Assembly (NCBI RefSeq): GCF_002262875.1
Contig: NZ_NKYE01000001.1
Coordinates: forward strand, 186,001 to 250,000
Source: Amycolatopsis antarctica
Lineage (GTDB): Bacteria; Actinomycetota; Actinomycetes; Mycobacteriales; Pseudonocardiaceae
DNA: 64,000 nt
Reading direction: 5' to 3'
Shown here: positions 1 to 64,000 of the stretch, one piece after another
Position numbering within the stretch: the first letter of the stretch is position 1
Layout: the number at the start of each line of letters is the position of its first letter
Made by a program: the position numbers and the translations under genes
Notes under the pieces: generated by a model
Seen by the model: only the letters and a program-made list of their open reading frames with translations
Told to the model about the DNA's origin: nothing
The model's database searches: none

Positions 1-826
1 CGGACAGTGCGGCCGTGCGCACCCGCTCCGGCAGATCAGCGGCCTCGACGCGGGCGCGGTAGTCGTCGTCCTCGCCGCCGGAGCCGTCCAGCTCGCCGAG
101 TTCCTTACGGATCGCGTCGAGCTGGCGGCGCAGCAGGAACTCCTTCTGCTGCTTCTCCATACCGTCCGCGACGTCCTTCCGGATCGTGTCGCTGACCTCC
201 AGCTCCGCCAGATACTCCCGAGTCGATTCCAGTGCCTTCTCCAGCCGGGCCCCGACATCCAGCGTCCGCAGCAGGTCCAGCTTGCGCTCCACGCCCAGAT
301 ACGGGGCGTTGCCTGCCAGGTCCGCGATGGCCGAGGGATCGTCGAGCTGCTGTACGGCGTCCACGAGCTGCCCGGCCCCGCGTTCCCGCAACACCGAGAT
401 CACCACCGACCGGTACTCGGCGGCCAGCGTCCGGACACGCTCGTCGACCTCGCCCTCCACCAGATCCGTCGACCGGACCCAGCGCGCCTCGCCGGTGCCC
501 TCGCCGGGCTCGCCGACCGAGGCGCGACGCAGACCGCGCAGGGCGACGGCCGAGGAACCGTCCGGCATCCGGCCGATCCGCTCGACGGCGGCGACCGTGC
601 CGACTTCGGCGTTCTCGCCGTCGACCCGCGGCACGATCAGCACCTCGGCGCGGCCTGCCGCGGCCGAACGGATGCCCGGCATTGACGGCGCCGCCGCGGC
701 CTTCGTCTGGGCGGCCTCCACCGCGGCGCGCGTCTCGGCGTCGGAAAGATCAAGCGGCACGACCATGCCGGGGAAGACGACATCGTCGTCGATGGGAAGG
801 ATGGGTAGGAGGCGGCTCTCGCTCAT
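1..826 (-). CDS. lon: ATP-dependent Lon protease, N-terminal part (runs off window)
   Basis: Cytoplasmic AAA+ serine protease that degrades misfolded and regulatory proteins. Only about 275 N-terminal residues are in the window. They read MSESRLLPILPIDDDVVFPG and continue through the Lon substrate-binding (LAN) domain, including the FPGMVVPLDLSD segment, into the coiled helical region (KQQKEFLLRRQLDAIRKELG near residues 225-245) that precedes the AAA+ module. The ATPase and Ser-Lys protease domains lie beyond base 1. The start is ATG at 826-824 with the Shine-Dalgarno GAAGGAG just upstream. It is transcribed divergently from the DAHP synthase gene. A HAIR-like inverted repeat 19 bp upstream suggests HspR heat-shock control. 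Confidence 0.93.
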   Translation of the reverse strand, partial: MSESRLLPILPIDDDVVFPGMVVPLDLSDAETRAAVEAAQTKAAAAPSMPGIRSAAAGRAEVLIVPRVDGENAEVGTVAAVERIGRMPDGSSAVALRGLRRASVGEPGEGTGEARWVRSTDLVEGEVDERVRTLAAEYRSVVISVLRERGAGQLVDAVQQLDDPSAIADLAGNAPYLGVERKLDLLRTLDVGARLEKALESTREYLAELEVSDTIRKDVADGMEKQQKEFLLRRQLDAIRKELGELDGSGGEDDDYRARVEAADLPERVRTAALS

Positions 827-1135
827 GTTTGCGCTCCTTCGAGTGTTGAGTGCACTTGGCTCAACTTCGCCGGAGCCGCGTTTGTTTCCGCAGGTTGTTC
901 GCTTCTGGCGAGCGTGATTCCGCTCGCGGCCGGGAATACGCCCGCCGGATGGTGGTGAGTCGCCCACAACATTCACCCCTACGCCGAGCCGGATATGCCT
1001 AGGCTCGGCCCTGACGGGTCGCCACCCGTCACTCGCCACCCACCACTCACCGGCCCGGCCGGTAGAGGCGAGCCGGCCCCGGCCGGCCTCGCAGTGGGTC
1101 GGCAGCGCGGTGCGGCTCGCGGAAAGGAACGCCCG
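827..1135. other. Divergent intergenic region lon / aroG
   Basis: This 309-bp gap between divergent genes holds the HAIR-like element (845-865) and a perfect 8-bp inverted repeat GCCGAGCC (983-990) / GGCTCGGC (1002-1009) with an 11-nt loop. TAGGCT at 1000-1005 resembles an actinobacterial -10 but no matching -35 is seen. I find no gene in it. Confidence 0.5.
845..865. promoter_or_regulatory. HAIR-like HspR operator upstream of lon
   Basis: The sequence is GTTGAGT, seven bases, then GCTCAAC. This matches the HspR-associated inverted repeat (CTTGAGT-N7-ACTCAAG) at 6 of 7 positions in each arm with the exact 7-bp spacer. It lies 19 bp before the lon start codon. HspR is known to repress dnaK, clpB and lon in Streptomyces, so negative heat-shock control of lon is the likely role. 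The identification rests on motif match and position. Confidence 0.75.
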
Positions 1136-2221
1136 GTGCCCGCCGAAGCGACCACCCTCGCACCGACCGCTCCCAGCCGCCTGCTGCGCAGCACCCGCCT
1201 GCCCTCGCCGGCCGGACTGCGGGCCGCGATCCCGGCCGACCCGGACGTCCGGGCCTTCGTCGACGCCTCCCGTTCCGCCACGGCCGCGATCCTGCACGGC
1301 ACCGACGATCGGCTGCTCGTGATCATCGGGCCGTGCTCCGTGCACGACCCGGCAGCCGCGCTCGAATACGCGGACCGGCTGCTGCCCACCACCCGCGAAC
1401 TCGCCGACCGCCTGCACGTCGTCCTGCGCTGCTACGTCGAGAAGCCGCGCACCGCACTCGGCTGGCAGGGGCTGGTCAACGACCCCGGGCTGGACGGCGG
1501 CCAGGACATCGACCGCGGGCTCACCGTCTCCCGGCGACTGCTGCGCGACCTCGCCCGCCGCGGCATGCCCACCGCCACCGAGTTCGTCGACCCACTGCTC
1601 ACCGGCTACCTCGCCGACCTCGTCACCTGGGCGGCGATCGGCGCCCGAACCGCGCAGAGCCCCGCTCACCGGCAACTCTGCAGCGCTCTGGACCTGCCCG
1701 TCGGGATCAAGAACACCACCGCCGGGAACATCGGCCCGGCCGTCGACGCCGTCCGGGTCGCCGCGGATCCGCAGACGTTCAGCGGGCTCGACGCCGACGG
1801 TGCCGTGTCGGTGCTCAGCTCCGCGGGAAACCCGGACTGCCACGTCATCCTGCGCGGCGGCGACGACGGCCCGAACTACTCCACCGCCGACGTCGCCGCC
1901 ACCACCGGACTGCTGCGCACCTCCGGGTTGCGCCCGCGCCTCGTCGTCGACGCCAGCCACGGCAACAGCGGCAAGGACCACCTGCGGGCCGAGCAGGTGG
2001 TGGCCGAACTCGCCGTCCGCGTCGGCGATGGTGAGCCCGGCATCGCCGGGGTCATGGTGGAGAGCTTCCTGCGCTCCGGACGGCAGGATCTGGTCACCGG
2101 CCGACCGGACCTGCTCGACCACGGCCGCAGCATCACCGACTCGTGCAGCGATCTCGACGCCGCCCGCACGATGCTGCGTCAGCTCGCCGACGGCGTCGAA
2201 CGCGCCCGCCGCCACCGGTAA
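1136..2221 (+). CDS. aroG: 3-deoxy-7-phosphoheptulonate synthase, type I (AroF/G/H family)
   Basis: Condenses phosphoenolpyruvate with erythrose 4-phosphate to DAHP, the entry step of the shikimate pathway. The 361-residue protein has the class I signatures: GPCSVHD from residue 65, YVEKPRT ending at 106 followed by GWQGLVNDP, GARTAQSPAHR (169-179), VGIKN (189-193) and DASHGNS (272-278). The GTG at 1136 is chosen because GGAAAGGA lies just upstream; an in-frame ATG at 995 would add 47 residues that look unlike the family. Actinobacteria mostly use the unrelated type II DAHP synthase for primary metabolism, so a type I enzyme may be an additional isozyme with different feedback control or a secondary-metabolism role. 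No other aromatic pathway gene is adjacent. Confidence 0.92.
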   Translation: MPAEATTLAPTAPSRLLRSTRLPSPAGLRAAIPADPDVRAFVDASRSATAAILHGTDDRLLVIIGPCSVHDPAAALEYADRLLPTTRELADRLHVVLRCYVEKPRTALGWQGLVNDPGLDGGQDIDRGLTVSRRLLRDLARRGMPTATEFVDPLLTGYLADLVTWAAIGARTAQSPAHRQLCSALDLPVGIKNTTAGNIGPAVDAVRVAADPQTFSGLDADGAVSVLSSAGNPDCHVILRGGDDGPNYSTADVAATTGLLRTSGLRPRLVVDASHGNSGKDHLRAEQVVAELAVRVGDGEPGIAGVMVESFLRSGRQDLVTGRPDLLDHGRSITDSCSDLDAARTMLRQLADGVERARRHR

Positions 2222-2320
2222 GGGGTGCCCGGCCGCGGCGCAGGCCATCCGCCGCGCCGGAACCCTTGCCGGGCAAGAAGGTCAGGCCATTCCGCAGGCT
2301 GCACCAGCACCGCGAGCGCC

Positions 2321-3235
2321 TCACCGCACCGCCGGGCGGCGGTACCAGTACGTCCACAGCGGCCGGTACCCCTGCGCCGCCCAGAACGGCGTCGAGCGCG
2401 GGTTGGCCAGCGCGTGATGCAACAGCGCCACGTCCACCCCCGCCTCGTCGAACACCTGGTGCGCGTGGGCGGCCAGCGCGGTACCCACACCGCTGCCGCG
2501 GGCCGCCTCGGCGACGTTCAGCGAGGTCAGGTAACCCACCCGGTCCGCCCGCACGTACGGCGCCGTCCAGTCCGTCGACGGCGGCAGCTCCACCTGCACC
2601 ATGCCCAGCGCGCGGCCGTACAACTCGGCGATCCACAACGCGGGCTCGTCCGCGGCGAGCAACTCGCTCATCCGCCGCTCCACCGTCTCCGCCGCACCCG
2701 AGCGCGGCGTCACCACACCGAACTGCGCGTCGTAACGCTGCAGCTCCAGATGCAGGTCGACGGCGGTGCCCAGGTCGGCCCGCTCGGCCGGCCGCAGGCA
2801 CACCCCCGGCGTCGGTTCCGGGCCGCTGCCCAGCCGGTCCGCGGGCCGTACCGCCACGTTCACGCCCGGCGCGAAACCGTGCCGCAACAGCGCGGCCGAG
2901 CCCGCGGTGTCCCGGCTCGGCCGCAGCACCACGGCGGTGCTCTGCCAGTCGCCAGGGGTCGCGGCCGAGGTGAGATGTTCCTCCCACCGAATCAGCAGTC
3001 CCGCAAGCGGAACGCCGAGATCCGGACCCGCCAGCCGTACGTCCAGCCTGTGCTCGGTCAGCACCCGCCCTTCGGCGTCGGGGTCGTCGTCGGTGCTGCC
3101 GGTCGTCGTGGCGAGCCCGATCCCACTCTCGGTGTGGAAGGTGATCCCGCTGCTCAGCGGCGCGGCCTCGGGCAGCAGCCGGTCGGCGGCGGCGAGGCGG
3201 GCCGCGTGTTCCCCGGCGATAACGACGTCGTCCAT
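2321..3235 (-). CDS. GNAT family N-acetyltransferase
   Basis: Predicted acyl-CoA-dependent N-acetyltransferase of 304 residues; substrate unknown. The C-terminal half (about 145-300) is a typical GNAT domain: motif A reads VAEAARGSGVGTALAAHA (the acetyl-CoA pyrophosphate loop), followed by ALANPRSTPFWAAQGYRPL, the usual motif B. The N-terminal half (1-135) has a similar length and beta-alpha pattern (LLRHGFAPG near 120) and may be a degenerate first GNAT repeat. The start ATG lies at 3235-3233. It is convergent with the DAHP synthase gene and divergent from the EAL protein. Confidence 0.8.
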   Translation of the reverse strand: MDDVVIAGEHAARLAAADRLLPEAAPLSSGITFHTESGIGLATTTGSTDDDPDAEGRVLTEHRLDVRLAGPDLGVPLAGLLIRWEEHLTSAATPGDWQSTAVVLRPSRDTAGSAALLRHGFAPGVNVAVRPADRLGSGPEPTPGVCLRPAERADLGTAVDLHLELQRYDAQFGVVTPRSGAAETVERRMSELLAADEPALWIAELYGRALGMVQVELPPSTDWTAPYVRADRVGYLTSLNVAEAARGSGVGTALAAHAHQVFDEAGVDVALLHHALANPRSTPFWAAQGYRPLWTYWYRRPAVR

Positions 3236-3520
3236 TCGCCCAATTCAAGCCCACCGGCGTGACGAGACACACATCAGGGGCAGGTTTCCCGTGCGGCGCC
3301 GGCTTCCCGGTCAGCCGATGGTCCGTGCAGGTCACCATGGTTGACACCGTTGCTGACGCTGCGGTGTCCTTCTTCCGCTCGAAACGAGGCTCCGGTCCCC
3401 CCACCGGGGTACAGTGATGCACTCGTTCGTACCCGGCCGCTGCTCAGCGCGACACACTGCGCGGCGGGCCGGTCGCCGTGCGAACGGCGGAGCGGCTGCG
3501 ACCGGACGGAAGGACCCTGC

Positions 3521-6130
3521 ATGCCGGACTCACGTGACGGCGCGATCCGTCCCGAACCGGGTGCAGGCGTATCCACCTCGACCGACGGGGGCGACGAACG
3601 ACGCTTCCGCCTCTTCGCGTCCCTGGTCGTCGCCGTCGGCATCCTCTCGGTCGTCGCGGTGTCGGCCTGGCAGCCGTTCGTGCCCTCGGCGGACCTCTGG
3701 TGGATCGGCCCGGCGCTGGCCGTGTCCTTCCTCGTCGCCGAGCAGCTCGGCATCAACGTCGACGTCCGCAGCAACGTCTCGTACACGATCTCCTTCACCG
3801 AGATCCCGCTCGTCATCGGCTTCTTCGTGGCGCCCTTCGAGGTGGTACTCGCCGCGCACGTCTTCGCCGGCGTCGCCACCCTCGTACTGCGCCGCGTCAC
3901 CGGCCGGGTGTTCTACAACCTCGGCGCGTTCCTGCTGGAGATCGCCAGCGCCTTCGCCGTCGCCGGCCTGGTGCAGACCCTCCTCGGCGACCCCGGCATG
4001 CCCTGGCTCGCCGCGCTCGCGGGCACGCTGACCGCCCCGCTGGTCAGCACCCTGCTCGCGCTGGCGACCATCCGGGTGCTGCGCCGCCGGATGCGCATCG
4101 GCACCGCGCTGCGGCTCACCGGGCGCATCCTGGTCGTCGGCTTCGTCAACGCCTCCGCCGCCCTGTCCGGCTACCTGATCATCTCCGCGACGCCGGAGGC
4201 CTGGCCACTCGTGCTGGCCGTGCTGATCGGCGTCACGGTGCTCTACTGGGCCTACTCCGACCTGCTGCGCGAACAGCGCGACACCGAGGCGATGTCCGAC
4301 GTCAGCCTGATGGTCGCCCGGCTGGGCCAGCAGGCCGCCGCCCGCCCGGCGTCACGGTCCGACGAGCTGATGCGCGGCGTCGACGTCAGCGAGTGGGTGA
4401 CGATCGCCGAGCGCATCAAGGACCAGCTCTCCGCACGCAGACTGGTGCTCCGCCTGCGCCTCGAACCGACCGACCAGATGCGCTCCGTCGTCACCGGCGA
4501 CGAGCAGCCCGCCGGGGAACCACCGCCGGACGACCCGCTGCTGCGCCTCACCGGACCCGGCGTCCGCCACTTCCGCACCACCGAGGTGCACGGCGCCATG
4601 CGCACCGCGCTCGCCGACCGGGACGCCAAGGAGGTGCTGGTCGTACCCCTGCGCAGCGCCAACCAGCTCCTCGGCGTCGTCGAGGCGCACGACCGGCTGT
4701 CCCGCTGGCGGGGCTTCGGCAAGTCCGACATCCAGCTCCTGTCGATGATGGCCAGCCACCTCGCCACCGCCCTGGACAACCGCAGGCTGCTGGCCGTGCT
4801 GAGGCACGACGCCTACCACGATCCGCTCACCGGCCTGCTGAACCGGCCCGGCTTCCGGCAGATCGCCCGCGACCCGCTGCGCGAGCACCCGAACTCCGTG
4901 GTGCTGCGTATCGACCTGGACGTGTTCTCGGCGGTCAGCGACGCCCTCGGCTACGCGTGGGCCGACCGGATGGTCATCGCCGCGGGCAGGCGCATCCGGG
5001 AGACCCTCGGACCGGACGTCGCGCTGGCCCGGCTGGAGGGCGCCTCGTTCGCCGCCCTGCTCGTCGACTACGGCACGGCGCCCGCCCACGAGATCGCCGA
5101 ACGGCTGCGCGTCGAGCTGTCCGTGCCGTATCCGGTGGACCGTTTGACCGTCGAGGCGAACGCCGTCATCGGTTACGCCTCGCCCGCCGCCGAGGAGGCG
5201 GGGGAGAGCGTCGACGTGGACGGCATGCTGCAACGCGCCGACGTGGCCGTGCGCGCCACCCGCGGCGGCGAGGAGGTCCGCGGCTACGTGCCGAGCATGG
5301 GCCAGATCTTCATGCGCCGCTTCCAGCTCGTCACCCAGTTCCGGCAGGCACTGGAGGACGGCCAGGTCAGCGTCCACTACCAGCCGAAGGTCTCGCTGCC
5401 GAACCGGCACGTGCTCGGTGTCGAGGCGCTGGTGCGCTGGCGGCATCCGGAATTCGGCAGGCTCGATCCGGACGAGTTCGTGCCCGCCGTCGAGGCGGCC
5501 GGGTTGATCGGGGCGCTGACGTTCTTCGTGCTGGAGGAGTCGCTGCGCAAGGTGCGTTCCTGGCTCGACGAGGGCCTGCGGATGTCGGTCGCGGTCAACC
5601 TCTCGGTACGCAACCTCGCCGACGCCGAGTTCCCGGCCAAGGTGGTCGAGGCGCTGGAACGCATCGACGTCCCGCCGGAGCTGCTGACCTTCGAGCTGAC
5701 CGAGTCCGGCGTGATGTCCGACCCGGCCCGCGCCCTGCCGATCCTGCGCGAGCTGCACGCGCTCGGCATCGTGCTGGCCGTCGACGACTTCGGCACCGGT
5801 TACTCCTCGCTGGCCTACCTGCGTCAGCTCCCGGTGGACCAGGTGAAGATCGACAAGAGCTTCGTGCTCGGCATGGGCACCGACCTCGGTGACCTGGCCG
5901 TGGTGCGCTCCATCGTCGAGCTCGGCCACTCGCTGGGACTCACCGTGGTGGCCGAGGGCGTCGAGGAGGACGTCGCCAGGGACCAGCTCGAGGCGATGGG
6001 CTGCGACGTCGCCCAGGGGTACCTGATCTCGCGTCCGCTGTCCGAGGACCGGCTCGAGGCGTGGCTGCTCGCCCGCACCGTCCGCACCCCCGGACGACAT
6101 GCGGAAACAGTGTTGACGCTGCTGACCTGA
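3521..6130 (+). CDS. Membrane GAF-GGDEF-EAL protein, probable c-di-GMP phosphodiesterase
   Basis: Predicted cyclic-di-GMP signalling protein of 869 residues. Residues about 28-245 form seven or eight membrane segments, 275-420 look like a GAF-type sensor, 433-560 a GGDEF domain opening with DPLTGLLNRPGF, and about 605-850 an EAL domain. The GGDEF signature is degenerate: RLEGASF at residues 504-510 where RxGGDEF is expected, so cyclase activity is unlikely. The EAL domain keeps the expected catalytic set: EAL (635-637), NLSVRNL, ELTES, DDFGTGYSS, KIDKSF, AEGVE and QGYLISRPL. The likely activity is therefore c-di-GMP hydrolysis, with the GGDEF perhaps as a GTP-sensing or regulatory module. The ATG at 3521 is preferred for its GGAAGGA ribosome site; the ORF is open from 3341. 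The product is at the plasma membrane and the gene is monocistronic. Confidence 0.9.
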   Translation: MPDSRDGAIRPEPGAGVSTSTDGGDERRFRLFASLVVAVGILSVVAVSAWQPFVPSADLWWIGPALAVSFLVAEQLGINVDVRSNVSYTISFTEIPLVIGFFVAPFEVVLAAHVFAGVATLVLRRVTGRVFYNLGAFLLEIASAFAVAGLVQTLLGDPGMPWLAALAGTLTAPLVSTLLALATIRVLRRRMRIGTALRLTGRILVVGFVNASAALSGYLIISATPEAWPLVLAVLIGVTVLYWAYSDLLREQRDTEAMSDVSLMVARLGQQAAARPASRSDELMRGVDVSEWVTIAERIKDQLSARRLVLRLRLEPTDQMRSVVTGDEQPAGEPPPDDPLLRLTGPGVRHFRTTEVHGAMRTALADRDAKEVLVVPLRSANQLLGVVEAHDRLSRWRGFGKSDIQLLSMMASHLATALDNRRLLAVLRHDAYHDPLTGLLNRPGFRQIARDPLREHPNSVVLRIDLDVFSAVSDALGYAWADRMVIAAGRRIRETLGPDVALARLEGASFAALLVDYGTAPAHEIAERLRVELSVPYPVDRLTVEANAVIGYASPAAEEAGESVDVDGMLQRADVAVRATRGGEEVRGYVPSMGQIFMRRFQLVTQFRQALEDGQVSVHYQPKVSLPNRHVLGVEALVRWRHPEFGRLDPDEFVPAVEAAGLIGALTFFVLEESLRKVRSWLDEGLRMSVAVNLSVRNLADAEFPAKVVEALERIDVPPELLTFELTESGVMSDPARALPILRELHALGIVLAVDDFGTGYSSLAYLRQLPVDQVKIDKSFVLGMGTDLGDLAVVRSIVELGHSLGLTVVAEGVEEDVARDQLEAMGCDVAQGYLISRPLSEDRLEAWLLARTVRTPGRHAETVLTLLT

Positions 6131-6188
6131 CCCCCGATGCGGCGCCCTACGGCTCGCCATGTAATCTCTTCGAGGCTCCACAGAGCAG

Positions 6189-6261
6189 GCCCCTTTAGCT
6201 CAGTCGGCAGAGCGTCTCCATGGTAAGGAGAAGGTCTACGGTTCGATTCCGTAAAGGGGCT
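6189..6261 (+). tRNA. thrT: tRNA-Thr (anticodon GGT)
   Basis: A full cloverleaf can be folded: acceptor GCCCCTT / AAGGGGC, D-arm with TAGCTCAG, anticodon stem TCTCC / GGAGA with loop ATGGTAA (anticodon GGT), and T-arm TACGG-TTCGATT-CCGTA. CCA is not encoded. It sits in the conserved order thrT-metT-rpmG seen in mycobacteria. Confidence 0.96.
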
Positions 6262-6312
6262 CGGTGATCTTTGTCGTGATGCGCTTGCCGCAATCCGGCG
6301 CTGATCGTTCGG

Positions 6313-6386
6313 GGCGGGGTAGCTCAGGTGGTTAGAGCACACGGCTCATAATCGTGGTGTCGCGGGTTCAAGTCCCGCTCCCGCTA
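6313..6386 (+). tRNA. metT: tRNA-Met (anticodon CAT), elongator type
   Basis: Acceptor GGCGGGG pairs with TCCCGCT (two G-T pairs), anticodon stem CACGG / TCGTG encloses loop CTCATAA (anticodon CAT), and the T-arm is GCGGG-TTCAAGT-CCCGC. A paired first base (G-T) and the absence of the three G-C pairs typical of initiators in the anticodon stem favour elongator tRNA-Met. CCA is not encoded. Confidence 0.93.
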
Positions 6387-6472
6387 CGCGGAATGGGTGG
6401 ACGGTGCTTGCGGAGAGCGCAAGCCTGGTCCGCTCCGCATTGCCCCTGGGGGTGCAACCCTCAGACCCCGCC

Positions 6473-6493
6473 CGGGAGGGCTTCGCCCTCCCG
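6473..6493. terminator. Strong hairpin downstream of tRNA-Met
   Basis: A perfect 9-bp stem CGGGAGGGC / GCCCTCCCG with a TTC loop lies in the gap between tRNA-Met and rpmG. There is no T tract. It may end or process the tRNA transcript. A weaker inverted repeat GCTTGC / GCAAGC sits nearer the tRNA. Confidence 0.4.
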
Positions 6494-6569
6494 ACCCCCG
6501 ATGGTGGGTGGCCTTCTTCCTGAGGGTTACCCTTAGGGGAACTGACTTGTTGTAGAGAAAGGCTATGCC

Positions 6570-6734
6570 GTGGCTTCCACCGACGTGCGACCGAAGATCA
6601 CGATGGCGTGCGAGGAGTGCAAGCACCGCAACTACATCACCAGGAAGAACCGCCGTAACCACCCGGATCGCCTGGAGATGAAGAAGTTCTGCCCCAACTG
6701 CGGCACTCACCGGGCGCACAAAGAGACTCGCTGA
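6570..6734 (+). CDS. rpmG: 50S ribosomal protein L33, zinc-binding (C+) form
   Basis: A 54-residue large-subunit ribosomal protein: [20 protein letters not shown] at the N-terminus, then [10 protein letters not shown] and [15 protein letters not shown]. Two CxxC pairs (C14/C17 and C41/C44) make this the zinc-containing paralogue, the form normally used when zinc is sufficient. GTG at 6570 is chosen because the protein then aligns with L33 from its first residues; the ribosome site (GAAAGG) is modest. The neighbourhood thrT-metT-rpmG-hadA matches the mycobacterial rpmG2 locus. In this genome an S1 protease gene has entered between rpmG and hadA. Confidence 0.96.
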
Positions 6735-6756
6735 CCGAGTCCCTCGACTTCACAGA

Positions 6757-6787
6757 CAGGCCGTCCCCGTTGCTCGGGGGCGGCCTG
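6757..6787 (+). terminator. Terminator-type hairpin after rpmG
   Basis: CAGGCCG (6757-6763) pairs with CGGCCTG (6781-6787); the stem continues inward through TCCCC against a run of G. There is no T tract, as is common for actinobacterial terminators. Confidence 0.6.
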
Positions 6788-6898
6788 CTGTCGTCTGTGG
6801 GCCCGGCGGTAGCGCACTGTGCCGAAAGTCGGAAAAAACCGCTCCAACGGCCCTTTCGCCGGATGGTGACTTACCTCACTCTAATAAGGCCGAACCCA

Positions 6899-6936
6899 CG
6901 AGTGGCGGTCGCCCGATAGAGGGAAGCAGCCACTCG
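6899..6936. promoter_or_regulatory. Inverted repeat upstream of the S1 protease
   Basis: CGAGTGGC (6899-6906) and GCCACTCG (6929-6936) are perfect inverted 8-mers separated by 22 nt, 57 bp before the protease start. It could be an operator or a leader stem. No trans-acting partner is identifiable here. Confidence 0.35.
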
Positions 6937-6992
6937 CGGTATCGGAACGGCGTTACTCCGCGCCGGACCCCCTGCGAAAGTGAGTTGTCTCC

Positions 6993-8111
6993 ATGACCAA
7001 GAAGAATGCCGTGCCGCACGGCATCGTCCGATCATCCCGGTTCGCCGTGGCCCTGGTGGCCGCCGCGGGCACCATCGGCTTCATCGCGCCGACGGCGTCC
7101 GCGACCGCGCTCGAGGGCTACTCGGCCCCGGTGCAGCAGGCCTCCATCGACGCCACCCGGGCCGCGGGCGGACTCAGCGAGTCGGCGGCGGTCGAAGCGC
7201 TGCGGGTGCAGCAGAGCAGCATCGGCACCCTCGGTTCGGTCACCGCCGGACTCGGTGACCGGGCCGCGGGCAGCTACCTCGACGAGCGTGGCCTGCCCGT
7301 GGTGAACGTGCTGGACCAGGCGACGGCGGACGAGGTGACGCGGTCGGGGGCGACCGCGAAGCTCGTCAGCCGTTCCGTCGCCCAGCTCGACGCCGCACGC
7401 GGTGCCGTGGAGGCCCTGCCGTCGGTCGCGCACACCTCGATCGGCACCGACGTCCGCACCAACCAGGTCGTCGTCACCATCGCCGAGGAAGCCGACGACG
7501 CGGAGGCCGCGGCCCTGACCGCCGAGGCCGCCCGCCACGGCGACGCGGTGCGCGTGGCCACCGTCGCCGGTGGCATGCACAAGTCGATCCTCAACGGCGA
7601 GGCCATCACCGGCGGCGGCAGCCGCTGCTCGGCGGGCTTCAACGTCAACAGCGGTGGTGCGCTGCACGTCCTCGACGCCGGGCACTGCACCGGCGCCGTG
7701 GCGAGCTGGAACATCGGACCGTCGGTCGGGGCCAGCTTCCCGGACAACGACTACGGCCTGATCCGCAACGACACCGGCGACGGCCCCGGCGCCGTCACGC
7801 TCTGGGACGGCACCTCGCAGGCGATCACCTCGGCCGCGGACGCGACCGTCGGCCAGCAGGTCTGCAAGAGCGGCAGCACGACGAACCTGACCTGCGGCTC
7901 CGTGCAGGCCACGAACGTCACCGTCAACTACGCCGAGGGCCCCGTCTACCAGGCGGTCCAGACCAGTGCGGGCGTCGGCCCCGGTGACTCCGGTGGCTGC
8001 CTGTTCTCCGGCTCCGTCGGCCTCGGCATCACCTCGGGCATGGGCGGCGGAAGCTCCTACTTCCAGCCGGTCGTGGAGGCGCTGAACGCCTACGGGATGT
8101 CGCTCAACTGA
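6993..8111 (+). CDS. Secreted S1-family serine protease (streptogrisin / alpha-lytic type)
   Basis: A 372-residue secreted chymotrypsin-fold protease made as a pre-pro-enzyme. A signal peptide spans about residues 1-38 (RSSRFAVALVAAAGTIGF, then PTASA-T as probable cleavage). Residues about 40-203 are a long propeptide that in this family folds the protease and is then removed. The mature domain starts near ITGGGSRCSAGFNV (205). The catalytic triad is H231 in DAGHC, D253 in DNDYGL and S333 in GDSGG; C212/C232 and C291/C301 are likely disulfide pairs. The gene lies alone between rpmG and hadA, which are adjacent in mycobacteria, and is closed by a perfect hairpin, so it looks like an independent insertion into the conserved order. 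The start is ATG with no strong ribosome site. Confidence 0.93.
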   Translation: MTKKNAVPHGIVRSSRFAVALVAAAGTIGFIAPTASATALEGYSAPVQQASIDATRAAGGLSESAAVEALRVQQSSIGTLGSVTAGLGDRAAGSYLDERGLPVVNVLDQATADEVTRSGATAKLVSRSVAQLDAARGAVEALPSVAHTSIGTDVRTNQVVVTIAEEADDAEAAALTAEAARHGDAVRVATVAGGMHKSILNGEAITGGGSRCSAGFNVNSGGALHVLDAGHCTGAVASWNIGPSVGASFPDNDYGLIRNDTGDGPGAVTLWDGTSQAITSAADATVGQQVCKSGSTTNLTCGSVQATNVTVNYAEGPVYQAVQTSAGVGPGDSGGCLFSGSVGLGITSGMGGGSSYFQPVVEALNAYGMSLN

Positions 8112-8128
8112 TCCTGGCAACGACCGAC

Positions 8129-8164
8129 GGGCGCGTAACGGGGCCGCCACCCCGTTACGCGCCC
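8129..8164 (+). terminator. Perfect 15-bp hairpin terminator after the protease
   Basis: GGGCGCGTAACGGGG (8129-8143) is exactly complementary to 8150-8164, with the 6-nt loop CCGCCA. It separates the protease from hadA and lies just before the hadA -10 element. No T tract follows. Confidence 0.75.
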
Positions 8165-8183
8165 GCTGCCGTGAGTGGCCCGG

Positions 8184-8196
8184 TAACCTGTTCGGG
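8184..8196 (+). promoter_or_regulatory. -10 element for leaderless hadA
   Basis: TAACCT at 8184-8189 fits the actinobacterial TANNNT -10 consensus, and its last base is 7 nt before the GTG start of hadA. No ribosome-binding site precedes that GTG. This is the arrangement of leaderless transcripts, in which transcription starts at the first base of the start codon. Confidence 0.55.
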
Positions 8197-8645
8197 TGCC
8201 CTTGGATCCCGCATACGTAGGCCGGAGCTATCCGCCCTCGCCCGTGTTCGACGTCAGCCGCGGCAAGATCGCCGAGTTCGCCGACGCGATCGGTGACGGC
8301 AACGCGATCTACCGGGACGTGGACGCGGCACGCGCCGCCGGCCACCCGGACGTCATCGCACCGCCGACCTTCCTCACCATCATCAGCCTGGCCGCGGTGA
8401 ACACCATCGTCGAGGACCCGGCGCTGGGCCTGGACTACTCCCGGATGGTGCACGGCGACCAGCGGTTCGAGCACACCCGCCCGGTGCACGCCGGTGACCG
8501 GCTGACGCTCACCGCCCAGATCGAGGACGCGTTCACCAGGGCCGGTAACGACTTCCTGACCGTCCGCGCGGACATCGCCGACGCGGACGGTGCCCCCGTC
8601 GCGGTGGCCCGCGCCCAGCTCGTCGTCCGAGGAGAGTCCGAATGA
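8196..8645 (+). CDS. hadA: (3R)-hydroxyacyl-ACP dehydratase subunit HadA (MaoC-like)
   Basis: A 149-residue hot-dog-fold subunit of the heterodimeric 3-hydroxyacyl-ACP dehydratase of type II fatty-acid elongation. It matches the FAS1-type dehydratase N-terminal family (YPPSPVFDVSRGKIAEFADA, PPTFLTIIS, MVHGDQRFEHTRPVHAGDRL). In this family HadA is the substrate-binding partner and HadB carries the catalytic residues. GTG at 8196 has no ribosome site and is probably leaderless. The stop overlaps the hadB start by ATGA. In mycobacteria hadA-hadB-hadC precede trpT; here hadC is absent, in keeping with a genus that may lack mycolic acids. Confidence 0.92.
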   Translation: MPLDPAYVGRSYPPSPVFDVSRGKIAEFADAIGDGNAIYRDVDAARAAGHPDVIAPPTFLTIISLAAVNTIVEDPALGLDYSRMVHGDQRFEHTRPVHAGDRLTLTAQIEDAFTRAGNDFLTVRADIADADGAPVAVARAQLVVRGESE

Positions 8646-9049
8646 GCCCCGCCGTCGGCGACGAGCTGCCCCCGCTGCGCATCCAGGTCACCCGCGACCA
8701 GCTCGTCCGGTACGCCGGGGCCTCGCTGGACTTCAACCCCATTCACTGGAACGAGCGGTTCGCCGCCCAGGTCGGCCTGCCGGACGTGATCGCCCACGGC
8801 ATGCTCACCATGGCGCTCGCCGGCCGCGTGGTCACCGACTGGCTCGGCGACCCCGGCAGGCTCGTCGAGTACTTCGCCCGCTTCACCCGCCCCGTCGTCG
8901 TGCCGAACGACGCCGAGGGCGCGACGGTCGACTTCTCCGCCAAGATCGGTGAGCTGCGCGACGGGGGCCTCGCCCGGATCGACATCACCGCGAAGTTCGA
9001 CGGCAAGACGGTGCTGGGCAAGGCGCAGGCCGTCGTCCGGCTGCCGTAG
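8642..9049 (+). CDS. hadB: (3R)-hydroxyacyl-ACP dehydratase catalytic subunit HadB
   Basis: A 135-residue MaoC-type hydratase/dehydratase subunit. The hydratase-2 motif LDFNPIHWNERFA places the catalytic Asp at 30 and His at 35, followed by the conserved PDVIAHGMLTMAL. It partners HadA in removing water from 3-hydroxyacyl-ACP. The ATG overlaps the hadA stop (ATGA), so the two are translationally coupled and equimolar synthesis is likely. The downstream gene is convergent, 6 bp after the stop, so the operon ends here with no hadC. Confidence 0.93.
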   Translation: MSPAVGDELPPLRIQVTRDQLVRYAGASLDFNPIHWNERFAAQVGLPDVIAHGMLTMALAGRVVTDWLGDPGRLVEYFARFTRPVVVPNDAEGATVDFSAKIGELRDGGLARIDITAKFDGKTVLGKAQAVVRLP

Positions 9050-9055
9050 CGCGGT

Positions 9056-9961
9056 TCAGCCGACGACGCGCAGCACAGCGTCGGCCATCGCCTCGGACCC
9101 CTTCGCGTTGGGGTGCAGGCCGATGGCCTTCGACGTCGGGATGACGCCCTCGATCCAGCGGTCGCCGGAGTCGGTGCACAGGTCGTGGCCCTCGGTGGGC
9201 CGGGCCGTGTCCACGTAGCCCGCCTGCGCGGACGCGGCCACTTCGGCGAGCTTGCCGTTGAGCTGTTCGAGGATCCCGCGGAAGTAGTTCACGTCCCCCG
9301 AACCGATCGGCAGCGTCGGCCAGCAGCCGTCGCCGTCCGGCAGGATCGTCGGATAGCCGACGACCACCACACGGGCGTTCGGCGCCTTCGCCTTGACGTC
9401 GCCGATGGTGCCGTCCAGCCGATCGCCCGCCGTGTTGATCCGGTCCACCAGCTCGTCACCACCGCCCGCGGTGAAGCGGTCGCGGCACTTCGCCCCGTCC
9501 GGCCGCACCGAACCGCACTCCCCGGCCAGGCCGATCAGCCCGACGTCGTTGCCACCGATGCCGATGGTCACCAGCGTCGTCGCCTCGTTGACGGCATCGA
9601 GCTGTGGCGGGTTGGTGCCCTCGTCGGTCTCCTGCGCGGACTCCAGGTCCGCCGTGGTGGCCCCGCTGCAGCTCACGTCCACGAATTCGGCGGGCGAGAT
9701 GTCGGCGGCGACCAGGCTCGGGTAGTTGTTGTCGGAACGGTCGCAGCCCTCCGGCTGCCCGGCCCTGTTCCCGGTCCTCGGCGAGGAGGTGTACGAGTCG
9801 CCGAGCGCGACATAGCGCCCGGTGCCGTCACCGGTCACCGGCCCGGACGAGCCGGGGGGTTCGGCGGAGGAACCCTTCTGCGAGTCGTAGTAGGCGTAAC
9901 CCAGGATGCCGAGGACGAGGACGACGATGAGAAACCCGCCGCCTCCGCTCTTTTTCGCCAC
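9056..9961 (-). CDS. SGNH/GDSL-family hydrolase, membrane-anchored or secreted
   Basis: A 301-residue esterase/lipase-type hydrolase acting outside the membrane. After MAKKSGGGG comes one hydrophobic segment (residues 10-24), probably an uncleaved anchor, then a Ser/Pro/Gly linker and the SGNH domain from about 48. Block I is VALGDSYTSS with nucleophile S56, block III is GIGGNDVG (GGND 136-139), and block V is GLHPNAKG with His 283. Six cysteines (in GCDRSD, VSCSG, GECG, KCRD, GCWP, LCTDSG) suggest three disulfides, as in Streptomyces SGNH lipases. The gene is convergent with hadB. Substrate unknown. Confidence 0.87.
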   Translation of the reverse strand: MAKKSGGGGFLIVVLVLGILGYAYYDSQKGSSAEPPGSSGPVTGDGTGRYVALGDSYTSSPRTGNRAGQPEGCDRSDNNYPSLVAADISPAEFVDVSCSGATTADLESAQETDEGTNPPQLDAVNEATTLVTIGIGGNDVGLIGLAGECGSVRPDGAKCRDRFTAGGGDELVDRINTAGDRLDGTIGDVKAKAPNARVVVVGYPTILPDGDGCWPTLPIGSGDVNYFRGILEQLNGKLAEVAASAQAGYVDTARPTEGHDLCTDSGDRWIEGVIPTSKAIGLHPNAKGSEAMADAVLRVVG

Positions 9962-9989
9962 CAGGCATTTCTACGCGATATACGCCTGG

Positions 9990-11006
9990 TCAGCGAAGCG
10001 GCGATTCAGGTGACGTCGTGCCGGCGCGCAGCAGATCGTTGATCAGTCCCGCGGCGCCCGCCGGGTTGTCCACGCTGACCAGGAGCCGTTTCCCGTCGTC
10101 CAGGTTGAGCACCAGCGCCGGTCCGCCGCGCAGTTTGTAGGCGGTGTCGCCGGTGACCGGGTTGACCCGGATGCCGAGCCCGCCGTAGGAGAACGCACTG
10201 AGGGTGTCCACCTCCGCGCTGCTGATCCGCTCCAGCGGGACGTGCCGCCGCGCCAGCCCCGGCACGCCGAGCCGCACCGTGACCCCCGCCGCGTCCGCCG
10301 TCAGCGTCAGCCTGCCGAGCAGCACGCACACCACCAGGCAGACGGCGACCGGGATCAGCAGCACGGCCGCAGGGGGCGGAGTCGGGGCGAGGAACCAGAT
10401 CAGGGCGCTCGTCACGGCGACGGCCCCGGCGATCAGGTATCCGATCGAACTGGTGGTGCCGCCGGTCCACGCGGCACGCTCGCCCGTCCCGAGACCGACG
10501 GTCGGCTTGTCGGCCGTCAGCCCGCCACCGCGGACCGGAGCGCGGCCCGCCGGACCCGCGATCAGTGCGGCGAGCACCCCGGCGACCACGCTGCCCGCGA
10601 TGGCCAGCCCGATCGACAGCATCGGCGGGCTATCGGAGACGGCTCCGTCGAGGTTCGCGTGCAGCACGGCGATCAGCACGACGGCCGGGAAGGTGGCGAA
10701 TCCGGCGAGGTACCCGGCCGCACCCGTCACCGGCCTGCGGCCGCGGCGTAGCGCCACGACGGCCACGGCCGTGCCCGCGAGCGCGATCAGCACGGCGATG
10801 GCGAGTGCCCCGGCGACGAACGCCGTGGTGCCGGAGTAACCGTCGATCGTGCCGTTGCGCCAATGCGTGGCAAGCCGTTCGGGCAGCCGCCCGGACCAGG
10901 TCAGGTAGCAGGCGAACGCACCGGCGACGGCCAGCGCGGGCACGACGGTCGCGGCGAGAAGTGCTCTGGCCGCGCCGGGACGGGATGGCTGGGATCTCGT
11001 CGTCAT
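9990..11006 (-). CDS. Multi-pass membrane protein with DUF1648-like N-terminus
   Basis: A 338-residue integral membrane protein of unknown function. The first hydrophobic helix is followed by LPERLATHWRNGTIDGY, the pattern of DUF1648 proteins. Six membrane segments can be seen (about 15-35, 60-85, 98-118, 133-155, 190-208, 215-235). The soluble C-terminal third (RHVPLERISSAEVDTLSAFSYGG, ALVLNLDDGKRLLVSVDNP) resembles a PH-like membrane-associated domain. It overlaps the upstream GntR gene by 4 bp (ATGA), so regulator and membrane protein form a coupled two-gene operon, the usual arrangement of YtrA-type GntR regulators. Confidence 0.7.
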   Translation of the reverse strand: MTTRSQPSRPGAARALLAATVVPALAVAGAFACYLTWSGRLPERLATHWRNGTIDGYSGTTAFVAGALAIAVLIALAGTAVAVVALRRGRRPVTGAAGYLAGFATFPAVVLIAVLHANLDGAVSDSPPMLSIGLAIAGSVVAGVLAALIAGPAGRAPVRGGGLTADKPTVGLGTGERAAWTGGTTSSIGYLIAGAVAVTSALIWFLAPTPPPAAVLLIPVAVCLVVCVLLGRLTLTADAAGVTVRLGVPGLARRHVPLERISSAEVDTLSAFSYGGLGIRVNPVTGDTAYKLRGGPALVLNLDDGKRLLVSVDNPAGAAGLINDLLRAGTTSPESPLR

Positions 11007-11353
11007 GTGTACCTCTCCCTGATGGTGGTGGTGAGCTCGTCGACGCCGACGCCCTCGCGGCGCGCCTCGCCGATCAGCTCGCCGATGAGCTCGGCCAGCC
11101 TGGCCCGGTCGTTCGCGCCGCCGAGGACCACGGCGCCGCGGCGGCGCCGCAGGTCGATGAGGCCCTCGTCGCGCAGCAGCGCATACGCCCGCAGCACCGT
11201 GTGCACGTTGATCTCCAGCGATCCGGCGAGTTCCCGCGCGGCGGGCAGCGTGCTGCCCGGGCTGACCTCTCCGTCCGCCACGGCGCGGCGGACCGAGGCG
11301 GCCACCTGCTCGTAGAGCGGTGCGGTCGACGCCGGGTCGATGCGGATCAACAT
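11003..11353 (-). CDS. GntR-family regulator, YtrA type
   Basis: A 116-residue transcription regulator. Residues about 5-75 are a GntR winged helix-turn-helix (APLYEQVAASVRRAVADGEV, LPAARELAGSLEINVHTVLR, LRDEGLIDLRRRRGAVV). The short C-terminal tail (80-116, helical) replaces a ligand-binding domain, typical of the small YtrA subfamily. It is coupled by ATGA to the downstream membrane-protein gene. A strong inverted repeat starts at the first base of the start codon, so autorepression of the operon is likely. Ligand unknown. Confidence 0.88.
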   Translation of the reverse strand: MLIRIDPASTAPLYEQVAASVRRAVADGEVSPGSTLPAARELAGSLEINVHTVLRAYALLRDEGLIDLRRRRGAVVLGGANDRARLAELIGELIGEARREGVGVDELTTTIRERYT

Positions 11354-11375
11354 AGTTCTAACTGTACTAGAACTA
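11353..11375. promoter_or_regulatory. Inverted-repeat operator of the GntR regulator
   Basis: TAGTTCTA (11353-11360) and TAGAACTA (11368-11375) form a perfect 8-bp inverted repeat around a 7-bp spacer, immediately at the GntR start codon. A further GTTCTA half-site occurs at 11384-11389. The AT content stands out from the surroundings. It is the likely autoregulatory site. Confidence 0.7.
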
Positions 11376-11462
11376 ATGGCATTGTTCTACCGGCATCCGG
11401 GCAGGGCGAACCGCCGCACGTCTCGGCGGAGCGGGAGTCGAACGTGAACGGGGCCGGGCGGC

Positions 11463-12344
11463 TCAGCCGGTACGTACGGCCAGCGCGGCGGCGTACTCCA
11501 GTGCTGCGTCGACGCCGTCCGCGACGTAGTGCAGGTCGACGAAGACGTCCTCGGCACCGAGTTCGCGCACCGCGTCCAGGCGCCGCGCCAGCTCGGGCAC
11601 GGACGTGTCCGCCACGGGGTTGACGCGCACCACCCTGCGGACCGCGTCCGGATCACGGCCCGCCGACTCCGCCGCGGCCCGCACCAGATCCCACCGTTCG
11701 CGGAACAGCGGCGCTGGCAGCTCGACACCCAGCCAGCCGTCCGCGCGCCTGCCGACGCGCTCAAGCGCGCGCCGGGTGAACCCGCCGAGCAGCAGCGGCG
11801 GGCGCGGGCTCTGCGCCGGCCGAAGGTCCACAGTGGACTCCGGAATCCGCCAGTGCGGACCGTCGTGGGAGACCGGGTTGCTCGTCCACATCGCCGTCAG
11901 CACGTCCAGCAGCTCGTCCAGCCTGCGACCGCGTTCGGCCCAGGGGACACCGGCCGCCGTGTACTCGTCGCGCAGCCAGCTCAGCCCCAGCCCGACCTCC
12001 AGCCTGCCGCCGCTGAGCAGGTCGATCGAGGTCAGCGAGCGGGCAAGCAGCACCGGCGGATGCAGGGTGCCGGTGAGCGTGCTGGTGCCCAGCCGGGCAT
12101 CCGTCGTCGTCCCGGCGGCCGCGGTCAGCGTGACGAGGGGGTCGACGAAGCGGGTGAACTCCGGCGGGTAAGGACGGTCCGGCGTACCGCCCGGGTACAG
12201 GTCGCTCGGCCGGGTGGGTGTCAGGACGCGGTCGCCCGCCCACATCGAGCGGTAACCGAGCCCCTCCGCCACCGCCGCGAACTCGCCGATCCGCGCGGGA
12301 TCGGCGAGCGCGCCGTACTGCGGCAACGCGATACCCAGCCGCAT
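11463..12344 (-). CDS. LLM-class (luciferase-like) F420-type oxidoreductase
   Basis: A 293-residue TIM-barrel protein of the bacterial luciferase superfamily. Recognisable blocks are MRLGIALPQYGALADPARIG, YRSMWAGDRVL, LGTSTLTGTLHPPVLLARSL, LDLLSGGRLEVGLGLSW and RPPLLLGGFTRRALERVGRRADGW, which fit the F420-dependent branch common in actinobacteria. F420 rather than FMN use is inferred from family and taxon. The ORF is open to 12485, but the ATG at 12344 gives the family N-terminus. The aminotransferase stop lies only 4 bp upstream, so the two are probably co-transcribed, though no joint pathway is evident. Confidence 0.84.
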   Translation of the reverse strand: MRLGIALPQYGALADPARIGEFAAVAEGLGYRSMWAGDRVLTPTRPSDLYPGGTPDRPYPPEFTRFVDPLVTLTAAAGTTTDARLGTSTLTGTLHPPVLLARSLTSIDLLSGGRLEVGLGLSWLRDEYTAAGVPWAERGRRLDELLDVLTAMWTSNPVSHDGPHWRIPESTVDLRPAQSPRPPLLLGGFTRRALERVGRRADGWLGVELPAPLFRERWDLVRAAAESAGRDPDAVRRVVRVNPVADTSVPELARRLDAVRELGAEDVFVDLHYVADGVDAALEYAAALAVRTG

Positions 12345-12348
12345 CGCG

Positions 12349-13584
12349 TTACCGGGCCTCGCCCAGCAGCTTCGCCACGCGGGTGACGCCCTCGACGAGT
12401 TCGTCCTCGGCGAGCGCGTAGGAGAAGCGGAAGTAACCCGGCGTGCCGAACGCCTCGCCCGGCACCACCGCGACCTCGGCCTCACGCAGGATCAGGTCGG
12501 CCAGCTCGACCGTGTCGGCCGGACGTTCGCCACGAATCTCCTTGCCCAGCAAAGCCTTCACCGAGGGGTAGGCGTAGAAGGCGCCCTCCGGGGTCGGGCA
12601 CTCGACGCCGGGGATCGCCGACAGCAGCGACACGATCTTCTTGCGGCGCGCGTCGAAGGAGGCGCGCATCTCGTCCACGATGTCCAGCGGGCCGTCGACG
12701 GCGGCCAGGGCGGCGCGCTGCGAGACGTTCGCGACGTTGCCGCACAGGTGTGACTGGTAGCTCGACGCCGCCTTGATCACGTCCTTCGGTCCGATGATCC
12801 AGCCGACCCGCCAGCCCGTCATCGAGTACGTCTTGGCCACACCGTTGAGGATCAGCGTGGTGTCGGCCATCTCCGGCACCACGACCGGCAGCGACTCGGC
12901 CTTCGCGCCGTCGTAGACCAGATGCTCGTAGATCTCGTCGGTGATCACCCAGATGCCGTGCTCGTACGCCCACCGGCCGATCGCCTCGACCTGCTCGCGC
13001 GGGTAGACCGCGCCGGTCGGGTTGGACGGCGAGTTGAACAGCAGCACCTTCGTCTTCTCGGTGCGCGCGGCCTCGAGCTGCTCGACGGTGACCAGATACC
13101 CGGTGGACTCGTCCGCGGTGACCTGTACGGCGACGCCGCCTGCCAGCGCGATCGACTCCGGGTAGGTGGTCCAGTACGGCGCGAGCAGCAGCACCTCGTC
13201 GCCCGGGTCGACGATCGTCGCGAACGCGGAGTACACCGCCTGCTTGCCGCCGTTGGTCACCAGCACCTGACTCGGATCGACCTCGAGCCCGGAGTCGCGC
13301 CGCGTCTTGCGGGCCAGCGCCTCCTTCAGCTCCGGCAGTCCGCCCGCCGCGGTGTAGCCGTGGTTGGCCCGGTCCCGCACGGCGGCCGCAGCGGCATCGA
13401 CGACGTAATCGGGGGTGGGGAAGTCCGGCTGTCCGGCGCCGAAGCCGATCACCGGTCGGCCCCCGGCCTTGAGCGCCTTCGCCTTCGCGTCCACGGCGAG
13501 CGTCGCGGAGGGCTTGATCCCGGCGATGCGAGCGGAGACACGCGAGGTCGGACGAGTACTGGCGGAAGCTTCCGGAGTGGCCAT
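12349..13584 (-). CDS. aspC: Aspartate aminotransferase family enzyme (class I/II, PLP)
   Basis: Pyridoxal-phosphate enzyme of about 411 residues (1b-type aspartate aminotransferase), moving an amino group between aspartate and 2-oxoglutarate. Characteristic segments are [54 protein letters not shown] (contains the PLP-contacting Asn), [12 protein letters not shown] (PLP ring Asp/Tyr) and [16 protein letters not shown], with the Schiff-base lysine in [10 protein letters not shown]. Near the C-terminus YFRFSYAL provides the substrate-carboxylate Arg. The ATG at 13584 is the preferred start; ATG at 13593 is possible. It lies just before trpT, as aspC does near secE in some actinobacteria. Confidence 0.9.
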
Positions 13585-13789
13585 GGCCAGCATTTTTTCA
13601 CGGGCACCGAATGGCCGCGCGCGTGGCCCCGGAGCGTCCACCCGGGCGCGGTTGCGGGGGTCGTCACGGCTTGCCGTAGACTTCCGAACTTGGAACGTCG
13701 GACCCTCGGCCCAGCGCCAGACAGTGTCAGGTGTCGGGACGGTGGAAGGCGTCCAGTGAGCGGTAATCCTTTCGGGGTGAACCGGTCGA

Positions 13790-13862
<73 letters not shown>

Positions 13863-13970
13863 CGTCGACGTGAGAAGACGGCGAATGGCCCGCGAACCGC
13901 GGGTCATCCGAGGCGAGCAGCGGGTCGCGATCAGCGGCAGTTGTGCTAATGGGAGCAGCGAGGAGTGGCT

Positions 13971-14405
13971 GTGAGCGAGGACGGCGAGAAGGACCAGGAG
14001 AAGGAGCCCAAGCGCCCTTCCCGTCCGGTCACCGCCGCGGCCCGGCGTGAGCGCCGGGCCTCCGCACGGCCGGCCGCGGGTAAGGCTGCCGGCTCGGATG
14101 CCGACGAGGCCAGCAAGCGCCCCGCGAAGAAGGACAAGGCCGCAGCCGCCAAGGCGAAGGCCGACGGGAAGGACAAGCCGACCCCGAAGCGGGACAGCAA
14201 GGACAAGAAGGCGTCCCTGTTCGCCCGCATCGGCCGGTTCGTCCGCGAGGTGTGGGCCGAACTGCGCAAGGTCATCTGGCCGACGCGCAAGCAGATGGTC
14301 ACCTACACCTCCGTCGTGCTGGTCTTCGTGGCCTTCATGATCGGCCTGGTGGCCGTGCTGGACCTCGTGTTCCTCAAGGGCATGGACTTCGTCTTCGGCA
14401 ACTGA
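13971..14405 (+). CDS. secE: Preprotein translocase subunit SecE
   Basis: Small essential subunit of the SecYEG channel in the plasma membrane. The C-terminal 60 residues are SecE: FARIGRFVREVWAELRKVIW, then PTRKQMVTYTSVVLVFVAFM and one membrane helix (VVLVFVAFMIGLVAVLDLVF). The N-terminal 75 residues are a highly charged Lys/Ala/Glu-rich tail, typical of actinobacterial SecE. GTG at 13971 has AGGAG five bases upstream; GTG at 13965 is an alternative. It is followed by nusG, as in nearly all bacteria. Confidence 0.94.
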   Translation: MSEDGEKDQEKEPKRPSRPVTAAARRERRASARPAAGKAAGSDADEASKRPAKKDKAAAAKAKADGKDKPTPKRDSKDKKASLFARIGRFVREVWAELRKVIWPTRKQMVTYTSVVLVFVAFMIGLVAVLDLVFLKGMDFVFGN

Positions 14406-15467
<1,062 letters not shown>

Positions 15468-15542
15468 CGGCCGCGTACGGCCGGCAGTCCCCGTGCCTGC
15501 GCCGCAGGTGCGCGGGGGACGCAAGACTGAATAGGAACTGAA

Positions 15543-15974
15543 ATGCCACCCAAGAAGAAGAAGCTCGCAGCGATCATCAAGCTGCAGATCAAGGCGGGTG
15601 CCGCCAACCCGGCACCGCCGGTCGGCCCGGCGCTGGGTCAGCACGGCGTCAACATCATGGAGTTCTGCAAGGCCTACAACGCCGCGACCGAGTCGCAGCG
15701 CGGTGACGTGGTGCCGGTCGAGATCTCCGTGTTCGAGGACCGTTCGTTCGACTTCAAGCTCAAGACGCCGCCGGCAGCGAGGCTGCTGCTCAAGGCCGCG
15801 GGCGTGGAGAAGGGCTCCGGCGAGCCGCACAAGACCAAGGTCGCCAAGGTCACCTGGGCCCAGGTCCACGAGATCGCCGAGACCAAGAAGTCGGACCTCA
15901 ACGCGCACGACGCCGACCAGGCCGCCAAGATCATCGCCGGCACCGCCCGCTCCATGGGCATCACCGTCGTCTGA
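15543..15974 (+). CDS. rplK: 50S ribosomal protein L11
   Basis: A 143-residue protein of the GTPase-associated centre, contacting 23S rRNA and the elongation factors. [20 protein letters not shown] is followed by [20 protein letters not shown]; the proline-rich loop that forms the thiostrepton site is intact. The C-terminal RNA-binding domain ends ARSMGITVV. It starts with ATG and precedes rplA. Confidence 0.98.
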
Positions 15975-16097
15975 TCTGCCGCTGAGGCAGTTTCACCGTG
16001 GGAGAGCCAGGCGCTGGCTCGCACCACACCTGATCCTTCGCACGGCACGCAGTACCGCCGCGGCGACATCGAACAGAGCAAGTAGTGAGGACAGAGC

Positions 16098-16814
16098 ATG
16101 ACCAAGCGCAGCAAGGCCTACCGTGAGGCCGCCGAGCTGATCGACCGCGAGCGGCTGTACGCACCGCTCGACGCGGCGAAGCTCGCCCAGGAAACCTCCA
16201 AGGTGAAGCTGGACGCCACCGTCGAGGTCGCCATGCGACTCGGTGTCGACCCGCGTAAGGCCGACCAGATGGTCCGCGGCACCGTGAACCTGCCGCACGG
16301 CACCGGAAAGACCGCCCGCGTCATCGTGTTCGCCACCGGCGACAAGGCCGCCGAGGCCGAGGCGGCAGGCGCGGACACGGTTGGTTCGGACGAGCTGATC
16401 GAGCGCATCCAGGGTGGCTGGCTCGATTTCGACGCCGCGATCGCGACGCCGGATCAGATGGCCAAGGTCGGCCGTATCGCCCGCATCCTCGGCCCGCGTG
16501 GCCTGATGCCGAACCCGAAGACGGGCACCGTGACCCCCAACGTCACGAAGGCCGTCGCGGACATCAAGGGCGGTAAGATCAACTTCCGCGTGGACAAGCA
16601 GGCCAACCTGCACTTCGTGGTGGGCAAGGCGTCCTTCGACACCGAGAAGCTGGTGGAGAACTACGCCGCGGCCCTCGACGAGGTGCTGCGCGCCAAGCCG
16701 TCCTCCGCCAAGGGGCGCTACGTGAAGAAGGTGACCTTCTCCACGACGATGGGCCCCGGTATCCCGGTGGACCCGATGCGCACGCGTAACCTGCTGGCCG
16801 CGGACGAGGTCTGA
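16098..16814 (+). CDS. rplA: 50S ribosomal protein L1
   Basis: A 238-residue protein of the L1 stalk, which guides deacylated tRNA out of the E site, and in many bacteria the translational repressor of its own operon. Signature blocks are [36 protein letters not shown] and [23 protein letters not shown] at 16098 follows GAGGACAG. An intrinsic terminator follows 28 bp after the stop, ending the secE-nusG-rplK-rplA unit. Confidence 0.98.
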
Positions 16815-16841
16815 TCCTCTCCGCGTACAGCGCCCGAGAAG

Positions 16842-16873
16842 CGGCCTCACACTTCGAGTGTGGGGCCGTTTTT
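16842..16873 (+). terminator. Intrinsic terminator after rplA
   Basis: CGGCCTCACACT (16842-16853) pairs with AGTGTGGGGCCG (16857-16868; one T-G pair) around a TCG loop and is followed by five T (16869-16873). This is one of the few canonical terminators in the window. Confidence 0.92.
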
Positions 16874-16900
16874 CATGTCCGGACGGGCCCGGCCAGCCGC

Positions 16901-17848
16901 TCAGCCAGCCGCGCGGGTGAGCCGCGCACCGAGTTCGCGGACCCGTTCCCGGAGTTCGTCCGGCTCGTGCACCTCGAAATCCACGCCGCACAGTCCGATG
17001 TAGAGGGCCAGTTCGTCGAGCGAGGCGGACCCGGTGACGAGGACACAGCGCTGGGGGCCGTCCGGTTCGAGCACGCCGATCGTCGGCGGGATGCGCTCGG
17101 CGAGCCGTTCGGCGGAGGTGTGCATGGTGACCCGCGCCTGGTAGCGGTACGCCCCGGTGGTGATGCCACGAGAGGTGTGGCCGAGCAGGTCCGCAGGCGG
17201 GGTGCGGGGCACGAAACGCGGACCCGTCGGCGTGCGCGGACTGATGCGGTCGGCGCGGTAGGTCCGCCAGTCCGCGCGTCCGATGTCGTACCCGATGAGG
17301 TACCAGCGGCGTCCGGTGTGCACCAGCCGGTGGGGTTCGACCTCGCGGACGCTCGTCGCGCCGTCGTTGCCGCGGTAGTCGAAGCGCAACCGGTGGTGGT
17401 CGCGTGCGGCCGCGGCGATGGCGGTGAGCACCTCTGGGCGTACCTCCGGCCCGCCAGGGCGCATCGGGACGGTGACCGAGCTCAGCGCGCCGATCCGGTG
17501 CCGCAGGTGGGAGGGGAGCACCTGTTCCAGCTTCGCCAGTGCCCGGACCGAGGTCTCCTCGATTCCGGCGACATTGCCGGATGCCGCACCGCGCAGCCCG
17601 ACGGCGACCGCGACGGCCTCCTCGTCGTCGAGCAGCAGCGGCGGCAGGGAGGCCCCGGCGCCGAGGCGATACCCGGCGACGCCGGCCGCGGCGTGGACCG
17701 GGTAGCCCAGCTCGCGCAGCCGGTCGACGTCGCGGCGCACGGTACGGACGTCGACGCCGAGGCGTTCGGCCAGTTCGCTGCCCGCCCGGTCGTGATGGCT
17801 CTGCAACAGCGAGAGCAACCGGAGCAGCCGCGCGGAGGTTTCCAGCAT
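16901..17848 (-). CDS. WYL-domain transcription regulator (YafY/DeoR-like)
   Basis: A 315-residue regulator. The N-terminal winged helix (residues 1-60) is MLETSARLLRLLSLLQSHHD, AELAERLGVDVRTVRRDVDRL-type, with GYPVHA following. The WYL domain spans about 135-225, with HHRLRFDYRG and RRWYLIGYDIGRADWRTYRADRI, and a WCX C-terminal extension lies to about 310. WYL domains bind small ligands or nucleic acids. The gene is divergent from an epoxide-hydrolase gene, with a perfect inverted repeat between them, so it probably controls that enzyme and itself. Confidence 0.88.
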   Translation of the reverse strand: MLETSARLLRLLSLLQSHHDRAGSELAERLGVDVRTVRRDVDRLRELGYPVHAAAGVAGYRLGAGASLPPLLLDDEEAVAVAVGLRGAASGNVAGIEETSVRALAKLEQVLPSHLRHRIGALSSVTVPMRPGGPEVRPEVLTAIAAAARDHHRLRFDYRGNDGATSVREVEPHRLVHTGRRWYLIGYDIGRADWRTYRADRISPRTPTGPRFVPRTPPADLLGHTSRGITTGAYRYQARVTMHTSAERLAERIPPTIGVLEPDGPQRCVLVTGSASLDELALYIGLCGVDFEVHEPDELRERVRELGARLTRAAG

Positions 17849-17868
17849 GTCCGAAAGTCTGCCAGCCA

Positions 17869-17891
17869 GTTAGGACCGAAGTTGTCCTAAC
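17869..17891. promoter_or_regulatory. Inverted-repeat operator, WYL regulator / epoxide hydrolase
   Basis: GTTAGGAC (17869-17876) and GTCCTAAC (17884-17891) are a perfect 8-bp inverted repeat with a 7-bp spacer, placed in the 63-bp gap between the divergent start codons. It can serve both promoters. Binding by the WYL protein is inferred from position. Confidence 0.7.
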
Positions 17892-17911
17892 CGGCTTCTA
17901 GCGTCGTGGAC

Positions 17912-19072
17912 ATGACGAGCAGCGACGAGATCCACCCCTTCCGCATCGACGTGCCCCAGGCCGAGCTGGACGAGCTCGGCCGCCGGATCGAGAACACCCG
18001 CTGGCCCCAGGAACTGCCCGGCGCGGGCTGGGCGTACGGCGTGCCGGTCGGCTACCTCAAAGGCCTGGCCGACTACTGGCGCACCGGCTACGACTGGCGT
18101 GCACACGAGCGACGGCTGAACGAGTTTGCCCAGTACACCACCGAGATCGACGGGCAGAACGTCCATTTTCTGCACGTTCGTTCGCCGGAACCCGGGGCGT
18201 TGCCGATGGTCCTGACACACGGCTGGCCCGGCTCGGTCGTGGAGTTCGCCGAGCTCGTCGGCCCGCTCACCGACCCGGCCGCGCACGGCGGCGATCCCGC
18301 CGACGCCTTCCATGTTGTCGTCCCCTCGCTGCCCGGGTTCGGTTTCTCCGGCCCGACCACCGAACCGGGCTGGACCTCGCGGCGGATCGCGGTGGCGTGG
18401 GCGGAGCTCATGCGCAGGCTCGGCTACGACCGTTACGTCGCCCAGGGCGGCGACTTCGGCGCGGGCATCTCCCGCGACCTCGGCCTGGTCGATGGCGAGC
18501 ACGTGGCCGCGATCCACGTCAACGGCGGGTTCGGCTACCCGGACGTGCCGGAGGAGGAGCTGGCGGACCTGACGGTCACCGAAAAGGCCAGGATCGCGCG
18601 GATGAACGAGTTCATGCGGGAACAGGGCGGTTATCTCGCGCAGCAGTCCTCCCGCCCGCAGACGCTGGCCTACGGCCTGGCGGACTCGCCTGCCGGTCAG
18701 CTCGCGTGGATCGTCGAACGGTTCCGCGAGTGGACCGACCCGGACCGGGAACTGCCGGAGGACGCCGTGGACCGCGACTGGATGCTCACCAACGTGACGA
18801 TCTACTGGCTCACCGGGACGGTGGCCTCCTCGGCGCGGCTGTACTACGAGGACACCGATTCGGGCGCGGGCTGGGCCGAGCCGGAACCCTCGACGGTGCC
18901 GTCCGCGGTCGCGCAGTTCGGCATCCAGGACGTCGCGATCCGGCGCTGCGACGAGAAGTCCAACAACATCGCCCGCTGGACCGAGTTCGACCGAGGCGGG
19001 CACTTCGCCGCGCTGGAGGCACCGGATCTGCTGCTCGGCGACGTGCGGGATTTCTTCCGCGACTACAGGTAG
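17912..19072 (+). CDS. Epoxide hydrolase (EHN-type alpha/beta hydrolase)
   Basis: A 386-residue soluble alpha/beta hydrolase that opens epoxides to diols. The N-terminal EHN cap (about residues 8-110: HPFRIDVPQAELDELGRRIE, WPQELPGAGWAYG) defines the microsomal/juvenile-hormone type. The hydrolase core has the oxyanion motif HGWPG (103-107), nucleophile D181 in GGDFGAG and His 364 in GGHFAALE. ATG at 17912 is preferred; an in-frame GTG lies 6 bp upstream. It is divergent from the WYL regulator, suggesting inducible detoxification or catabolism of an epoxide; substrate unknown. Confidence 0.9.
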   Translation: MTSSDEIHPFRIDVPQAELDELGRRIENTRWPQELPGAGWAYGVPVGYLKGLADYWRTGYDWRAHERRLNEFAQYTTEIDGQNVHFLHVRSPEPGALPMVLTHGWPGSVVEFAELVGPLTDPAAHGGDPADAFHVVVPSLPGFGFSGPTTEPGWTSRRIAVAWAELMRRLGYDRYVAQGGDFGAGISRDLGLVDGEHVAAIHVNGGFGYPDVPEEELADLTVTEKARIARMNEFMREQGGYLAQQSSRPQTLAYGLADSPAGQLAWIVERFREWTDPDRELPEDAVDRDWMLTNVTIYWLTGTVASSARLYYEDTDSGAGWAEPEPSTVPSAVAQFGIQDVAIRRCDEKSNNIARWTEFDRGGHFAALEAPDLLLGDVRDFFRDYR

Positions 19073-19142
19073 GCCGCGTGGAGGTGGTTCCCTGTCGTGC
19101 CGGGCACACCTTCCCGTCGGAACACCGTGATGTGGACGGGGT

Positions 19143-19712
19143 TCAGGTGACGGACCAGGCCGCCTCGATCATCCGGAAGATCTCCGCCAACGCGGCGTCC
19201 GGATCAGCCGCCTCGCTGGCGAGCGAGTAGGCGTCGATCACGAACCTCGCGATCGTTCGGCAGGCCGTCGTCGTCCGTCCGAGATCGGGATCCCCGGCGA
19301 TGGCCGCTGCCAGCGACTCGGCGTGACGCAGCCGCATCGACTCCTGGTGTCTCCGCAGGGCAGGCGACCGCTCGATCATGCCCCGGACAGGGGCGGCGTC
19401 CTCACCGGTGCAGTGTCGGACCAGCGCCGTGATTTCGCGGCGCAGCGCGGGGACGAGTGGCTCGTGCCGCGCCCGTTCGGTGACCGCCCGCGCGAGGCGT
19501 TGCTCGAAGTCTTCGTCCTGCTCGAACACCAGGGCCTCTTTCGAGGCGAAGTGGGAGAACAGCGTCGTGACGGCCACGTCGGCCGCGGCGGCCACATCGC
19601 GGATGCCCACCGCGTCGTATCCGTGCTCGAGGAAGAGCCGTAGCGCGGTGTCGGCGATTCTCTGGCGGGTCGCGGCCTTTTTGCGCTCACGACGGCCCGT
19701 CGGCGCGGTCAT
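19143..19712 (-). CDS. TetR-family transcription regulator
   Basis: A 189-residue repressor. Residues 10-58 are the TetR DNA-binding domain: AATRQRIADTALRLFLEHGY, DAVGIRDVAAAADVAVTTLF, SHFASKEALV. The helical C-terminal domain (60-189) would bind the inducer. It is divergent from the quinone-oxidoreductase gene across a 69-bp gap holding a perfect 9-bp inverted repeat, so it most likely represses both genes. Confidence 0.9.
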   Translation of the reverse strand: MTAPTGRRERKKAATRQRIADTALRLFLEHGYDAVGIRDVAAAADVAVTTLFSHFASKEALVFEQDEDFEQRLARAVTERARHEPLVPALRREITALVRHCTGEDAAPVRGMIERSPALRRHQESMRLRHAESLAAAIAGDPDLGRTTTACRTIARFVIDAYSLASEAADPDAALAEIFRMIEAAWSVT

Positions 19713-19738
19713 CGCGTGATGCTATCAAATACAAAAAC

Positions 19739-19766
19739 CTAACGGTTGCGAAATACTAACCGTTAG
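19739..19766. promoter_or_regulatory. Inverted-repeat operator, TetR / oxidoreductase
   Basis: CTAACGGTT (19739-19747) and AACCGTTAG (19758-19766) form a perfect 9-bp inverted repeat with a 10-nt spacer. The right arm lies within ACTAACCGTTAGT (19755-19767), itself a palindrome about one base. The AT-rich patch between the divergent genes probably carries both promoters. Size and position fit a TetR dimer-pair site. Confidence 0.72.
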
Positions 19767-19781
19767 TCTTACTGTGTGGGT

Positions 19782-20675
19782 ATGAAGAGAGTGAGTTTTG
19801 CCGAGTTCGGCGGCCCGGACGTGCTGCGACTCGTGGACGCGGAGGAGCCGCACACCGGTCCCGGTCAGATACGTGTCGCCGTCCGGGCGGCGGGGGTGAA
19901 TCCCGTCGACTGGAGGATCCGTGAGGGGCAGTTCCAGGAGGTCACGCCAATCGACCTGCCCGCCGGGGTCGGACAGGACGCTGCCGGGGTGGTGGACGAG
20001 ATCGGCGACGGAGTCGACGGGATCGAGGTCGGCGACCACGTGTTCGGCGAGGGTACGAGTACCTATGCCGAGTTCGCCGTGCTGTCCGCCTGGGCCCGTA
20101 TGCCGGTGGGGCTGACGTTCGAGGAGGCGGCCGGGTACCCCTCCGTGGTGGAGACCGCGTTGCGCATCCTCCGCGAGGCCGAGGTGCGGCCAGGGCAGAC
20201 GTTGCTGGTCAGTGGCGCGTCGGGAGGCGTCGGATCCGCGGTACTGCAGATCGCCCGCGACCGTGGCATCGCGGTGATCGGTATCGCCGGGGCGGCGAAC
20301 CAGGACTACCTGCGTGGTCTGGGTGCGCTCGCGACGACGTACGGCGAGGGCTGGGGCCAGCGGGTACGGCAGCTCGGCCACGTGGACGCGGCGCTCGATC
20401 TGGCGGGCTCCGGTGTGGTTGGCGAGCTCGTCGAGCTGACCGGGGACCCGCGCAGGGTCATCTCCATCGCCGACCTGGGCGCGCCGGAGTTCGGCGTCCG
20501 CTTCTCCGGGGTGGCCGGAAGCGTCCCGGACGCTCTCGCCGAGGCCGCCGATCTCATCTCCCGGCGGAAGCTGCACATCCCGGTCGAGAAGTCGTACTCG
20601 CTGACCGAGGCGGCGCAGGCGCACGCCGACAGTCAGGCAGGACATACTCGCGGGCGCCGTGTCGTAGTCGTCTGA
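19782..20675 (+). CDS. NADP-dependent oxidoreductase, quinone-reductase type (MDR)
   Basis: A 298-residue zinc-free medium-chain reductase. MKRVSFAEFGGPDVLRLVDA opens the GroES-like domain, GVNPVDWRIREG is the conserved substrate-side segment, and GQTLLVSGASGGVGSAVLQI is the NADP-binding loop. No catalytic-zinc ligands are seen. The family reduces quinones or activated alkenes with NADPH. ATG at 19782; an in-frame GTG lies at 19776. Probably repressed by the divergent TetR regulator. Substrate unknown. Confidence 0.9.
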   Translation: MKRVSFAEFGGPDVLRLVDAEEPHTGPGQIRVAVRAAGVNPVDWRIREGQFQEVTPIDLPAGVGQDAAGVVDEIGDGVDGIEVGDHVFGEGTSTYAEFAVLSAWARMPVGLTFEEAAGYPSVVETALRILREAEVRPGQTLLVSGASGGVGSAVLQIARDRGIAVIGIAGAANQDYLRGLGALATTYGEGWGQRVRQLGHVDAALDLAGSGVVGELVELTGDPRRVISIADLGAPEFGVRFSGVAGSVPDALAEAADLISRRKLHIPVEKSYSLTEAAQAHADSQAGHTRGRRVVVV

Positions 20676-20721
20676 CGACGGATCCTTCGCCCGTGGAGCG
20701 GCTTTCGGCGGCCACGCGCAG

Positions 20722-21666
20722 CTAGTTGCCCGGTGCCGTGCTCGGCGGCACCGGGCACTCGCGCGGGCCGGGGCGGTGGCCGGTGATCAGCCACTGCTCG
20801 TTCTCCACCTTCGTCGCGGTGAACTCGCCGAGCACCGGCCCGCCGCTGATCGGGAACCGGCAGGAGTCGATGGTGATCGTGTCGCCCTGGATGGGTTCCG
20901 AGGTGTACGAGGGGATCGACTCGGCGTAGTCGTTGACGTTCGACACCTGGCCGTGCAGCGCCTCGACGGCCAGTTTGCAGTCGGCGAAGCCCATGTTCCT
21001 GGCGAAGTCCTGTTGCTGCGCCTCGGCGAACCGGCCGCACCCCTGCGGCACGAGGTTCTGCGCGACGGCGTCGTAGACGGTGCGCACGGCCTCGTACGGG
21101 TTCTTCGACAGCAGTTCGTTCGTCCGGTAGGTGCCGCCGCCGTCGGCGACGAACTCCTCCGTGGTTTTGTCCTCGTCCGGCGAGCCGAAGTAGTGGTTGT
21201 ACGCCCACGCGCCCGCACCGACAAGCAGCGCCAGGAAGATCGCCGCGGTGAGCACCTTGCCGCCCAGCTTGCGCAGCCAGCGCGGCGTCCGCGGCCGACG
21301 CTCCGCCGGAACCAGTTCGCCGGCCGCCCGGGCTCGCGCACCGGGGTGCTCCAGCGGGTACTGCCTGGCCTCGATCGGCGGCTGCTGTGGCGGACCGGGC
21401 TGATGCGGCACCGGACTCTGCTGCGGTGCGGGCACCATGGCACCGCCCTGTTGCCCGGTGCCGCCCTGCTGCGCCTCGGTGAACCGCAGGAACTCCTGGA
21501 ACTGCTGGAATTGCTGGAACTGACGGAGTTGCTCGGGATCCAGCGGCGGGCCCGCCGCCGACCCGCCCGCGCCGGATGAAGGCTCGCCGGACGCCCCGGC
21601 GCCGGGCACCGGGATACCGTCCGGAGGCGTGTCCTCGTCGGGCCGCTGCTCTCCTCGCTCCGCCAC
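20722..21666 (-). CDS. Hypothetical single-pass membrane protein with Gln-rich N-terminus
   Basis: Unrecognised protein of about 314 residues. The cytoplasmic N-terminal 150 residues are Pro/Gln/Gly-rich with the repeat QFQQFQQFQEF. One membrane helix (KVLTAAIFLALLVGAGAWAY) follows, then an extracytoplasmic domain of about 150 residues with three cysteines (QGCGRF, ADCKLA, DSCRFP) plus one near the end (RECPVP). The overall design recalls actinobacterial cell-envelope proteins with DUF4878- or nuclear-transport-factor-like external domains, but I cannot assign a family. GTG at 21666 is my choice of start; the frame is open to 21723. Confidence 0.6.
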   Translation of the reverse strand: MAERGEQRPDEDTPPDGIPVPGAGASGEPSSGAGGSAAGPPLDPEQLRQFQQFQQFQEFLRFTEAQQGGTGQQGGAMVPAPQQSPVPHQPGPPQQPPIEARQYPLEHPGARARAAGELVPAERRPRTPRWLRKLGGKVLTAAIFLALLVGAGAWAYNHYFGSPDEDKTTEEFVADGGGTYRTNELLSKNPYEAVRTVYDAVAQNLVPQGCGRFAEAQQQDFARNMGFADCKLAVEALHGQVSNVNDYAESIPSYTSEPIQGDTITIDSCRFPISGGPVLGEFTATKVENEQWLITGHRPGPRECPVPPSTAPGN

Positions 21667-21799
21667 GCGACCATGATGCCTGCCCGGCCGGGCGGCCGCC
21701 GTCCGCCCATCGGGTCGAACCATCGAGTCGGACGAAGGCGCGGCAGGGGCCGGCGCGAAGCGCTCACCGGCGTTGACGTAGTATTCACGACGTTCTACC

Positions 21800-21950
21800 G
21801 AAGACCGCTGGTCTTCCCCACGTCAATCGGGCGAGGGGAACGAAGGTCCCGCAAAGCCGGGCGACCCGCGCAGGAGGAACGAGGCCACTCGCACCGTCGT
21901 GTGCGAGATCGACGCCCCGCGCCTGCTGCGCCGGGGCGTTTCGTCTTTTC
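21800..21950 (+). ncRNA. Ribosomal L10 (rplJ) leader with attenuator-like terminator
   Basis: The rplJ-rplL leader fits the bacterial L10 leader: a 7-bp hairpin GAAGACC / GGTCTTC (21800-21806 / 21810-21816), the conserved GCAGGAGGAACGAGGC near 21869-21884, and then a GC-rich stem ACGCCCCG / CGGGGCGT (21912-21919 / 21932-21939) followed by the T-rich TTTCGTCTTTT. L10(L12)4 binding to such leaders represses rplJ-rplL. The final hairpin looks like a transcription attenuator placed about 45 bp before the rplJ start. TTGACG at 21773-21778 is a candidate -35; the matching -10 is unclear. The remaining bases of the 330-bp gap (21667-21996) hold nothing else. Confidence 0.72.
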
Positions 21951-21996
21951 CGGGCCGGGTGCGCCAGTGGTCACCTAGCACAGAGAGGAGGCGACC

Positions 21997-22551
21997 ATGG
22001 CGAAGCCCGACAAGGTGGCGGCCGTCGCCGAGATCGCGGACCGGTTCCGTACGAGCTCGGCAACAGTTGTCACCGAGTACACCGGTCTCTCGGTGTCTCA
22101 GCTCAGCCAGTTGCGCCTTGCTCTCGGCACCAGCGCCAAGTACCGGGTCGCGAAGAACACCCTCGTCAAGCGCGCCGCGCAGGACGCGGGCATCGAGGGT
22201 CTCGACGACCTCTTCGTCGGTCCGACCGCCATCACCTTCGTCGAAGGTGAACCGGTCGACGCCGCGAAGGCAATGCGTGACTTCGCCAAGGACAACAACG
22301 CCCTCAAGATCAAGGGCGGCTACATGGATGGCCGCCCGCTGAGCGTCGACGAGATCAAGCAGCTCGCCGACCTCGACAGCCGCGAGGTCCTGCTGTCCAA
22401 GGCGGCCGGTGCGTTCAAGGCGAAGCTTTCCCAGGCCGCGGCGCTGTTCCAGGCGCCCGCGTCCCAGGTGGCTCGCCTTGCCGTCGCACTGGAGGAGAAG
22501 CGCCAGGCCGAGTCCGCCGGCACGACCGCCGACGCACCCGCCGAGAGCTGA
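21997..22551 (+). CDS. rplJ: 50S ribosomal protein L10
   Basis: A 184-residue base of the ribosomal stalk, binding 23S rRNA and the L7/L12 dimers through its C-terminal helix. [40 protein letters not shown] and [17 protein letters not shown] are typical. ATG at 21997 follows AGAGAGGAGG. Operon partner rplL starts 49 bp downstream. Confidence 0.98.
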
Positions 22552-22600
22552 ACACACCCACCCCCCGAACACTTAGTTCGCATCTAGAGAGGACGCCATC

Positions 22601-22981
22601 ATGGCGAAGCTGAGCACCGACGAACTGCTCGACGCTTTCAAGGAGCTCACCCTGCTCGAGCTCTCCGAGTTCGTGAAGCAGTTCGAGGAGACCTTCGACG
22701 TCACCGCCGCCGCCCCGGCCGCCGTCGTGGCCGCCGCCCCGGTCGCCGCCGAGGCAGCCGAGGAGCAGGACGAGTTCGACGTCGTCCTCGAGTCCGCCGG
22801 TGACAAGAAGATCCAGGTCATCAAGGTCGTCCGCGAGGTCGTCTCGGGCCTGGGCCTGAAGGAGGCCAAGGAGATGGTCGAGGGTGCGCCCAAGGCCCTC
22901 CTGGAGAAGGTCGACAAGGACGCCGCCAACGCGGCCAAGGAGAAGCTCGAGGCTGCCGGCGCCAAGATCGCCATCAAGTGA
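22601..22981 (+). CDS. rplL: 50S ribosomal protein L7/L12
   Basis: A 126-residue stalk protein that recruits and activates translational GTPases. It has the N-terminal dimerisation helix ([20 protein letters not shown]), an Ala-rich hinge, and the C-terminal domain ([20 protein letters not shown] ... [20 protein letters not shown]). ATG at 22601 follows AGAGAGGA. A 16-bp hairpin follows the stop. Confidence 0.98.
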
Positions 22982-23000
22982 TCTAGCGTCACGCCGTTCG

Positions 23001-23036
23001 CGAAGGGCGGGTACCCCACGGGGTGCCCGCCCTTCG
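23001..23036 (+). terminator. Terminator hairpin after rplL
   Basis: CGAAGGGCGGGTACCC (23001-23016) pairs with GGGTGCCCGCCCTTCG (23021-23036): 16 bp with one T-G pair and a 4-nt loop. No T tract. Confidence 0.82.
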
Positions 23037-23113
23037 TGCGTTCCGGCTCGGGTGCGCGTTCCTTGCCTGCCGGTCGTCGCCCCTGCCGGTCGTCGGCTGT
23101 CCGCTGGGGCGGA

Positions 23114-24160
23114 TCAGAGGTCGAGCACCAGCCGTCCGCCGTCGGCGCGGGAGACGCACAGCAGCATGCCGTCCGCGCGCTGCTCCTGTGTGAGTGTGTG
23201 GTCACGGTGGTCCGGTTCGCCGTCGAGTACCCGGGTCCGGCAGGTGCCGCAGAAACCCTGACGGCAGGAGTACGCCACGTCCGGTTTCGCGGTGCGGACG
23301 ACGTCCAGCGCGGACCGGTCGGCGGGCACGGTCAGCACCCGGCCGGTGCGTGCCAGCTCCACCTCGAACGTCCGTCCGCCGGAGATCGGCGGCGCGGAGA
23401 AGCGTTCGAAGTGCAGTGAGCGTGCCCGGCTCGCCGGCAGGTCCAGTCGCAGGCCGGTGATCATCGGGATCGGGCCGCAGCAGTACACGGTCGCGCCGTC
23501 CGGGGCGTGTTCGAGCAGTTCCGCACCGGAGGCCGGGATCCCGTAGTCGTCGTCGGTGCGTACCCATACCCGGCCGGTGTCGGATCCGGCCAGTTCGCCG
23601 AGGAACGGCAGCGACGACCGGGACCGTCCACAGTAGACGAGGCGCCAGTCGGCGCCTGCGGCCGCGGCGGCCCGCACCATCGGCAGGATCGGTGTGATGC
23701 CGATGCCGCCCGCCACGAACAGGTAGCGCTGCGCCGCGACGAACGGGAACGCGTTGCGCGGCCCGCGCACCACGAGCGGGTCGCCCGCGCGCAGGCTCTG
23801 GTGGATCTCGCCGGACGCGCCGCCGCGGTCGATCCGGCGGACGGCGATGCGGTACTCCCGGGCCCGATTCCGGTCGCCGCACAGTGAGTACTGCCGCACC
23901 CTGCCGGAGGGCAGCACGAGGTCGAGATGCGCCCCGGGCCGCCAGCGCGGCAGCACCCGGCCGTCCGGTGCGGACAACGTCAGCCCGCGCACCCCGTCCG
24001 CCTCCTCCCGGACGGCCGTGACGACGAGGCGCAGGTCGCGGTCGACGGGGGTGACCGGCGGTCTGCCACGGTCCAAACGCGACAGTCGTTCGTAGACGGT
24101 GATGACCCTGCCGATGCCGCGGACGAGGCGGTCGGTTCCGCCGGTCCCGGTCCGGCTCAC
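23114..24160 (-). CDS. Ferredoxin-NAD(P)H oxidoreductase with C-terminal 2Fe-2S domain
   Basis: A 348-residue electron-transfer protein of the phthalate-dioxygenase-reductase/VanB type. The flavin domain contains RVRQYSLCGD (RxYS flavin motif), the nucleotide domain GGIGITPILPM and YCCGPIPM, and the plant-type ferredoxin domain C299, C304, C307 and C335 (YSCRQGFCGTCRTRV ... LLCVSRADG). It would pass electrons from NAD(P)H to a partner oxygenase or desaturase. GTG at 24160 overlaps the upstream hydrolase stop (GTGA), so the two are translationally coupled. An earlier in-frame opening runs through the hydrolase gene and is not coding. Confidence 0.9.
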   Translation of the reverse strand: MSRTGTGGTDRLVRGIGRVITVYERLSRLDRGRPPVTPVDRDLRLVVTAVREEADGVRGLTLSAPDGRVLPRWRPGAHLDLVLPSGRVRQYSLCGDRNRAREYRIAVRRIDRGGASGEIHQSLRAGDPLVVRGPRNAFPFVAAQRYLFVAGGIGITPILPMVRAAAAAGADWRLVYCGRSRSSLPFLGELAGSDTGRVWVRTDDDYGIPASGAELLEHAPDGATVYCCGPIPMITGLRLDLPASRARSLHFERFSAPPISGGRTFEVELARTGRVLTVPADRSALDVVRTAKPDVAYSCRQGFCGTCRTRVLDGEPDHRDHTLTQEQRADGMLLCVSRADGGRLVLDL

Positions 24161-25071
24161 CGCTCGCCTGCCTGCGCCGCGGGAGAGTCGGCCAGGTAGG
24201 CGATCGCCTGACTGGTCGAACCGTGTTGCGAGGGGTGGTACGAGCGGCGGAAGTACGGCGTCAGCAGGCGCAGCGTCTCGCCGAATCCGGGGGTGAGGCC
24301 GTGCTTGCGGGTACGCATCAGATCGCGCAACCGCGGCCTGACCCGGCCGCCGAGCCGCGGGTCGTGCGCGAGCAGGTAGCGCGTGCCGCGGACCCACAGC
24401 CAGAAGAAGAACGGTGCGGCGAGCAGGAACAGCCGGACCCGGCGGAAGTACCTGCCGTCGAGATGCTGGTAGAGGTCGTAGGCCACGGCGCGGTGTTCGA
24501 CCTCCTCGGAACCGTGCCAGCGCAGCAGGTCCAGCATCGTCGGGTCGGCGCCTGCCTCGTCCAGTGCCCGGGCGTCGAGGATCCACTGGCCGAGGAACGC
24601 GGTGATGTGCTCGATCCCGGCGATCAGCGCTACCCGTTCGACGAGCCATTCCTCCTGGCGGCGTCCGGTGTACCCGCGGTCGCCGAGGATCCGGCCGAAC
24701 AGGTGCGCGATCTGCCGGGTGTAGGGGCGGGTGTCCAGGCCGTGCGCGTCGAAGTGGTCGAGGACGCCCTGGTGGGACTTGGCGTGCACGGCTTCCTGGC
24801 CGATGAAGCCGAGGACGTCCTCGCGCAGCTTCTCGTCCTCGATCAGCGGCAGTGCCTGGCCGAACACGCGGACGAAGAACTCCTCGCCCTCGGGCAGCAG
24901 CAGGTGCAGCACGTTGATGACGTGGGTGGCGAACGGGTCGCCGGGGATCCAGTGCATCGGCAGTGCGGACCAGTCGAAGTGCACGTCGCGGGCGCGCAGC
25001 GCGATCTCCTCCGGCTCGGCGGAGTGGTCGTCGGCGGAGTGGTCCCCGGCGGGGGCAGCGTCGGCGGGCAT
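24157..25071 (-). CDS. Predicted metal-dependent hydrolase / oxygenase-like helical protein (PF10118 type)
   Basis: A 304-residue protein of the family annotated as predicted metal-dependent hydrolase: MHWIPGDPFATHVINVLHLL, LPEGEEFFVRVFGQALPLIE, GQEAVHAKSHQGVLDHFDAH, HITAFLGQWIL and WHGSEEVEHRAVAYDLYQHL. The Glu/His pattern (EEFF, EAVHAKSH, EH, EEVEHRA) looks like a ferritin-like di-iron site, spaced as ExxH motifs. With a ferredoxin reductase coupled directly downstream, a di-iron oxygenase or desaturase seems more likely than a hydrolase; this is inference. ATG at 25071. A triple half-site operator candidate lies 60 bp upstream. Confidence 0.75.
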   Translation of the reverse strand: MPADAAPAGDHSADDHSAEPEEIALRARDVHFDWSALPMHWIPGDPFATHVINVLHLLLPEGEEFFVRVFGQALPLIEDEKLREDVLGFIGQEAVHAKSHQGVLDHFDAHGLDTRPYTRQIAHLFGRILGDRGYTGRRQEEWLVERVALIAGIEHITAFLGQWILDARALDEAGADPTMLDLLRWHGSEEVEHRAVAYDLYQHLDGRYFRRVRLFLLAAPFFFWLWVRGTRYLLAHDPRLGGRVRPRLRDLMRTRKHGLTPGFGETLRLLTPYFRRSYHPSQHGSTSQAIAYLADSPAAQAGER

Positions 25072-25130
25072 GGGTACGAACCTCCTCGGCGAGCCTGGGC
25101 GACGGCGTCGTCGACATCGTCGGCCAGCAC

Positions 25131-25152
25131 GTTACCACCGGTAACAGTTACC
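25131..25152. promoter_or_regulatory. Triple half-site operator candidate, hydrolase/reductase operon
   Basis: GTTACC (25131-25136), ACC, GGTAAC (25140-25145), A, GTTACC (25147-25152): a palindrome plus a third direct half-site, 60 bp upstream of the metal-hydrolase start. This resembles sites of TetR-type regulators. No regulator gene is adjacent. Confidence 0.5.
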
Positions 25153-25204
25153 TCAATTAGCGGAAACCGTGCGCCCGTATTGCCCGATTCCGTGGGCCAC
25201 GGCG

Positions 25205-25231
25205 CGACATTTAGCCCGCTAAACGCGCTCG
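25205..25231 (-). repeat. Palindromic intergenic repeat, copy 1
   Basis: Read on the minus strand it is CGAGCGCG followed by the palindrome TTTAGC-GG-GCTAAA and TGTCG. Three further copies lie at 51181, 51291 and 51441. It is intergenic, between the hydrolase operon and the mce operon. Confidence 0.75.
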
Positions 25232-25245
25232 GCGCCGGACGGAAA

Positions 25246-25264
25246 GCGACATTCCGCCCGGAAT
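25246..25264. repeat. Variant palindrome beside copy 1
   Basis: GCGAC is followed by ATTCCG-CC-CGGAAT. Like copy 1 it is preceded by GCGAC and built of 6-bp arms around CC, but both arms differ together, so the palindrome is kept while the sequence changes. Confidence 0.45.
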
Positions 25265-25471
25265 CGGAGCCCGTCACGCAATGCGCGGGGAGAGGCAAGC
25301 GCGGTCACCCACGCGGACGTACCGGCCGCCGCGAAAGATCAATAACCCACGAGTAACCTGCTCGCGTCCGGCTCGTTGCACCACAGGTGATGCCGGTACC
25401 GGTGGATACTGCCCTGCGCGGCGGCCCCGGTCGCGCGAGCCGACCAGAGACAGCTTCGATGAGGAGGTGCG

Positions 25472-26710
25472 ATGGGTGCCGAGGTGGTCATCGACGGCCT
25501 GACCAAGTCCTTCGGCAAGCAGGCCATCTGGCGTGACGTTTCGCTGAGCCTCCCCCCGGGCGAGGTCTCGGTGATGATGGGCCCTTCGGGCACCGGCAAG
25601 TCCGTGCTGCTGAAGTCGATGATCGGCCTGCTCAAGCCGGAACGCGGACGCTGCGTTGTCAACGGCGTCGACATCGTCACCTGCTCCGAGGCGAAGCTGT
25701 ACGAGACGCGCAAGCTCTTCGGTGTCCTGTTCCAGGACGGCGCGCTGTTCGGCTCGATGAACCTCTACGACAACGTCGCCTTCCCGCTGCGCGAGCACAC
25801 CAAGAAGTCCGAGTCCGAGATCAAGCGCATCGTGCTGGAGAAGCTGGAACTGACCGGTCTCGCCGGCGCGGAGCGCAAGCTCCCCGGGGAGATCTCCGGC
25901 GGGATGCGCAAGCGCGCCGGCCTCGCCCGCGCCCTCGTGCTCGATCCCGAGATCATCCTCTGCGACGAACCGGACTCCGGTCTCGACCCGGTCCGCACCA
26001 CCTACATCTCGCAGTTGCTCATCGACCTGAACGCGCAGATCGACGCGACGATCCTGATCGTCTCGCACAACATCAACCTGGCCCGCACGGTGCCGGACAA
26101 CCTGGGCATGCTGTTCCGCAAGGAACTCGTCATGTTCGGTCCGCGCGAGGTGCTGCTCACCTCCGACGAGCCCGTCGTGGAGCAGTTCCTCAACGGCCGC
26201 AAGATCGGGCCGATCGGCATGTCCGAGGAGAAGGACTCCGCGACGATGGCCGCCGAACAGGCCAACGTCGACGCCGGCCACCACGACGGCTCCCCGGACG
26301 AGGACCTGCGCGGCGTCGTCCCGCAGATGGAGCCGACGCCCGGAATGCCGGAGCGCATGGGTATCCGCCGCCGCAAGGACCGCGTCATGCGGATCCTGCA
26401 CACGCTGCCGCAGGCCGCGCAGGAGAGCATCATCGCCTCGCTCACCGACGAGGACCGGCGGCGCTACGGGATGCAGCAGCCGCACGCCATGGCCGCCGCG
26501 CCGCAGCAGAACCAGCAGCCCCAGCAGAACCAGCAGCCGCAGCAGAACCAGCAGCGGGGAACCCAGACGCCGCGATACGGGCAGGGCGACGCGGTCCCCG
26601 ACCAGCACGCGGGCCAGCTCCCGGCGGACCGTGTCGCACAGGTCCCCGGCTCCGGCTGGGAACAGCCCGCACCGCGCGGCCAGTCCGGCCCAGGGCAGGG
26701 CCGACCATGA
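25472..26710 (+). CDS. mkl: Mce lipid-transport ATPase Mkl (MceG/MlaF type)
   Basis: A 412-residue ABC ATPase that energises Mce lipid importers from the cytoplasmic face. Walker A GPSGTGKS (37-44), Q-loop Gln 88, signature ISGGM (141-145), Walker B IILCDEP (D165/E166) and H-loop His 199 are all present. After residue 250 comes a long extension, including a helical segment (RVMRILHTLPQAAQESIIAS) shared with MceG-type proteins and a Gln-rich tail with three QQNQQP units (about 347-364). ATG at 25472 follows GAGGAGGT. Its stop overlaps the ATG of a small ORF (ATGA) that leads into the permease gene. M. tuberculosis carries mkl alone in this rplL-rpoB interval; here it heads a complete mce operon. 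Confidence 0.94.
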   Translation: MGAEVVIDGLTKSFGKQAIWRDVSLSLPPGEVSVMMGPSGTGKSVLLKSMIGLLKPERGRCVVNGVDIVTCSEAKLYETRKLFGVLFQDGALFGSMNLYDNVAFPLREHTKKSESEIKRIVLEKLELTGLAGAERKLPGEISGGMRKRAGLARALVLDPEIILCDEPDSGLDPVRTTYISQLLIDLNAQIDATILIVSHNINLARTVPDNLGMLFRKELVMFGPREVLLTSDEPVVEQFLNGRKIGPIGMSEEKDSATMAAEQANVDAGHHDGSPDEDLRGVVPQMEPTPGMPERMGIRRRKDRVMRILHTLPQAAQESIIASLTDEDRRRYGMQQPHAMAAAPQQNQQPQQNQQPQQNQQRGTQTPRYGQGDAVPDQHAGQLPADRVAQVPGSGWEQPAPRGQSGPGQGRP

Positions 26711-26817
26711 TCACCCGGACGACGCTGCCCCGGACCCGGCAGGCGACACCCCGGCAGGCGACACCCCGGCAGGCGACACAAAGGCAGACGGACGAGTGCC
26801 CGCGAGGAGTCCGGTGA
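26707..26817 (+). CDS. 36-codon ORF coupled between mkl and yrbE
   Basis: A short ORF whose ATG overlaps the mkl stop (ATGA at 26707-26710) and whose TGA overlaps the GTG start of yrbE (GTGA at 26814-26817). The predicted peptide is basic and Thr/Arg/Gln-rich, with three PRQAT units encoded by a 15-bp tandem repeat. It may serve as a ribosome bridge that couples permease to ATPase translation rather than as a functional peptide. No homologue is recognised. Confidence 0.4.
   Translation: MITRTTLPRTRQATPRQATPRQATQRQTDECPRGVR
26735..26779 (+). repeat. Three perfect 15-bp tandem repeats
   Basis: The unit CCCGGCAGGCGACAC occurs three times without change or gap. Because 15 is a multiple of three, every reading frame keeps open through it. 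It lies in the mkl-yrbE junction. Confidence 0.9.
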
Positions 26818-27608
26818 GCGGGCAGGCCACCGCGGCCAAGTTCCCCGGCGTCGGCATGCTCCGCGAGACGGGCAGGCTCTTCGCCCTCGGACTCGACGTC
26901 ACGCGCGGCTTCTTCCAGCGCCCGTTCCAGATCCGCGAGTTCATCCAGCAGGCCTGGTTCATCGCCAGCGTCACGATCCTGCCGACGGCGCTCGTCGCCA
27001 TCCCGTTCGGCGCGCTCGTCGCCCTCCAGCTCGGTTCGCTGATCACGCAGCTCGGCGCCCAGTCCTTCATCGGTGCCGCGAGCGTCCTGGCGATCATCCA
27101 GCAGGCCTCGCCGATCGTCACCGCGCTGCTGGTCGCCGGAGCCGGCGGCAGCGCCGTCTGCGCCGACATCGGCGCGCGCACCATCCGCGAGGAGATCGAC
27201 GCGATGGAGGTGCTGGGCGTCTCCGCCGTGCAGCGCCTGATCGTGCCGCGGGTACTCGCCATGATGCTGGTCGCGGTACTGCTCAACGGGGTCGTCAGCG
27301 TCATCGGCGTGCTCGGCGGGTACTTCTTCAACGTCGTGCTCCAGGGCGGTACCCCCGGCGCCTACCTGGCCAGCTTCTCCGCCCTCGCCCAGCTTCCCGA
27401 CCTCTGGGTCAGCGAGCTCAAGGCGCTGATCTTCGGCTTCATCGCCGGCATCGTCGCCGCCTACCGCGGCCTGAACCCGCCCCCCGGACCGAAGGGTGTC
27501 GGCGACGCCGTGAACCAGTCGGTGGTCATCACCTTCCTGCTGCTGTTCTTCGTCAACGGCATCCTCACCCTGCTGTACCTGCAGATCGTCCCGGCGAAGG
27601 GGAGCTGA
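26814..27608 (+). CDS. yrbEA: Mce permease YrbEA (MlaE family)
   Basis: A 264-residue integral membrane permease of the Mce lipid transporter. MlaE-family features are IASVTILPTALVAIPFGALV, GAQSFIGAASVLAIIQQASP, the GAGGSAVCADIGARTIREEI-DAMEVLGV coupling segment, and four to five further membrane helices. GTG at 26814 is chosen for GAGGAG five bases upstream. The frame is open to 26631, but the extra 61 codons overlap mkl and the tandem repeat. The second permease follows after 2 bp. Confidence 0.93.
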   Translation: MSGQATAAKFPGVGMLRETGRLFALGLDVTRGFFQRPFQIREFIQQAWFIASVTILPTALVAIPFGALVALQLGSLITQLGAQSFIGAASVLAIIQQASPIVTALLVAGAGGSAVCADIGARTIREEIDAMEVLGVSAVQRLIVPRVLAMMLVAVLLNGVVSVIGVLGGYFFNVVLQGGTPGAYLASFSALAQLPDLWVSELKALIFGFIAGIVAAYRGLNPPPGPKGVGDAVNQSVVITFLLLFFVNGILTLLYLQIVPAKGS

Positions 27609-27610
27609 CC

Positions 27611-28468
27611 ATGTCCGCACGCTCCCAGCTCGCCTCCATCGGCCAGGGCGCCCGCCGCGTCGTCAACGCCCCGCTGGGCGCCCTCGACCAGCTCGGCGAC
27701 CAGCTCTCCTTCTACATCCGCGCACTGGCGTGGATCCCGCAGGCGCTGCGGAAGTACATGAAGGAGACGATGCGCCTGCTGGCCGAGGTCAGCTTCGGCT
27801 CCGGCGCGCTCGCAGTCATCGGCGGGACGGTCGGCGTCATGGTCGGCCTCACCGTCTTCACCGGTGTCGTCGTCGGCCTCCAGGGCTACGCCGCACTCGA
27901 CCAGATCGGCACCGCCGCGTTCGCCGGGTTCGCCTCCGCCTACATCAACACCCGCGAGATCGCGCCGCTCGTCGCCGGGCTCGCGCTCTCCGCGACCGTC
28001 GGATCCGGGTTCACCGCTCAGCTCGGCGCCATGCGGATCTCCGAGGAGATCGACGCGCTCGAGGTGATGGGTGTACCCAGCCTGCCCTACCTGGTGACCA
28101 CCCGGATCATCGCCGGCTTCATCGCCGTCATCCCGCTCTACATCATCGGCCTGCTGACGTCCTACGTCGGATCGAGGCTGATCACCGTCTACCTGTACGG
28201 CCAATCGGCCGGAACGTACGACCACTACTTCAATCTGTTCTTACCTCCGGAGGACGTGTTCATCTCCTTCGGCAAGGTGCTGTTCTTCGCGGTGATCATC
28301 ATCCTGTCCCACTGCTACTACGGTTACCGTGCCACCGGCGGCCCGGCTGGTGTCGGCGTGGCCGTCGGCCGCGCGGTCCGGACCACGATCGTGACCGTCG
28401 CGATCACCAACTTCTTCATCGGTTTCGCCATCTGGGGCACCACGACGACGGTGAGGATCGCGGGATGA
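27611..28468 (+). CDS. yrbEB: Mce permease YrbEB (MlaE family)
   Basis: A 285-residue MlaE-type permease, partner of the preceding one, forming the membrane core of the Mce importer. It has FGSGALAVIGGTVGVMVGLT, the conserved coupling helix GAMRISEEIDALEVMGVPSL, and a C-terminal membrane helix ending GFAIWGTTTTVRIAG. ATG at 27611; its stop overlaps the mceA start by ATGA. Confidence 0.94.
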   Translation: MSARSQLASIGQGARRVVNAPLGALDQLGDQLSFYIRALAWIPQALRKYMKETMRLLAEVSFGSGALAVIGGTVGVMVGLTVFTGVVVGLQGYAALDQIGTAAFAGFASAYINTREIAPLVAGLALSATVGSGFTAQLGAMRISEEIDALEVMGVPSLPYLVTTRIIAGFIAVIPLYIIGLLTSYVGSRLITVYLYGQSAGTYDHYFNLFLPPEDVFISFGKVLFFAVIIILSHCYYGYRATGGPAGVGVAVGRAVRTTIVTVAITNFFIGFAIWGTTTTVRIAG

Positions 28469-29799
28469 GCACCCTTCGCACACGCCTCCTCGGCCTGCTG
28501 TTCATCGCCGCGATGGTCGGCGGCGTCGCGCTCAGCGTCGCCATGTTCAACAAGTCGTTCAGCGAGTTCGTCCGGGTCAAGCTCCAGGCCGACAAGGTCG
28601 GCAACCAGCTCGCCGAGATGTCCGACGTCAAGGTGCGCGGCCTGATCATCGGCAGCGTCGAGGAGATCACCCCCACCGCGTCCGGATCCGAGCTGACGCT
28701 GCGCCTCGACCCGCAGTCGGCTGAACTCGTACCCGCCGACGTCTCGGCCCGTTTCATCCCGAAGACCCTCTTCGGTGAACGCTTCGTCTCCCTCGAACTC
28801 CCCGAGGGCGGATCGGGCACCAAGCTCGCCGACGGCGACGTCATCCCGCAGGACCGCAGCTCCAGCGCCGTCGAATTGTCCAAGGCGTTCGAGTCGCTGC
28901 TCCCCGTGCTGCAGGCGGTGCAGCCGCAGAAGCTCAACAGCACGCTCACCGCCATCTCCACCGCACTCGAGGGCCGCGGCGAACCGCTCGGCGAGACGCT
29001 GTCCGAACTCGGCGCCTACGTCGGCGAACTGAACCCGTACCTGCCCGACCTCCAGCGCAACCTGCAGGAGCTGGCCACGTTCTCCGACAACCTCTCCGAC
29101 GTCACGCCGGACCTGGTGCAGACGCTGACGAACCTGACGGTCACCTCGCAGACCGTCGTCGACCAGCAGCAGAACCTGCAGACGCTCTACGGCTCGCTCA
29201 CCACCGCCTCGGTCGACCTGCGCTCCTTCCTGGAAGCCAACGCCGCCAACCTGATCAACCTCGGCGAATCGGCGCGGCCCACCGTGGAACTGCTCGCCAA
29301 ATACGCGCCCGAGTACCCCTGCGTCATCGGGCAGATGGCCGAGGCACTGCCCAAGATCGACGAGGCCTTCGGCAAGGGCACCGGCAAACCGGGCCTGCGG
29401 GCGACCATCGAGATCACGCCCAACCGCGGCCCGTACCTGCCCGGCCAGGACGAGCCGGAATTCAACGACACCCGCGGCCCCCGGTGCTATGACATGAAGG
29501 ACTTCCCGCAGCCGTTCCCGCAGCACCCGCCGGACGGCGCCATCGACGACGGCAGCGTGCCGCCGCCCGCGGCACGCTCCATCAACGACGGCCTGCTGCC
29601 CTCGGGCAACGTCGCCAACGCTGGCGGCTACAACGGCGGCGGCACCCCCGCGGGCAACCCGGCCAACACCCCGGCCGAACAGGGCTTCCTCGCCCAGCTC
29701 ATCGGACCGCAGGTCGGCATGGCCCCGCAGGACGTGCCCGACTTCTCGACGCTGCTGGTCGGCCCGCTGTACCGGGGCGCGGAGGTGAACGTCAAATGA
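28465..29799 (+). CDS. mceA: Mce family protein MceA
   Basis: A 444-residue substrate-binding subunit anchored by one N-terminal helix (LLGLLFIAAMVGGVALSVAM). The MCE domain spans about 40-115 (VRVKLQADKVGNQLAEMSDV, KVRGLIIGSVEEI), then a long helical region lines the lipid tunnel. A Pro/Gly/Asn-rich C-terminal tail (about 340-430) is as in other actinobacterial MceA proteins. The ATG overlaps the yrbEB stop and the gene end overlaps mceB (ATGA). Lipid substrate unknown. Confidence 0.93.
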   Translation: MSTLRTRLLGLLFIAAMVGGVALSVAMFNKSFSEFVRVKLQADKVGNQLAEMSDVKVRGLIIGSVEEITPTASGSELTLRLDPQSAELVPADVSARFIPKTLFGERFVSLELPEGGSGTKLADGDVIPQDRSSSAVELSKAFESLLPVLQAVQPQKLNSTLTAISTALEGRGEPLGETLSELGAYVGELNPYLPDLQRNLQELATFSDNLSDVTPDLVQTLTNLTVTSQTVVDQQQNLQTLYGSLTTASVDLRSFLEANAANLINLGESARPTVELLAKYAPEYPCVIGQMAEALPKIDEAFGKGTGKPGLRATIEITPNRGPYLPGQDEPEFNDTRGPRCYDMKDFPQPFPQHPPDGAIDDGSVPPPAARSINDGLLPSGNVANAGGYNGGGTPAGNPANTPAEQGFLAQLIGPQVGMAPQDVPDFSTLLVGPLYRGAEVNVK

Positions 29800-30821
29800 G
29801 GGGACTCGCCGCACCACTGGTCAAACTGATCGTCTTCATCGTCGTGACGGTCATGTTCACCGCCGTGCTCGGCATCAGCATCGCCAACGTCAACCTGGCC
29901 AGTACCAACGCCTACAAGGCCCGGTTCACCGACGCGACCCTGCTGCTGCCCAACGACGACGTCCGCATCGCCGGTGTCCGCGTCGGGCAGGTGACCGACG
30001 TCCGTGTCGTCGACCGCAGGCAGGCCGAGGTGGAGTTCGAGGTCGACGCGGGTCGCAAGCTGCCGGCGAGCGTCACCGCGCAGATCAAGTTCCGCAACCT
30101 CGTCGGCCAGCGCTACGTCTCGCTCGGCCAGGGCGACGGCGACATGTCGCAGCCCCTCGACACCGGCGGCACCATCCCGGCGGAGCGCACCAAACCCGCG
30201 CTGGATCTGACCGAACTGTTCAACGGGTTCAAGCCGCTGTTCCGCGCCCTGCAGCCCGAGGACATCAACAAGCTGTCGTACCAGGTGATCCAGGTGCTGC
30301 AGGGTGAAGGCGGCACCGTCGAGAGCCTGCTCGCCAGCACCGCCTCGCTCACCACCACGATCGCCGAGAAGGACCAGGTGATTGGCGAGGTGATCGGCAA
30401 CCTGAACGGCGTACTGGACACCCTCAACGCACGTACCCCGCAGCTCAACGACCTCGTCATCCGGCTCCAGCAGTTCGTCTCCGGCCTCGCCGCCGACCGG
30501 GAGCCGATCGGCGACGCCGTCGACGCGCTGGGCGGGCTCGCCAACACCACCGCCGGCCTGCTCACCGAGGCCCGCGAACCGCTCAAGCAGGACATCGGGG
30601 CACTCGGAACGTTGACGCAGAACCTGAACGACAGCGAGGCACTGGTGGAGCGCTTCATCCAGTTCCTGCCGGAGAAGGTGGAGACCATGAGCAGAACCGC
30701 CGACTACGGTTCCTGGTTCAACTTCTTCTCCTGCGAGCTCAAGGGCTCGGTCGGGGTTCCCGGCCTGCCGACGATCCCGCTGACCATCGCACCGGTCAAC
30801 CGAGAGCGGTGTGGCTCGTGA
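29796..30821 (+). CDS. mceB: Mce family protein MceB
   Basis: A 341-residue MCE subunit: N-terminal anchor (LIVFIVVTVMFTAVLGISIA), MCE domain (YKARFTDATLLLPNDDVRIA, GVRVGQVTDVRVVDRRQAEV), then helical repeats, and a C-terminus ending SCELKGSV-x-CGS with two Cys typical of MceB. Start overlaps mceA and end overlaps mceC. Confidence 0.93.
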   Translation: MRGLAAPLVKLIVFIVVTVMFTAVLGISIANVNLASTNAYKARFTDATLLLPNDDVRIAGVRVGQVTDVRVVDRRQAEVEFEVDAGRKLPASVTAQIKFRNLVGQRYVSLGQGDGDMSQPLDTGGTIPAERTKPALDLTELFNGFKPLFRALQPEDINKLSYQVIQVLQGEGGTVESLLASTASLTTTIAEKDQVIGEVIGNLNGVLDTLNARTPQLNDLVIRLQQFVSGLAADREPIGDAVDALGGLANTTAGLLTEAREPLKQDIGALGTLTQNLNDSEALVERFIQFLPEKVETMSRTADYGSWFNFFSCELKGSVGVPGLPTIPLTIAPVNRERCGS

Positions 30822-31804
30822 AGTCCTTCCAGAAACGCAATCCCATCCCGATCGCGATCGCCGGCATCGCGGTGATCGTGCTCGGCATGGTGGCCGCGCT
30901 GAACTCCAAGGACCTGCCGCTGATCGGCAACGGCACCACGTACTCGGCGGAGTTCAGCGAGGCCGCCGGGCTGATCGCCGACGACGAGGTCCGGGTCGCC
31001 GGCGTCAAGGTCGGCACCGTCTCCGACGTCGAACTCTCCGGCGACAAGGTCCTCGTCTCCTTCCAGGTCAAGGACGCCTGGCTGGGCGACCGCAGCTCGG
31101 CCGCCATCAAGATCAAGACGCTGCTCGGGCAGAAGTACCTCGCCCTCGACCCCGTCGGGCAGAACGCCCTTGACCCCGGCCAGGTCATCCCGCGCGAGCG
31201 CACCGCCGCCCCCTATGACGTGCTGGAGGCCTTCCGTGGCCTGTCCAGCACCGTCGACGCCATCGACACCCAGCAGCTCGCGCAGAGTTTCGACACGCTG
31301 TCCGAGACGTTCTCCGACACCCCGGACGACGTGCAGGGCGCGCTCACCGGTCTCTCCCAGCTCTCCGACACCATCGCCAGCCGCGACCAGCAGCTCGCCG
31401 ACCTGCTCGCCAACACCAAGCAGGTCAGCCAGACGCTGGTGGACCGCGACGCCGAGGTGACGAAGCTGCTCGAGGACGGCAACCTGCTGCTGGCCGAACT
31501 CGCCCGCCGCAAGGAAGCCATCACCAGCCTCCTCGACGGCACCCGCCTGCTCTCCACCGAGCTGCAGGGCCTCGTCGACGACAACACCGGCCAGCTCGAC
31601 CCCGTACTCACCCAGCTCGACCAGCTCACCTCCATGCTGCAGCGCAACCAGGACTCGCTGAACGACGGCATCAAGGAGTTCGCGCCGTTCATCCGCGTCT
31701 TCTCCAACACACTCGGTAACGGCCGCTGGTTCGACACCTTCATCTGCGGACTGGTGCTGCCCTCGGTAGGCCCCATCAACGAAGAGGGGTGCAACGCGTC
31801 GTGA
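30818..31804 (+). CDS. mceC: Mce family protein MceC
   Basis: A 328-residue MCE subunit: KSFQKRNPIPIAIAGIAVIV anchor, MCE domain (YSAEFSEAAGLIADDEVRVA, GVKVGTVSDVELSGDKV) and long coiled helices (DTIASRDQQLADLLANTKQV). GTG at 30818 overlaps the mceB stop as GTGA; an in-frame GTG at 30809 would add three residues. Confidence 0.92.
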   Translation: MKSFQKRNPIPIAIAGIAVIVLGMVAALNSKDLPLIGNGTTYSAEFSEAAGLIADDEVRVAGVKVGTVSDVELSGDKVLVSFQVKDAWLGDRSSAAIKIKTLLGQKYLALDPVGQNALDPGQVIPRERTAAPYDVLEAFRGLSSTVDAIDTQQLAQSFDTLSETFSDTPDDVQGALTGLSQLSDTIASRDQQLADLLANTKQVSQTLVDRDAEVTKLLEDGNLLLAELARRKEAITSLLDGTRLLSTELQGLVDDNTGQLDPVLTQLDQLTSMLQRNQDSLNDGIKEFAPFIRVFSNTLGNGRWFDTFICGLVLPSVGPINEEGCNAS

Positions 31805-31849
31805 CCGATCCCACCCGCCTCCCACCACCGCCCGCAATGGAGCCATTCC

Positions 31850-33040
31850 ATGGCGCAATCTAAATTTGGCCAGTCGCTGGCCCGCGGCGTCGCGATCGCC
31901 TGCGTGCTGGGACTCGTCGTCGCGGGCGGTCTATGGTGGACGCTCAAGGACGCCGACATCAAGCGCCTCACCGCGTACTTCCCGACCGCCGTCGGCCTCT
32001 ACGAGGGCAACAGCGTCCGGGTACTCGGCGTGGACGTCGGCGAGGTCACCGGCATCGTCCCCGAGGGCGACAAGGTGAAGGTCGACATCGAGTACGAACG
32101 CGGTGTCGAGGTTCCCGCCGAAGCGCAGGCCGTGATCGTCGCCCCCTCGCTGGTCAGCGACCGGTACGTGCAGCTCGCGCCCGCGTTCTCCGGCGGACCG
32201 CAGATCGAGGACGGTTCGACCATCCCGCTGGAGCGCACCGCCGTCCCGCTGGAGGTCGACGACCTCTACGCCAGCCTCAGCCAGGTCAGCCAGTCCCTCG
32301 GCCCCAACGGCGCCAACAAGGACGGCTCGCTGTCCAACCTGCTCGGCACCCTCTCGGACAACTTCCAGGGCAACGGCCAGCAACTGCACGACACGATCAC
32401 CAAACTCGGCCAGGCCGCGGGCACCCTCTCCGGCAACAAGGGCGACCTGTTCGCCACCATCGAGAACCTGGCCAGCTTCTCCGACACGCTCGCGCAGAGC
32501 GACGGCCAGGTCCGCCAGTTCGAACAGCAGCTCGCCGACGTCAGCGGCTTCCTCGCCGGGGAACGCGGCGACCTGTCCGAGACGGTCACCCAGCTCGGCG
32601 ACACCCTCGGCTCGGTACAGGGCTTCGTCGAACAGAACCGCGGCCGACTGAAGTCCAATGTGGACAAACTGGCCAGCGTCTCGCGGGTGCTGGTGGACCA
32701 GCGCGGCGCGCTCGCCGAGATCCTCGACGTCGCGCCCGTCGGCCTCGGCAACCTGGTCAACACCTACAACGCGGCCTCCGGAACGCTGGACGCGCGGCCG
32801 AACCTCAACGAACTCGCGCAGCCGCCGATCGTCCTGCTCTGCCGCACCCTGCAGCAGACACCCGAGGTACTCGACCTGATCGGCGACACCTGCAACTCGA
32901 TTGCCCCGCTCGTCCAGGGAGTCGTGCCGCTGCCCTCACCGGCCGAGGTGATCGCGGCACTGCAACGCGGAGAACTGCCGCCGTTGCCGCTTCCCCTTGC
33001 CGGACAAGAGGTCTACGGCTCCCGGGGTGGTGGTCAGTGA
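31850..33040 (+). CDS. mceD: Mce family protein MceD
   Basis: A 396-residue MCE subunit: anchor GVAIACVLGLVVAGGLWWTL, MCE domain (LTAYFPTAVGLYEGNSVRVL, GVDVGEVTGIV), then helical tunnel segments and a Pro/Leu-rich C-terminus (PPLPLPLAG). It is preceded by a 45-bp gap in which GTGA at 31801 opens a 20-codon ORF running just past the mceD ATG. Its stop overlaps the mceE ATG (TGATG). Confidence 0.92.
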   Translation: MAQSKFGQSLARGVAIACVLGLVVAGGLWWTLKDADIKRLTAYFPTAVGLYEGNSVRVLGVDVGEVTGIVPEGDKVKVDIEYERGVEVPAEAQAVIVAPSLVSDRYVQLAPAFSGGPQIEDGSTIPLERTAVPLEVDDLYASLSQVSQSLGPNGANKDGSLSNLLGTLSDNFQGNGQQLHDTITKLGQAAGTLSGNKGDLFATIENLASFSDTLAQSDGQVRQFEQQLADVSGFLAGERGDLSETVTQLGDTLGSVQGFVEQNRGRLKSNVDKLASVSRVLVDQRGALAEILDVAPVGLGNLVNTYNAASGTLDARPNLNELAQPPIVLLCRTLQQTPEVLDLIGDTCNSIAPLVQGVVPLPSPAEVIAALQRGELPPLPLPLAGQEVYGSRGGGQ

Positions 33041-34293
33041 TGCGCGCGCGTCGGAAAATGATCGCGGTGAGCGCTGTCGCCGCTCTCGCCCTGACCGGGT
33101 GCGGCGACTTCACCGGCATCTACGACATCCCGCTGCCCGGCGGTGCCGACCTCGGCGCCAGCCCGTACACGATCAAGGTCCAGTTCCGCGACGTACTCGA
33201 CCTCGTGCCGCAGGCGGGCGTCAAGGTCAACGAGGTGCCGGTCGGCCGGGTCGACACCATCGGCCTCGCCCAGGACGGCTGGACCGCCGAGGTCACCGTG
33301 CTCGTCAACAGCGACGTGCAACTGCCCGCCAACGCACTTGCCAACCTGCGCCAGTCCAGCCTGCTCGGCGAGAAGTACGTGGAACTCACCCCGCCCGCAC
33401 CCGACCAGAGCTCCGGTGCGGTCCAGGGCAGGCTCGGCGAGGGCGCGCTCATCCCGGTCGAGCGCACCAACCGCAACGTCGAGGTCGAGGAGGTACTCGG
33501 CGCCCTGTCGATGCTGCTCAACGGTGGCGGCGTCGAACAGCTCAACACCATCACCAAGGAACTGAACAACGCCACCGAGGGACGCACCGCCGACATCCGC
33601 GGACTGCTCGACAACGCGAACGCACTGGTCACCAACCTCGACCAGCAGTCGGGCGACATCACCCGCGCCCTGGACGGGCTGAACCGGCTCTCCTCCACCC
33701 TCAACGAGCAGAAGGACCAGCTCGCCAACGCCGTGGACAACCTCGCCCCCGGCCTGCAGGTGCTGGAATCGCAGCGCGGACAGCTCGTCACGATGCTGCA
33801 GGCCCTGCGCGACCTGTCCGGCGTCGCCGTGGACACCGTGAACAAGAGCCAGGAGGACCTCGTCGCCAACCTGCGCTCGCTGCTGCCCACCCTGCAGAAA
33901 CTCGGCGAGGCCGGCTCGGATCTGCCGAAGGCGCTGGAAATCCTGCTGACCTTCCCGTTCTCCGACGCCGCCGTCGACGGCGTCAAGGGCGACTACTTCA
34001 ACCTCTACGCCAACATCGACCTCAACCTCGGCGAGGTGCTCGCCAACCTCGGCCGCAGCAGGCAGAACCCGCTCGACGGCCTGCCCATCGTCGGTGACCT
34101 GGCACAGGGGCAACTGCCCGGCGGCGAGTCGACCGGACAACCGACGGCCCCGCCGCTGCCGCTGCCTGGCGTCACCCCGGAGGCGCCCGGCGCGCCCGCC
34201 GGAACCCCCGCCCCCTCGGGCGGGCAGGCGCCGCGGCCGCAACAGACCGGCGCGGCGGGAATCTTCGGCGTGCTGTCGGGAGGTGTGGGCTGA
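33040..34293 (+). CDS. mceE: Mce family lipoprotein MceE (LprK type)
   Basis: A 417-residue MCE subunit made as a lipoprotein: signal MRARRKMIAVSAVAALALTG with lipobox LTGC and modified Cys 21. MCE domain YTIKVQFRDVLDLVPQAGVK and VNEVPVGRVDTIGL, helical repeats, and a Pro/Ala/Gly-rich tail. MceE is the lipidated member of the MceA-F hexamer in actinobacteria. ATG at 33040 overlaps the mceD stop by one base; the open frame upstream to 31933 lies over mceD and is not coding. Confidence 0.94.
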   Translation: MRARRKMIAVSAVAALALTGCGDFTGIYDIPLPGGADLGASPYTIKVQFRDVLDLVPQAGVKVNEVPVGRVDTIGLAQDGWTAEVTVLVNSDVQLPANALANLRQSSLLGEKYVELTPPAPDQSSGAVQGRLGEGALIPVERTNRNVEVEEVLGALSMLLNGGGVEQLNTITKELNNATEGRTADIRGLLDNANALVTNLDQQSGDITRALDGLNRLSSTLNEQKDQLANAVDNLAPGLQVLESQRGQLVTMLQALRDLSGVAVDTVNKSQEDLVANLRSLLPTLQKLGEAGSDLPKALEILLTFPFSDAAVDGVKGDYFNLYANIDLNLGEVLANLGRSRQNPLDGLPIVGDLAQGQLPGGESTGQPTAPPLPLPGVTPEAPGAPAGTPAPSGGQAPRPQQTGAAGIFGVLSGGVG

Positions 34294-35573
34294 TGCTGGT
34301 ACGCAGGACGAAACTGCAGCTGATCGCTTTCGTGGTGATCTCGGTGGTGGCGGTGGTGTACGCGCTCGCCCGGTTCACCGACGTCGGCCGGATCTTCGGC
34401 CAGGAGGGCTACACGGTCGACCTTCAGCTCAACTCCTCCGGTGGCATCTTCACCGGCGCCGAGGTCTCCTACCGCGGCTACAACATCGGCCGCGTCGGCG
34501 AACTCAGCCTCACCGACACCGGACTGCAGGCCGAACTCGAGATCGAACCGGACACCCCCGCCGTGCCCAGCGACCTCGAAGCCGTCGTCGCGAACCGCTC
34601 CGCCGTCGGCGAGCAGTTCGTCGACCTGCGCCCGAAGGCCGCGGGCGGACCGTTCCTCGCCGAGGGCGCGGTGATCGCGGCGGACCGGGCGAAGACCCCC
34701 GTCAGCACCGACCAGGTCCTCACCGACCTGGACAGCCTCGCCTCCTCGGTACCCGTCGACGATCTGCGCACCGTCGTCGACGAGTCCTACAACGCCTTCA
34801 ACGGCACCGGCGGCGACCTGCAGGTGCTGATGGACACCACCCGCGACTTCATCGGCACGGCCAGGGAGAACCTTCCGCAGACCGTGCAGCTCCTCCAGCA
34901 GGGCGGGACCGTCCTGCAGACGCAGAACGAGCTGACCGGCTCGATGCGCTCGTTCAGCTCCGACCTGAACAAGCTGTCCGAGACGCTGCGCAACTCCGAC
35001 GGTGACCTGCGCGAACTGATCGGCATCACCCCGCAGGTCGCCGACCAGATCAGCGGGGTGCTCGCCGAGACAGGGCCGGGCACCGGCGCACTGCTGGCCA
35101 ACCTGCTCACCACGTCGAACCTGCTGGTGACCCGCCAGCCCGGCCTGGAACAGGGGCTCGTCACCTACCCGCTGCTCTCCGTGGGCGCGGGCACTGTCGC
35201 CCCCGGCGACGGCACCGCGCACCTCGGTCTCGCCCTCAACCTCTTCGACCCGCCGTCCTGCGTGAAGGGCTACCCGCGGGCCGACGAGGAGGTCAACGGC
35301 GGCGAGGGCTACCGCCCCGGCAACGACACCTCACCGCGTCCGGCATCCGGGGACGCCTACTGCGCTGAGCCGCCGGGCAGCCCGGTGAACGTCCGTGGTT
35401 CGCAGAACGCCCCGTACAACGGTGTCCCGGTGTCGCCGACGCCGGAGGAGATCGCCGCGAACCAGGGCCGCGGGCAGGAGAACCTGAAGGCCATGCAGCC
35501 CATTCCCGGTGTCGCTGGCGGCCCCGCGCTCACCCTCAACGGGCTGGGCTCGCTGCTCGGCCTGCCGGGCTGA
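34293..35573 (+). CDS. mceF: Mce family protein MceF
   Basis: A 426-residue MCE subunit: anchor LQLIAFVVISVVAVVYALAR, MCE domain (YTVDLQLNSSGGIFTGAEVS, YRGYNIGRVGELSLTDTGLQ), helical repeats and an extracytoplasmic tail with PPSCVKGY and GDAYCAEPPG cysteines. It completes the A-F set and overlaps the mceE stop (TGATG). Confidence 0.93.
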   Translation: MLVRRTKLQLIAFVVISVVAVVYALARFTDVGRIFGQEGYTVDLQLNSSGGIFTGAEVSYRGYNIGRVGELSLTDTGLQAELEIEPDTPAVPSDLEAVVANRSAVGEQFVDLRPKAAGGPFLAEGAVIAADRAKTPVSTDQVLTDLDSLASSVPVDDLRTVVDESYNAFNGTGGDLQVLMDTTRDFIGTARENLPQTVQLLQQGGTVLQTQNELTGSMRSFSSDLNKLSETLRNSDGDLRELIGITPQVADQISGVLAETGPGTGALLANLLTTSNLLVTRQPGLEQGLVTYPLLSVGAGTVAPGDGTAHLGLALNLFDPPSCVKGYPRADEEVNGGEGYRPGNDTSPRPASGDAYCAEPPGSPVNVRGSQNAPYNGVPVSPTPEEIAANQGRGQENLKAMQPIPGVAGGPALTLNGLGSLLGLPG

Positions 35574-35609
35574 CCCCGATCTGACACCTGCCACCTACTC
35601 TGGAGTCCT

Positions 35610-36365
35610 ATGAGTTCCGATGAGCAGCGGGCCGAGCAGCGGGCCACGCCCGCCGCCGGCCAGGACGAGTCGCGCACCGACGTGCCCGTGACCGACGATG
35701 TGACCGCCACCGAGGACGCGACCGCGCCCGGCACCACCGACACGGTCGGCTCCCCGGACTCCGTGAACGGTGACGCGGCCGAGGCCACGGCGGACGCCGA
35801 CGGTGCCGGGGCGAAGGGTGCGGATCGCGGCCGGAAACTGTTCATCGGTGCGGCCGCGCTTGCCGTGGCCGCGGTGCTGGTCGCGGGCTGGTTCGGCGTC
35901 TCCTGGTGGATCGCGGGTTCCGGCGACGACGCCGCGTTCGCGAGCACCCGGGAGGACGTCGTACGGGACGGCACCACGGCGGTGAAGGCGTTCACCGAAC
36001 TCGACTTCAACAATCCCGACCAGTTCTTCGACAACGCGATCAATTCCTCCATCGGCGACCCCCAGCAGCAGATGCAGGACACCCGGGAAACCGGGAAGAA
36101 GACCATGGTCGACGCGAAGTCCCAAGCCACCACGAAGGTCCTGGACCTCGCCGTGGACGAGCTGGACGACCGTGCGGGCAAGGCCCGGTTCCTCGCCGCC
36201 ATCCAGGTCACCGTGAAGCAGGGCGAGCAGTCCAGCGTCAAACCACTCCGGCTCGAGGTGGAGATGACCAGGGTCGACGACTCCTGGAAGCTCTCCCAGA
36301 TCGGTCCGGTACCGGTGATCGGCGGCGGCCAGCCCGCCCCGGCACCCCCGCCGCCGGGTCAGTAG
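35610..36365 (+). CDS. Mce-associated membrane protein (Mas), first
   Basis: A 251-residue protein with an acidic disordered cytoplasmic N-terminus (1-72), one membrane helix (LFIGAAALAVAAVLVAGWFG), and an external domain of about 150 residues (ASTREDVVRDGTTAVKAFTE, LDFNNPDQFFDNAINSSIGD) ending in a Pro-rich tail. This is the Mas architecture of proteins that follow mce genes in mycobacteria and are thought to support transporter assembly or stability. ATG at 35610, 36 bp after mceF. Confidence 0.82.
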   Translation: MSSDEQRAEQRATPAAGQDESRTDVPVTDDVTATEDATAPGTTDTVGSPDSVNGDAAEATADADGAGAKGADRGRKLFIGAAALAVAAVLVAGWFGVSWWIAGSGDDAAFASTREDVVRDGTTAVKAFTELDFNNPDQFFDNAINSSIGDPQQQMQDTRETGKKTMVDAKSQATTKVLDLAVDELDDRAGKARFLAAIQVTVKQGEQSSVKPLRLEVEMTRVDDSWKLSQIGPVPVIGGGQPAPAPPPPGQ

Positions 36366-36396
36366 GCCCCGCCCGCGTCACCCGAGATCGGAGCAA

Positions 36397-37407
36397 GTGT
36401 TGGCAACTCCTCCCCGTCGCAATCCCCGCGCCACTCCGCCGGCGCGCCGCCCGCGGGTGGCCGGCCTGCGCAAGCCGTCGCCCCGTCCGGGCCCGTCGCT
36501 CCCGCCGCGGCCCGCGTGGCGCGATGCCGACGAACCGGTCAGCGGTGTGCTGGACGAGGCGGTCGACATCCCGGCCGACGTTCCGGTCGACGAGACGGAA
36601 ACCCTGCCCGGCAAGGAAACCACACCGTCCGAAAAGGACACAAAAGACACGGAGGGCGCCGGGGGTGCGGCGGTGGTCACCCCCCGGCCGAGTCCGCGCC
36701 GCAAGACCCGTGACCACGGCGCACCGAGGCCGGAGTCCCAGGAGGACACCGTGTCGTCCGCGCCCGAGCCGGGACCGGGCGCCAGGGCCTCCTCCCGCGC
36801 CGCCGCCCCGCGCCGCTCGCGGACCACCCTGGCCGCTGTGCTGGTCGTGGTCGCGCTGCTGTTCGCCGGGCTGGCCGTGTTCTTCAAGATCATGGGCGAT
36901 GACGAGGCAGCCGCGTCCAACAACACCGCGCTCATCGACGTCTCCCGCACCTCGCAGGTGAAGGGCGAGGTCACCGCGGGCGTCGAGGCGTTGTTCTCCT
37001 ACGACTTCAACGACATCGCCAAGACCGAGCAGGCGTCCGGCGACCTGCTCGTCAACGACGAGGCCCGCAACCAGTACAACTCCCTGTTCGCCGAGGTGAA
37101 GCGGCTCGCCCCGGAGCAGAAGATGGTGGTGACGTTCAAGGTCACCCGCACGGCCGTGGTGCTGCTCGACGACGACCGGGCGAAGGTGCTCGTCTTCGGC
37201 GACCAGACCGCCACCCGCACCGATCAGAACCAGACCTCCGCGGGCGGTTCCCAGTTCTCCGTCGACACCGAGTTGCGCGACGGGAAATGGAAGATCGCCG
37301 GACTCGACTTCTACAGCGACGGGCAGCAGCCGGAGGGGCAGCCACCCGCCCCGTTGCCCGGCACGCCACCCGAAGGTGGGGCCCCGGCCCCGGTGCCCCC
37401 GGGCTGA
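36397..37407 (+). CDS. Mce-associated membrane protein (Mas), second
   Basis: A 336-residue protein of the same design: about 140 residues of Arg/Pro- and Glu/Asp-rich cytoplasmic sequence, one membrane helix (TTLAAVLVVVALLFAGLAVF), then an external domain (SRTSQVKGEVTAGVEALFSY, DFNDIAKTEQASGDLLVNDE, DTELRDGKWKIAGLDFY). The FSYDFND motif is common in Mas proteins. GTG at 36397 or TTG at 36400 is the likely start after GGAG. It is the last gene of the mce operon; the next gene is convergent. Confidence 0.8.
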   Translation: MLATPPRRNPRATPPARRPRVAGLRKPSPRPGPSLPPRPAWRDADEPVSGVLDEAVDIPADVPVDETETLPGKETTPSEKDTKDTEGAGGAAVVTPRPSPRRKTRDHGAPRPESQEDTVSSAPEPGPGARASSRAAAPRRSRTTLAAVLVVVALLFAGLAVFFKIMGDDEAAASNNTALIDVSRTSQVKGEVTAGVEALFSYDFNDIAKTEQASGDLLVNDEARNQYNSLFAEVKRLAPEQKMVVTFKVTRTAVVLLDDDRAKVLVFGDQTATRTDQNQTSAGGSQFSVDTELRDGKWKIAGLDFYSDGQQPEGQPPAPLPGTPPEGGAPAPVPPG

Positions 37408-37413
37408 GCCCGT

Positions 37414-38112
37414 TCACCCCGTGCGCCCGCGCGACGGTGCCTCGATCCGCACCGAGGTGTCGTAGTTCGTGTACCTGCCGTGCTCGCCGGTCACCGTGAG
37501 CGGCCGTGGGTTCTGGCAGTGCAGTTCGTAGGTCCCGATCACCTGATGGGTGGCCAGCGACGGCGAACACCGTCCCATGGCCGAACGGAACCAGGTCGCG
37601 ATCTTCGCGGCGAGCACCGGGCCCTTCGGGAACGCCGGTGGCAGCAGGGTTTCCAGCACGCCGTGCAGTCGCTCCACTGCGCGGGCGGGCGCCTGGGGCG
37701 CGGCCTCCCGTCCGCCGGAGAACGTGCGCACGACGAGCCCGGTCACCCTGGCCGGCGCGGTCACCGCGGTCGCGACGACGATCGAGACGCGGACCGTTTC
37801 GGCGGCCGCCGTCTCGCAGGTGACGGACCTGCCGTCCGGCGCCGCGCAGCTCGCGCCCGTTCTTTTCGCCGCGGCCGTGAGGGCTCCGGGCTCGATGTGC
37901 GGAAAACACTGTTCGGCCGGGTGGTCCGTGGAGCAGAGCACGGGTGCGATGGACGGGTCGGCGAGTGGCGGTTCGGGTGGCCGGGCCGGTCGTGACTGGG
38001 TCGCCGTCGGACCTGCTCCGTGCTCGGGCTGGTGGGTAACGACGGCGACGGTTCCGGCACCGGCCACCACCACGGCGATTCCGGCTGCCCACCGCAGGCG
38101 TGTGGTGTTCAT
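37414..38112 (-). CDS. Hypothetical membrane-anchored or secreted protein
   Basis: A 232-residue protein with one N-terminal hydrophobic segment (LRWAAGIAVVVAGAGTVAVV, about 6-25), a Pro-rich linker, and an external domain with six cysteines (PVLCSTD, QCFPH, ASCAAP, TCETA, RCSPS, LHCQNP) that would suit three disulfides. No family recognised. ATG at 38112 overlaps the stop of the upstream gene by ATGA, so it is coupled to the Cys/His-rich protein. Confidence 0.65.
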   Translation of the reverse strand: MNTTRLRWAAGIAVVVAGAGTVAVVTHQPEHGAGPTATQSRPARPPEPPLADPSIAPVLCSTDHPAEQCFPHIEPGALTAAAKRTGASCAAPDGRSVTCETAAAETVRVSIVVATAVTAPARVTGLVVRTFSGGREAAPQAPARAVERLHGVLETLLPPAFPKGPVLAAKIATWFRSAMGRCSPSLATHQVIGTYELHCQNPRPLTVTGEHGRYTNYDTSVRIEAPSRGRTG

Positions 38113-38576
38113 CCGAACCTCAGCGCGGCGTCGGCACCGGAGTGGCCGGTGAGCGCGTTTTCCAGTGCCATCAAGGTATCCACGAGGTGCTCGCCTGCCA
38201 GGCGCGCTTTCACCGAGGATGTGTCGCCGCGCAGCAGGTGTGCGGCGCTCTCGGTTTCGATGTACGTGTCGACGAGGAGGCCGCAGAGCGGATCGAGCGC
38301 GTCGGCGGCCGTGGCGTGGTCCGCATCGACGTCCGTTGACAGGCAGCGCAGGCGCGCGGGAATCGGCTGTTCCGGGTGGTCGCACTGCCGCTCGATGCGT
38401 TGCCGCAGTTCGGGTTGCGGGTGGTTCCGCCGCCGGCGGTGCGATTCCAGTGAGCACAGCGCGCAGCGGGAGGTGGATTGGTTCAGTTCGACGCCGCACA
38501 GGGCGGTCCCGGCGTGGCCGGGCGTATGCAGGTGATCGGGACGTATCCGGCTCGGTAGCCACTCGGTGTCGTTCAT
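38109..38576 (-). CDS. Cys/His-rich small protein, possible zinc finger
   Basis: A 155-residue protein. The N-terminus has H15, H17, H21, C27, C38, C41 and H46 (DHLHTPGHAGTALCGVE ... RCALCSLESH), a plausible zinc-binding cluster that resembles the small zinc-finger proteins often placed beside XRE/DUF397 genes in Pseudonocardiaceae. The rest is helical and unassigned. ATG at 38576 is the start; it is divergent from the XRE regulator. Confidence 0.6.
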   Translation of the reverse strand: MNDTEWLPSRIRPDHLHTPGHAGTALCGVELNQSTSRCALCSLESHRRRRNHPQPELRQRIERQCDHPEQPIPARLRCLSTDVDADHATAADALDPLCGLLVDTYIETESAAHLLRGDTSSVKARLAGEHLVDTLMALENALTGHSGADAALRFG

Positions 38577-38582
38577 AAAAGC

Positions 38583-38601
38583 GAAGTTAGAACAAAACTT
38601 C
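38583..38601. promoter_or_regulatory. AT-rich divergent promoter/operator, zinc-finger gene / XRE gene
   Basis: GAAGTT (38583-38588) and AACTTC (38596-38601) form a perfect 6-bp inverted repeat with a 7-bp spacer, 7 bp upstream of the Cys/His gene. TATAAACT follows at 38608-38615. The whole 95-bp divergent gap is strikingly AT-rich. Confidence 0.5.
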
Positions 38602-38670
38602 ACTGTTATAAACTGCACGATCGTGTGGTTGGTCTTGGCGGAAGCATGGCCGGACGGTCAGAGTGAACAG

Positions 38671-39576
38671 GTGCCCGTCGAAGAATCCCCAGTACCCGCG
38701 ATAACCGACGACCCGGTGGTCGCCCGCATCCAGCTCGGCATCCTGTTGCGGGAACTGCGCGAGGACGCCGACCACACCGCCGCGGAAGCGTGCCGCCATC
38801 TCGGCTGCTCGGCGGGCAAGATGAGCCAGGTCGAGAACGGCAAGCAGGGGATGCCGATCGAACAGGTCGCCGCGCTGCTGGACTTCTACCGTGCCGACGA
38901 CACCGCCTCCGCCGAGGCGCTGCGGCTGGCCGCCGTGCCGTGGCCGCGCCGCAGGAGACGGCGTCGAGCGCTCTACCAGGAGGCGATCCCGCGCACGACC
39001 CGTCGCTACGTGGCGCTGGAGGCCGACGCGAGCGAGATCGTCGCCTACGACAACGCCGTGATCAACGGGCTGCTGCAGACGGAGGGCTACGCGCGTGCGC
39101 TGCTGCGCTCCGGCGCACCGTACGCGGGTAGTCAGGAGATCAACGCGAAACTGGAGATCCGGCTGAACCGGCAGCGCGGCCTCACCCGAGAAGTTGACCC
39201 GCTGCGGCTGGACGTGATCATCGACGAGGCCTGCCTGCACCGGATGATCGGCGGGCGCGAGGTGATGGCCGGGCAGTTGCGGCACCTGCTCGACATGTCC
39301 GAACGGGAGAACGTCCGCCTGCAGGTGCTGCCCTTCGAGCCCAAGGCGACGCCGAACCAGGACGAGTACTTCGTGGCGTGCTCAAACTTCCACATTCTCA
39401 AGCTGTCTGAGCGTGGATCACTGGTCTACATCGAGGACTTCGCAGGTGGTACCTACCCGGAGGACATCCTGGTCATCCAGGAGTACGCCGCCGCGTTCGA
39501 GCGGTTGCGCGCGGCGGCCGATGATCAGGACGATTCCCAGGCGCTACTCGCTAAGGTGGTCACGAAATATGAGTGA
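38671..39576 (+). CDS. XRE-family regulator with DUF5753 domain
   Basis: A 301-residue regulator. Residues about 18-75 are an XRE helix-turn-helix (LGILLRELREDADHTAAEAC, RHLGCSAGKMSQVENGKQGM). The remainder is DUF5753 (RRYVALEADASEIVAYDNAV, INGLLQTEGYARALLRSGAP, NVRLQVLPFEPKATPNQDEY). In actinomycetes such regulators are paired with a DUF397 protein that acts as their antagonist, as with WhiJ-like systems. GTG at 38671 is a guess; no strong ribosome site is seen. DUF397 gene follows 20 bp downstream. Confidence 0.9.
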   Translation: MPVEESPVPAITDDPVVARIQLGILLRELREDADHTAAEACRHLGCSAGKMSQVENGKQGMPIEQVAALLDFYRADDTASAEALRLAAVPWPRRRRRRRALYQEAIPRTTRRYVALEADASEIVAYDNAVINGLLQTEGYARALLRSGAPYAGSQEINAKLEIRLNRQRGLTREVDPLRLDVIIDEACLHRMIGGREVMAGQLRHLLDMSERENVRLQVLPFEPKATPNQDEYFVACSNFHILKLSERGSLVYIEDFAGGTYPEDILVIQEYAAAFERLRAAADDQDDSQALLAKVVTKYE

Positions 39577-39596
39577 CCCGATCGTGCGAGGTGCCG

Positions 39597-39779
39597 ATGA
39601 GCAGCAAGAGTTCCCTGCGCTGGCGGAAGAGCAGCTACAGCGGTAACGCCAACGGCAACTGCGTCGAGGTCGTGGTGTCCGAGCGGGTTGTGCACGTTCG
39701 TGATTCGAAGGCTCCGCTGGCCGGTGTGCAGCGGTTCAGTCCGCGGGCGTGGAGCGCTTTGCTGGCGGTGGTTCGCTGA
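39597..39779 (+). CDS. DUF397 small protein
   Basis: A 60-residue DUF397 protein: LRWRKSSYSGNANGNCVEVV, then VVHVRDSKAPLAGVQRFSPR-AW. It is the usual partner of the XRE/DUF5753 regulator upstream and probably modulates its DNA binding. ATG at 39597 follows GCGAGGTG. An overlapping ORF from ATG 39569 in another frame is considered spurious. Confidence 0.9.
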   Translation: MSSKSSLRWRKSSYSGNANGNCVEVVVSERVVHVRDSKAPLAGVQRFSPRAWSALLAVVR

Positions 39780-39927
39780 CCAGGGCCTCTGGGGTGGTGG
39801 GTGGTTGGTTTTCTTCCGGATAGGCTGCGGTGTGTCGTGGGCGTCGGCTACCGTGGTTGCGCGGGGTGGGGTGCCGCGCACACGCTGTTGACAGGTGTTT
39901 TGGTTGTCTTGGGGAGGCCGACGAGTG

Positions 39928-40425
39928 ATGCCGGACGGAATGCAGGGTCCAGCGGATCCGCCTGAGGAAGCAGCGCCGTTGCCCGGTTATGACGCTCCGG
40001 TGACTCCGCAGGAGGTCATCGCGCAGACGGGCATCATGCCGGCGCCGTTCAACGCCGTGTTCGGGACCGTCCAGCAGGCCGTTGAGACCACCAACCGGGT
40101 CGCCGCCGGCGGTGCGGGTTTCGAGATGGACCTCGACGAGATGAAGGCCCTCCTACCCCAATGGGAATCCCTCCGGGACGAGCTCGAGGAGATGGTCGAG
40201 GTCGCCAGTCAGTTCCGGCGGGCTGTGCCACCGGCTGATGACGAGGCGAGCCGGGCACAGATCGAGGCTGTGTACGCACATGCTGACCTGTATCAACAAT
40301 CAGTTGAACAGCAATTGCAGTACGCAGAAGGTTATGTGTCTTCTCTGCAGACGGCGATCAGTGGTACAGCTGGCAGCGATTCCGCCTCTGCCGACGCGGT
40401 CGCAAAGTACGGTCAGGGATCTTGA
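39928..40425 (+). CDS. ESX-associated helical protein (PE-like position)
   Basis: A 165-residue protein with two long helices separated by a short turn (about 78-105 and 113-150: LLPQWESLRDELEEMVEVAS, then QIEAVYAHADLYQQSVEQQL), the helical-hairpin form of type VII substrates. The only YxxxD is YAHAD inside helix 2, so a standard export signal is doubtful. It is first in a four-gene cassette with a DUF3558 lipoprotein, a WXG/PPE-like protein and an EspG-type chaperone. GTG at 39925 or ATG at 39928 follows GGGGAGG. The stop overlaps the lipoprotein start (TGATG). Confidence 0.65.
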   Translation: MPDGMQGPADPPEEAAPLPGYDAPVTPQEVIAQTGIMPAPFNAVFGTVQQAVETTNRVAAGGAGFEMDLDEMKALLPQWESLRDELEEMVEVASQFRRAVPPADDEASRAQIEAVYAHADLYQQSVEQQLQYAEGYVSSLQTAISGTAGSDSASADAVAKYGQGS

Positions 40426-41051
40426 TGCGTCGACACCGTACATGGGGCATTTTTGTCGGGAGCGTAATCTTGCTTGCCGGTTGCTCGGAGACGCAGGCAG
40501 GTATTCCTTCGCCCGTGCCTTCACCAGGACCAGAGCAGGATACCTCTGCGGTTCCCCCCGCTTCTGGTTCGGCAAGGGCGCCGGTGGTCGCGAACCCTCT
40601 CGACGCAACGAAGTTTTTGGAAGCACCATGTAGTTTACTGACCGAAGATCAGGCGAGGGAGGCTGGCGACCTAAGCGACCCGCGGCCAGATGTGGCCAAC
40701 GCTCAGGGGCCCGAATGTGAGTGGCGTGAGCCGAATGGCGGCGATCTCAAGCTCAGTTTTCTTACGGCTGGCGCTGGCGGGTTGGACGGGCTGTACAGAA
40801 GTCATGAAGTCAAGCCCCTCGCATATTTCGAGCCGGTTCCTGATGTTGCTGGCTACCCGGGGGTGTTCAACGATGGAGCCGTCGACCGCAGAAAACGTGG
40901 TAGCTGCTCTTTGAGTGTCGGTGTTCGCGACGATCTGCTTCTTACTGCTGTGGCTGGATATGATTCGCCGTCGCCCAGATATTCAAATCCTTGTTCGGCA
41001 GCTCAGGAGGTCGCTGAAATGGCTGTGGGCACAATGAGGGGGAGTGCGTGA
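40425..41051 (+). CDS. DUF3558-family lipoprotein
   Basis: A 208-residue secreted lipoprotein: signal MRRHRTWGIFVGSVILLAGC with modified Cys 20, a Pro/Ser linker, and a DUF3558 domain (NPLDATKFLEAPCSLLTEDQ, GPECEWREPNG, DVAGYPGVFNDGA, SCSLSVGV). DUF3558 proteins recur in Pseudonocardiaceae ESX loci. The gene has clearly lower GC and more A/T-ending codons than its neighbours. Coupled to both flanking genes by TGATG-type overlaps. Confidence 0.85.
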   Translation: MRRHRTWGIFVGSVILLAGCSETQAGIPSPVPSPGPEQDTSAVPPASGSARAPVVANPLDATKFLEAPCSLLTEDQAREAGDLSDPRPDVANAQGPECEWREPNGGDLKLSFLTAGAGGLDGLYRSHEVKPLAYFEPVPDVAGYPGVFNDGAVDRRKRGSCSLSVGVRDDLLLTAVAGYDSPSPRYSNPCSAAQEVAEMAVGTMRGSA

Positions 41052-42385
41052 TGGCACTTGGAGCGAACGAGATTGCAGCCTTGCTGCAAGGTGGACCAGG
41101 GCCAGAAAGTTTGTTTACGTCGCAGGATGCAGCGAACTCTCTATCGCTACAGCACGAACAAGTTGCCCGATCAATGGCTTCGTTGCAAAATGCGATGACA
41201 AGCTCCTGGCAAGGAGTGGCGTCTCAGCAGGCTTTCGCCGGTGCGGGACCGCTCGTTCAGGCTTCTGATGTGAGTGCCGGGCACCTGTCGAACGCCCAGA
41301 CCCTGCTCTCTGGTCAGGGCAATTCGTTCAACGAAGCAAAAAATGCGATTGGTACGGGGCCCGGTCCGAAGCCCGAGTCGACCTTCGCCAGCGATAACCT
41401 CCCTTTTCTGACTAGTCGCAACGAGGAGATCGACGCCTGGAACGCTCAGGCACAGGAAGTCGTCGATCGGTACAACACCTATTCCGACCAGAGCACCCAC
41501 AACGCGTCGAACTGGCCCACCGACTATGGCCAGCTCGGGCTCCCGCCCGGCGGTGTGGACTTCGCGGTGAAGCCGCCCGTCGGTGACGGGCCGGTGGTCA
41601 CGCCGGGCGACGGGCCGACGGTCAACGGCGAGGACGGCACCGGCGCGACCCGCGCCTCCTCGGTCAGCACCGGCGGCCCGGTGTCGCAGGCGCCGACCTT
41701 CAACGGCCCGGGTGCGGTCGGTAACCCCCAGAGCCCCTCACCCGGTGGGACGCCGCCACCGAGCGGTACCCCGTTCCCCGGGGTCAACGGTCCGGGCACC
41801 GGCACCACGAAGCCGTCCGAAGCGCATCCCGGACGCCCCGGCGTACCGCCGGGCGTCGGCGGCTACACCCCGCCACGCGGCCGACCGCGCGGTGGGAACA
41901 CGCCGGACACCGTCGCCGGATACGGCGCACATGGCCGCGACGGCTCACTCGCCAACGGCTCCGCCAACGGCACCGGCAACGGTTCGGGCCCACGGGCCGG
42001 AGCCGGATCGAGCGCGGGATACCGGGTCGGTGCGGGCGGACCCGGCTCCGTACCGGGCGGACCGGGATCAGGATCAGGATCCGGCGGGCAGGGCGGTCCG
42101 GGAGCGGGCAGTGGCTCCGGCGCCAACTCCGGACTCGGCGCGGGCAAGGGCACCGGGGCCGGAATGCCGGGCCAGGGCGGCATGACGCCGGGCTCGGCGG
42201 CGGGTCCCGGCGCGGCAGGCCGTGGCGCCGGCGGAATGGGCGGCATGGCCCCCGGAGCGGGGCGGGCCAACCGCGAGGAAGACGCCGAGCACAAGCGTCT
42301 CGAAGTGCTGCAGGAGCCCGACCCGGACGCGATCTTCGGCCCGGACCCCGGACAGAAGACCACACCACCCGTCATCGGCGGCTGA
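41051..42385 (+). CDS. WXG/PPE-like type VII secretion protein with Gly-rich tail
   Basis: A 444-residue protein. The N-terminal helical domain (about 1-160) has W53-Q-G55 (SSWQGVASQQAF), the WXG turn, followed by a second helix and RNEEIDAWNAQAQEVVDRYN. Residues about 175-400 are a Gly/Pro/Ser/Thr low-complexity linker. The conserved end NREEDAEHKRLEVLQEPDPD-AIFG ... PPVIGG is typical of full-length Pseudonocardiaceae PPE-like substrates. The first 130 codons are low-GC like the upstream lipoprotein, while the rest is very GC-rich. ATG at 41051 (GTG at 41048 possible). Confidence 0.82.
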   Translation: MALGANEIAALLQGGPGPESLFTSQDAANSLSLQHEQVARSMASLQNAMTSSWQGVASQQAFAGAGPLVQASDVSAGHLSNAQTLLSGQGNSFNEAKNAIGTGPGPKPESTFASDNLPFLTSRNEEIDAWNAQAQEVVDRYNTYSDQSTHNASNWPTDYGQLGLPPGGVDFAVKPPVGDGPVVTPGDGPTVNGEDGTGATRASSVSTGGPVSQAPTFNGPGAVGNPQSPSPGGTPPPSGTPFPGVNGPGTGTTKPSEAHPGRPGVPPGVGGYTPPRGRPRGGNTPDTVAGYGAHGRDGSLANGSANGTGNGSGPRAGAGSSAGYRVGAGGPGSVPGGPGSGSGSGGQGGPGAGSGSGANSGLGAGKGTGAGMPGQGGMTPGSAAGPGAAGRGAGGMGGMAPGAGRANREEDAEHKRLEVLQEPDPDAIFGPDPGQKTTPPVIGG

Positions 42386-42409
42386 CCGTACGCGGCACGA
42401 GGGGACGAC

Positions 42410-43168
42410 ATGGGAGTGCTGCGCGGCGAGGTGATCGTCTCGCACGACTGCGTGACGGTCACCGCGGAGTGGCTCAACCTGCGGTTGCCGACACCGTTGA
42501 CGCCGGAACCGTTGTGGCGCAACGACACGGAGCGGGCGACCCTGCACGACCGGGTCCGCGCGGAACTCGACGCCGAAGGCCTGCTCGACGGTGACCGGCC
42601 GAGCGACGCCTTCGCCGAATCGCTGCGCGTGCTCTGCACCGGTGGCACCGAGTTCTTCGCCTACGTCGACACCGCCGAACGCGACTACCGGCTGTTCGCC
42701 GCGGCGAACGGGCGCGACGCCGTGTTCGCCTGCTGGGTGCCCGGCGCGGGCCAGGTGCTGCTGCGCCCCGCCACGCACGACGCACTCGCCGAGGAAGTGG
42801 TCGGCGAACTGCCGGAATGGGTACCGGCCCGCGGCCGGTCGATGTCCGTTCCCGAGGAGGACGTCCCGCGCACACCCGGGGAGCGGCCCGCCCGGCACAT
42901 CGAGTGCCGCAGGCTGCTGTCGCTGTACGAACAGCCCCGGTACGCCGCCGGGCAGCTCCACGCCGGGATCCGCTCCGGCCTCGGCGGCGGCGCCAAACGC
43001 ACCGAGCCGGTGACCTTCATCGACGTCGAGGACGGCCGCTGGCTGACCTACGTCACGGTCGGCCGCGACGGTCACCGCACCATCGTCACCGCTCCCGGTG
43101 GCAGGCAGGTCACCACCGGGAAGCTCTACGAACTCCAGGACCAGTTGCGCGAACGGCGACGAGCGTAG
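42410..43168 (+). CDS. ESX secretion-associated protein, EspG family
   Basis: A 252-residue cytosolic chaperone of the EspG type, which binds PE/PPE-like substrates and delivers them to type VII machinery. Segments such as RGEVIVSHDCVTVTAEWLNL, REYRLFAAA-like DYRLFAAANGRDAVFACWVP, and PVTFIDVEDGRWLTYV ... GRQVTTGKLYELQDQLRERR fit the family. It is the last gene of the cassette; no ESX core (EccA-E, MycP) is in the window. ATG at 42410 follows GAGGGGA. Confidence 0.85.
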   Translation: MGVLRGEVIVSHDCVTVTAEWLNLRLPTPLTPEPLWRNDTERATLHDRVRAELDAEGLLDGDRPSDAFAESLRVLCTGGTEFFAYVDTAERDYRLFAAANGRDAVFACWVPGAGQVLLRPATHDALAEEVVGELPEWVPARGRSMSVPEEDVPRTPGERPARHIECRRLLSLYEQPRYAAGQLHAGIRSGLGGGAKRTEPVTFIDVEDGRWLTYVTVGRDGHRTIVTAPGGRQVTTGKLYELQDQLRERRRA

Positions 43169-43609
43169 GCCGCGAGCCCTTCGGACCCAGGCCGTCCACA
43201 GCCCGGGGCCTCGTGCCCGCCGGCGGGGTGGGCGGCGCTCGAACCGGGCGTGCCGATACGGTGTGCCCTTCTTCCGGGCGAGGCGATCACGGTGGAACGA
43301 TCGGCCAACCGGGCGGGTGGCGTGCGTGGTGTCTTGACTCCCGGACGCCGTGGGGTCACGCTTGTCGGCAAGCGGCACCGCCCATTGCGGGAGGCGGGCC
43401 GAGAGACAGGCGAGTGAGGCTGGGCCCCGTCCGGCGAGCCCCCTCGACAGACGCGGTCTCTGACGCTAGACTGCTTCTTTGCGCTGCCCACTTTCATGCT
43501 GCCCTGACCCGGTGGCTAGGATGGTTGGCACCACCGCACCCCTGACAGCCCGTGTCGTACTTGCCGATGCGGCTGCTCAACCGCTTATTTGTCCCCGGAA
43601 GGACGCATC
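43169..43609. other. Intergenic region upstream of rpoB
   Basis: A 441-bp gap. It holds the rpoB promoter candidate at 43444-43472, a second possible -10 TAGGAT (43517-43522), and a leader of about 130 nt before rpoB. I see no gene in it. Confidence 0.6.
43444..43472 (+). promoter_or_regulatory. rpoB promoter
   Basis: TCGACA (43444-43449), 17-bp spacer, TAGACT (43467-43472): a good vegetative promoter by actinobacterial standards. Transcription would begin near 43479 and leave a 130-nt leader. Confidence 0.65.
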
Positions 43610-47110
<3,501 letters not shown>

Positions 47111-47195
47111 TCGCGACGGAGCGGGGCCTGTAGCGGGCCCCGCTCCCACTCGCCGACTCCTCTAGCCCTCATCAACCCCAAGGGGATGCAACGAC

Positions 47196-51107
<3,912 letters not shown>

Positions 51108-51128
51108 ACACCGACAGCAGTCGGCAAC

Positions 51129-51161
51129 GAGGGCCCCGGGCGCACAGCGTCCGGGGCCCTC
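51129..51161 (+). terminator. Terminator hairpin after rpoC
   Basis: GAGGGCCCCGG (51129-51139) and CCGGGGCCCTC (51151-51161) form a perfect 11-bp stem around an 11-nt loop, 21 bp after the rpoC stop. No T tract. Confidence 0.78.
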
Positions 51162-51180
51162 GTGCGTCCGGCCTCACCAC

Positions 51181-51207
51181 CGAGCGCGTTTAGCGGGCTG
51201 AATGTCG
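51181..51207 (+). repeat. Palindromic intergenic repeat, copy 2
   Basis: CGAGCGCG then TTTAGC-GG-GCTGAA then TGTCG. It is identical to copy 1 (25205-25231, minus strand) except for one A-to-G change that turns an A-T pair into a G-T pair and so keeps the stem in RNA. Confidence 0.8.
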
Positions 51208-51290
51208 TACCGCGCCGTCCAGCGTTGCCGTGCGGCGCCCAGGCCGTCGACGTCGCCCCGCGTGCCGTGGTGGGCCTCCGGGAAGCCCGG

Positions 51291-51317
51291 CGAGTGCGTT
51301 TAGCGGGCTAAATGTCG
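51291..51317 (+). repeat. Palindromic intergenic repeat, copy 3
   Basis: CGAGTGCG then TTTAGC-GG-GCTAAA then TGTCG. One base differs from copy 1, outside the stem. Confidence 0.8.
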
Positions 51318-51440
51318 TCCGGGCTCGATCGGCAGGCACTCTCCACCCGTCCCTGCCTCGTTCGGTGGTCGACCGAGGCGCTCCGGCGAGCGCAGCGTCT
51401 CGGTTCCGGCCGGCTTCGATCGGTGCCCGCGGGCGTCCCG

Positions 51441-51467
51441 GAAGCGCCTTTAGCGGGCTGAATGTCG
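51441..51467 (+). repeat. Palindromic intergenic repeat, copy 4
   Basis: GAAGCGCC then TTTAGC-GG-GCTGAA then TGTCG. The core palindrome is kept (with the same A-to-G change as copy 2); differences lie in the 5' flank. Confidence 0.75.
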
Positions 51468-52445
51468 TGCCGGGGGCGGGGGCGTCCGGGTAGGGAGCCG
51501 TGGTGGTCAGGGCGGGGAGTGGCGAGGATCGAACCAGCGGGTAACCTTCTCGATAGTAGGTAGCGCGGATTCGGTAGGAATGGCCGAAACGGTGCGAAAC
51601 GTTCGCGGACGGGCGCTACTCCATTCGGAACGACGCCCGGAAACGAATCCGGCAGATGTCCGCGTGCCCGTGGTCGATCATGATCAGTTCGTTCACTGCC
51701 GAACGTGCAATTGTTGCGCGACTTCGGACAATCGGGTGTTTTCGACGTAGTCGGGAACCAGTAATAATCGTGCCGAACCTGCCTTCTAATGGCGGTACAG
51801 ATTCTCGATACGCATTCTTGGCGACGGCGGCACCATACGCCCAGGCTTGCCCGCGCGGTCCCGGCCGGCGAACCGCCACCGATACCGGTACGGGCGCCAC
51901 GGGCCCACCGCGCCGACTCCGCAGGCAGCGCTGGTAGGTCGCCGATACGAGGTGAATGGAACCTCAAGCGACGGTCAATTCCCCGCGAACGGAACCGCCC
52001 GAACCCCGGCTGGAACAGTACGTTCAGCGCCACGGATTACGCCATTCGGCCGCGCGAATTCGTGAGCAATGCGTACATGCGTGAACGCACACCGCTACAT
52101 TTGACGTGCTCAGTCATTAACCGACCGCATGGTGGGGCTTTAAGTGAGCCGTTAATGTCGTGGCACGCCCATCAGGCTGGTTTTAGCCTGACTGAGGGGC
52201 TTGGGGCAATTCAGGCTGAAGCACTGGGGAAATTCTAGCTACGCCGTTGAACCATTGAAATCGAACGGATCGCAGTTTCAGGCGGGCCAGCTTGAAACCG
52301 TACTGCATTCCCGTTCGGTTCCGTTCTCATGGGCGACGACTGCCGGAGGCGTTCCGCGTGCGCCAGTTCTCGCACCCGTAGCACCGATGCGAGAAAGCGG
52401 GAACCGGGCCGATCGCCGGGTCCCGCCGAACGAAGGGGCATGCGT

Positions 52446-52455
52446 CGTGATCACG
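52446..52455. promoter_or_regulatory. Palindrome upstream of the ArsR-like gene
   Basis: CGTGATCACG is a perfect 10-bp palindrome 55 bp before the ArsR-like start codon. It is a possible autoregulatory site; this is a position-based guess. Confidence 0.3.
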
Positions 52456-52510
52456 CGAGCCCTCCGTCGTGCTGCGTCATTTCCGGCACTGAGCAGTAAG
52501 GGACCAACCG

Positions 52511-53434
52511 GTGCAGAACATGCAGAGGATCCACTTCACCAGTGACGACCTGGCCCGGACGCGGGTCGTTCCGACCTTGGGCCGCACCGTCGAGACACTG
52601 TTCGCCCTCGAACTGCTCGCCAACGGCGCGGGCGGCACCCTTTTCCAGCAGTGGCGCAAGGCGGTGCACAGCAGGCTCGGCAAGCGCGTCCAGTCGCTGG
52701 CCCCCGCCGACCAGCAGGTCCGTCCGTTCCCCGAACTTCTGTTGCTCGGCAAGCAGACGGCCAAGATCGACGCCCTGCTGCAGGACGGCAACTTCGCCAG
52801 CGAACGGTCCGCGCTCGCCGTCCGCGACTTCTACCGCGTCGCGCTGGCCCCGTACTGGAAGCGGATGCACCAGCACCTCGAGACCGAACGCGAGATCCGC
52901 GGCCGCATCGTGCTCTCCGGCGGAATCGAACGACTGCTGGCCACCCTGCATCCCCGGATGAAGTGGGAGCCGCCCTACCTGTTGGTACCGAGCGAACGTT
53001 CGGAGGACGTCGTACTGGGCGGCAGGGGACTGGTGCTCGCCCCCTCGCTGTTCCTCAGCGGCTGCCCCCGCACCATCGCGAATCCCGGCGGCGACTTCGG
53101 TACCCCGGCACTGGTCTACCCCGCGCCGCCGGACCGTTCGCAGACCGACGCCCTGTGGAACGTCGCCGCTGCCGAGGACCGCTCGCTCGGCGCCCTCGTC
53201 GGCCGCACCCGCGCCGCCATGCTCGAAGCGCTCACCGACAGCCGCGCGTCGATCGAGCTCAGCAGGCTTCTGGAGATATCGTCCGCCGCCGTCAGCCAGC
53301 ACACGTCTATCCTGCGCAACGCCGGGCTGATCCGATCGCAGCGCAACGTCAACACCGTCTTCCACACCCTCACCCCGCTCGGCGTCGCACTGCTCCGCGG
53401 CTACCAGCAGGAGCGCAGACTCGCGGCATCGTGA
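52511..53434 (+). CDS. ArsR-like winged-helix regulator (large, N-terminally extended)
   Basis: A 307-residue regulator of the group with a long N-terminal domain and an ArsR-type winged helix at the C-terminus (about 235-300: GRTRAAMLEALTDSRASIEL, SRLLEISSAAVSQHTSILRN, AGLIRSQRNVNTVFHTLTPL-G). The N-terminal domain (LEVETLFALELLAN-like ETLFALELLANGAGG, RVALAPYWKRMHQHLE) is common to actinomycete ArsR/DUF5937 regulators. GTG at 52511 follows TAAGGGA. The stop overlaps the thioesterase start (GTGA), which implies a shared role. Confidence 0.82.
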   Translation: MQNMQRIHFTSDDLARTRVVPTLGRTVETLFALELLANGAGGTLFQQWRKAVHSRLGKRVQSLAPADQQVRPFPELLLLGKQTAKIDALLQDGNFASERSALAVRDFYRVALAPYWKRMHQHLETEREIRGRIVLSGGIERLLATLHPRMKWEPPYLLVPSERSEDVVLGGRGLVLAPSLFLSGCPRTIANPGGDFGTPALVYPAPPDRSQTDALWNVAAAEDRSLGALVGRTRAAMLEALTDSRASIELSRLLEISSAAVSQHTSILRNAGLIRSQRNVNTVFHTLTPLGVALLRGYQQERRLAAS

Positions 53435-54210
53435 CCGATCGCCGCCGCAGCGAAAGAGACACCACCATCGACGCAACGAACACGACCCAGCGCTGGCTAC
53501 GTGGCTACGCGGGCGACACGACGTCACCGCGCCGGCTCGTCTGCTTCCCGTACGCGGGCGGAACCGCGCAGGGTTTCCGGCCGTGGGCGAAGTACCTGCC
53601 CGCCGATGTGCACCTGCTCGCGGTGCAGTACCCGGGGCGCCAGGACCGCATCGACGACGCGTGCCTCGTCCAGATGGACGAGCTCGTCGAGCAGGTCATG
53701 GAGGCCCTGCGCCCGCTCGCCGACCGCCCGTTGACCCTCTTCGGACACAGCATGGGCGCCTCCGTCGCGTACGAGGTCGCCGTGCGGCTGGAACGGGAGA
53801 ACGCCGACCTCGCCACCCTCCACGTCTCCGGTCACGGCCCGCCGCACCTGCAGGCCCCAGGCGACCTGCACCGCCGTGGCGACGCCGCGATCCTGGACGA
53901 CGTCCGGCGGCTCAATCCGGCGGCCACGGAGGTGCTGGCGGACCCGGACGTTCTCGATTTCGTGCTGCCCGCCATCCGTGCCGACTACGAACTGGTGGAG
54001 ACCTACCGCCGCGCCGAACCGCCGCGGCTGTCCGTGCCGATCGTCGCCTACGGCGGCACCGAGGACCCGGTCGTCGACGAACAGGGCCTGCGTGGCTGGG
54101 AAAGCCTCACCAGCGGCCCGTTCGAGCAGCGCATGTTCCCGGGGGCGCACTTCTTCCTCCTGCAGGACGAACGGACGGTGGTCACCGACCTCGCCGGCCG
54201 GATGGGCTGA
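53431..54210 (+). CDS. Type II thioesterase (RifR/GrsT family), orphan
   Basis: A 259-residue alpha/beta hydrolase that removes misprimed or stalled acyl groups from carrier proteins of polyketide synthases and peptide synthetases. RLVCFPYAGGTAQGFRPWAK opens the domain; nucleophile S107 lies in FGHSMGA, Asp 212 in GGTEDP, and His 240 in PGAHFFLL. GTG at 53431 overlaps the regulator stop (GTGA). No synthase is in the window, so it serves a distant cluster or acts as a general housekeeper. A terminator follows. Confidence 0.9.
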   Translation: MTDRRRSERDTTIDATNTTQRWLRGYAGDTTSPRRLVCFPYAGGTAQGFRPWAKYLPADVHLLAVQYPGRQDRIDDACLVQMDELVEQVMEALRPLADRPLTLFGHSMGASVAYEVAVRLERENADLATLHVSGHGPPHLQAPGDLHRRGDAAILDDVRRLNPAATEVLADPDVLDFVLPAIRADYELVETYRRAEPPRLSVPIVAYGGTEDPVVDEQGLRGWESLTSGPFEQRMFPGAHFFLLQDERTVVTDLAGRMG

Positions 54211-54227
54211 CCCGCCGCGAACCGGGG

Positions 54228-54275
54228 CCCGGACCGCGCGAGCATCAGTGCTGGGCGCTGCTCACGCGGTCCGGG
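54228..54275. terminator. Terminator hairpin after the thioesterase
   Basis: CCCGGACCGCG (54228-54238) and CGCGGTCCGGG (54265-54275) form a perfect 11-bp stem with an internal AGCA / TGCT extension. No T tract. Confidence 0.7.
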
Positions 54276-54483
54276 CGTGGAGCGCGTCACCCGCGGCTGG
54301 GGTCCGGTTCGGGTGGCGCGCCGACCTCGAGGAGCTGGGAATCCCCGACGTCCTGCACCCAGCGTATGGACGCCCATCGGCGCCGACCATCCAGCGAGGC
54401 CCCGGCCCGGGGTAGAGCTGACTGCCCTACCGCGGTCGCCTCCGGTCGAGGTGGTGCGCTGAAAGCCTTGCGTCCCAGGCGAA

Positions 54484-55305
54484 TCAGCCGGACGCCGTCG
54501 CCTCGACGCCGATCCGGTCGAGCAGTGCCGCGAGAGCGTCCAGCCTGCCCGGCAGGGTTTCCGCCGCCACCGGTTTCCCGTCCACCGCGTAGAAGTAACC
54601 GTGGTCGAAGGCCAGCAGGCACTGCAGGTCCGTCTTGTTCTCCACCAGCCAGCGCAAGGTCGACGGGGTCAGTACCCGGGCGGCGAACGCCGGATCCTCG
54701 GTGTACGCGACCACGTGCGCCCCGATCTCCTCCGGCAGCTCGACCTCCTGCCAGGACGAGGCCGAGGGCACCGGCTCGCGCAGCTCCAGATCGAACGCGC
54801 TCTGCCGCGGATCCCTTACTCGGCCCGGAAATCCGAGCGCACGGATGACGGCCGGATCCAGCACCGGTGCCAGCTTCAACCCAGGGGTCGTGCCGGTCCG
54901 CGTCTCCACGATGTGCTCGACGTCCTCGTAGGCGGAGTTATGCGGGCCCGACCTGAGAATCGACCCCTCGCACACCCGCAGCCGCCACCTGCCGTGAGGA
55001 ATCTCCGCGGCGAAGCGGAACTCCGGCTCGCGATGGGGAACCCGGAGCGAGCCGAGGAAGCCCGAGTGGTGGTAGAGATGCAGAAACGGACGCCTGCGCC
55101 CGGCTGAGCCCGGCCACGACCGGGCCGGATCCGCGGTGAATTCGCCGCCGAGCCGCTCGGTCAGCAACCGGACCCTTTCCCGGCGGACCGCCTCGCCCCC
55201 GCGCTTGCGCCTGCGCGCCCGGACGAGGAAGAACGCGGGAATCCCGAACACCACCGAGAGCAGCAGGCCGAAGCGGATGAAGATCTCTACCGTGTCGCTG
55301 TCCAC
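54484..55305 (-). CDS. Hypothetical membrane-anchored protein of the ESX-type cassette
   Basis: A 273-residue protein: one N-terminal helix (IFIRFGLLLSVVFGIPAFFL), a basic stretch, then a soluble domain of about 225 residues (FLHLYHHSGFLGSLRVPHRE, PVLDPAVIRALGFPGRV, NKTDLQCLLAFDHGYFYAVD). No family recognised. It is the last gene of a four-gene operon after a YbaB-like protein, an EspC-like substrate and a WXG protein, 30 bp after the WXG stop. An immunity or chaperone role is possible but unproven. Confidence 0.6.
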   Translation of the reverse strand: MDSDTVEIFIRFGLLLSVVFGIPAFFLVRARRRKRGGEAVRRERVRLLTERLGGEFTADPARSWPGSAGRRRPFLHLYHHSGFLGSLRVPHREPEFRFAAEIPHGRWRLRVCEGSILRSGPHNSAYEDVEHIVETRTGTTPGLKLAPVLDPAVIRALGFPGRVRDPRQSAFDLELREPVPSASSWQEVELPEEIGAHVVAYTEDPAFAARVLTPSTLRWLVENKTDLQCLLAFDHGYFYAVDGKPVAAETLPGRLDALAALLDRIGVEATASG

Positions 55306-55335
55306 TGATTCCTTCCGGTGCCGTGCACGCCGGCG

Positions 55336-56397
55336 TCAGAAGTCGAGCTTGTCCTTGGTCTCGTCCACGGACTGACCGTCGCCGGTGGCCGCGTACTCGC
55401 CGGCCTTGCGTGCGTTTTCCAGGTGCCCCATGGGCTTGCCGGGCATCACCGGCGGGCCTACTGCCGGGTCGGTGCCGATGCCGATCTGCGATTTCGCCTG
55501 ATCCGTGACGACGCCGGCCATCCGCGAGCCGAAACCGTCGTTGATCCGGCCGGCCATACCGGGCAGCGCCTGACCGTTCGTGCCCATCTTCGCGATGATG
55601 TCCTTGGTCTTGCCGAAGATGACCTTGAATTGGTCGATCAGCTCCTTGATCTGGTCGAGCACCTTCTGCAGCTTGCTCACCTGCTTGGTGGCCTTCGTCG
55701 CGGTGCCCGCGGCCTTCGCCGGCGTCGCCGCTCCCGCCGCCGCCGTCGAGGCCCCGGCCGTCGGAATCGCCGCCGCCAGAGCCGGCACCCAGATCATGAT
55801 CAGCCAGGTGATCAGCTCGGTCAGCAGGGCCTTGATGAACTCCTCGATGACGGTCATCAGCATGCTGCACGCCTGCAGCAGCGTCGCGATGTCACCGGCC
55901 TGGTCGGCGGTCCCGGTGATCCCGCCGGAGAACTCGGCCAGCCTGCCCGCGGCGGCCTCGGCCGCACCGCCCTCCCACTGCGCGAGCGAATTCTGCGCCT
56001 GCTCGTTGAACTGCGCGGCGAACTGCTCCATCCCGCGGCCGATGTTGTTGAAGCTCTCCGCCGCCGCGGCGAGAGCCGGCCCGTCACCGCTGACGAAGTG
56101 GATCGCGTCCTGCAGCGGGTCGCACACCGCGAGCAGGAAGTTCAGTCCCTGGCCGACGAGCCAGCCGATCGGGTCCGTGGCGATGCTCATCGCCGTCTCC
56201 GCGCAGGACTGGATCAGGTTCGTCGTCTCGGACATCACGCCGCTCAGCCCGGTGGCCGTCGAGCCCTCCTTGATGGCCTGGCTCGTGCCCGCGTCGTACA
56301 CCTTCACGGCGCTGCCGACGATCGGGATCGCGTTGACGACCTTCTTCCCGGTGCCGTCCTCCTGCTTGAGCGCGATGTCGCCCAGCGGATCGCTCAT
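55336..56397 (-). CDS. WXG-like type VII secretion protein
   Basis: A 353-residue protein. Helices flank the turn QWEGGAAEAAAGRLAEF (W-E-G near residues 140-145), as in WXG100-type substrates, preceded by ESFNNIGRGMEQFAAQFNEQ. One or two membrane-like segments follow (LITWLIMIWVPALAAAIPTA), then a coiled region (LQKVLDQIKELIDQFKVIFG) and a soluble C-terminus. No toxin motif is visible. It lies between the EspC-like gene and a membrane protein in the same operon. Confidence 0.7.
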   Translation of the reverse strand: MSDPLGDIALKQEDGTGKKVVNAIPIVGSAVKVYDAGTSQAIKEGSTATGLSGVMSETTNLIQSCAETAMSIATDPIGWLVGQGLNFLLAVCDPLQDAIHFVSGDGPALAAAAESFNNIGRGMEQFAAQFNEQAQNSLAQWEGGAAEAAAGRLAEFSGGITGTADQAGDIATLLQACSMLMTVIEEFIKALLTELITWLIMIWVPALAAAIPTAGASTAAAGAATPAKAAGTATKATKQVSKLQKVLDQIKELIDQFKVIFGKTKDIIAKMGTNGQALPGMAGRINDGFGSRMAGVVTDQAKSQIGIGTDPAVGPPVMPGKPMGHLENARKAGEYAATGDGQSVDETKDKLDF

Positions 56398-56422
56398 GTC
56401 CGTGCCCCTCGCTCGTTCTCGT

Positions 56423-56758
56423 TCACCTGGGAGCGTCGCCGCTGTTCTCCAGCTGCCCCATCACTTCGTTCCAGTTGCGGCAGTTGTCGTTCTCGGTGCT
56501 GTCGTAGAACTCGCCGGCCGTGCGGACCTTGTCCGAGGCGGACTGCAGGCCGTCCTCCATCTGCTTGAGCAGATCGTTCAGGTCGCCGAGCATGTCGGTG
56601 TACATGTGCTTGACGAAGATGCCGACGATGCCCCAGGACTCGTCGCCGACGTCCGCCTGGCCGACCTTGTCCTTGACGCCCGCCACCGCGGTCTTGTTCT
56701 CGGCGAGCAGGTCCGAGTAGGCGTACAGCCTCGAGGTGTCGACCTGGTAGCCGCCCAT
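56423..56758 (-). CDS. EspC/DUF2580-like ESX substrate
   Basis: A 111-residue helical-hairpin protein. YQVDTSRLYAYSDLLAENKT is typical of EspC/DUF2580; the turn reads ESWGIVG and the second helix ends in EFYDSTEND, giving the type VII export signal YxxxE (YDSTE). Likely exported by an ESX system encoded elsewhere. ATG at 56758 overlaps the YbaB-like stop (ATGA). Confidence 0.78.
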   Translation of the reverse strand: MGGYQVDTSRLYAYSDLLAENKTAVAGVKDKVGQADVGDESWGIVGIFVKHMYTDMLGDLNDLLKQMEDGLQSASDKVRTAGEFYDSTENDNCRNWNEVMGQLENSGDAPR

Positions 56759-57324
56759 CAGTGATCCCCTCGGTCGTCGAACAGGTTCTTCAGGAACTCA
56801 TCGCCCTGCGAACCACCCGTCGCGGGTGGCGGCGCCGGTGCGTCCTCGGCCCGTGCCATGAACGATTGCGCCGAGTAGTCCTCGGGTTCGCCCTCGTTCA
56901 CCGCCCGCCGCGGCGTCTCCTGCTCCACCTTCGACCGCAGTTCCTCGACGCTGGTTCCCAGCACTTCGGCCTGGGTCTCGAGGACCTGCTCGGTGAGACC
57001 GAGGCTGCCACCCATGTGCTGGTCGACGACCACCGCCTGTTTCCGTGCCGATTCGGCCACCGCTTCCCGCAGGGTGGCCATCAGGGTGTTCGCGAGCGCG
57101 CGGCCGTCCTGCCGCATCGCGCCGTCGGCGATACGGATGTCCGTGACGGAGCCGCCCGGCCCGGCGACGACGGTCACCGTCCGGTCCGGTGAGGTCGCCG
57201 TGGCCTCGAGCGCACCGATCTCGGCCTGCATCTGGCCGATGCTGGCGAACTGATCGTCCACCCGCTGGATCTTCGACTGGAACCGCTCGAACTGTGCGAC
57301 GAGCCGCTCGAACTCCGCTGACAC
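56758..57324 (-). CDS. YbaB/EbfC-like nucleoid-associated protein
   Basis: A 188-residue protein with a YbaB/EbfC domain over residues 1-105 (ERFQSKIQRVDDQFASIGQM, TVTVVAGPGGSVTDIRIADG, QDGRALANTLMATLREAVAE) and an acidic extension. Such longer YbaB paralogues sit at the head of ESX substrate operons in actinomycetes. The partner is unknown. GTG at 57324 follows GAGGAGGAAG. Confidence 0.78.
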   Translation of the reverse strand: MSAEFERLVAQFERFQSKIQRVDDQFASIGQMQAEIGALEATATSPDRTVTVVAGPGGSVTDIRIADGAMRQDGRALANTLMATLREAVAESARKQAVVVDQHMGGSLGLTEQVLETQAEVLGTSVEELRSKVEQETPRRAVNEGEPEDYSAQSFMARAEDAPAPPPATGGSQGDEFLKNLFDDRGDH

Positions 57325-57482
57325 GCTTCCTCCTCGGCGTCGCCGCCTGAACTGGTGGTTTCCCGGTGCGAGTGAACATCATGGACGATCGGTACCCGTT
57401 CCGTGCGCACCTCGGTCGAGATGCCCCCGATCAGGCCGGTACCGTGCCTCCCCGGTTCACCAAGCGGTACGAGGAGGGCGTT

Positions 57483-57644
57483 GTGGACACCGACAGGACC
57501 ACCGTCACGGACGGCCCGACGGGTGAGGAGGTGAGCACCGGGCGCCGCGCGGCACCCGAGGGCGCGCCGGTCCACCCGCTGATCGACCTCTCGCGGGATC
57601 CGAATCCCGGTCGTCCCAATCACGCGAAGGCCGACGAGGACTGA
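57483..57644 (+). CDS. Small hypothetical protein
   Basis: A 53-residue ORF (VDTDRTTVTDGPTGEEVSTG, then HPLIDLSRDPNPGRPNHAK). GTG at 57483 follows GAGGAGGG, which favours translation; the frame is open upstream to 57366. Acidic and polar, with no recognised family. It is divergent from the YbaB-like gene. Confidence 0.4.
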   Translation: MDTDRTTVTDGPTGEEVSTGRRAAPEGAPVHPLIDLSRDPNPGRPNHAKADED

Positions 57645-57771
57645 CCCGACCGGGCTCTGACCAGGCGGAACGTGGGGCGCGGGTGTGTAAGGCACCCGCA
57701 CCTCCGCGTTGCCGCCACCTGTGCTTCGGGACGGGGTAAGGTGGCGGTTCGGTCGTCTTCAGACCCCCCAA

Positions 57772-57800
57772 TTGGCCGCCTTCCGGGCGGCGGGTATCTT
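57772..57800 (+). promoter_or_regulatory. str operon (rpsL) promoter
   Basis: TTGGCC (57772-57777), 17-bp spacer, TATCTT (57795-57800). Transcription would begin near 57807, about 210 nt before the rpsL start. Confidence 0.62.
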
Positions 57801-57947
57801 TGACGACCGTGCCCGGCAGGCGTCGGGCCGCTCCGCGTGCCATTCGGTAAAGGTGGGGTACTTCGGTATCCAGCTGACGTCCGGTGCGAAGCGGAGTTCC
57901 ACGGATATCCCGCTGGGAAAGTTACCGGGTCGCGTAGATCTAGACGC

Positions 57948-57976
57948 GGCGCGACACGCCCGACCGCGGGGGCCGG
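57948..57976 (+). promoter_or_regulatory. Leader motif shared by rpsL and rpsJ, copy A
   Basis: GGCGCGACACGCCCGACCGC followed by GGGGGCCGG. It agrees with 62663-62691 at 27 of 29 positions, the first 21 without change. It ends 39 bp before the rpsL start. Confidence 0.7.
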
Positions 57977-58015
57977 GGAAATACGACAAGCAATACGCGA
58001 CAGAAAGCTGGTCCA

Positions 58016-58390
58016 TTGCCCACGATCCAGCAGCTGGTCCGCAAGGGCCGCCAGGACAAGGCTGCCAAGCAGAAGACCGCGGCCCTCAAGGGGAGCCCGC
58101 AGCGGCGTGGCGTGTGCACTCGCGTGTACACCACGACCCCCAAGAAGCCGAACTCGGCGCTGCGCAAGGTTGCTCGCGTGAAGCTGACCAGCGGCATCGA
58201 GGTCACCGCCTACATCCCCGGCGAAGGCCACAACCTGCAGGAGCACTCGATGGTGCTCGTGCGCGGTGGTCGTGTGAAGGACCTGCCGGGTGTTCGTTAC
58301 AAGATCATCCGCGGTTCGCTCGACACCCAGGGTGTGAAGAACCGTAAGCAGGCGCGCAGCCGGTACGGCGCGAAGAAGGAGAAGAGCTAA
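58016..58390 (+). CDS. rpsL: 30S ribosomal protein S12
   Basis: A 124-residue decoding-site protein. [20 protein letters not shown], then [20 protein letters not shown] and [20 protein letters not shown]. The lysines in PKKPNS and GRVKDLPG (E. coli K42/K87) are unchanged, as in streptomycin-sensitive strains. The start is TTG at 58016, set by homology. The stop TAA overlaps the rpsG ATG (TAATG). Confidence 0.97.
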
Positions 58391-58860
58391 TGCCCCGCAA
58401 GGGTCCGGCCCCGAAGCGGCCGCTGATCTCTGACCCGGTCTATGCCTCGCCGCTGGTCACCCAGCTGGTGAACAAGGTGCTGCAGGACGGGAAGCGTTCG
58501 CTCGCCGAGCGCATCGTCTACGGCGCGCTGGAAGGCGCCCGGGAGAAGTCCGGCACCGACCCGGTCGTCACCCTCAAGCGTGCGCTCGACAACGTGAAGC
58601 CGAGCATCGAGGTGAAGAGCCGCCGCGTCGGTGGTGCCACCTACCAGGTGCCGATCGAGGTCAAGCCGAACCGCTCGACGACCCTTGCGCTGCGCTGGCT
58701 CGTGTCCTACTCGGCGGCTCGCCGCGAGAAGACCATGATCGAGCGCCTGCAGAACGAACTCCTCGACGCCAGCAACGGCCTCGGCGCCAGCGTCAAGCGT
58801 CGCGAGGACACGCACAAGATGGCCGAGTCGAACAAGGCCTTCGCGCACTACCGCTGGTGA
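58390..58860 (+). CDS. rpsG: 30S ribosomal protein S7
   Basis: A 156-residue protein that nucleates assembly of the 30S head and in E. coli represses the str operon. [40 protein letters not shown] and [20 protein letters not shown]. The ATG overlaps the rpsL stop. Confidence 0.98.
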
Positions 58861-58923
58861 TCGCCGCCCGGCTGTCGATAAACCCAGGCCGGGCCCCAAT
58901 CTTCTAGACAGGGGAACAATCTC

Positions 58924-61023
<2,100 letters not shown>

Positions 61024-61145
61024 AACCCCCGGGGCCGTGGCCGAGGGGGCTCCCCTGAGGTCCGCACAACCGACCAGATAGGTCGCTGTCCGACAGCCAC
61101 GTCGGCCGGTGAGAAAAAGCATAAACAGTCCAGGAGGACATTCCA

Positions 61146-62339
61146 GTGGCGAAGGCGAAGTTCGAGCGGAGCAAGCCGCACGTCAACATCGGAACCATTG
61201 GTCACGTCGACCACGGGAAGACCACCCTGACCGCGGCGATCACCAAGGTTCTGCACGACAAGTACCCGGAGCTCAACCAGTCGCGGGCGTTCGACCAGAT
61301 CGACAACGCGCCGGAAGAGAAGCAGCGCGGCATCACGATCAACATCTCGCACGTCGAGTACGAGACCGAGGCGCGTCACTACGCGCACGTTGACGCTCCT
61401 GGTCACGCTGACTACATCAAGAACATGATCACCGGTGCGGCCCAGATGGACGGTGCGATCCTCGTGGTCGCGGCGACCGACGGCCCGATGCCGCAGACGC
61501 GTGAGCACGTGCTGCTCGCCCGTCAGGTCGGTGTGCCCTACATCGTCGTGGCGCTGAACAAGTCCGACATGGTCGACGACGAGGAGATCCTGGAGCTCGT
61601 TGAGCTCGAGGTTCGCGAACTGCTCTCCGAGCAGGAGTTCCCCGGCGACGACGCTCCGGTCGTCAAGGTCTCCGGCCTCAAGGCCCTGGAGGGCGACGAG
61701 GAGTGGGGCAAGTCGGTTCTCGAGCTCATGGAGGCCGTGGACGCCAACGTCCCCGAGCCCATCCGGGAGACCGAGAAGCCGTTCCTCATGCCCGTCGAGG
61801 ACGTCTTCACCATCACCGGTCGCGGTACGGTCGTCACCGGCCGCATCGAGCGTGGCGAGGTCAAGCTCAACGAAGAGGTCGAGATCGTGGGCATCCGCCC
61901 CGACGCTCGCAAGACCACGGTCACCAGCATCGAGATGTTCAACAAGCTGCTTGACTCGGGCAAGGCCGGCGACAACGCCGCGCTGCTGCTCCGCGGTATC
62001 AAGCGCGAGGACGTCGAGCGTGGCCAGGTCGTCGTGAAGCCGGGCACCACCACCCCGCACACGGAGTTCGAGGGCTCGGTCTACATCCTGTCCAAGGACG
62101 AGGGCGGACGGCACACGCCGTTCTTCAACAACTACCGCCCGCAGTTCTACTTCCGTACCACGGACGTGACCGGCGTCGTGACCCTCCCCGAGGGCACCGA
62201 AATGGTCATGCCGGGCGACAACACCGACATCTCGGTGACGCTGATCCAGCCGATCGCCATGGACGAGGGCCTTCGCTTCGCCATCCGTGAGGGTGGACGG
62301 ACCGTCGGTGCCGGCCAGGTCACCAAGATCAACAAGTAG
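61146..62339 (+). CDS. tuf: Elongation factor Tu, with unusual residues in the GE2270A pocket
   Basis: A 397-residue GTPase that carries aminoacyl-tRNA to the ribosome. P-loop GHVDHGKT (19-26), DAPGHADY and NKSDM are normal. Domain II reads [20 protein letters not shown] followed by [12 protein letters not shown]. Aligned with E. coli ([20 protein letters not shown], then VGVLLRG), Ser 261 is at G257, Asn 266 at R262, Ala 278 at V274 and Ala 279 at G275 (mature E. coli numbering). In E. coli, G257S and G275A were described as GE2270A-resistance changes. The kirromycin positions G316 and A375 are unchanged. GTG at 61146 follows CAGGAGGA. It is the last gene of the str operon, closed by a terminator. 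Confidence 0.97.
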
Positions 62340-62385
62340 TTCCTGAGCCGGGGCGGCCGTTCGTCGGCCTCCCCGGCACTCGGGC

Positions 62386-62430
62386 CCGGACCCGGAGGTG
62401 GAAACACCCCCGGGTCGGGCTTGAATTTTT
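62386..62430 (+). terminator. Intrinsic terminator after tuf
   Basis: A stem of about 14 bp with two mismatches (62386-62400 against 62405-62419), GAAA loop, followed by TTGAATTTTT. Its T-rich tail is also the -35 region of the next promoter. Confidence 0.8.
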
Positions 62431-62449
62431 GGGTATGCGAGACTATTAG
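62421..62449 (+). promoter_or_regulatory. S10 operon (rpsJ) promoter
   Basis: TTGAAT (62421-62426), 17-bp spacer, TATTAG (62444-62449). The -35 lies in the terminator tail of tuf. The start point would be near 62456, giving a leader of about 347 nt. Confidence 0.6.
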
Positions 62450-62461
62450 GGTTGCTCGTCG

Positions 62462-62524
62462 CGGGGTGGCTGATTCTGCCGGAAACGGCAGCGCTGTTGT
62501 ATTTCGGCAGAATCAGCCACCCCG
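62462..62524 (+). promoter_or_regulatory. Long perfect hairpin in the S10 operon leader
   Basis: A 20-bp perfect stem (62462-62481 with 62505-62524) whose 23-nt loop can form a further 6-bp stem (ACGGCA / TGTTGT with G-T pairs). It is placed within a few bases of the predicted transcript start. Candidate 5'-terminal RNA stabiliser or regulatory element. The rest of the 62340-62802 gap holds the tuf terminator, promoter and the shared leader motif, and no gene. Confidence 0.65.
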
Positions 62525-62662
62525 GCGCGAGTAGCCGGGGCCACCAGCCGCTGCATCGCGCGGAGGTTGTGGTCGATGGGAACAGCCGAGACGGATGGCT
62601 TTCCCAGGCACGTTGAAGACCTCTGGCAGAGCGAGGATCCTGCGGGATCCGTCTGCGCACCG

Positions 62663-62691
62663 GGCGCGACACGCCCGACCGCGTGGACCGG
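62663..62691 (+). promoter_or_regulatory. Leader motif shared by rpsL and rpsJ, copy B
   Basis: GGCGCGACACGCCCGACCGC followed by GTGGACCGG. It agrees with 57948-57976 at 27 of 29 positions and lies 111 bp before the rpsJ start. Confidence 0.7.
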
Positions 62692-62802
62692 AGTCGAGGT
62701 TCTGACGTGCGGAAACCAGGGCCGCGCGGCTCACAGAGCCGTTAGCGAGAGCTCCGGCGATCGAGAACAGCGGCACGAGACGACAAGGAACGAGCAGCCA
62801 CC

Positions 62803-63108
62803 ATGGCGGGACAGAAGATCCGCATCCGGCTCAAGGCCTACGACCACGAGGCGATCGACACCTCGGCGCGCAAGATCGTCGAGACGGTCACGCGTACCGG
62901 CGCCCGTGTTGTCGGGCCGGTGCCGCTGCCCACCGAGAAGAACGTTTACTGCGTCATCCGCTCGCCGCACAAGTACAAGGACTCGCGCGAGCACTTCGAG
63001 ATGCGCACACACAAGCGTCTGATCGACATCCTCGACCCGACGCCGAAGACGGTCGACGCGCTCATGCGCATCGACCTGCCGGCGAGCGTCGACGTAAACA
63101 TCCAGTAG
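62803..63108 (+). CDS. rpsJ: 30S ribosomal protein S10 / NusE
   Basis: A 101-residue protein of the 30S head that also acts as NusE, linking NusG-bound polymerase to the ribosome. [40 protein letters not shown] and [20 protein letters not shown] at 62803. First gene of the S10 operon. Confidence 0.98.
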
Positions 63109-63141
63109 ACGCGGCGGGTACGAGGCGGAGATAAGAGACTC

Positions 63142-63798
63142 ATGTCTGACAGGCAAGTTAAGGGCATCCTGGGCACCAAGCTCGGCATGACCCAGGTGTT
63201 CGACGAGAACAACCGGATCGTTCCGGTGACCGTCGTCCAGGCCGGGCCGAATGTCGTCACCCAGGTACGCAACCAGCAGACCGACGGTTACACGGCCGTG
63301 CAGCTGGCCTTCGGTTCGATTGACCCGCGCAAGGTCAACAAGCCGGGCACCGGTCACTTCGACAAGGCCGGCGTGACGCCGCGGCGTCACCTCGCCGAGC
63401 TGCGCACGACCGACTCCGAGACCTACGAGGTCGGCCAGGAGATCACCGCCGAGGTGTTCGAGACCGGCGCCGTGGTCGACGTGACCGGAACCAGCAAGGG
63501 CAAGGGCTACGCCGGTGTCATGAAGCGTCACGGCTTCAAGGGCCAGGGCGCGAGCCACGGTGCGCAGGCCGTGCACCGCAAGCCGGGTTCCATCGGTGGC
63601 TGCGCCACCCCGGGCCGCGTCTTCAAGGGCGTCCGGATGGCCGGCCGGATGGGCAACGATCGCGTCACCACGCAGGGCCTCACCGTGCACGCCGTGCGTG
63701 CCGACGACGGCCTGCTGCTGATCAAGGGCGCGGTCCCCGGCCCCAAGGGCGGCGTCGTGTTCGTCCGCAACGCCGTGAAGGGTGGTGCTTCCGAATGA
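63142..63798 (+). CDS. rplC: 50S ribosomal protein L3
   Basis: A 218-residue protein near the peptidyl-transferase centre: [40 protein letters not shown] and [23 protein letters not shown] at 63142; stop overlaps the rplD start (ATGA). Confidence 0.98.
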
Positions 63799-64000
63799 CC
63801 AGCCTCGAGCTGAAGACGCCGGCAGGCAAGGCCGACGGCACCGTCGACCTCCCGGCGGACATCTTCGACGTGCAGGCCAACGTGCCGCTGCTGCACCAGG
63901 TCGTGACGGCCCAGCTGGCCGCCGCTCGCCAGGGCACGCACTCGACGAAGACCCGCGGCGAGGTCGCCGGCGGTGGCAAGAAGCCGTACCGCCAGAAGGG
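63795..64000 (+). CDS. rplD: 50S ribosomal protein L4 (5' part, runs off window)
   Basis: The first 68 residues of L4: [20 protein letters not shown], then [20 protein letters not shown] and the basic loop [15 protein letters not shown]. The ATG overlaps the rplC stop. The remainder lies beyond base 64000. Confidence 0.97.

Follow-up and report, generated by a model that had tools for sequence, protein, structure and literature searches.

A four-residue variant of the GE2270A pocket in the only EF-Tu of Amycolatopsis antarctica, one of two pocket forms found in its family

Introduction

Single substitutions G257S or G275A reportedly make the elongation factor Tu (EF-Tu) of Escherichia coli resistant to the thiopeptide GE2270A. 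The strongest GE2270A contacts in the structure of the E. coli complex are twelve residues, given in the review PMC8183687 as D216, G222, R223, T256, G257, E259, F261, R262, N273, V274, G275, and L277. Two reviews differ on the site itself, which is placed in the second domain of EF-Tu in PMC8183687 and between domains I and III in PMC7136475; the residue list of the former is adopted here. PMC7136475 also describes partial overlap of the GE2270A and pulvomycin sites.

Natural resistance has been described in two forms. In Planobispora rosea the housekeeping-type tuf gene (Pros_0822, tufR) is reported to encode a GE2270-insensitive EF-Tu, for which four point mutations are hypothesised to matter (PMC4514598, PMC12309360). 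The pbt cluster of P. rosea has rpoC upstream and tuf and ribosomal genes downstream, with tuf a short distance away (PMC3943966). Putting the P. rosea gene in place of tuf1 in Streptomyces coelicolor gave a strain that resisted 20 mg/L or more but whose growth was severely impaired, and EF-Tu3 of S. coelicolor and S. ramocissimus is likewise GE2270A-resistant (both PMC12309360).

The tuf gene of Amycolatopsis antarctica described here is, like tufR, of housekeeping type; it carries four changes in the GE2270A pocket. No cluster of the pbt kind was found near tuf in this genome, whereas tuf of P. rosea lies near one. EF-Tu3 is a second gene expressed under stress; here there is a single tuf. 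The E. coli laboratory mutants G257S and G275A are altered singly at two of the same positions, whereas a set of four residues is changed here.

Results

The tuf gene and its pocket

The window, that is, the whole stretch of 64,000 nucleotides that was analysed, corresponds to bases 186001-250000 of contig C14 in a genome of 6.34 Mb and 64 contigs (features in Table 1). Translation of tuf, between fusA and rpsJ, gives a 397-residue, full-length EF-Tu (TIGR00485, 715 bits; cut-off 522). A whole-genome search recovered no other EF-Tu, the five further matches sharing 28-34% identity. A second tuf gene, which the earlier note had proposed to look for, is absent from the assembly, as is a divergent copy of the EF-Tu3 type. 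A second EF-Tu (61-63% identity) is carried by 19 of the 80 members of the genus (g1), this genome being without it.

Table 1. Coordinates of the features discussed, as positions of the window unless a contig is named
Feature	Position	Strand	Remarks
tuf	61146..62339	+	Sole EF-Tu gene of the genome; GTG start; gene order rpsL-rpsG-fusA-tuf-rpsJ
Probable mosaic stretch within tuf (largely domain II)	61727..62021	+	Outer limits with donor G434 and three of four genus partners
Ser257 codon AGC	61926..61928	+	Gly in the 35 other genus members read
Asn262 codon AAC	61941..61943	+	Arg in the 35 other genus members read
Ala274-Ala275 codons GCC GCG	61977..61982	+	Val-Gly in the 35 other genus members read
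fusA (EF-G)	58924..61023	+	Among the 16 neighbours placing the genome in its genus
rpoC-rpsL gap	51108..58015		Where Planobispora rosea carries its GE2270 cluster
RiPP cluster (L010)	C49:305000-324999, about 5354-15765	-	YcaO, ocin-ThiF-like protein, SagB-type dehydrogenase, others

In E. coli numbering the protein has S257, N262, A274, and A275, as the earlier note had claimed; translation and alignment with the EF-Tu of Serratia marcescens (L109) bear this out. The Serratia protein, 393 residues without Met and with G/R/V/G at 257/262/274/275, served as the numbering reference. Counted with the initiator Met, the residues are 261, 266, 278, and 279, with codons beginning at 61926, 61941, 61977, and 61980. 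Eight further positions are associated with resistance to kirromycin, enacyloxin, and pulvomycin; in the alignment seven of them (124, 230, 316, 329, 333, 334, and 375) match Serratia, and the eighth, 160, differs (Y to Q). Relative to the twelve contacts listed in PMC8183687, exactly four are changed (257, 262, 274, and 275) and eight are kept. The pocket comprising S257, I258, N262, A274, and A275, here called S-type, is complete in this housekeeping EF-Tu; that with G257, R262, V274, and G275 is called G-type.

Distribution in genus, family, and beyond

All 35 other members of the genus that were read (7 plus 28, out of 79) are G-type, the remaining 44 of the 80 members being without letter-level reading. 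The allele is thereby ruled out as a fixed trait of the family. A wider survey used a pattern, S257 plus N or K at 262, that reads residues 254-263 only and recovers 38 of 38 known cases; it assumes codons ending in G or C and so misses low-GC genomes. Of the 297 genomes sampled from the family, 80 match the pattern, and they are spread over 18 of 46 genera, which rules out a private oddity of this genome. In the genus itself it matches this genome alone among 26 sampled, the other 25 giving no match. Both pocket kinds are held, by the same pattern, within g1 (1/26 S-type), g2 (3/16), g5 (19/24), and g79 (16/24). The 29 family loci nearest to this domain II, own genome excluded, are all S/N/A/A at the four positions and belong to g3, g9, g73, g81, g82, g84, g85, g92, and g95. 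The two pockets are thus a dimorphism, standing alternatives within the family. The earlier note had allowed that the same residues might prove standard across drug-sensitive Pseudonocardiales; they are indeed common in the family, but not in the genus of this organism. No description of a family-wide EF-Tu pocket dimorphism was found in the literature searched, in which subscription journals are thinly covered.

In wider samples the pattern matches five of 394 genomes from the class (this one, G027, G1045, G1203, and G1195) and, with its bias towards high-GC codons, one of 396 from the phylum, namely this one. The same four residues occur in G1045 and G1203 (class family f103) and in Spongiactinospora sp. 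TRM90649 (L070; Streptosporangiaceae), where domain II is otherwise like that of Nonomuraea and Thermocatellispora. In G1195 (f20) the set is preceded immediately by a one-residue insertion and the pocket segment equals that of the g81 genome G437, so that a small transfer is possible there. The Ser codon is AGC in this genome, g9, and g81 and TCG in g3, g5, and g79, a difference that hints at more than one origin or at long separation.

Another change at the same site was also seen. A257, with R262, V274, and G275 kept, occurs in five genomes of family f15, in Frigoribacterium, and in Dactylosporangium (L166, L207, L208, L210, L211, L058, and L076).

Coupling of the residues

Across 250 distinct EF-Tu genes that were read, S257 occurs in 65 and A275 in the identical 65, neither being found alone, though frequencies in this set are biased because it was gathered partly by similarity and partly by the pattern. 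Forty of the 65 are S/N/A/A, 24 are S/K/A/A, and one is S/R/V/A (G004, family f5). The set was obtained from 252 loci, after omission of the repeats L261, L284, L285, L332, L339, and L351 and of the ten-base placeholder L199, by merging two pairs of identical DNA (L060/L151 and L066/L152). In the order set, S257 is present in nine of 89 genes and A275 in the same nine. This set is non-random, 30 genes being the best matches to this EF-Tu and the rest chosen by hand; of its 200 genomes, 35 had no EF-Tu match at E 1e-150, and of the 165 that did, 88 were read (89 genes) and 77 left out. A274 and A275 are present in all 29 family loci read from among the 80 pattern matches, own genome apart, and in all three new class loci found by the pattern (L308, L310, and L311). 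Because the pattern covers only 254-263, the coupling is not produced by it.

The view of the earlier note that drift is a poor explanation holds up: four drug contacts are changed, the changes occur jointly in everything read, and the set recurs in Streptosporangiaceae-like carriers on a local domain II. A hypergeometric test for fixed differences at contact sites (p 7e-6) was discarded, the groups having been defined by those same residues.

Probable mosaic structure of tuf

A tree of 16 neighbour proteins (3022 columns, 20 genomes) places the genome in its genus with support 99/98, at a position at the base of the genus that is not resolved; in that tree union with the S-type group is not strictly rejected (AU p 0.064). 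The EF-Tu tree groups the genome with S-type alleles (100/99) and rejects placement in the genus (AU p 0.0004). The seven tuf genes of the genus in the tree cluster with a G-type allele of g7. A tree built from DNA at the fusA end and at the ends of tuf joins the genome to S-type genomes (97), does not reject the genus (p 0.33), and does not cleanly show a mosaic.

Within the gene, the best DNA identity to tuf in the genus is 0.928 in the 5' part, 0.808 in codons 201-280, and 0.954 in the 3' part, against 0.923, 0.917, and 0.934 for the best S-type gene. At third positions, codons 201-240 have a mean identity of 0.56 to the genus and codons 241-280 one of 0.74, the flanks having 0.77 (5') and 0.83 (3'); to the main S-type group the two blocks of codons have 0.71 and 0.75, and the flanks 0.74 and 0.79. 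The value of 0.56 is lower than the 0.70 between the genus and other S-type alleles at silent sites. The silent contrast sits in codons 201-240 and not in codons 241-280, where the four residues are.

Triplet tests with donor G434 gave an observed value reached by 0-2 of 400 shuffles for four of four genus partners, both at all sites and at third positions. With three of these partners the tract begins at about nt 579-603 of tuf and ends at 843-873; with partner G226 its start moves to about 61268 (nt 120-237). At third positions, and with no correction for multiple tests, other donors gave 1-38 of 400 (G437 and G174) and 12-228 of 400 (G435). A domain II like that of another genus, together with gene ends and neighbours that lean to the own genus, suggests intragenic recombination, though some of these results run against it, and an exchange is likely as judged from these sequence comparisons. 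The direction may be either into this lineage or, instead, a switch in the rest of the genus.

The gene at 10924-11214 of L287, probably rpsQ, has 90-94% identity to g81 against 77-90% to the seven genus members compared. This runs counter to most other neighbours and perhaps records another exchange.

Thiopeptide-related genes in this genome

The earlier note had suggested that the organism may make, or live beside makers of, a GE2270-type thiopeptide. The genome gives no support for production: the candidate pyridine synthase falls far below cut-off, no core peptide was found by script, and no such cluster was found in the gap between rpoC and rpsL. Whole-genome searches for YcaO, PF14028, and PF04738 gave no match in that gap. 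Of six ORFs profiled in it, two matched nothing; the others are an ArsR-like and a YbaB-like protein, a thioesterase, and a WXG100-like protein that falls just short of its cut-off. The ArsR-type regulator (52511-53434) overlaps the lone thioesterase (53425-54210; PF00975, 172 bits), the pair occupying 52511-54210 on the plus strand.

The cluster on contig C49 (Table 1) also encodes a dehydratase N-domain protein, an F420-dependent oxidoreductase, and one SpaB_C protein, and so has the YcaO cyclodehydratase, ThiF-like partner, dehydrogenase, and dehydratase expected of a thiopeptide cluster. The SpaB_C protein passes TIGR03891 ('thiopeptide-type bacteriocin biosynthesis'; 84 against 48 bits). 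Its best NCBIfam match is the TbtD/PbtD family (NF045556), at 103-104 bits against a cut-off of 325, and is partial, covering positions 2-276 of 354. By BLAST it matches the TbtC-like protein of G1045 at 83 bits; against the PbtD-type protein of G1045 there was no match at 1e-3, and those of G150 and G083 reach only 52 and 37 bits. No core peptide with a Cys/Ser-rich core was recognised by script near the cluster, a search that would miss an unusual core. A crude core-peptide scan gave one small ORF in the region L012 and further ORFs that looked off-frame on inspection. The C49 cluster was not accepted as a thiopeptide cluster, given 104 bits against 325 for a pyridine synthase and BLAST similarity closer to the TbtC-like protein; its product would be expected to be a linear azole/dehydroamino-acid peptide rather than a thiopeptide.

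In L012 (C4:110000-129999; 8296-12375, minus strand) a second azole cluster has a fused leader-binding/YcaO protein and a SagB protein, with no match to PF04738 or PF14028. A small upstream ORF ends NWCNPENLTSVCSCTWSRLDEVAA, and a SARP-type regulator adjoins the cluster. At C14:594113-597043, on the same contig as the window, lies a full-length class I lanthipeptide dehydratase (PF04738, 551 bits; PF14028, 176 bits).

Pocket and pyridine synthase in other genomes

Outside the order four S-type genomes were found. Two of them, G1045 (492 bits) and the Spongiactinospora genome G1278 (435 bits), encode a pyridine synthase that exceeds the NF045556 cut-off; G1203 and G1195 are S-type without one. 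Over the order sample one genome in 200 (G133) has a pyridine synthase over cut-off, a figure that is not a matched control for two of four, and its EF-Tu is G-type despite that enzyme. The S/R/V/A genome G004 has a bare NF045556 match (E 9.6e-4). Among the family genomes tested, any match to this profile was found in four of 34 with the S-type pocket (this one, G083, G150, and G434) and two of 21 with the G-type (G162 and G192), all under cut-off, and because of this the pocket is not the mark of a producer in the family. The four pocket residues of Spongiactinospora sp. TRM90649 (L070) and G1045 are identical to those of this EF-Tu, but those genomes have a PbtD/TbtD-type pyridine synthase over cut-off, whereas the best match here is partial and far under it.

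In Spongiactinospora sp. TRM90649, five short ORFs lie in a row, some overlapping, at 2142-3274 (minus strand) of L320 (G1278:C36:172000-185000). They have thiopeptide-like leaders and poly-cysteine tails (e.g. CSCCVACCCCC) and are about 10 kb from the PbtD-type pyridine synthase. G133 (L198, L168, and L321) combines a pyridine synthase over cut-off and a thiopeptide-like precursor with an ordinary EF-Tu pocket, and its product may, given that pocket, not target EF-Tu.

Discussion

Resistance of this EF-Tu to 29-membered thiopeptides, meaning those of the GE2270, amythiamicin, and thiomuracin type, is the most economical reading of the pocket and is held here with fair confidence, as a reading of sequence. 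The side chains gained at 257 and 275, together with the arginine lost at 262, would weaken binding of these compounds, while aminoacyl-tRNA binding would be preserved. The explanation favoured on balance, with moderate confidence, is broader: a resistant-type S-type pocket with weaker thiopeptide binding that was gained by homologous exchange, probably with a relative near genus g81 or g9, and kept by bystander exposure. The S-type pocket may be kept since soil actinomycetes meet such compounds, not for the sake of a self-made product, and bystander exposure would explain its spread better than self-protection does.

Self-protection of a producer, in which the organism would make a GE2270/amythiamicin-type thiopeptide and be shielded by its own EF-Tu as in Planobispora rosea, is very improbable. 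It could draw on two genomes in which this pocket and a PbtD-type pyridine synthase occur together, and on the C49 cluster, where YcaO, ocin-ThiF-like, SagB-type, dehydratase N-domain, and SpaB_C proteins are found together, the last over the TIGR03891 cut-off and with TbtD/PbtD as its best NCBIfam family. Yet that family match spans only part of the profile (2-276 of 354) far under cut-off, the protein is nearer to the TbtC-like (83 bits, G1045) than to the PbtD-type sequence (no match at 1e-3), and the script found no core peptide. It is hardly more probable that the changes protect against a different ligand that binds there, for instance pulvomycin or a novel EF-Tu-targeting molecule: the positions associated with resistance to pulvomycin (230, 333, and 334) and kirromycin (124, 316, 329, and 375) are as in Serratia, with Y to Q at 160. 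The partial overlap of the GE2270A and pulvomycin sites (PMC7136475) is in its favour. A neutral or compensatory lineage trait, in which the aminoacyl-end pocket could be packed equally well in two ways and the four residues would be one of these, unrelated to antibiotics, is unlikely, if less so than either of these. The commonness of the S-type form in the family (80/297), the 25 of 26 family carriers tested that lack a pyridine-synthase match, and the complete coupling expected of epistatic packing all agree with it. The changed sites, however, are drug contacts, and the set is met again in Streptosporangiaceae-like carriers and in f20 (G1195), as well as partly (S/R/V/A) in f5, possibly by non-independent origins; only this genome among 396 phylum-wide has the pattern, which favours high-GC codons.

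The exchange itself has an alternative that is somewhat doubtful, in which no recombination took place: the genome would be basal in its genus, with an ancestral S-type pocket retained, and the other members would have switched to the G-type or regained it. Its unresolved position at the genus base, flank DNA that does not separate the cases, the lack of contrast at silent sites of codons 241-280, and the grouping of the seven genus tuf genes in the tree with the g7 G-type allele fit such a history. It is at odds with silent identity to the genus, which is 0.77/0.83 for the flanks but 0.56 for codons 201-240, under the 0.70 between the genus and other S-type alleles, and with the bounded tract given by the triplet tests with donor G434.

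Returning to homologous exchange, a tentative extension, possible though short of probable, is that the EF-Tu pocket is a long-lived two-allele system in which a complete resistant-type and a complete sensitive-type form occur across genera and are swapped by short intragenic recombination. Both forms may persist because a resistant EF-Tu may cost growth. No half-converted pockets have been seen in the family, and on this view an essential translation factor would record thiopeptide exposure. That the residues are coupled all or nothing suggests strong epistasis around the aminoacyl-end pocket. Were the S-type pocket resistant, target-site resistance to EF-Tu thiopeptides would already be common in soil actinobacteria that give no sign of making them, and would probably be exchangeable by homologous recombination. 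The S-type pocket could then serve as a cheap genome marker for meeting or making such compounds, and the cost of a resistant EF-Tu would become a natural experiment within single genera.
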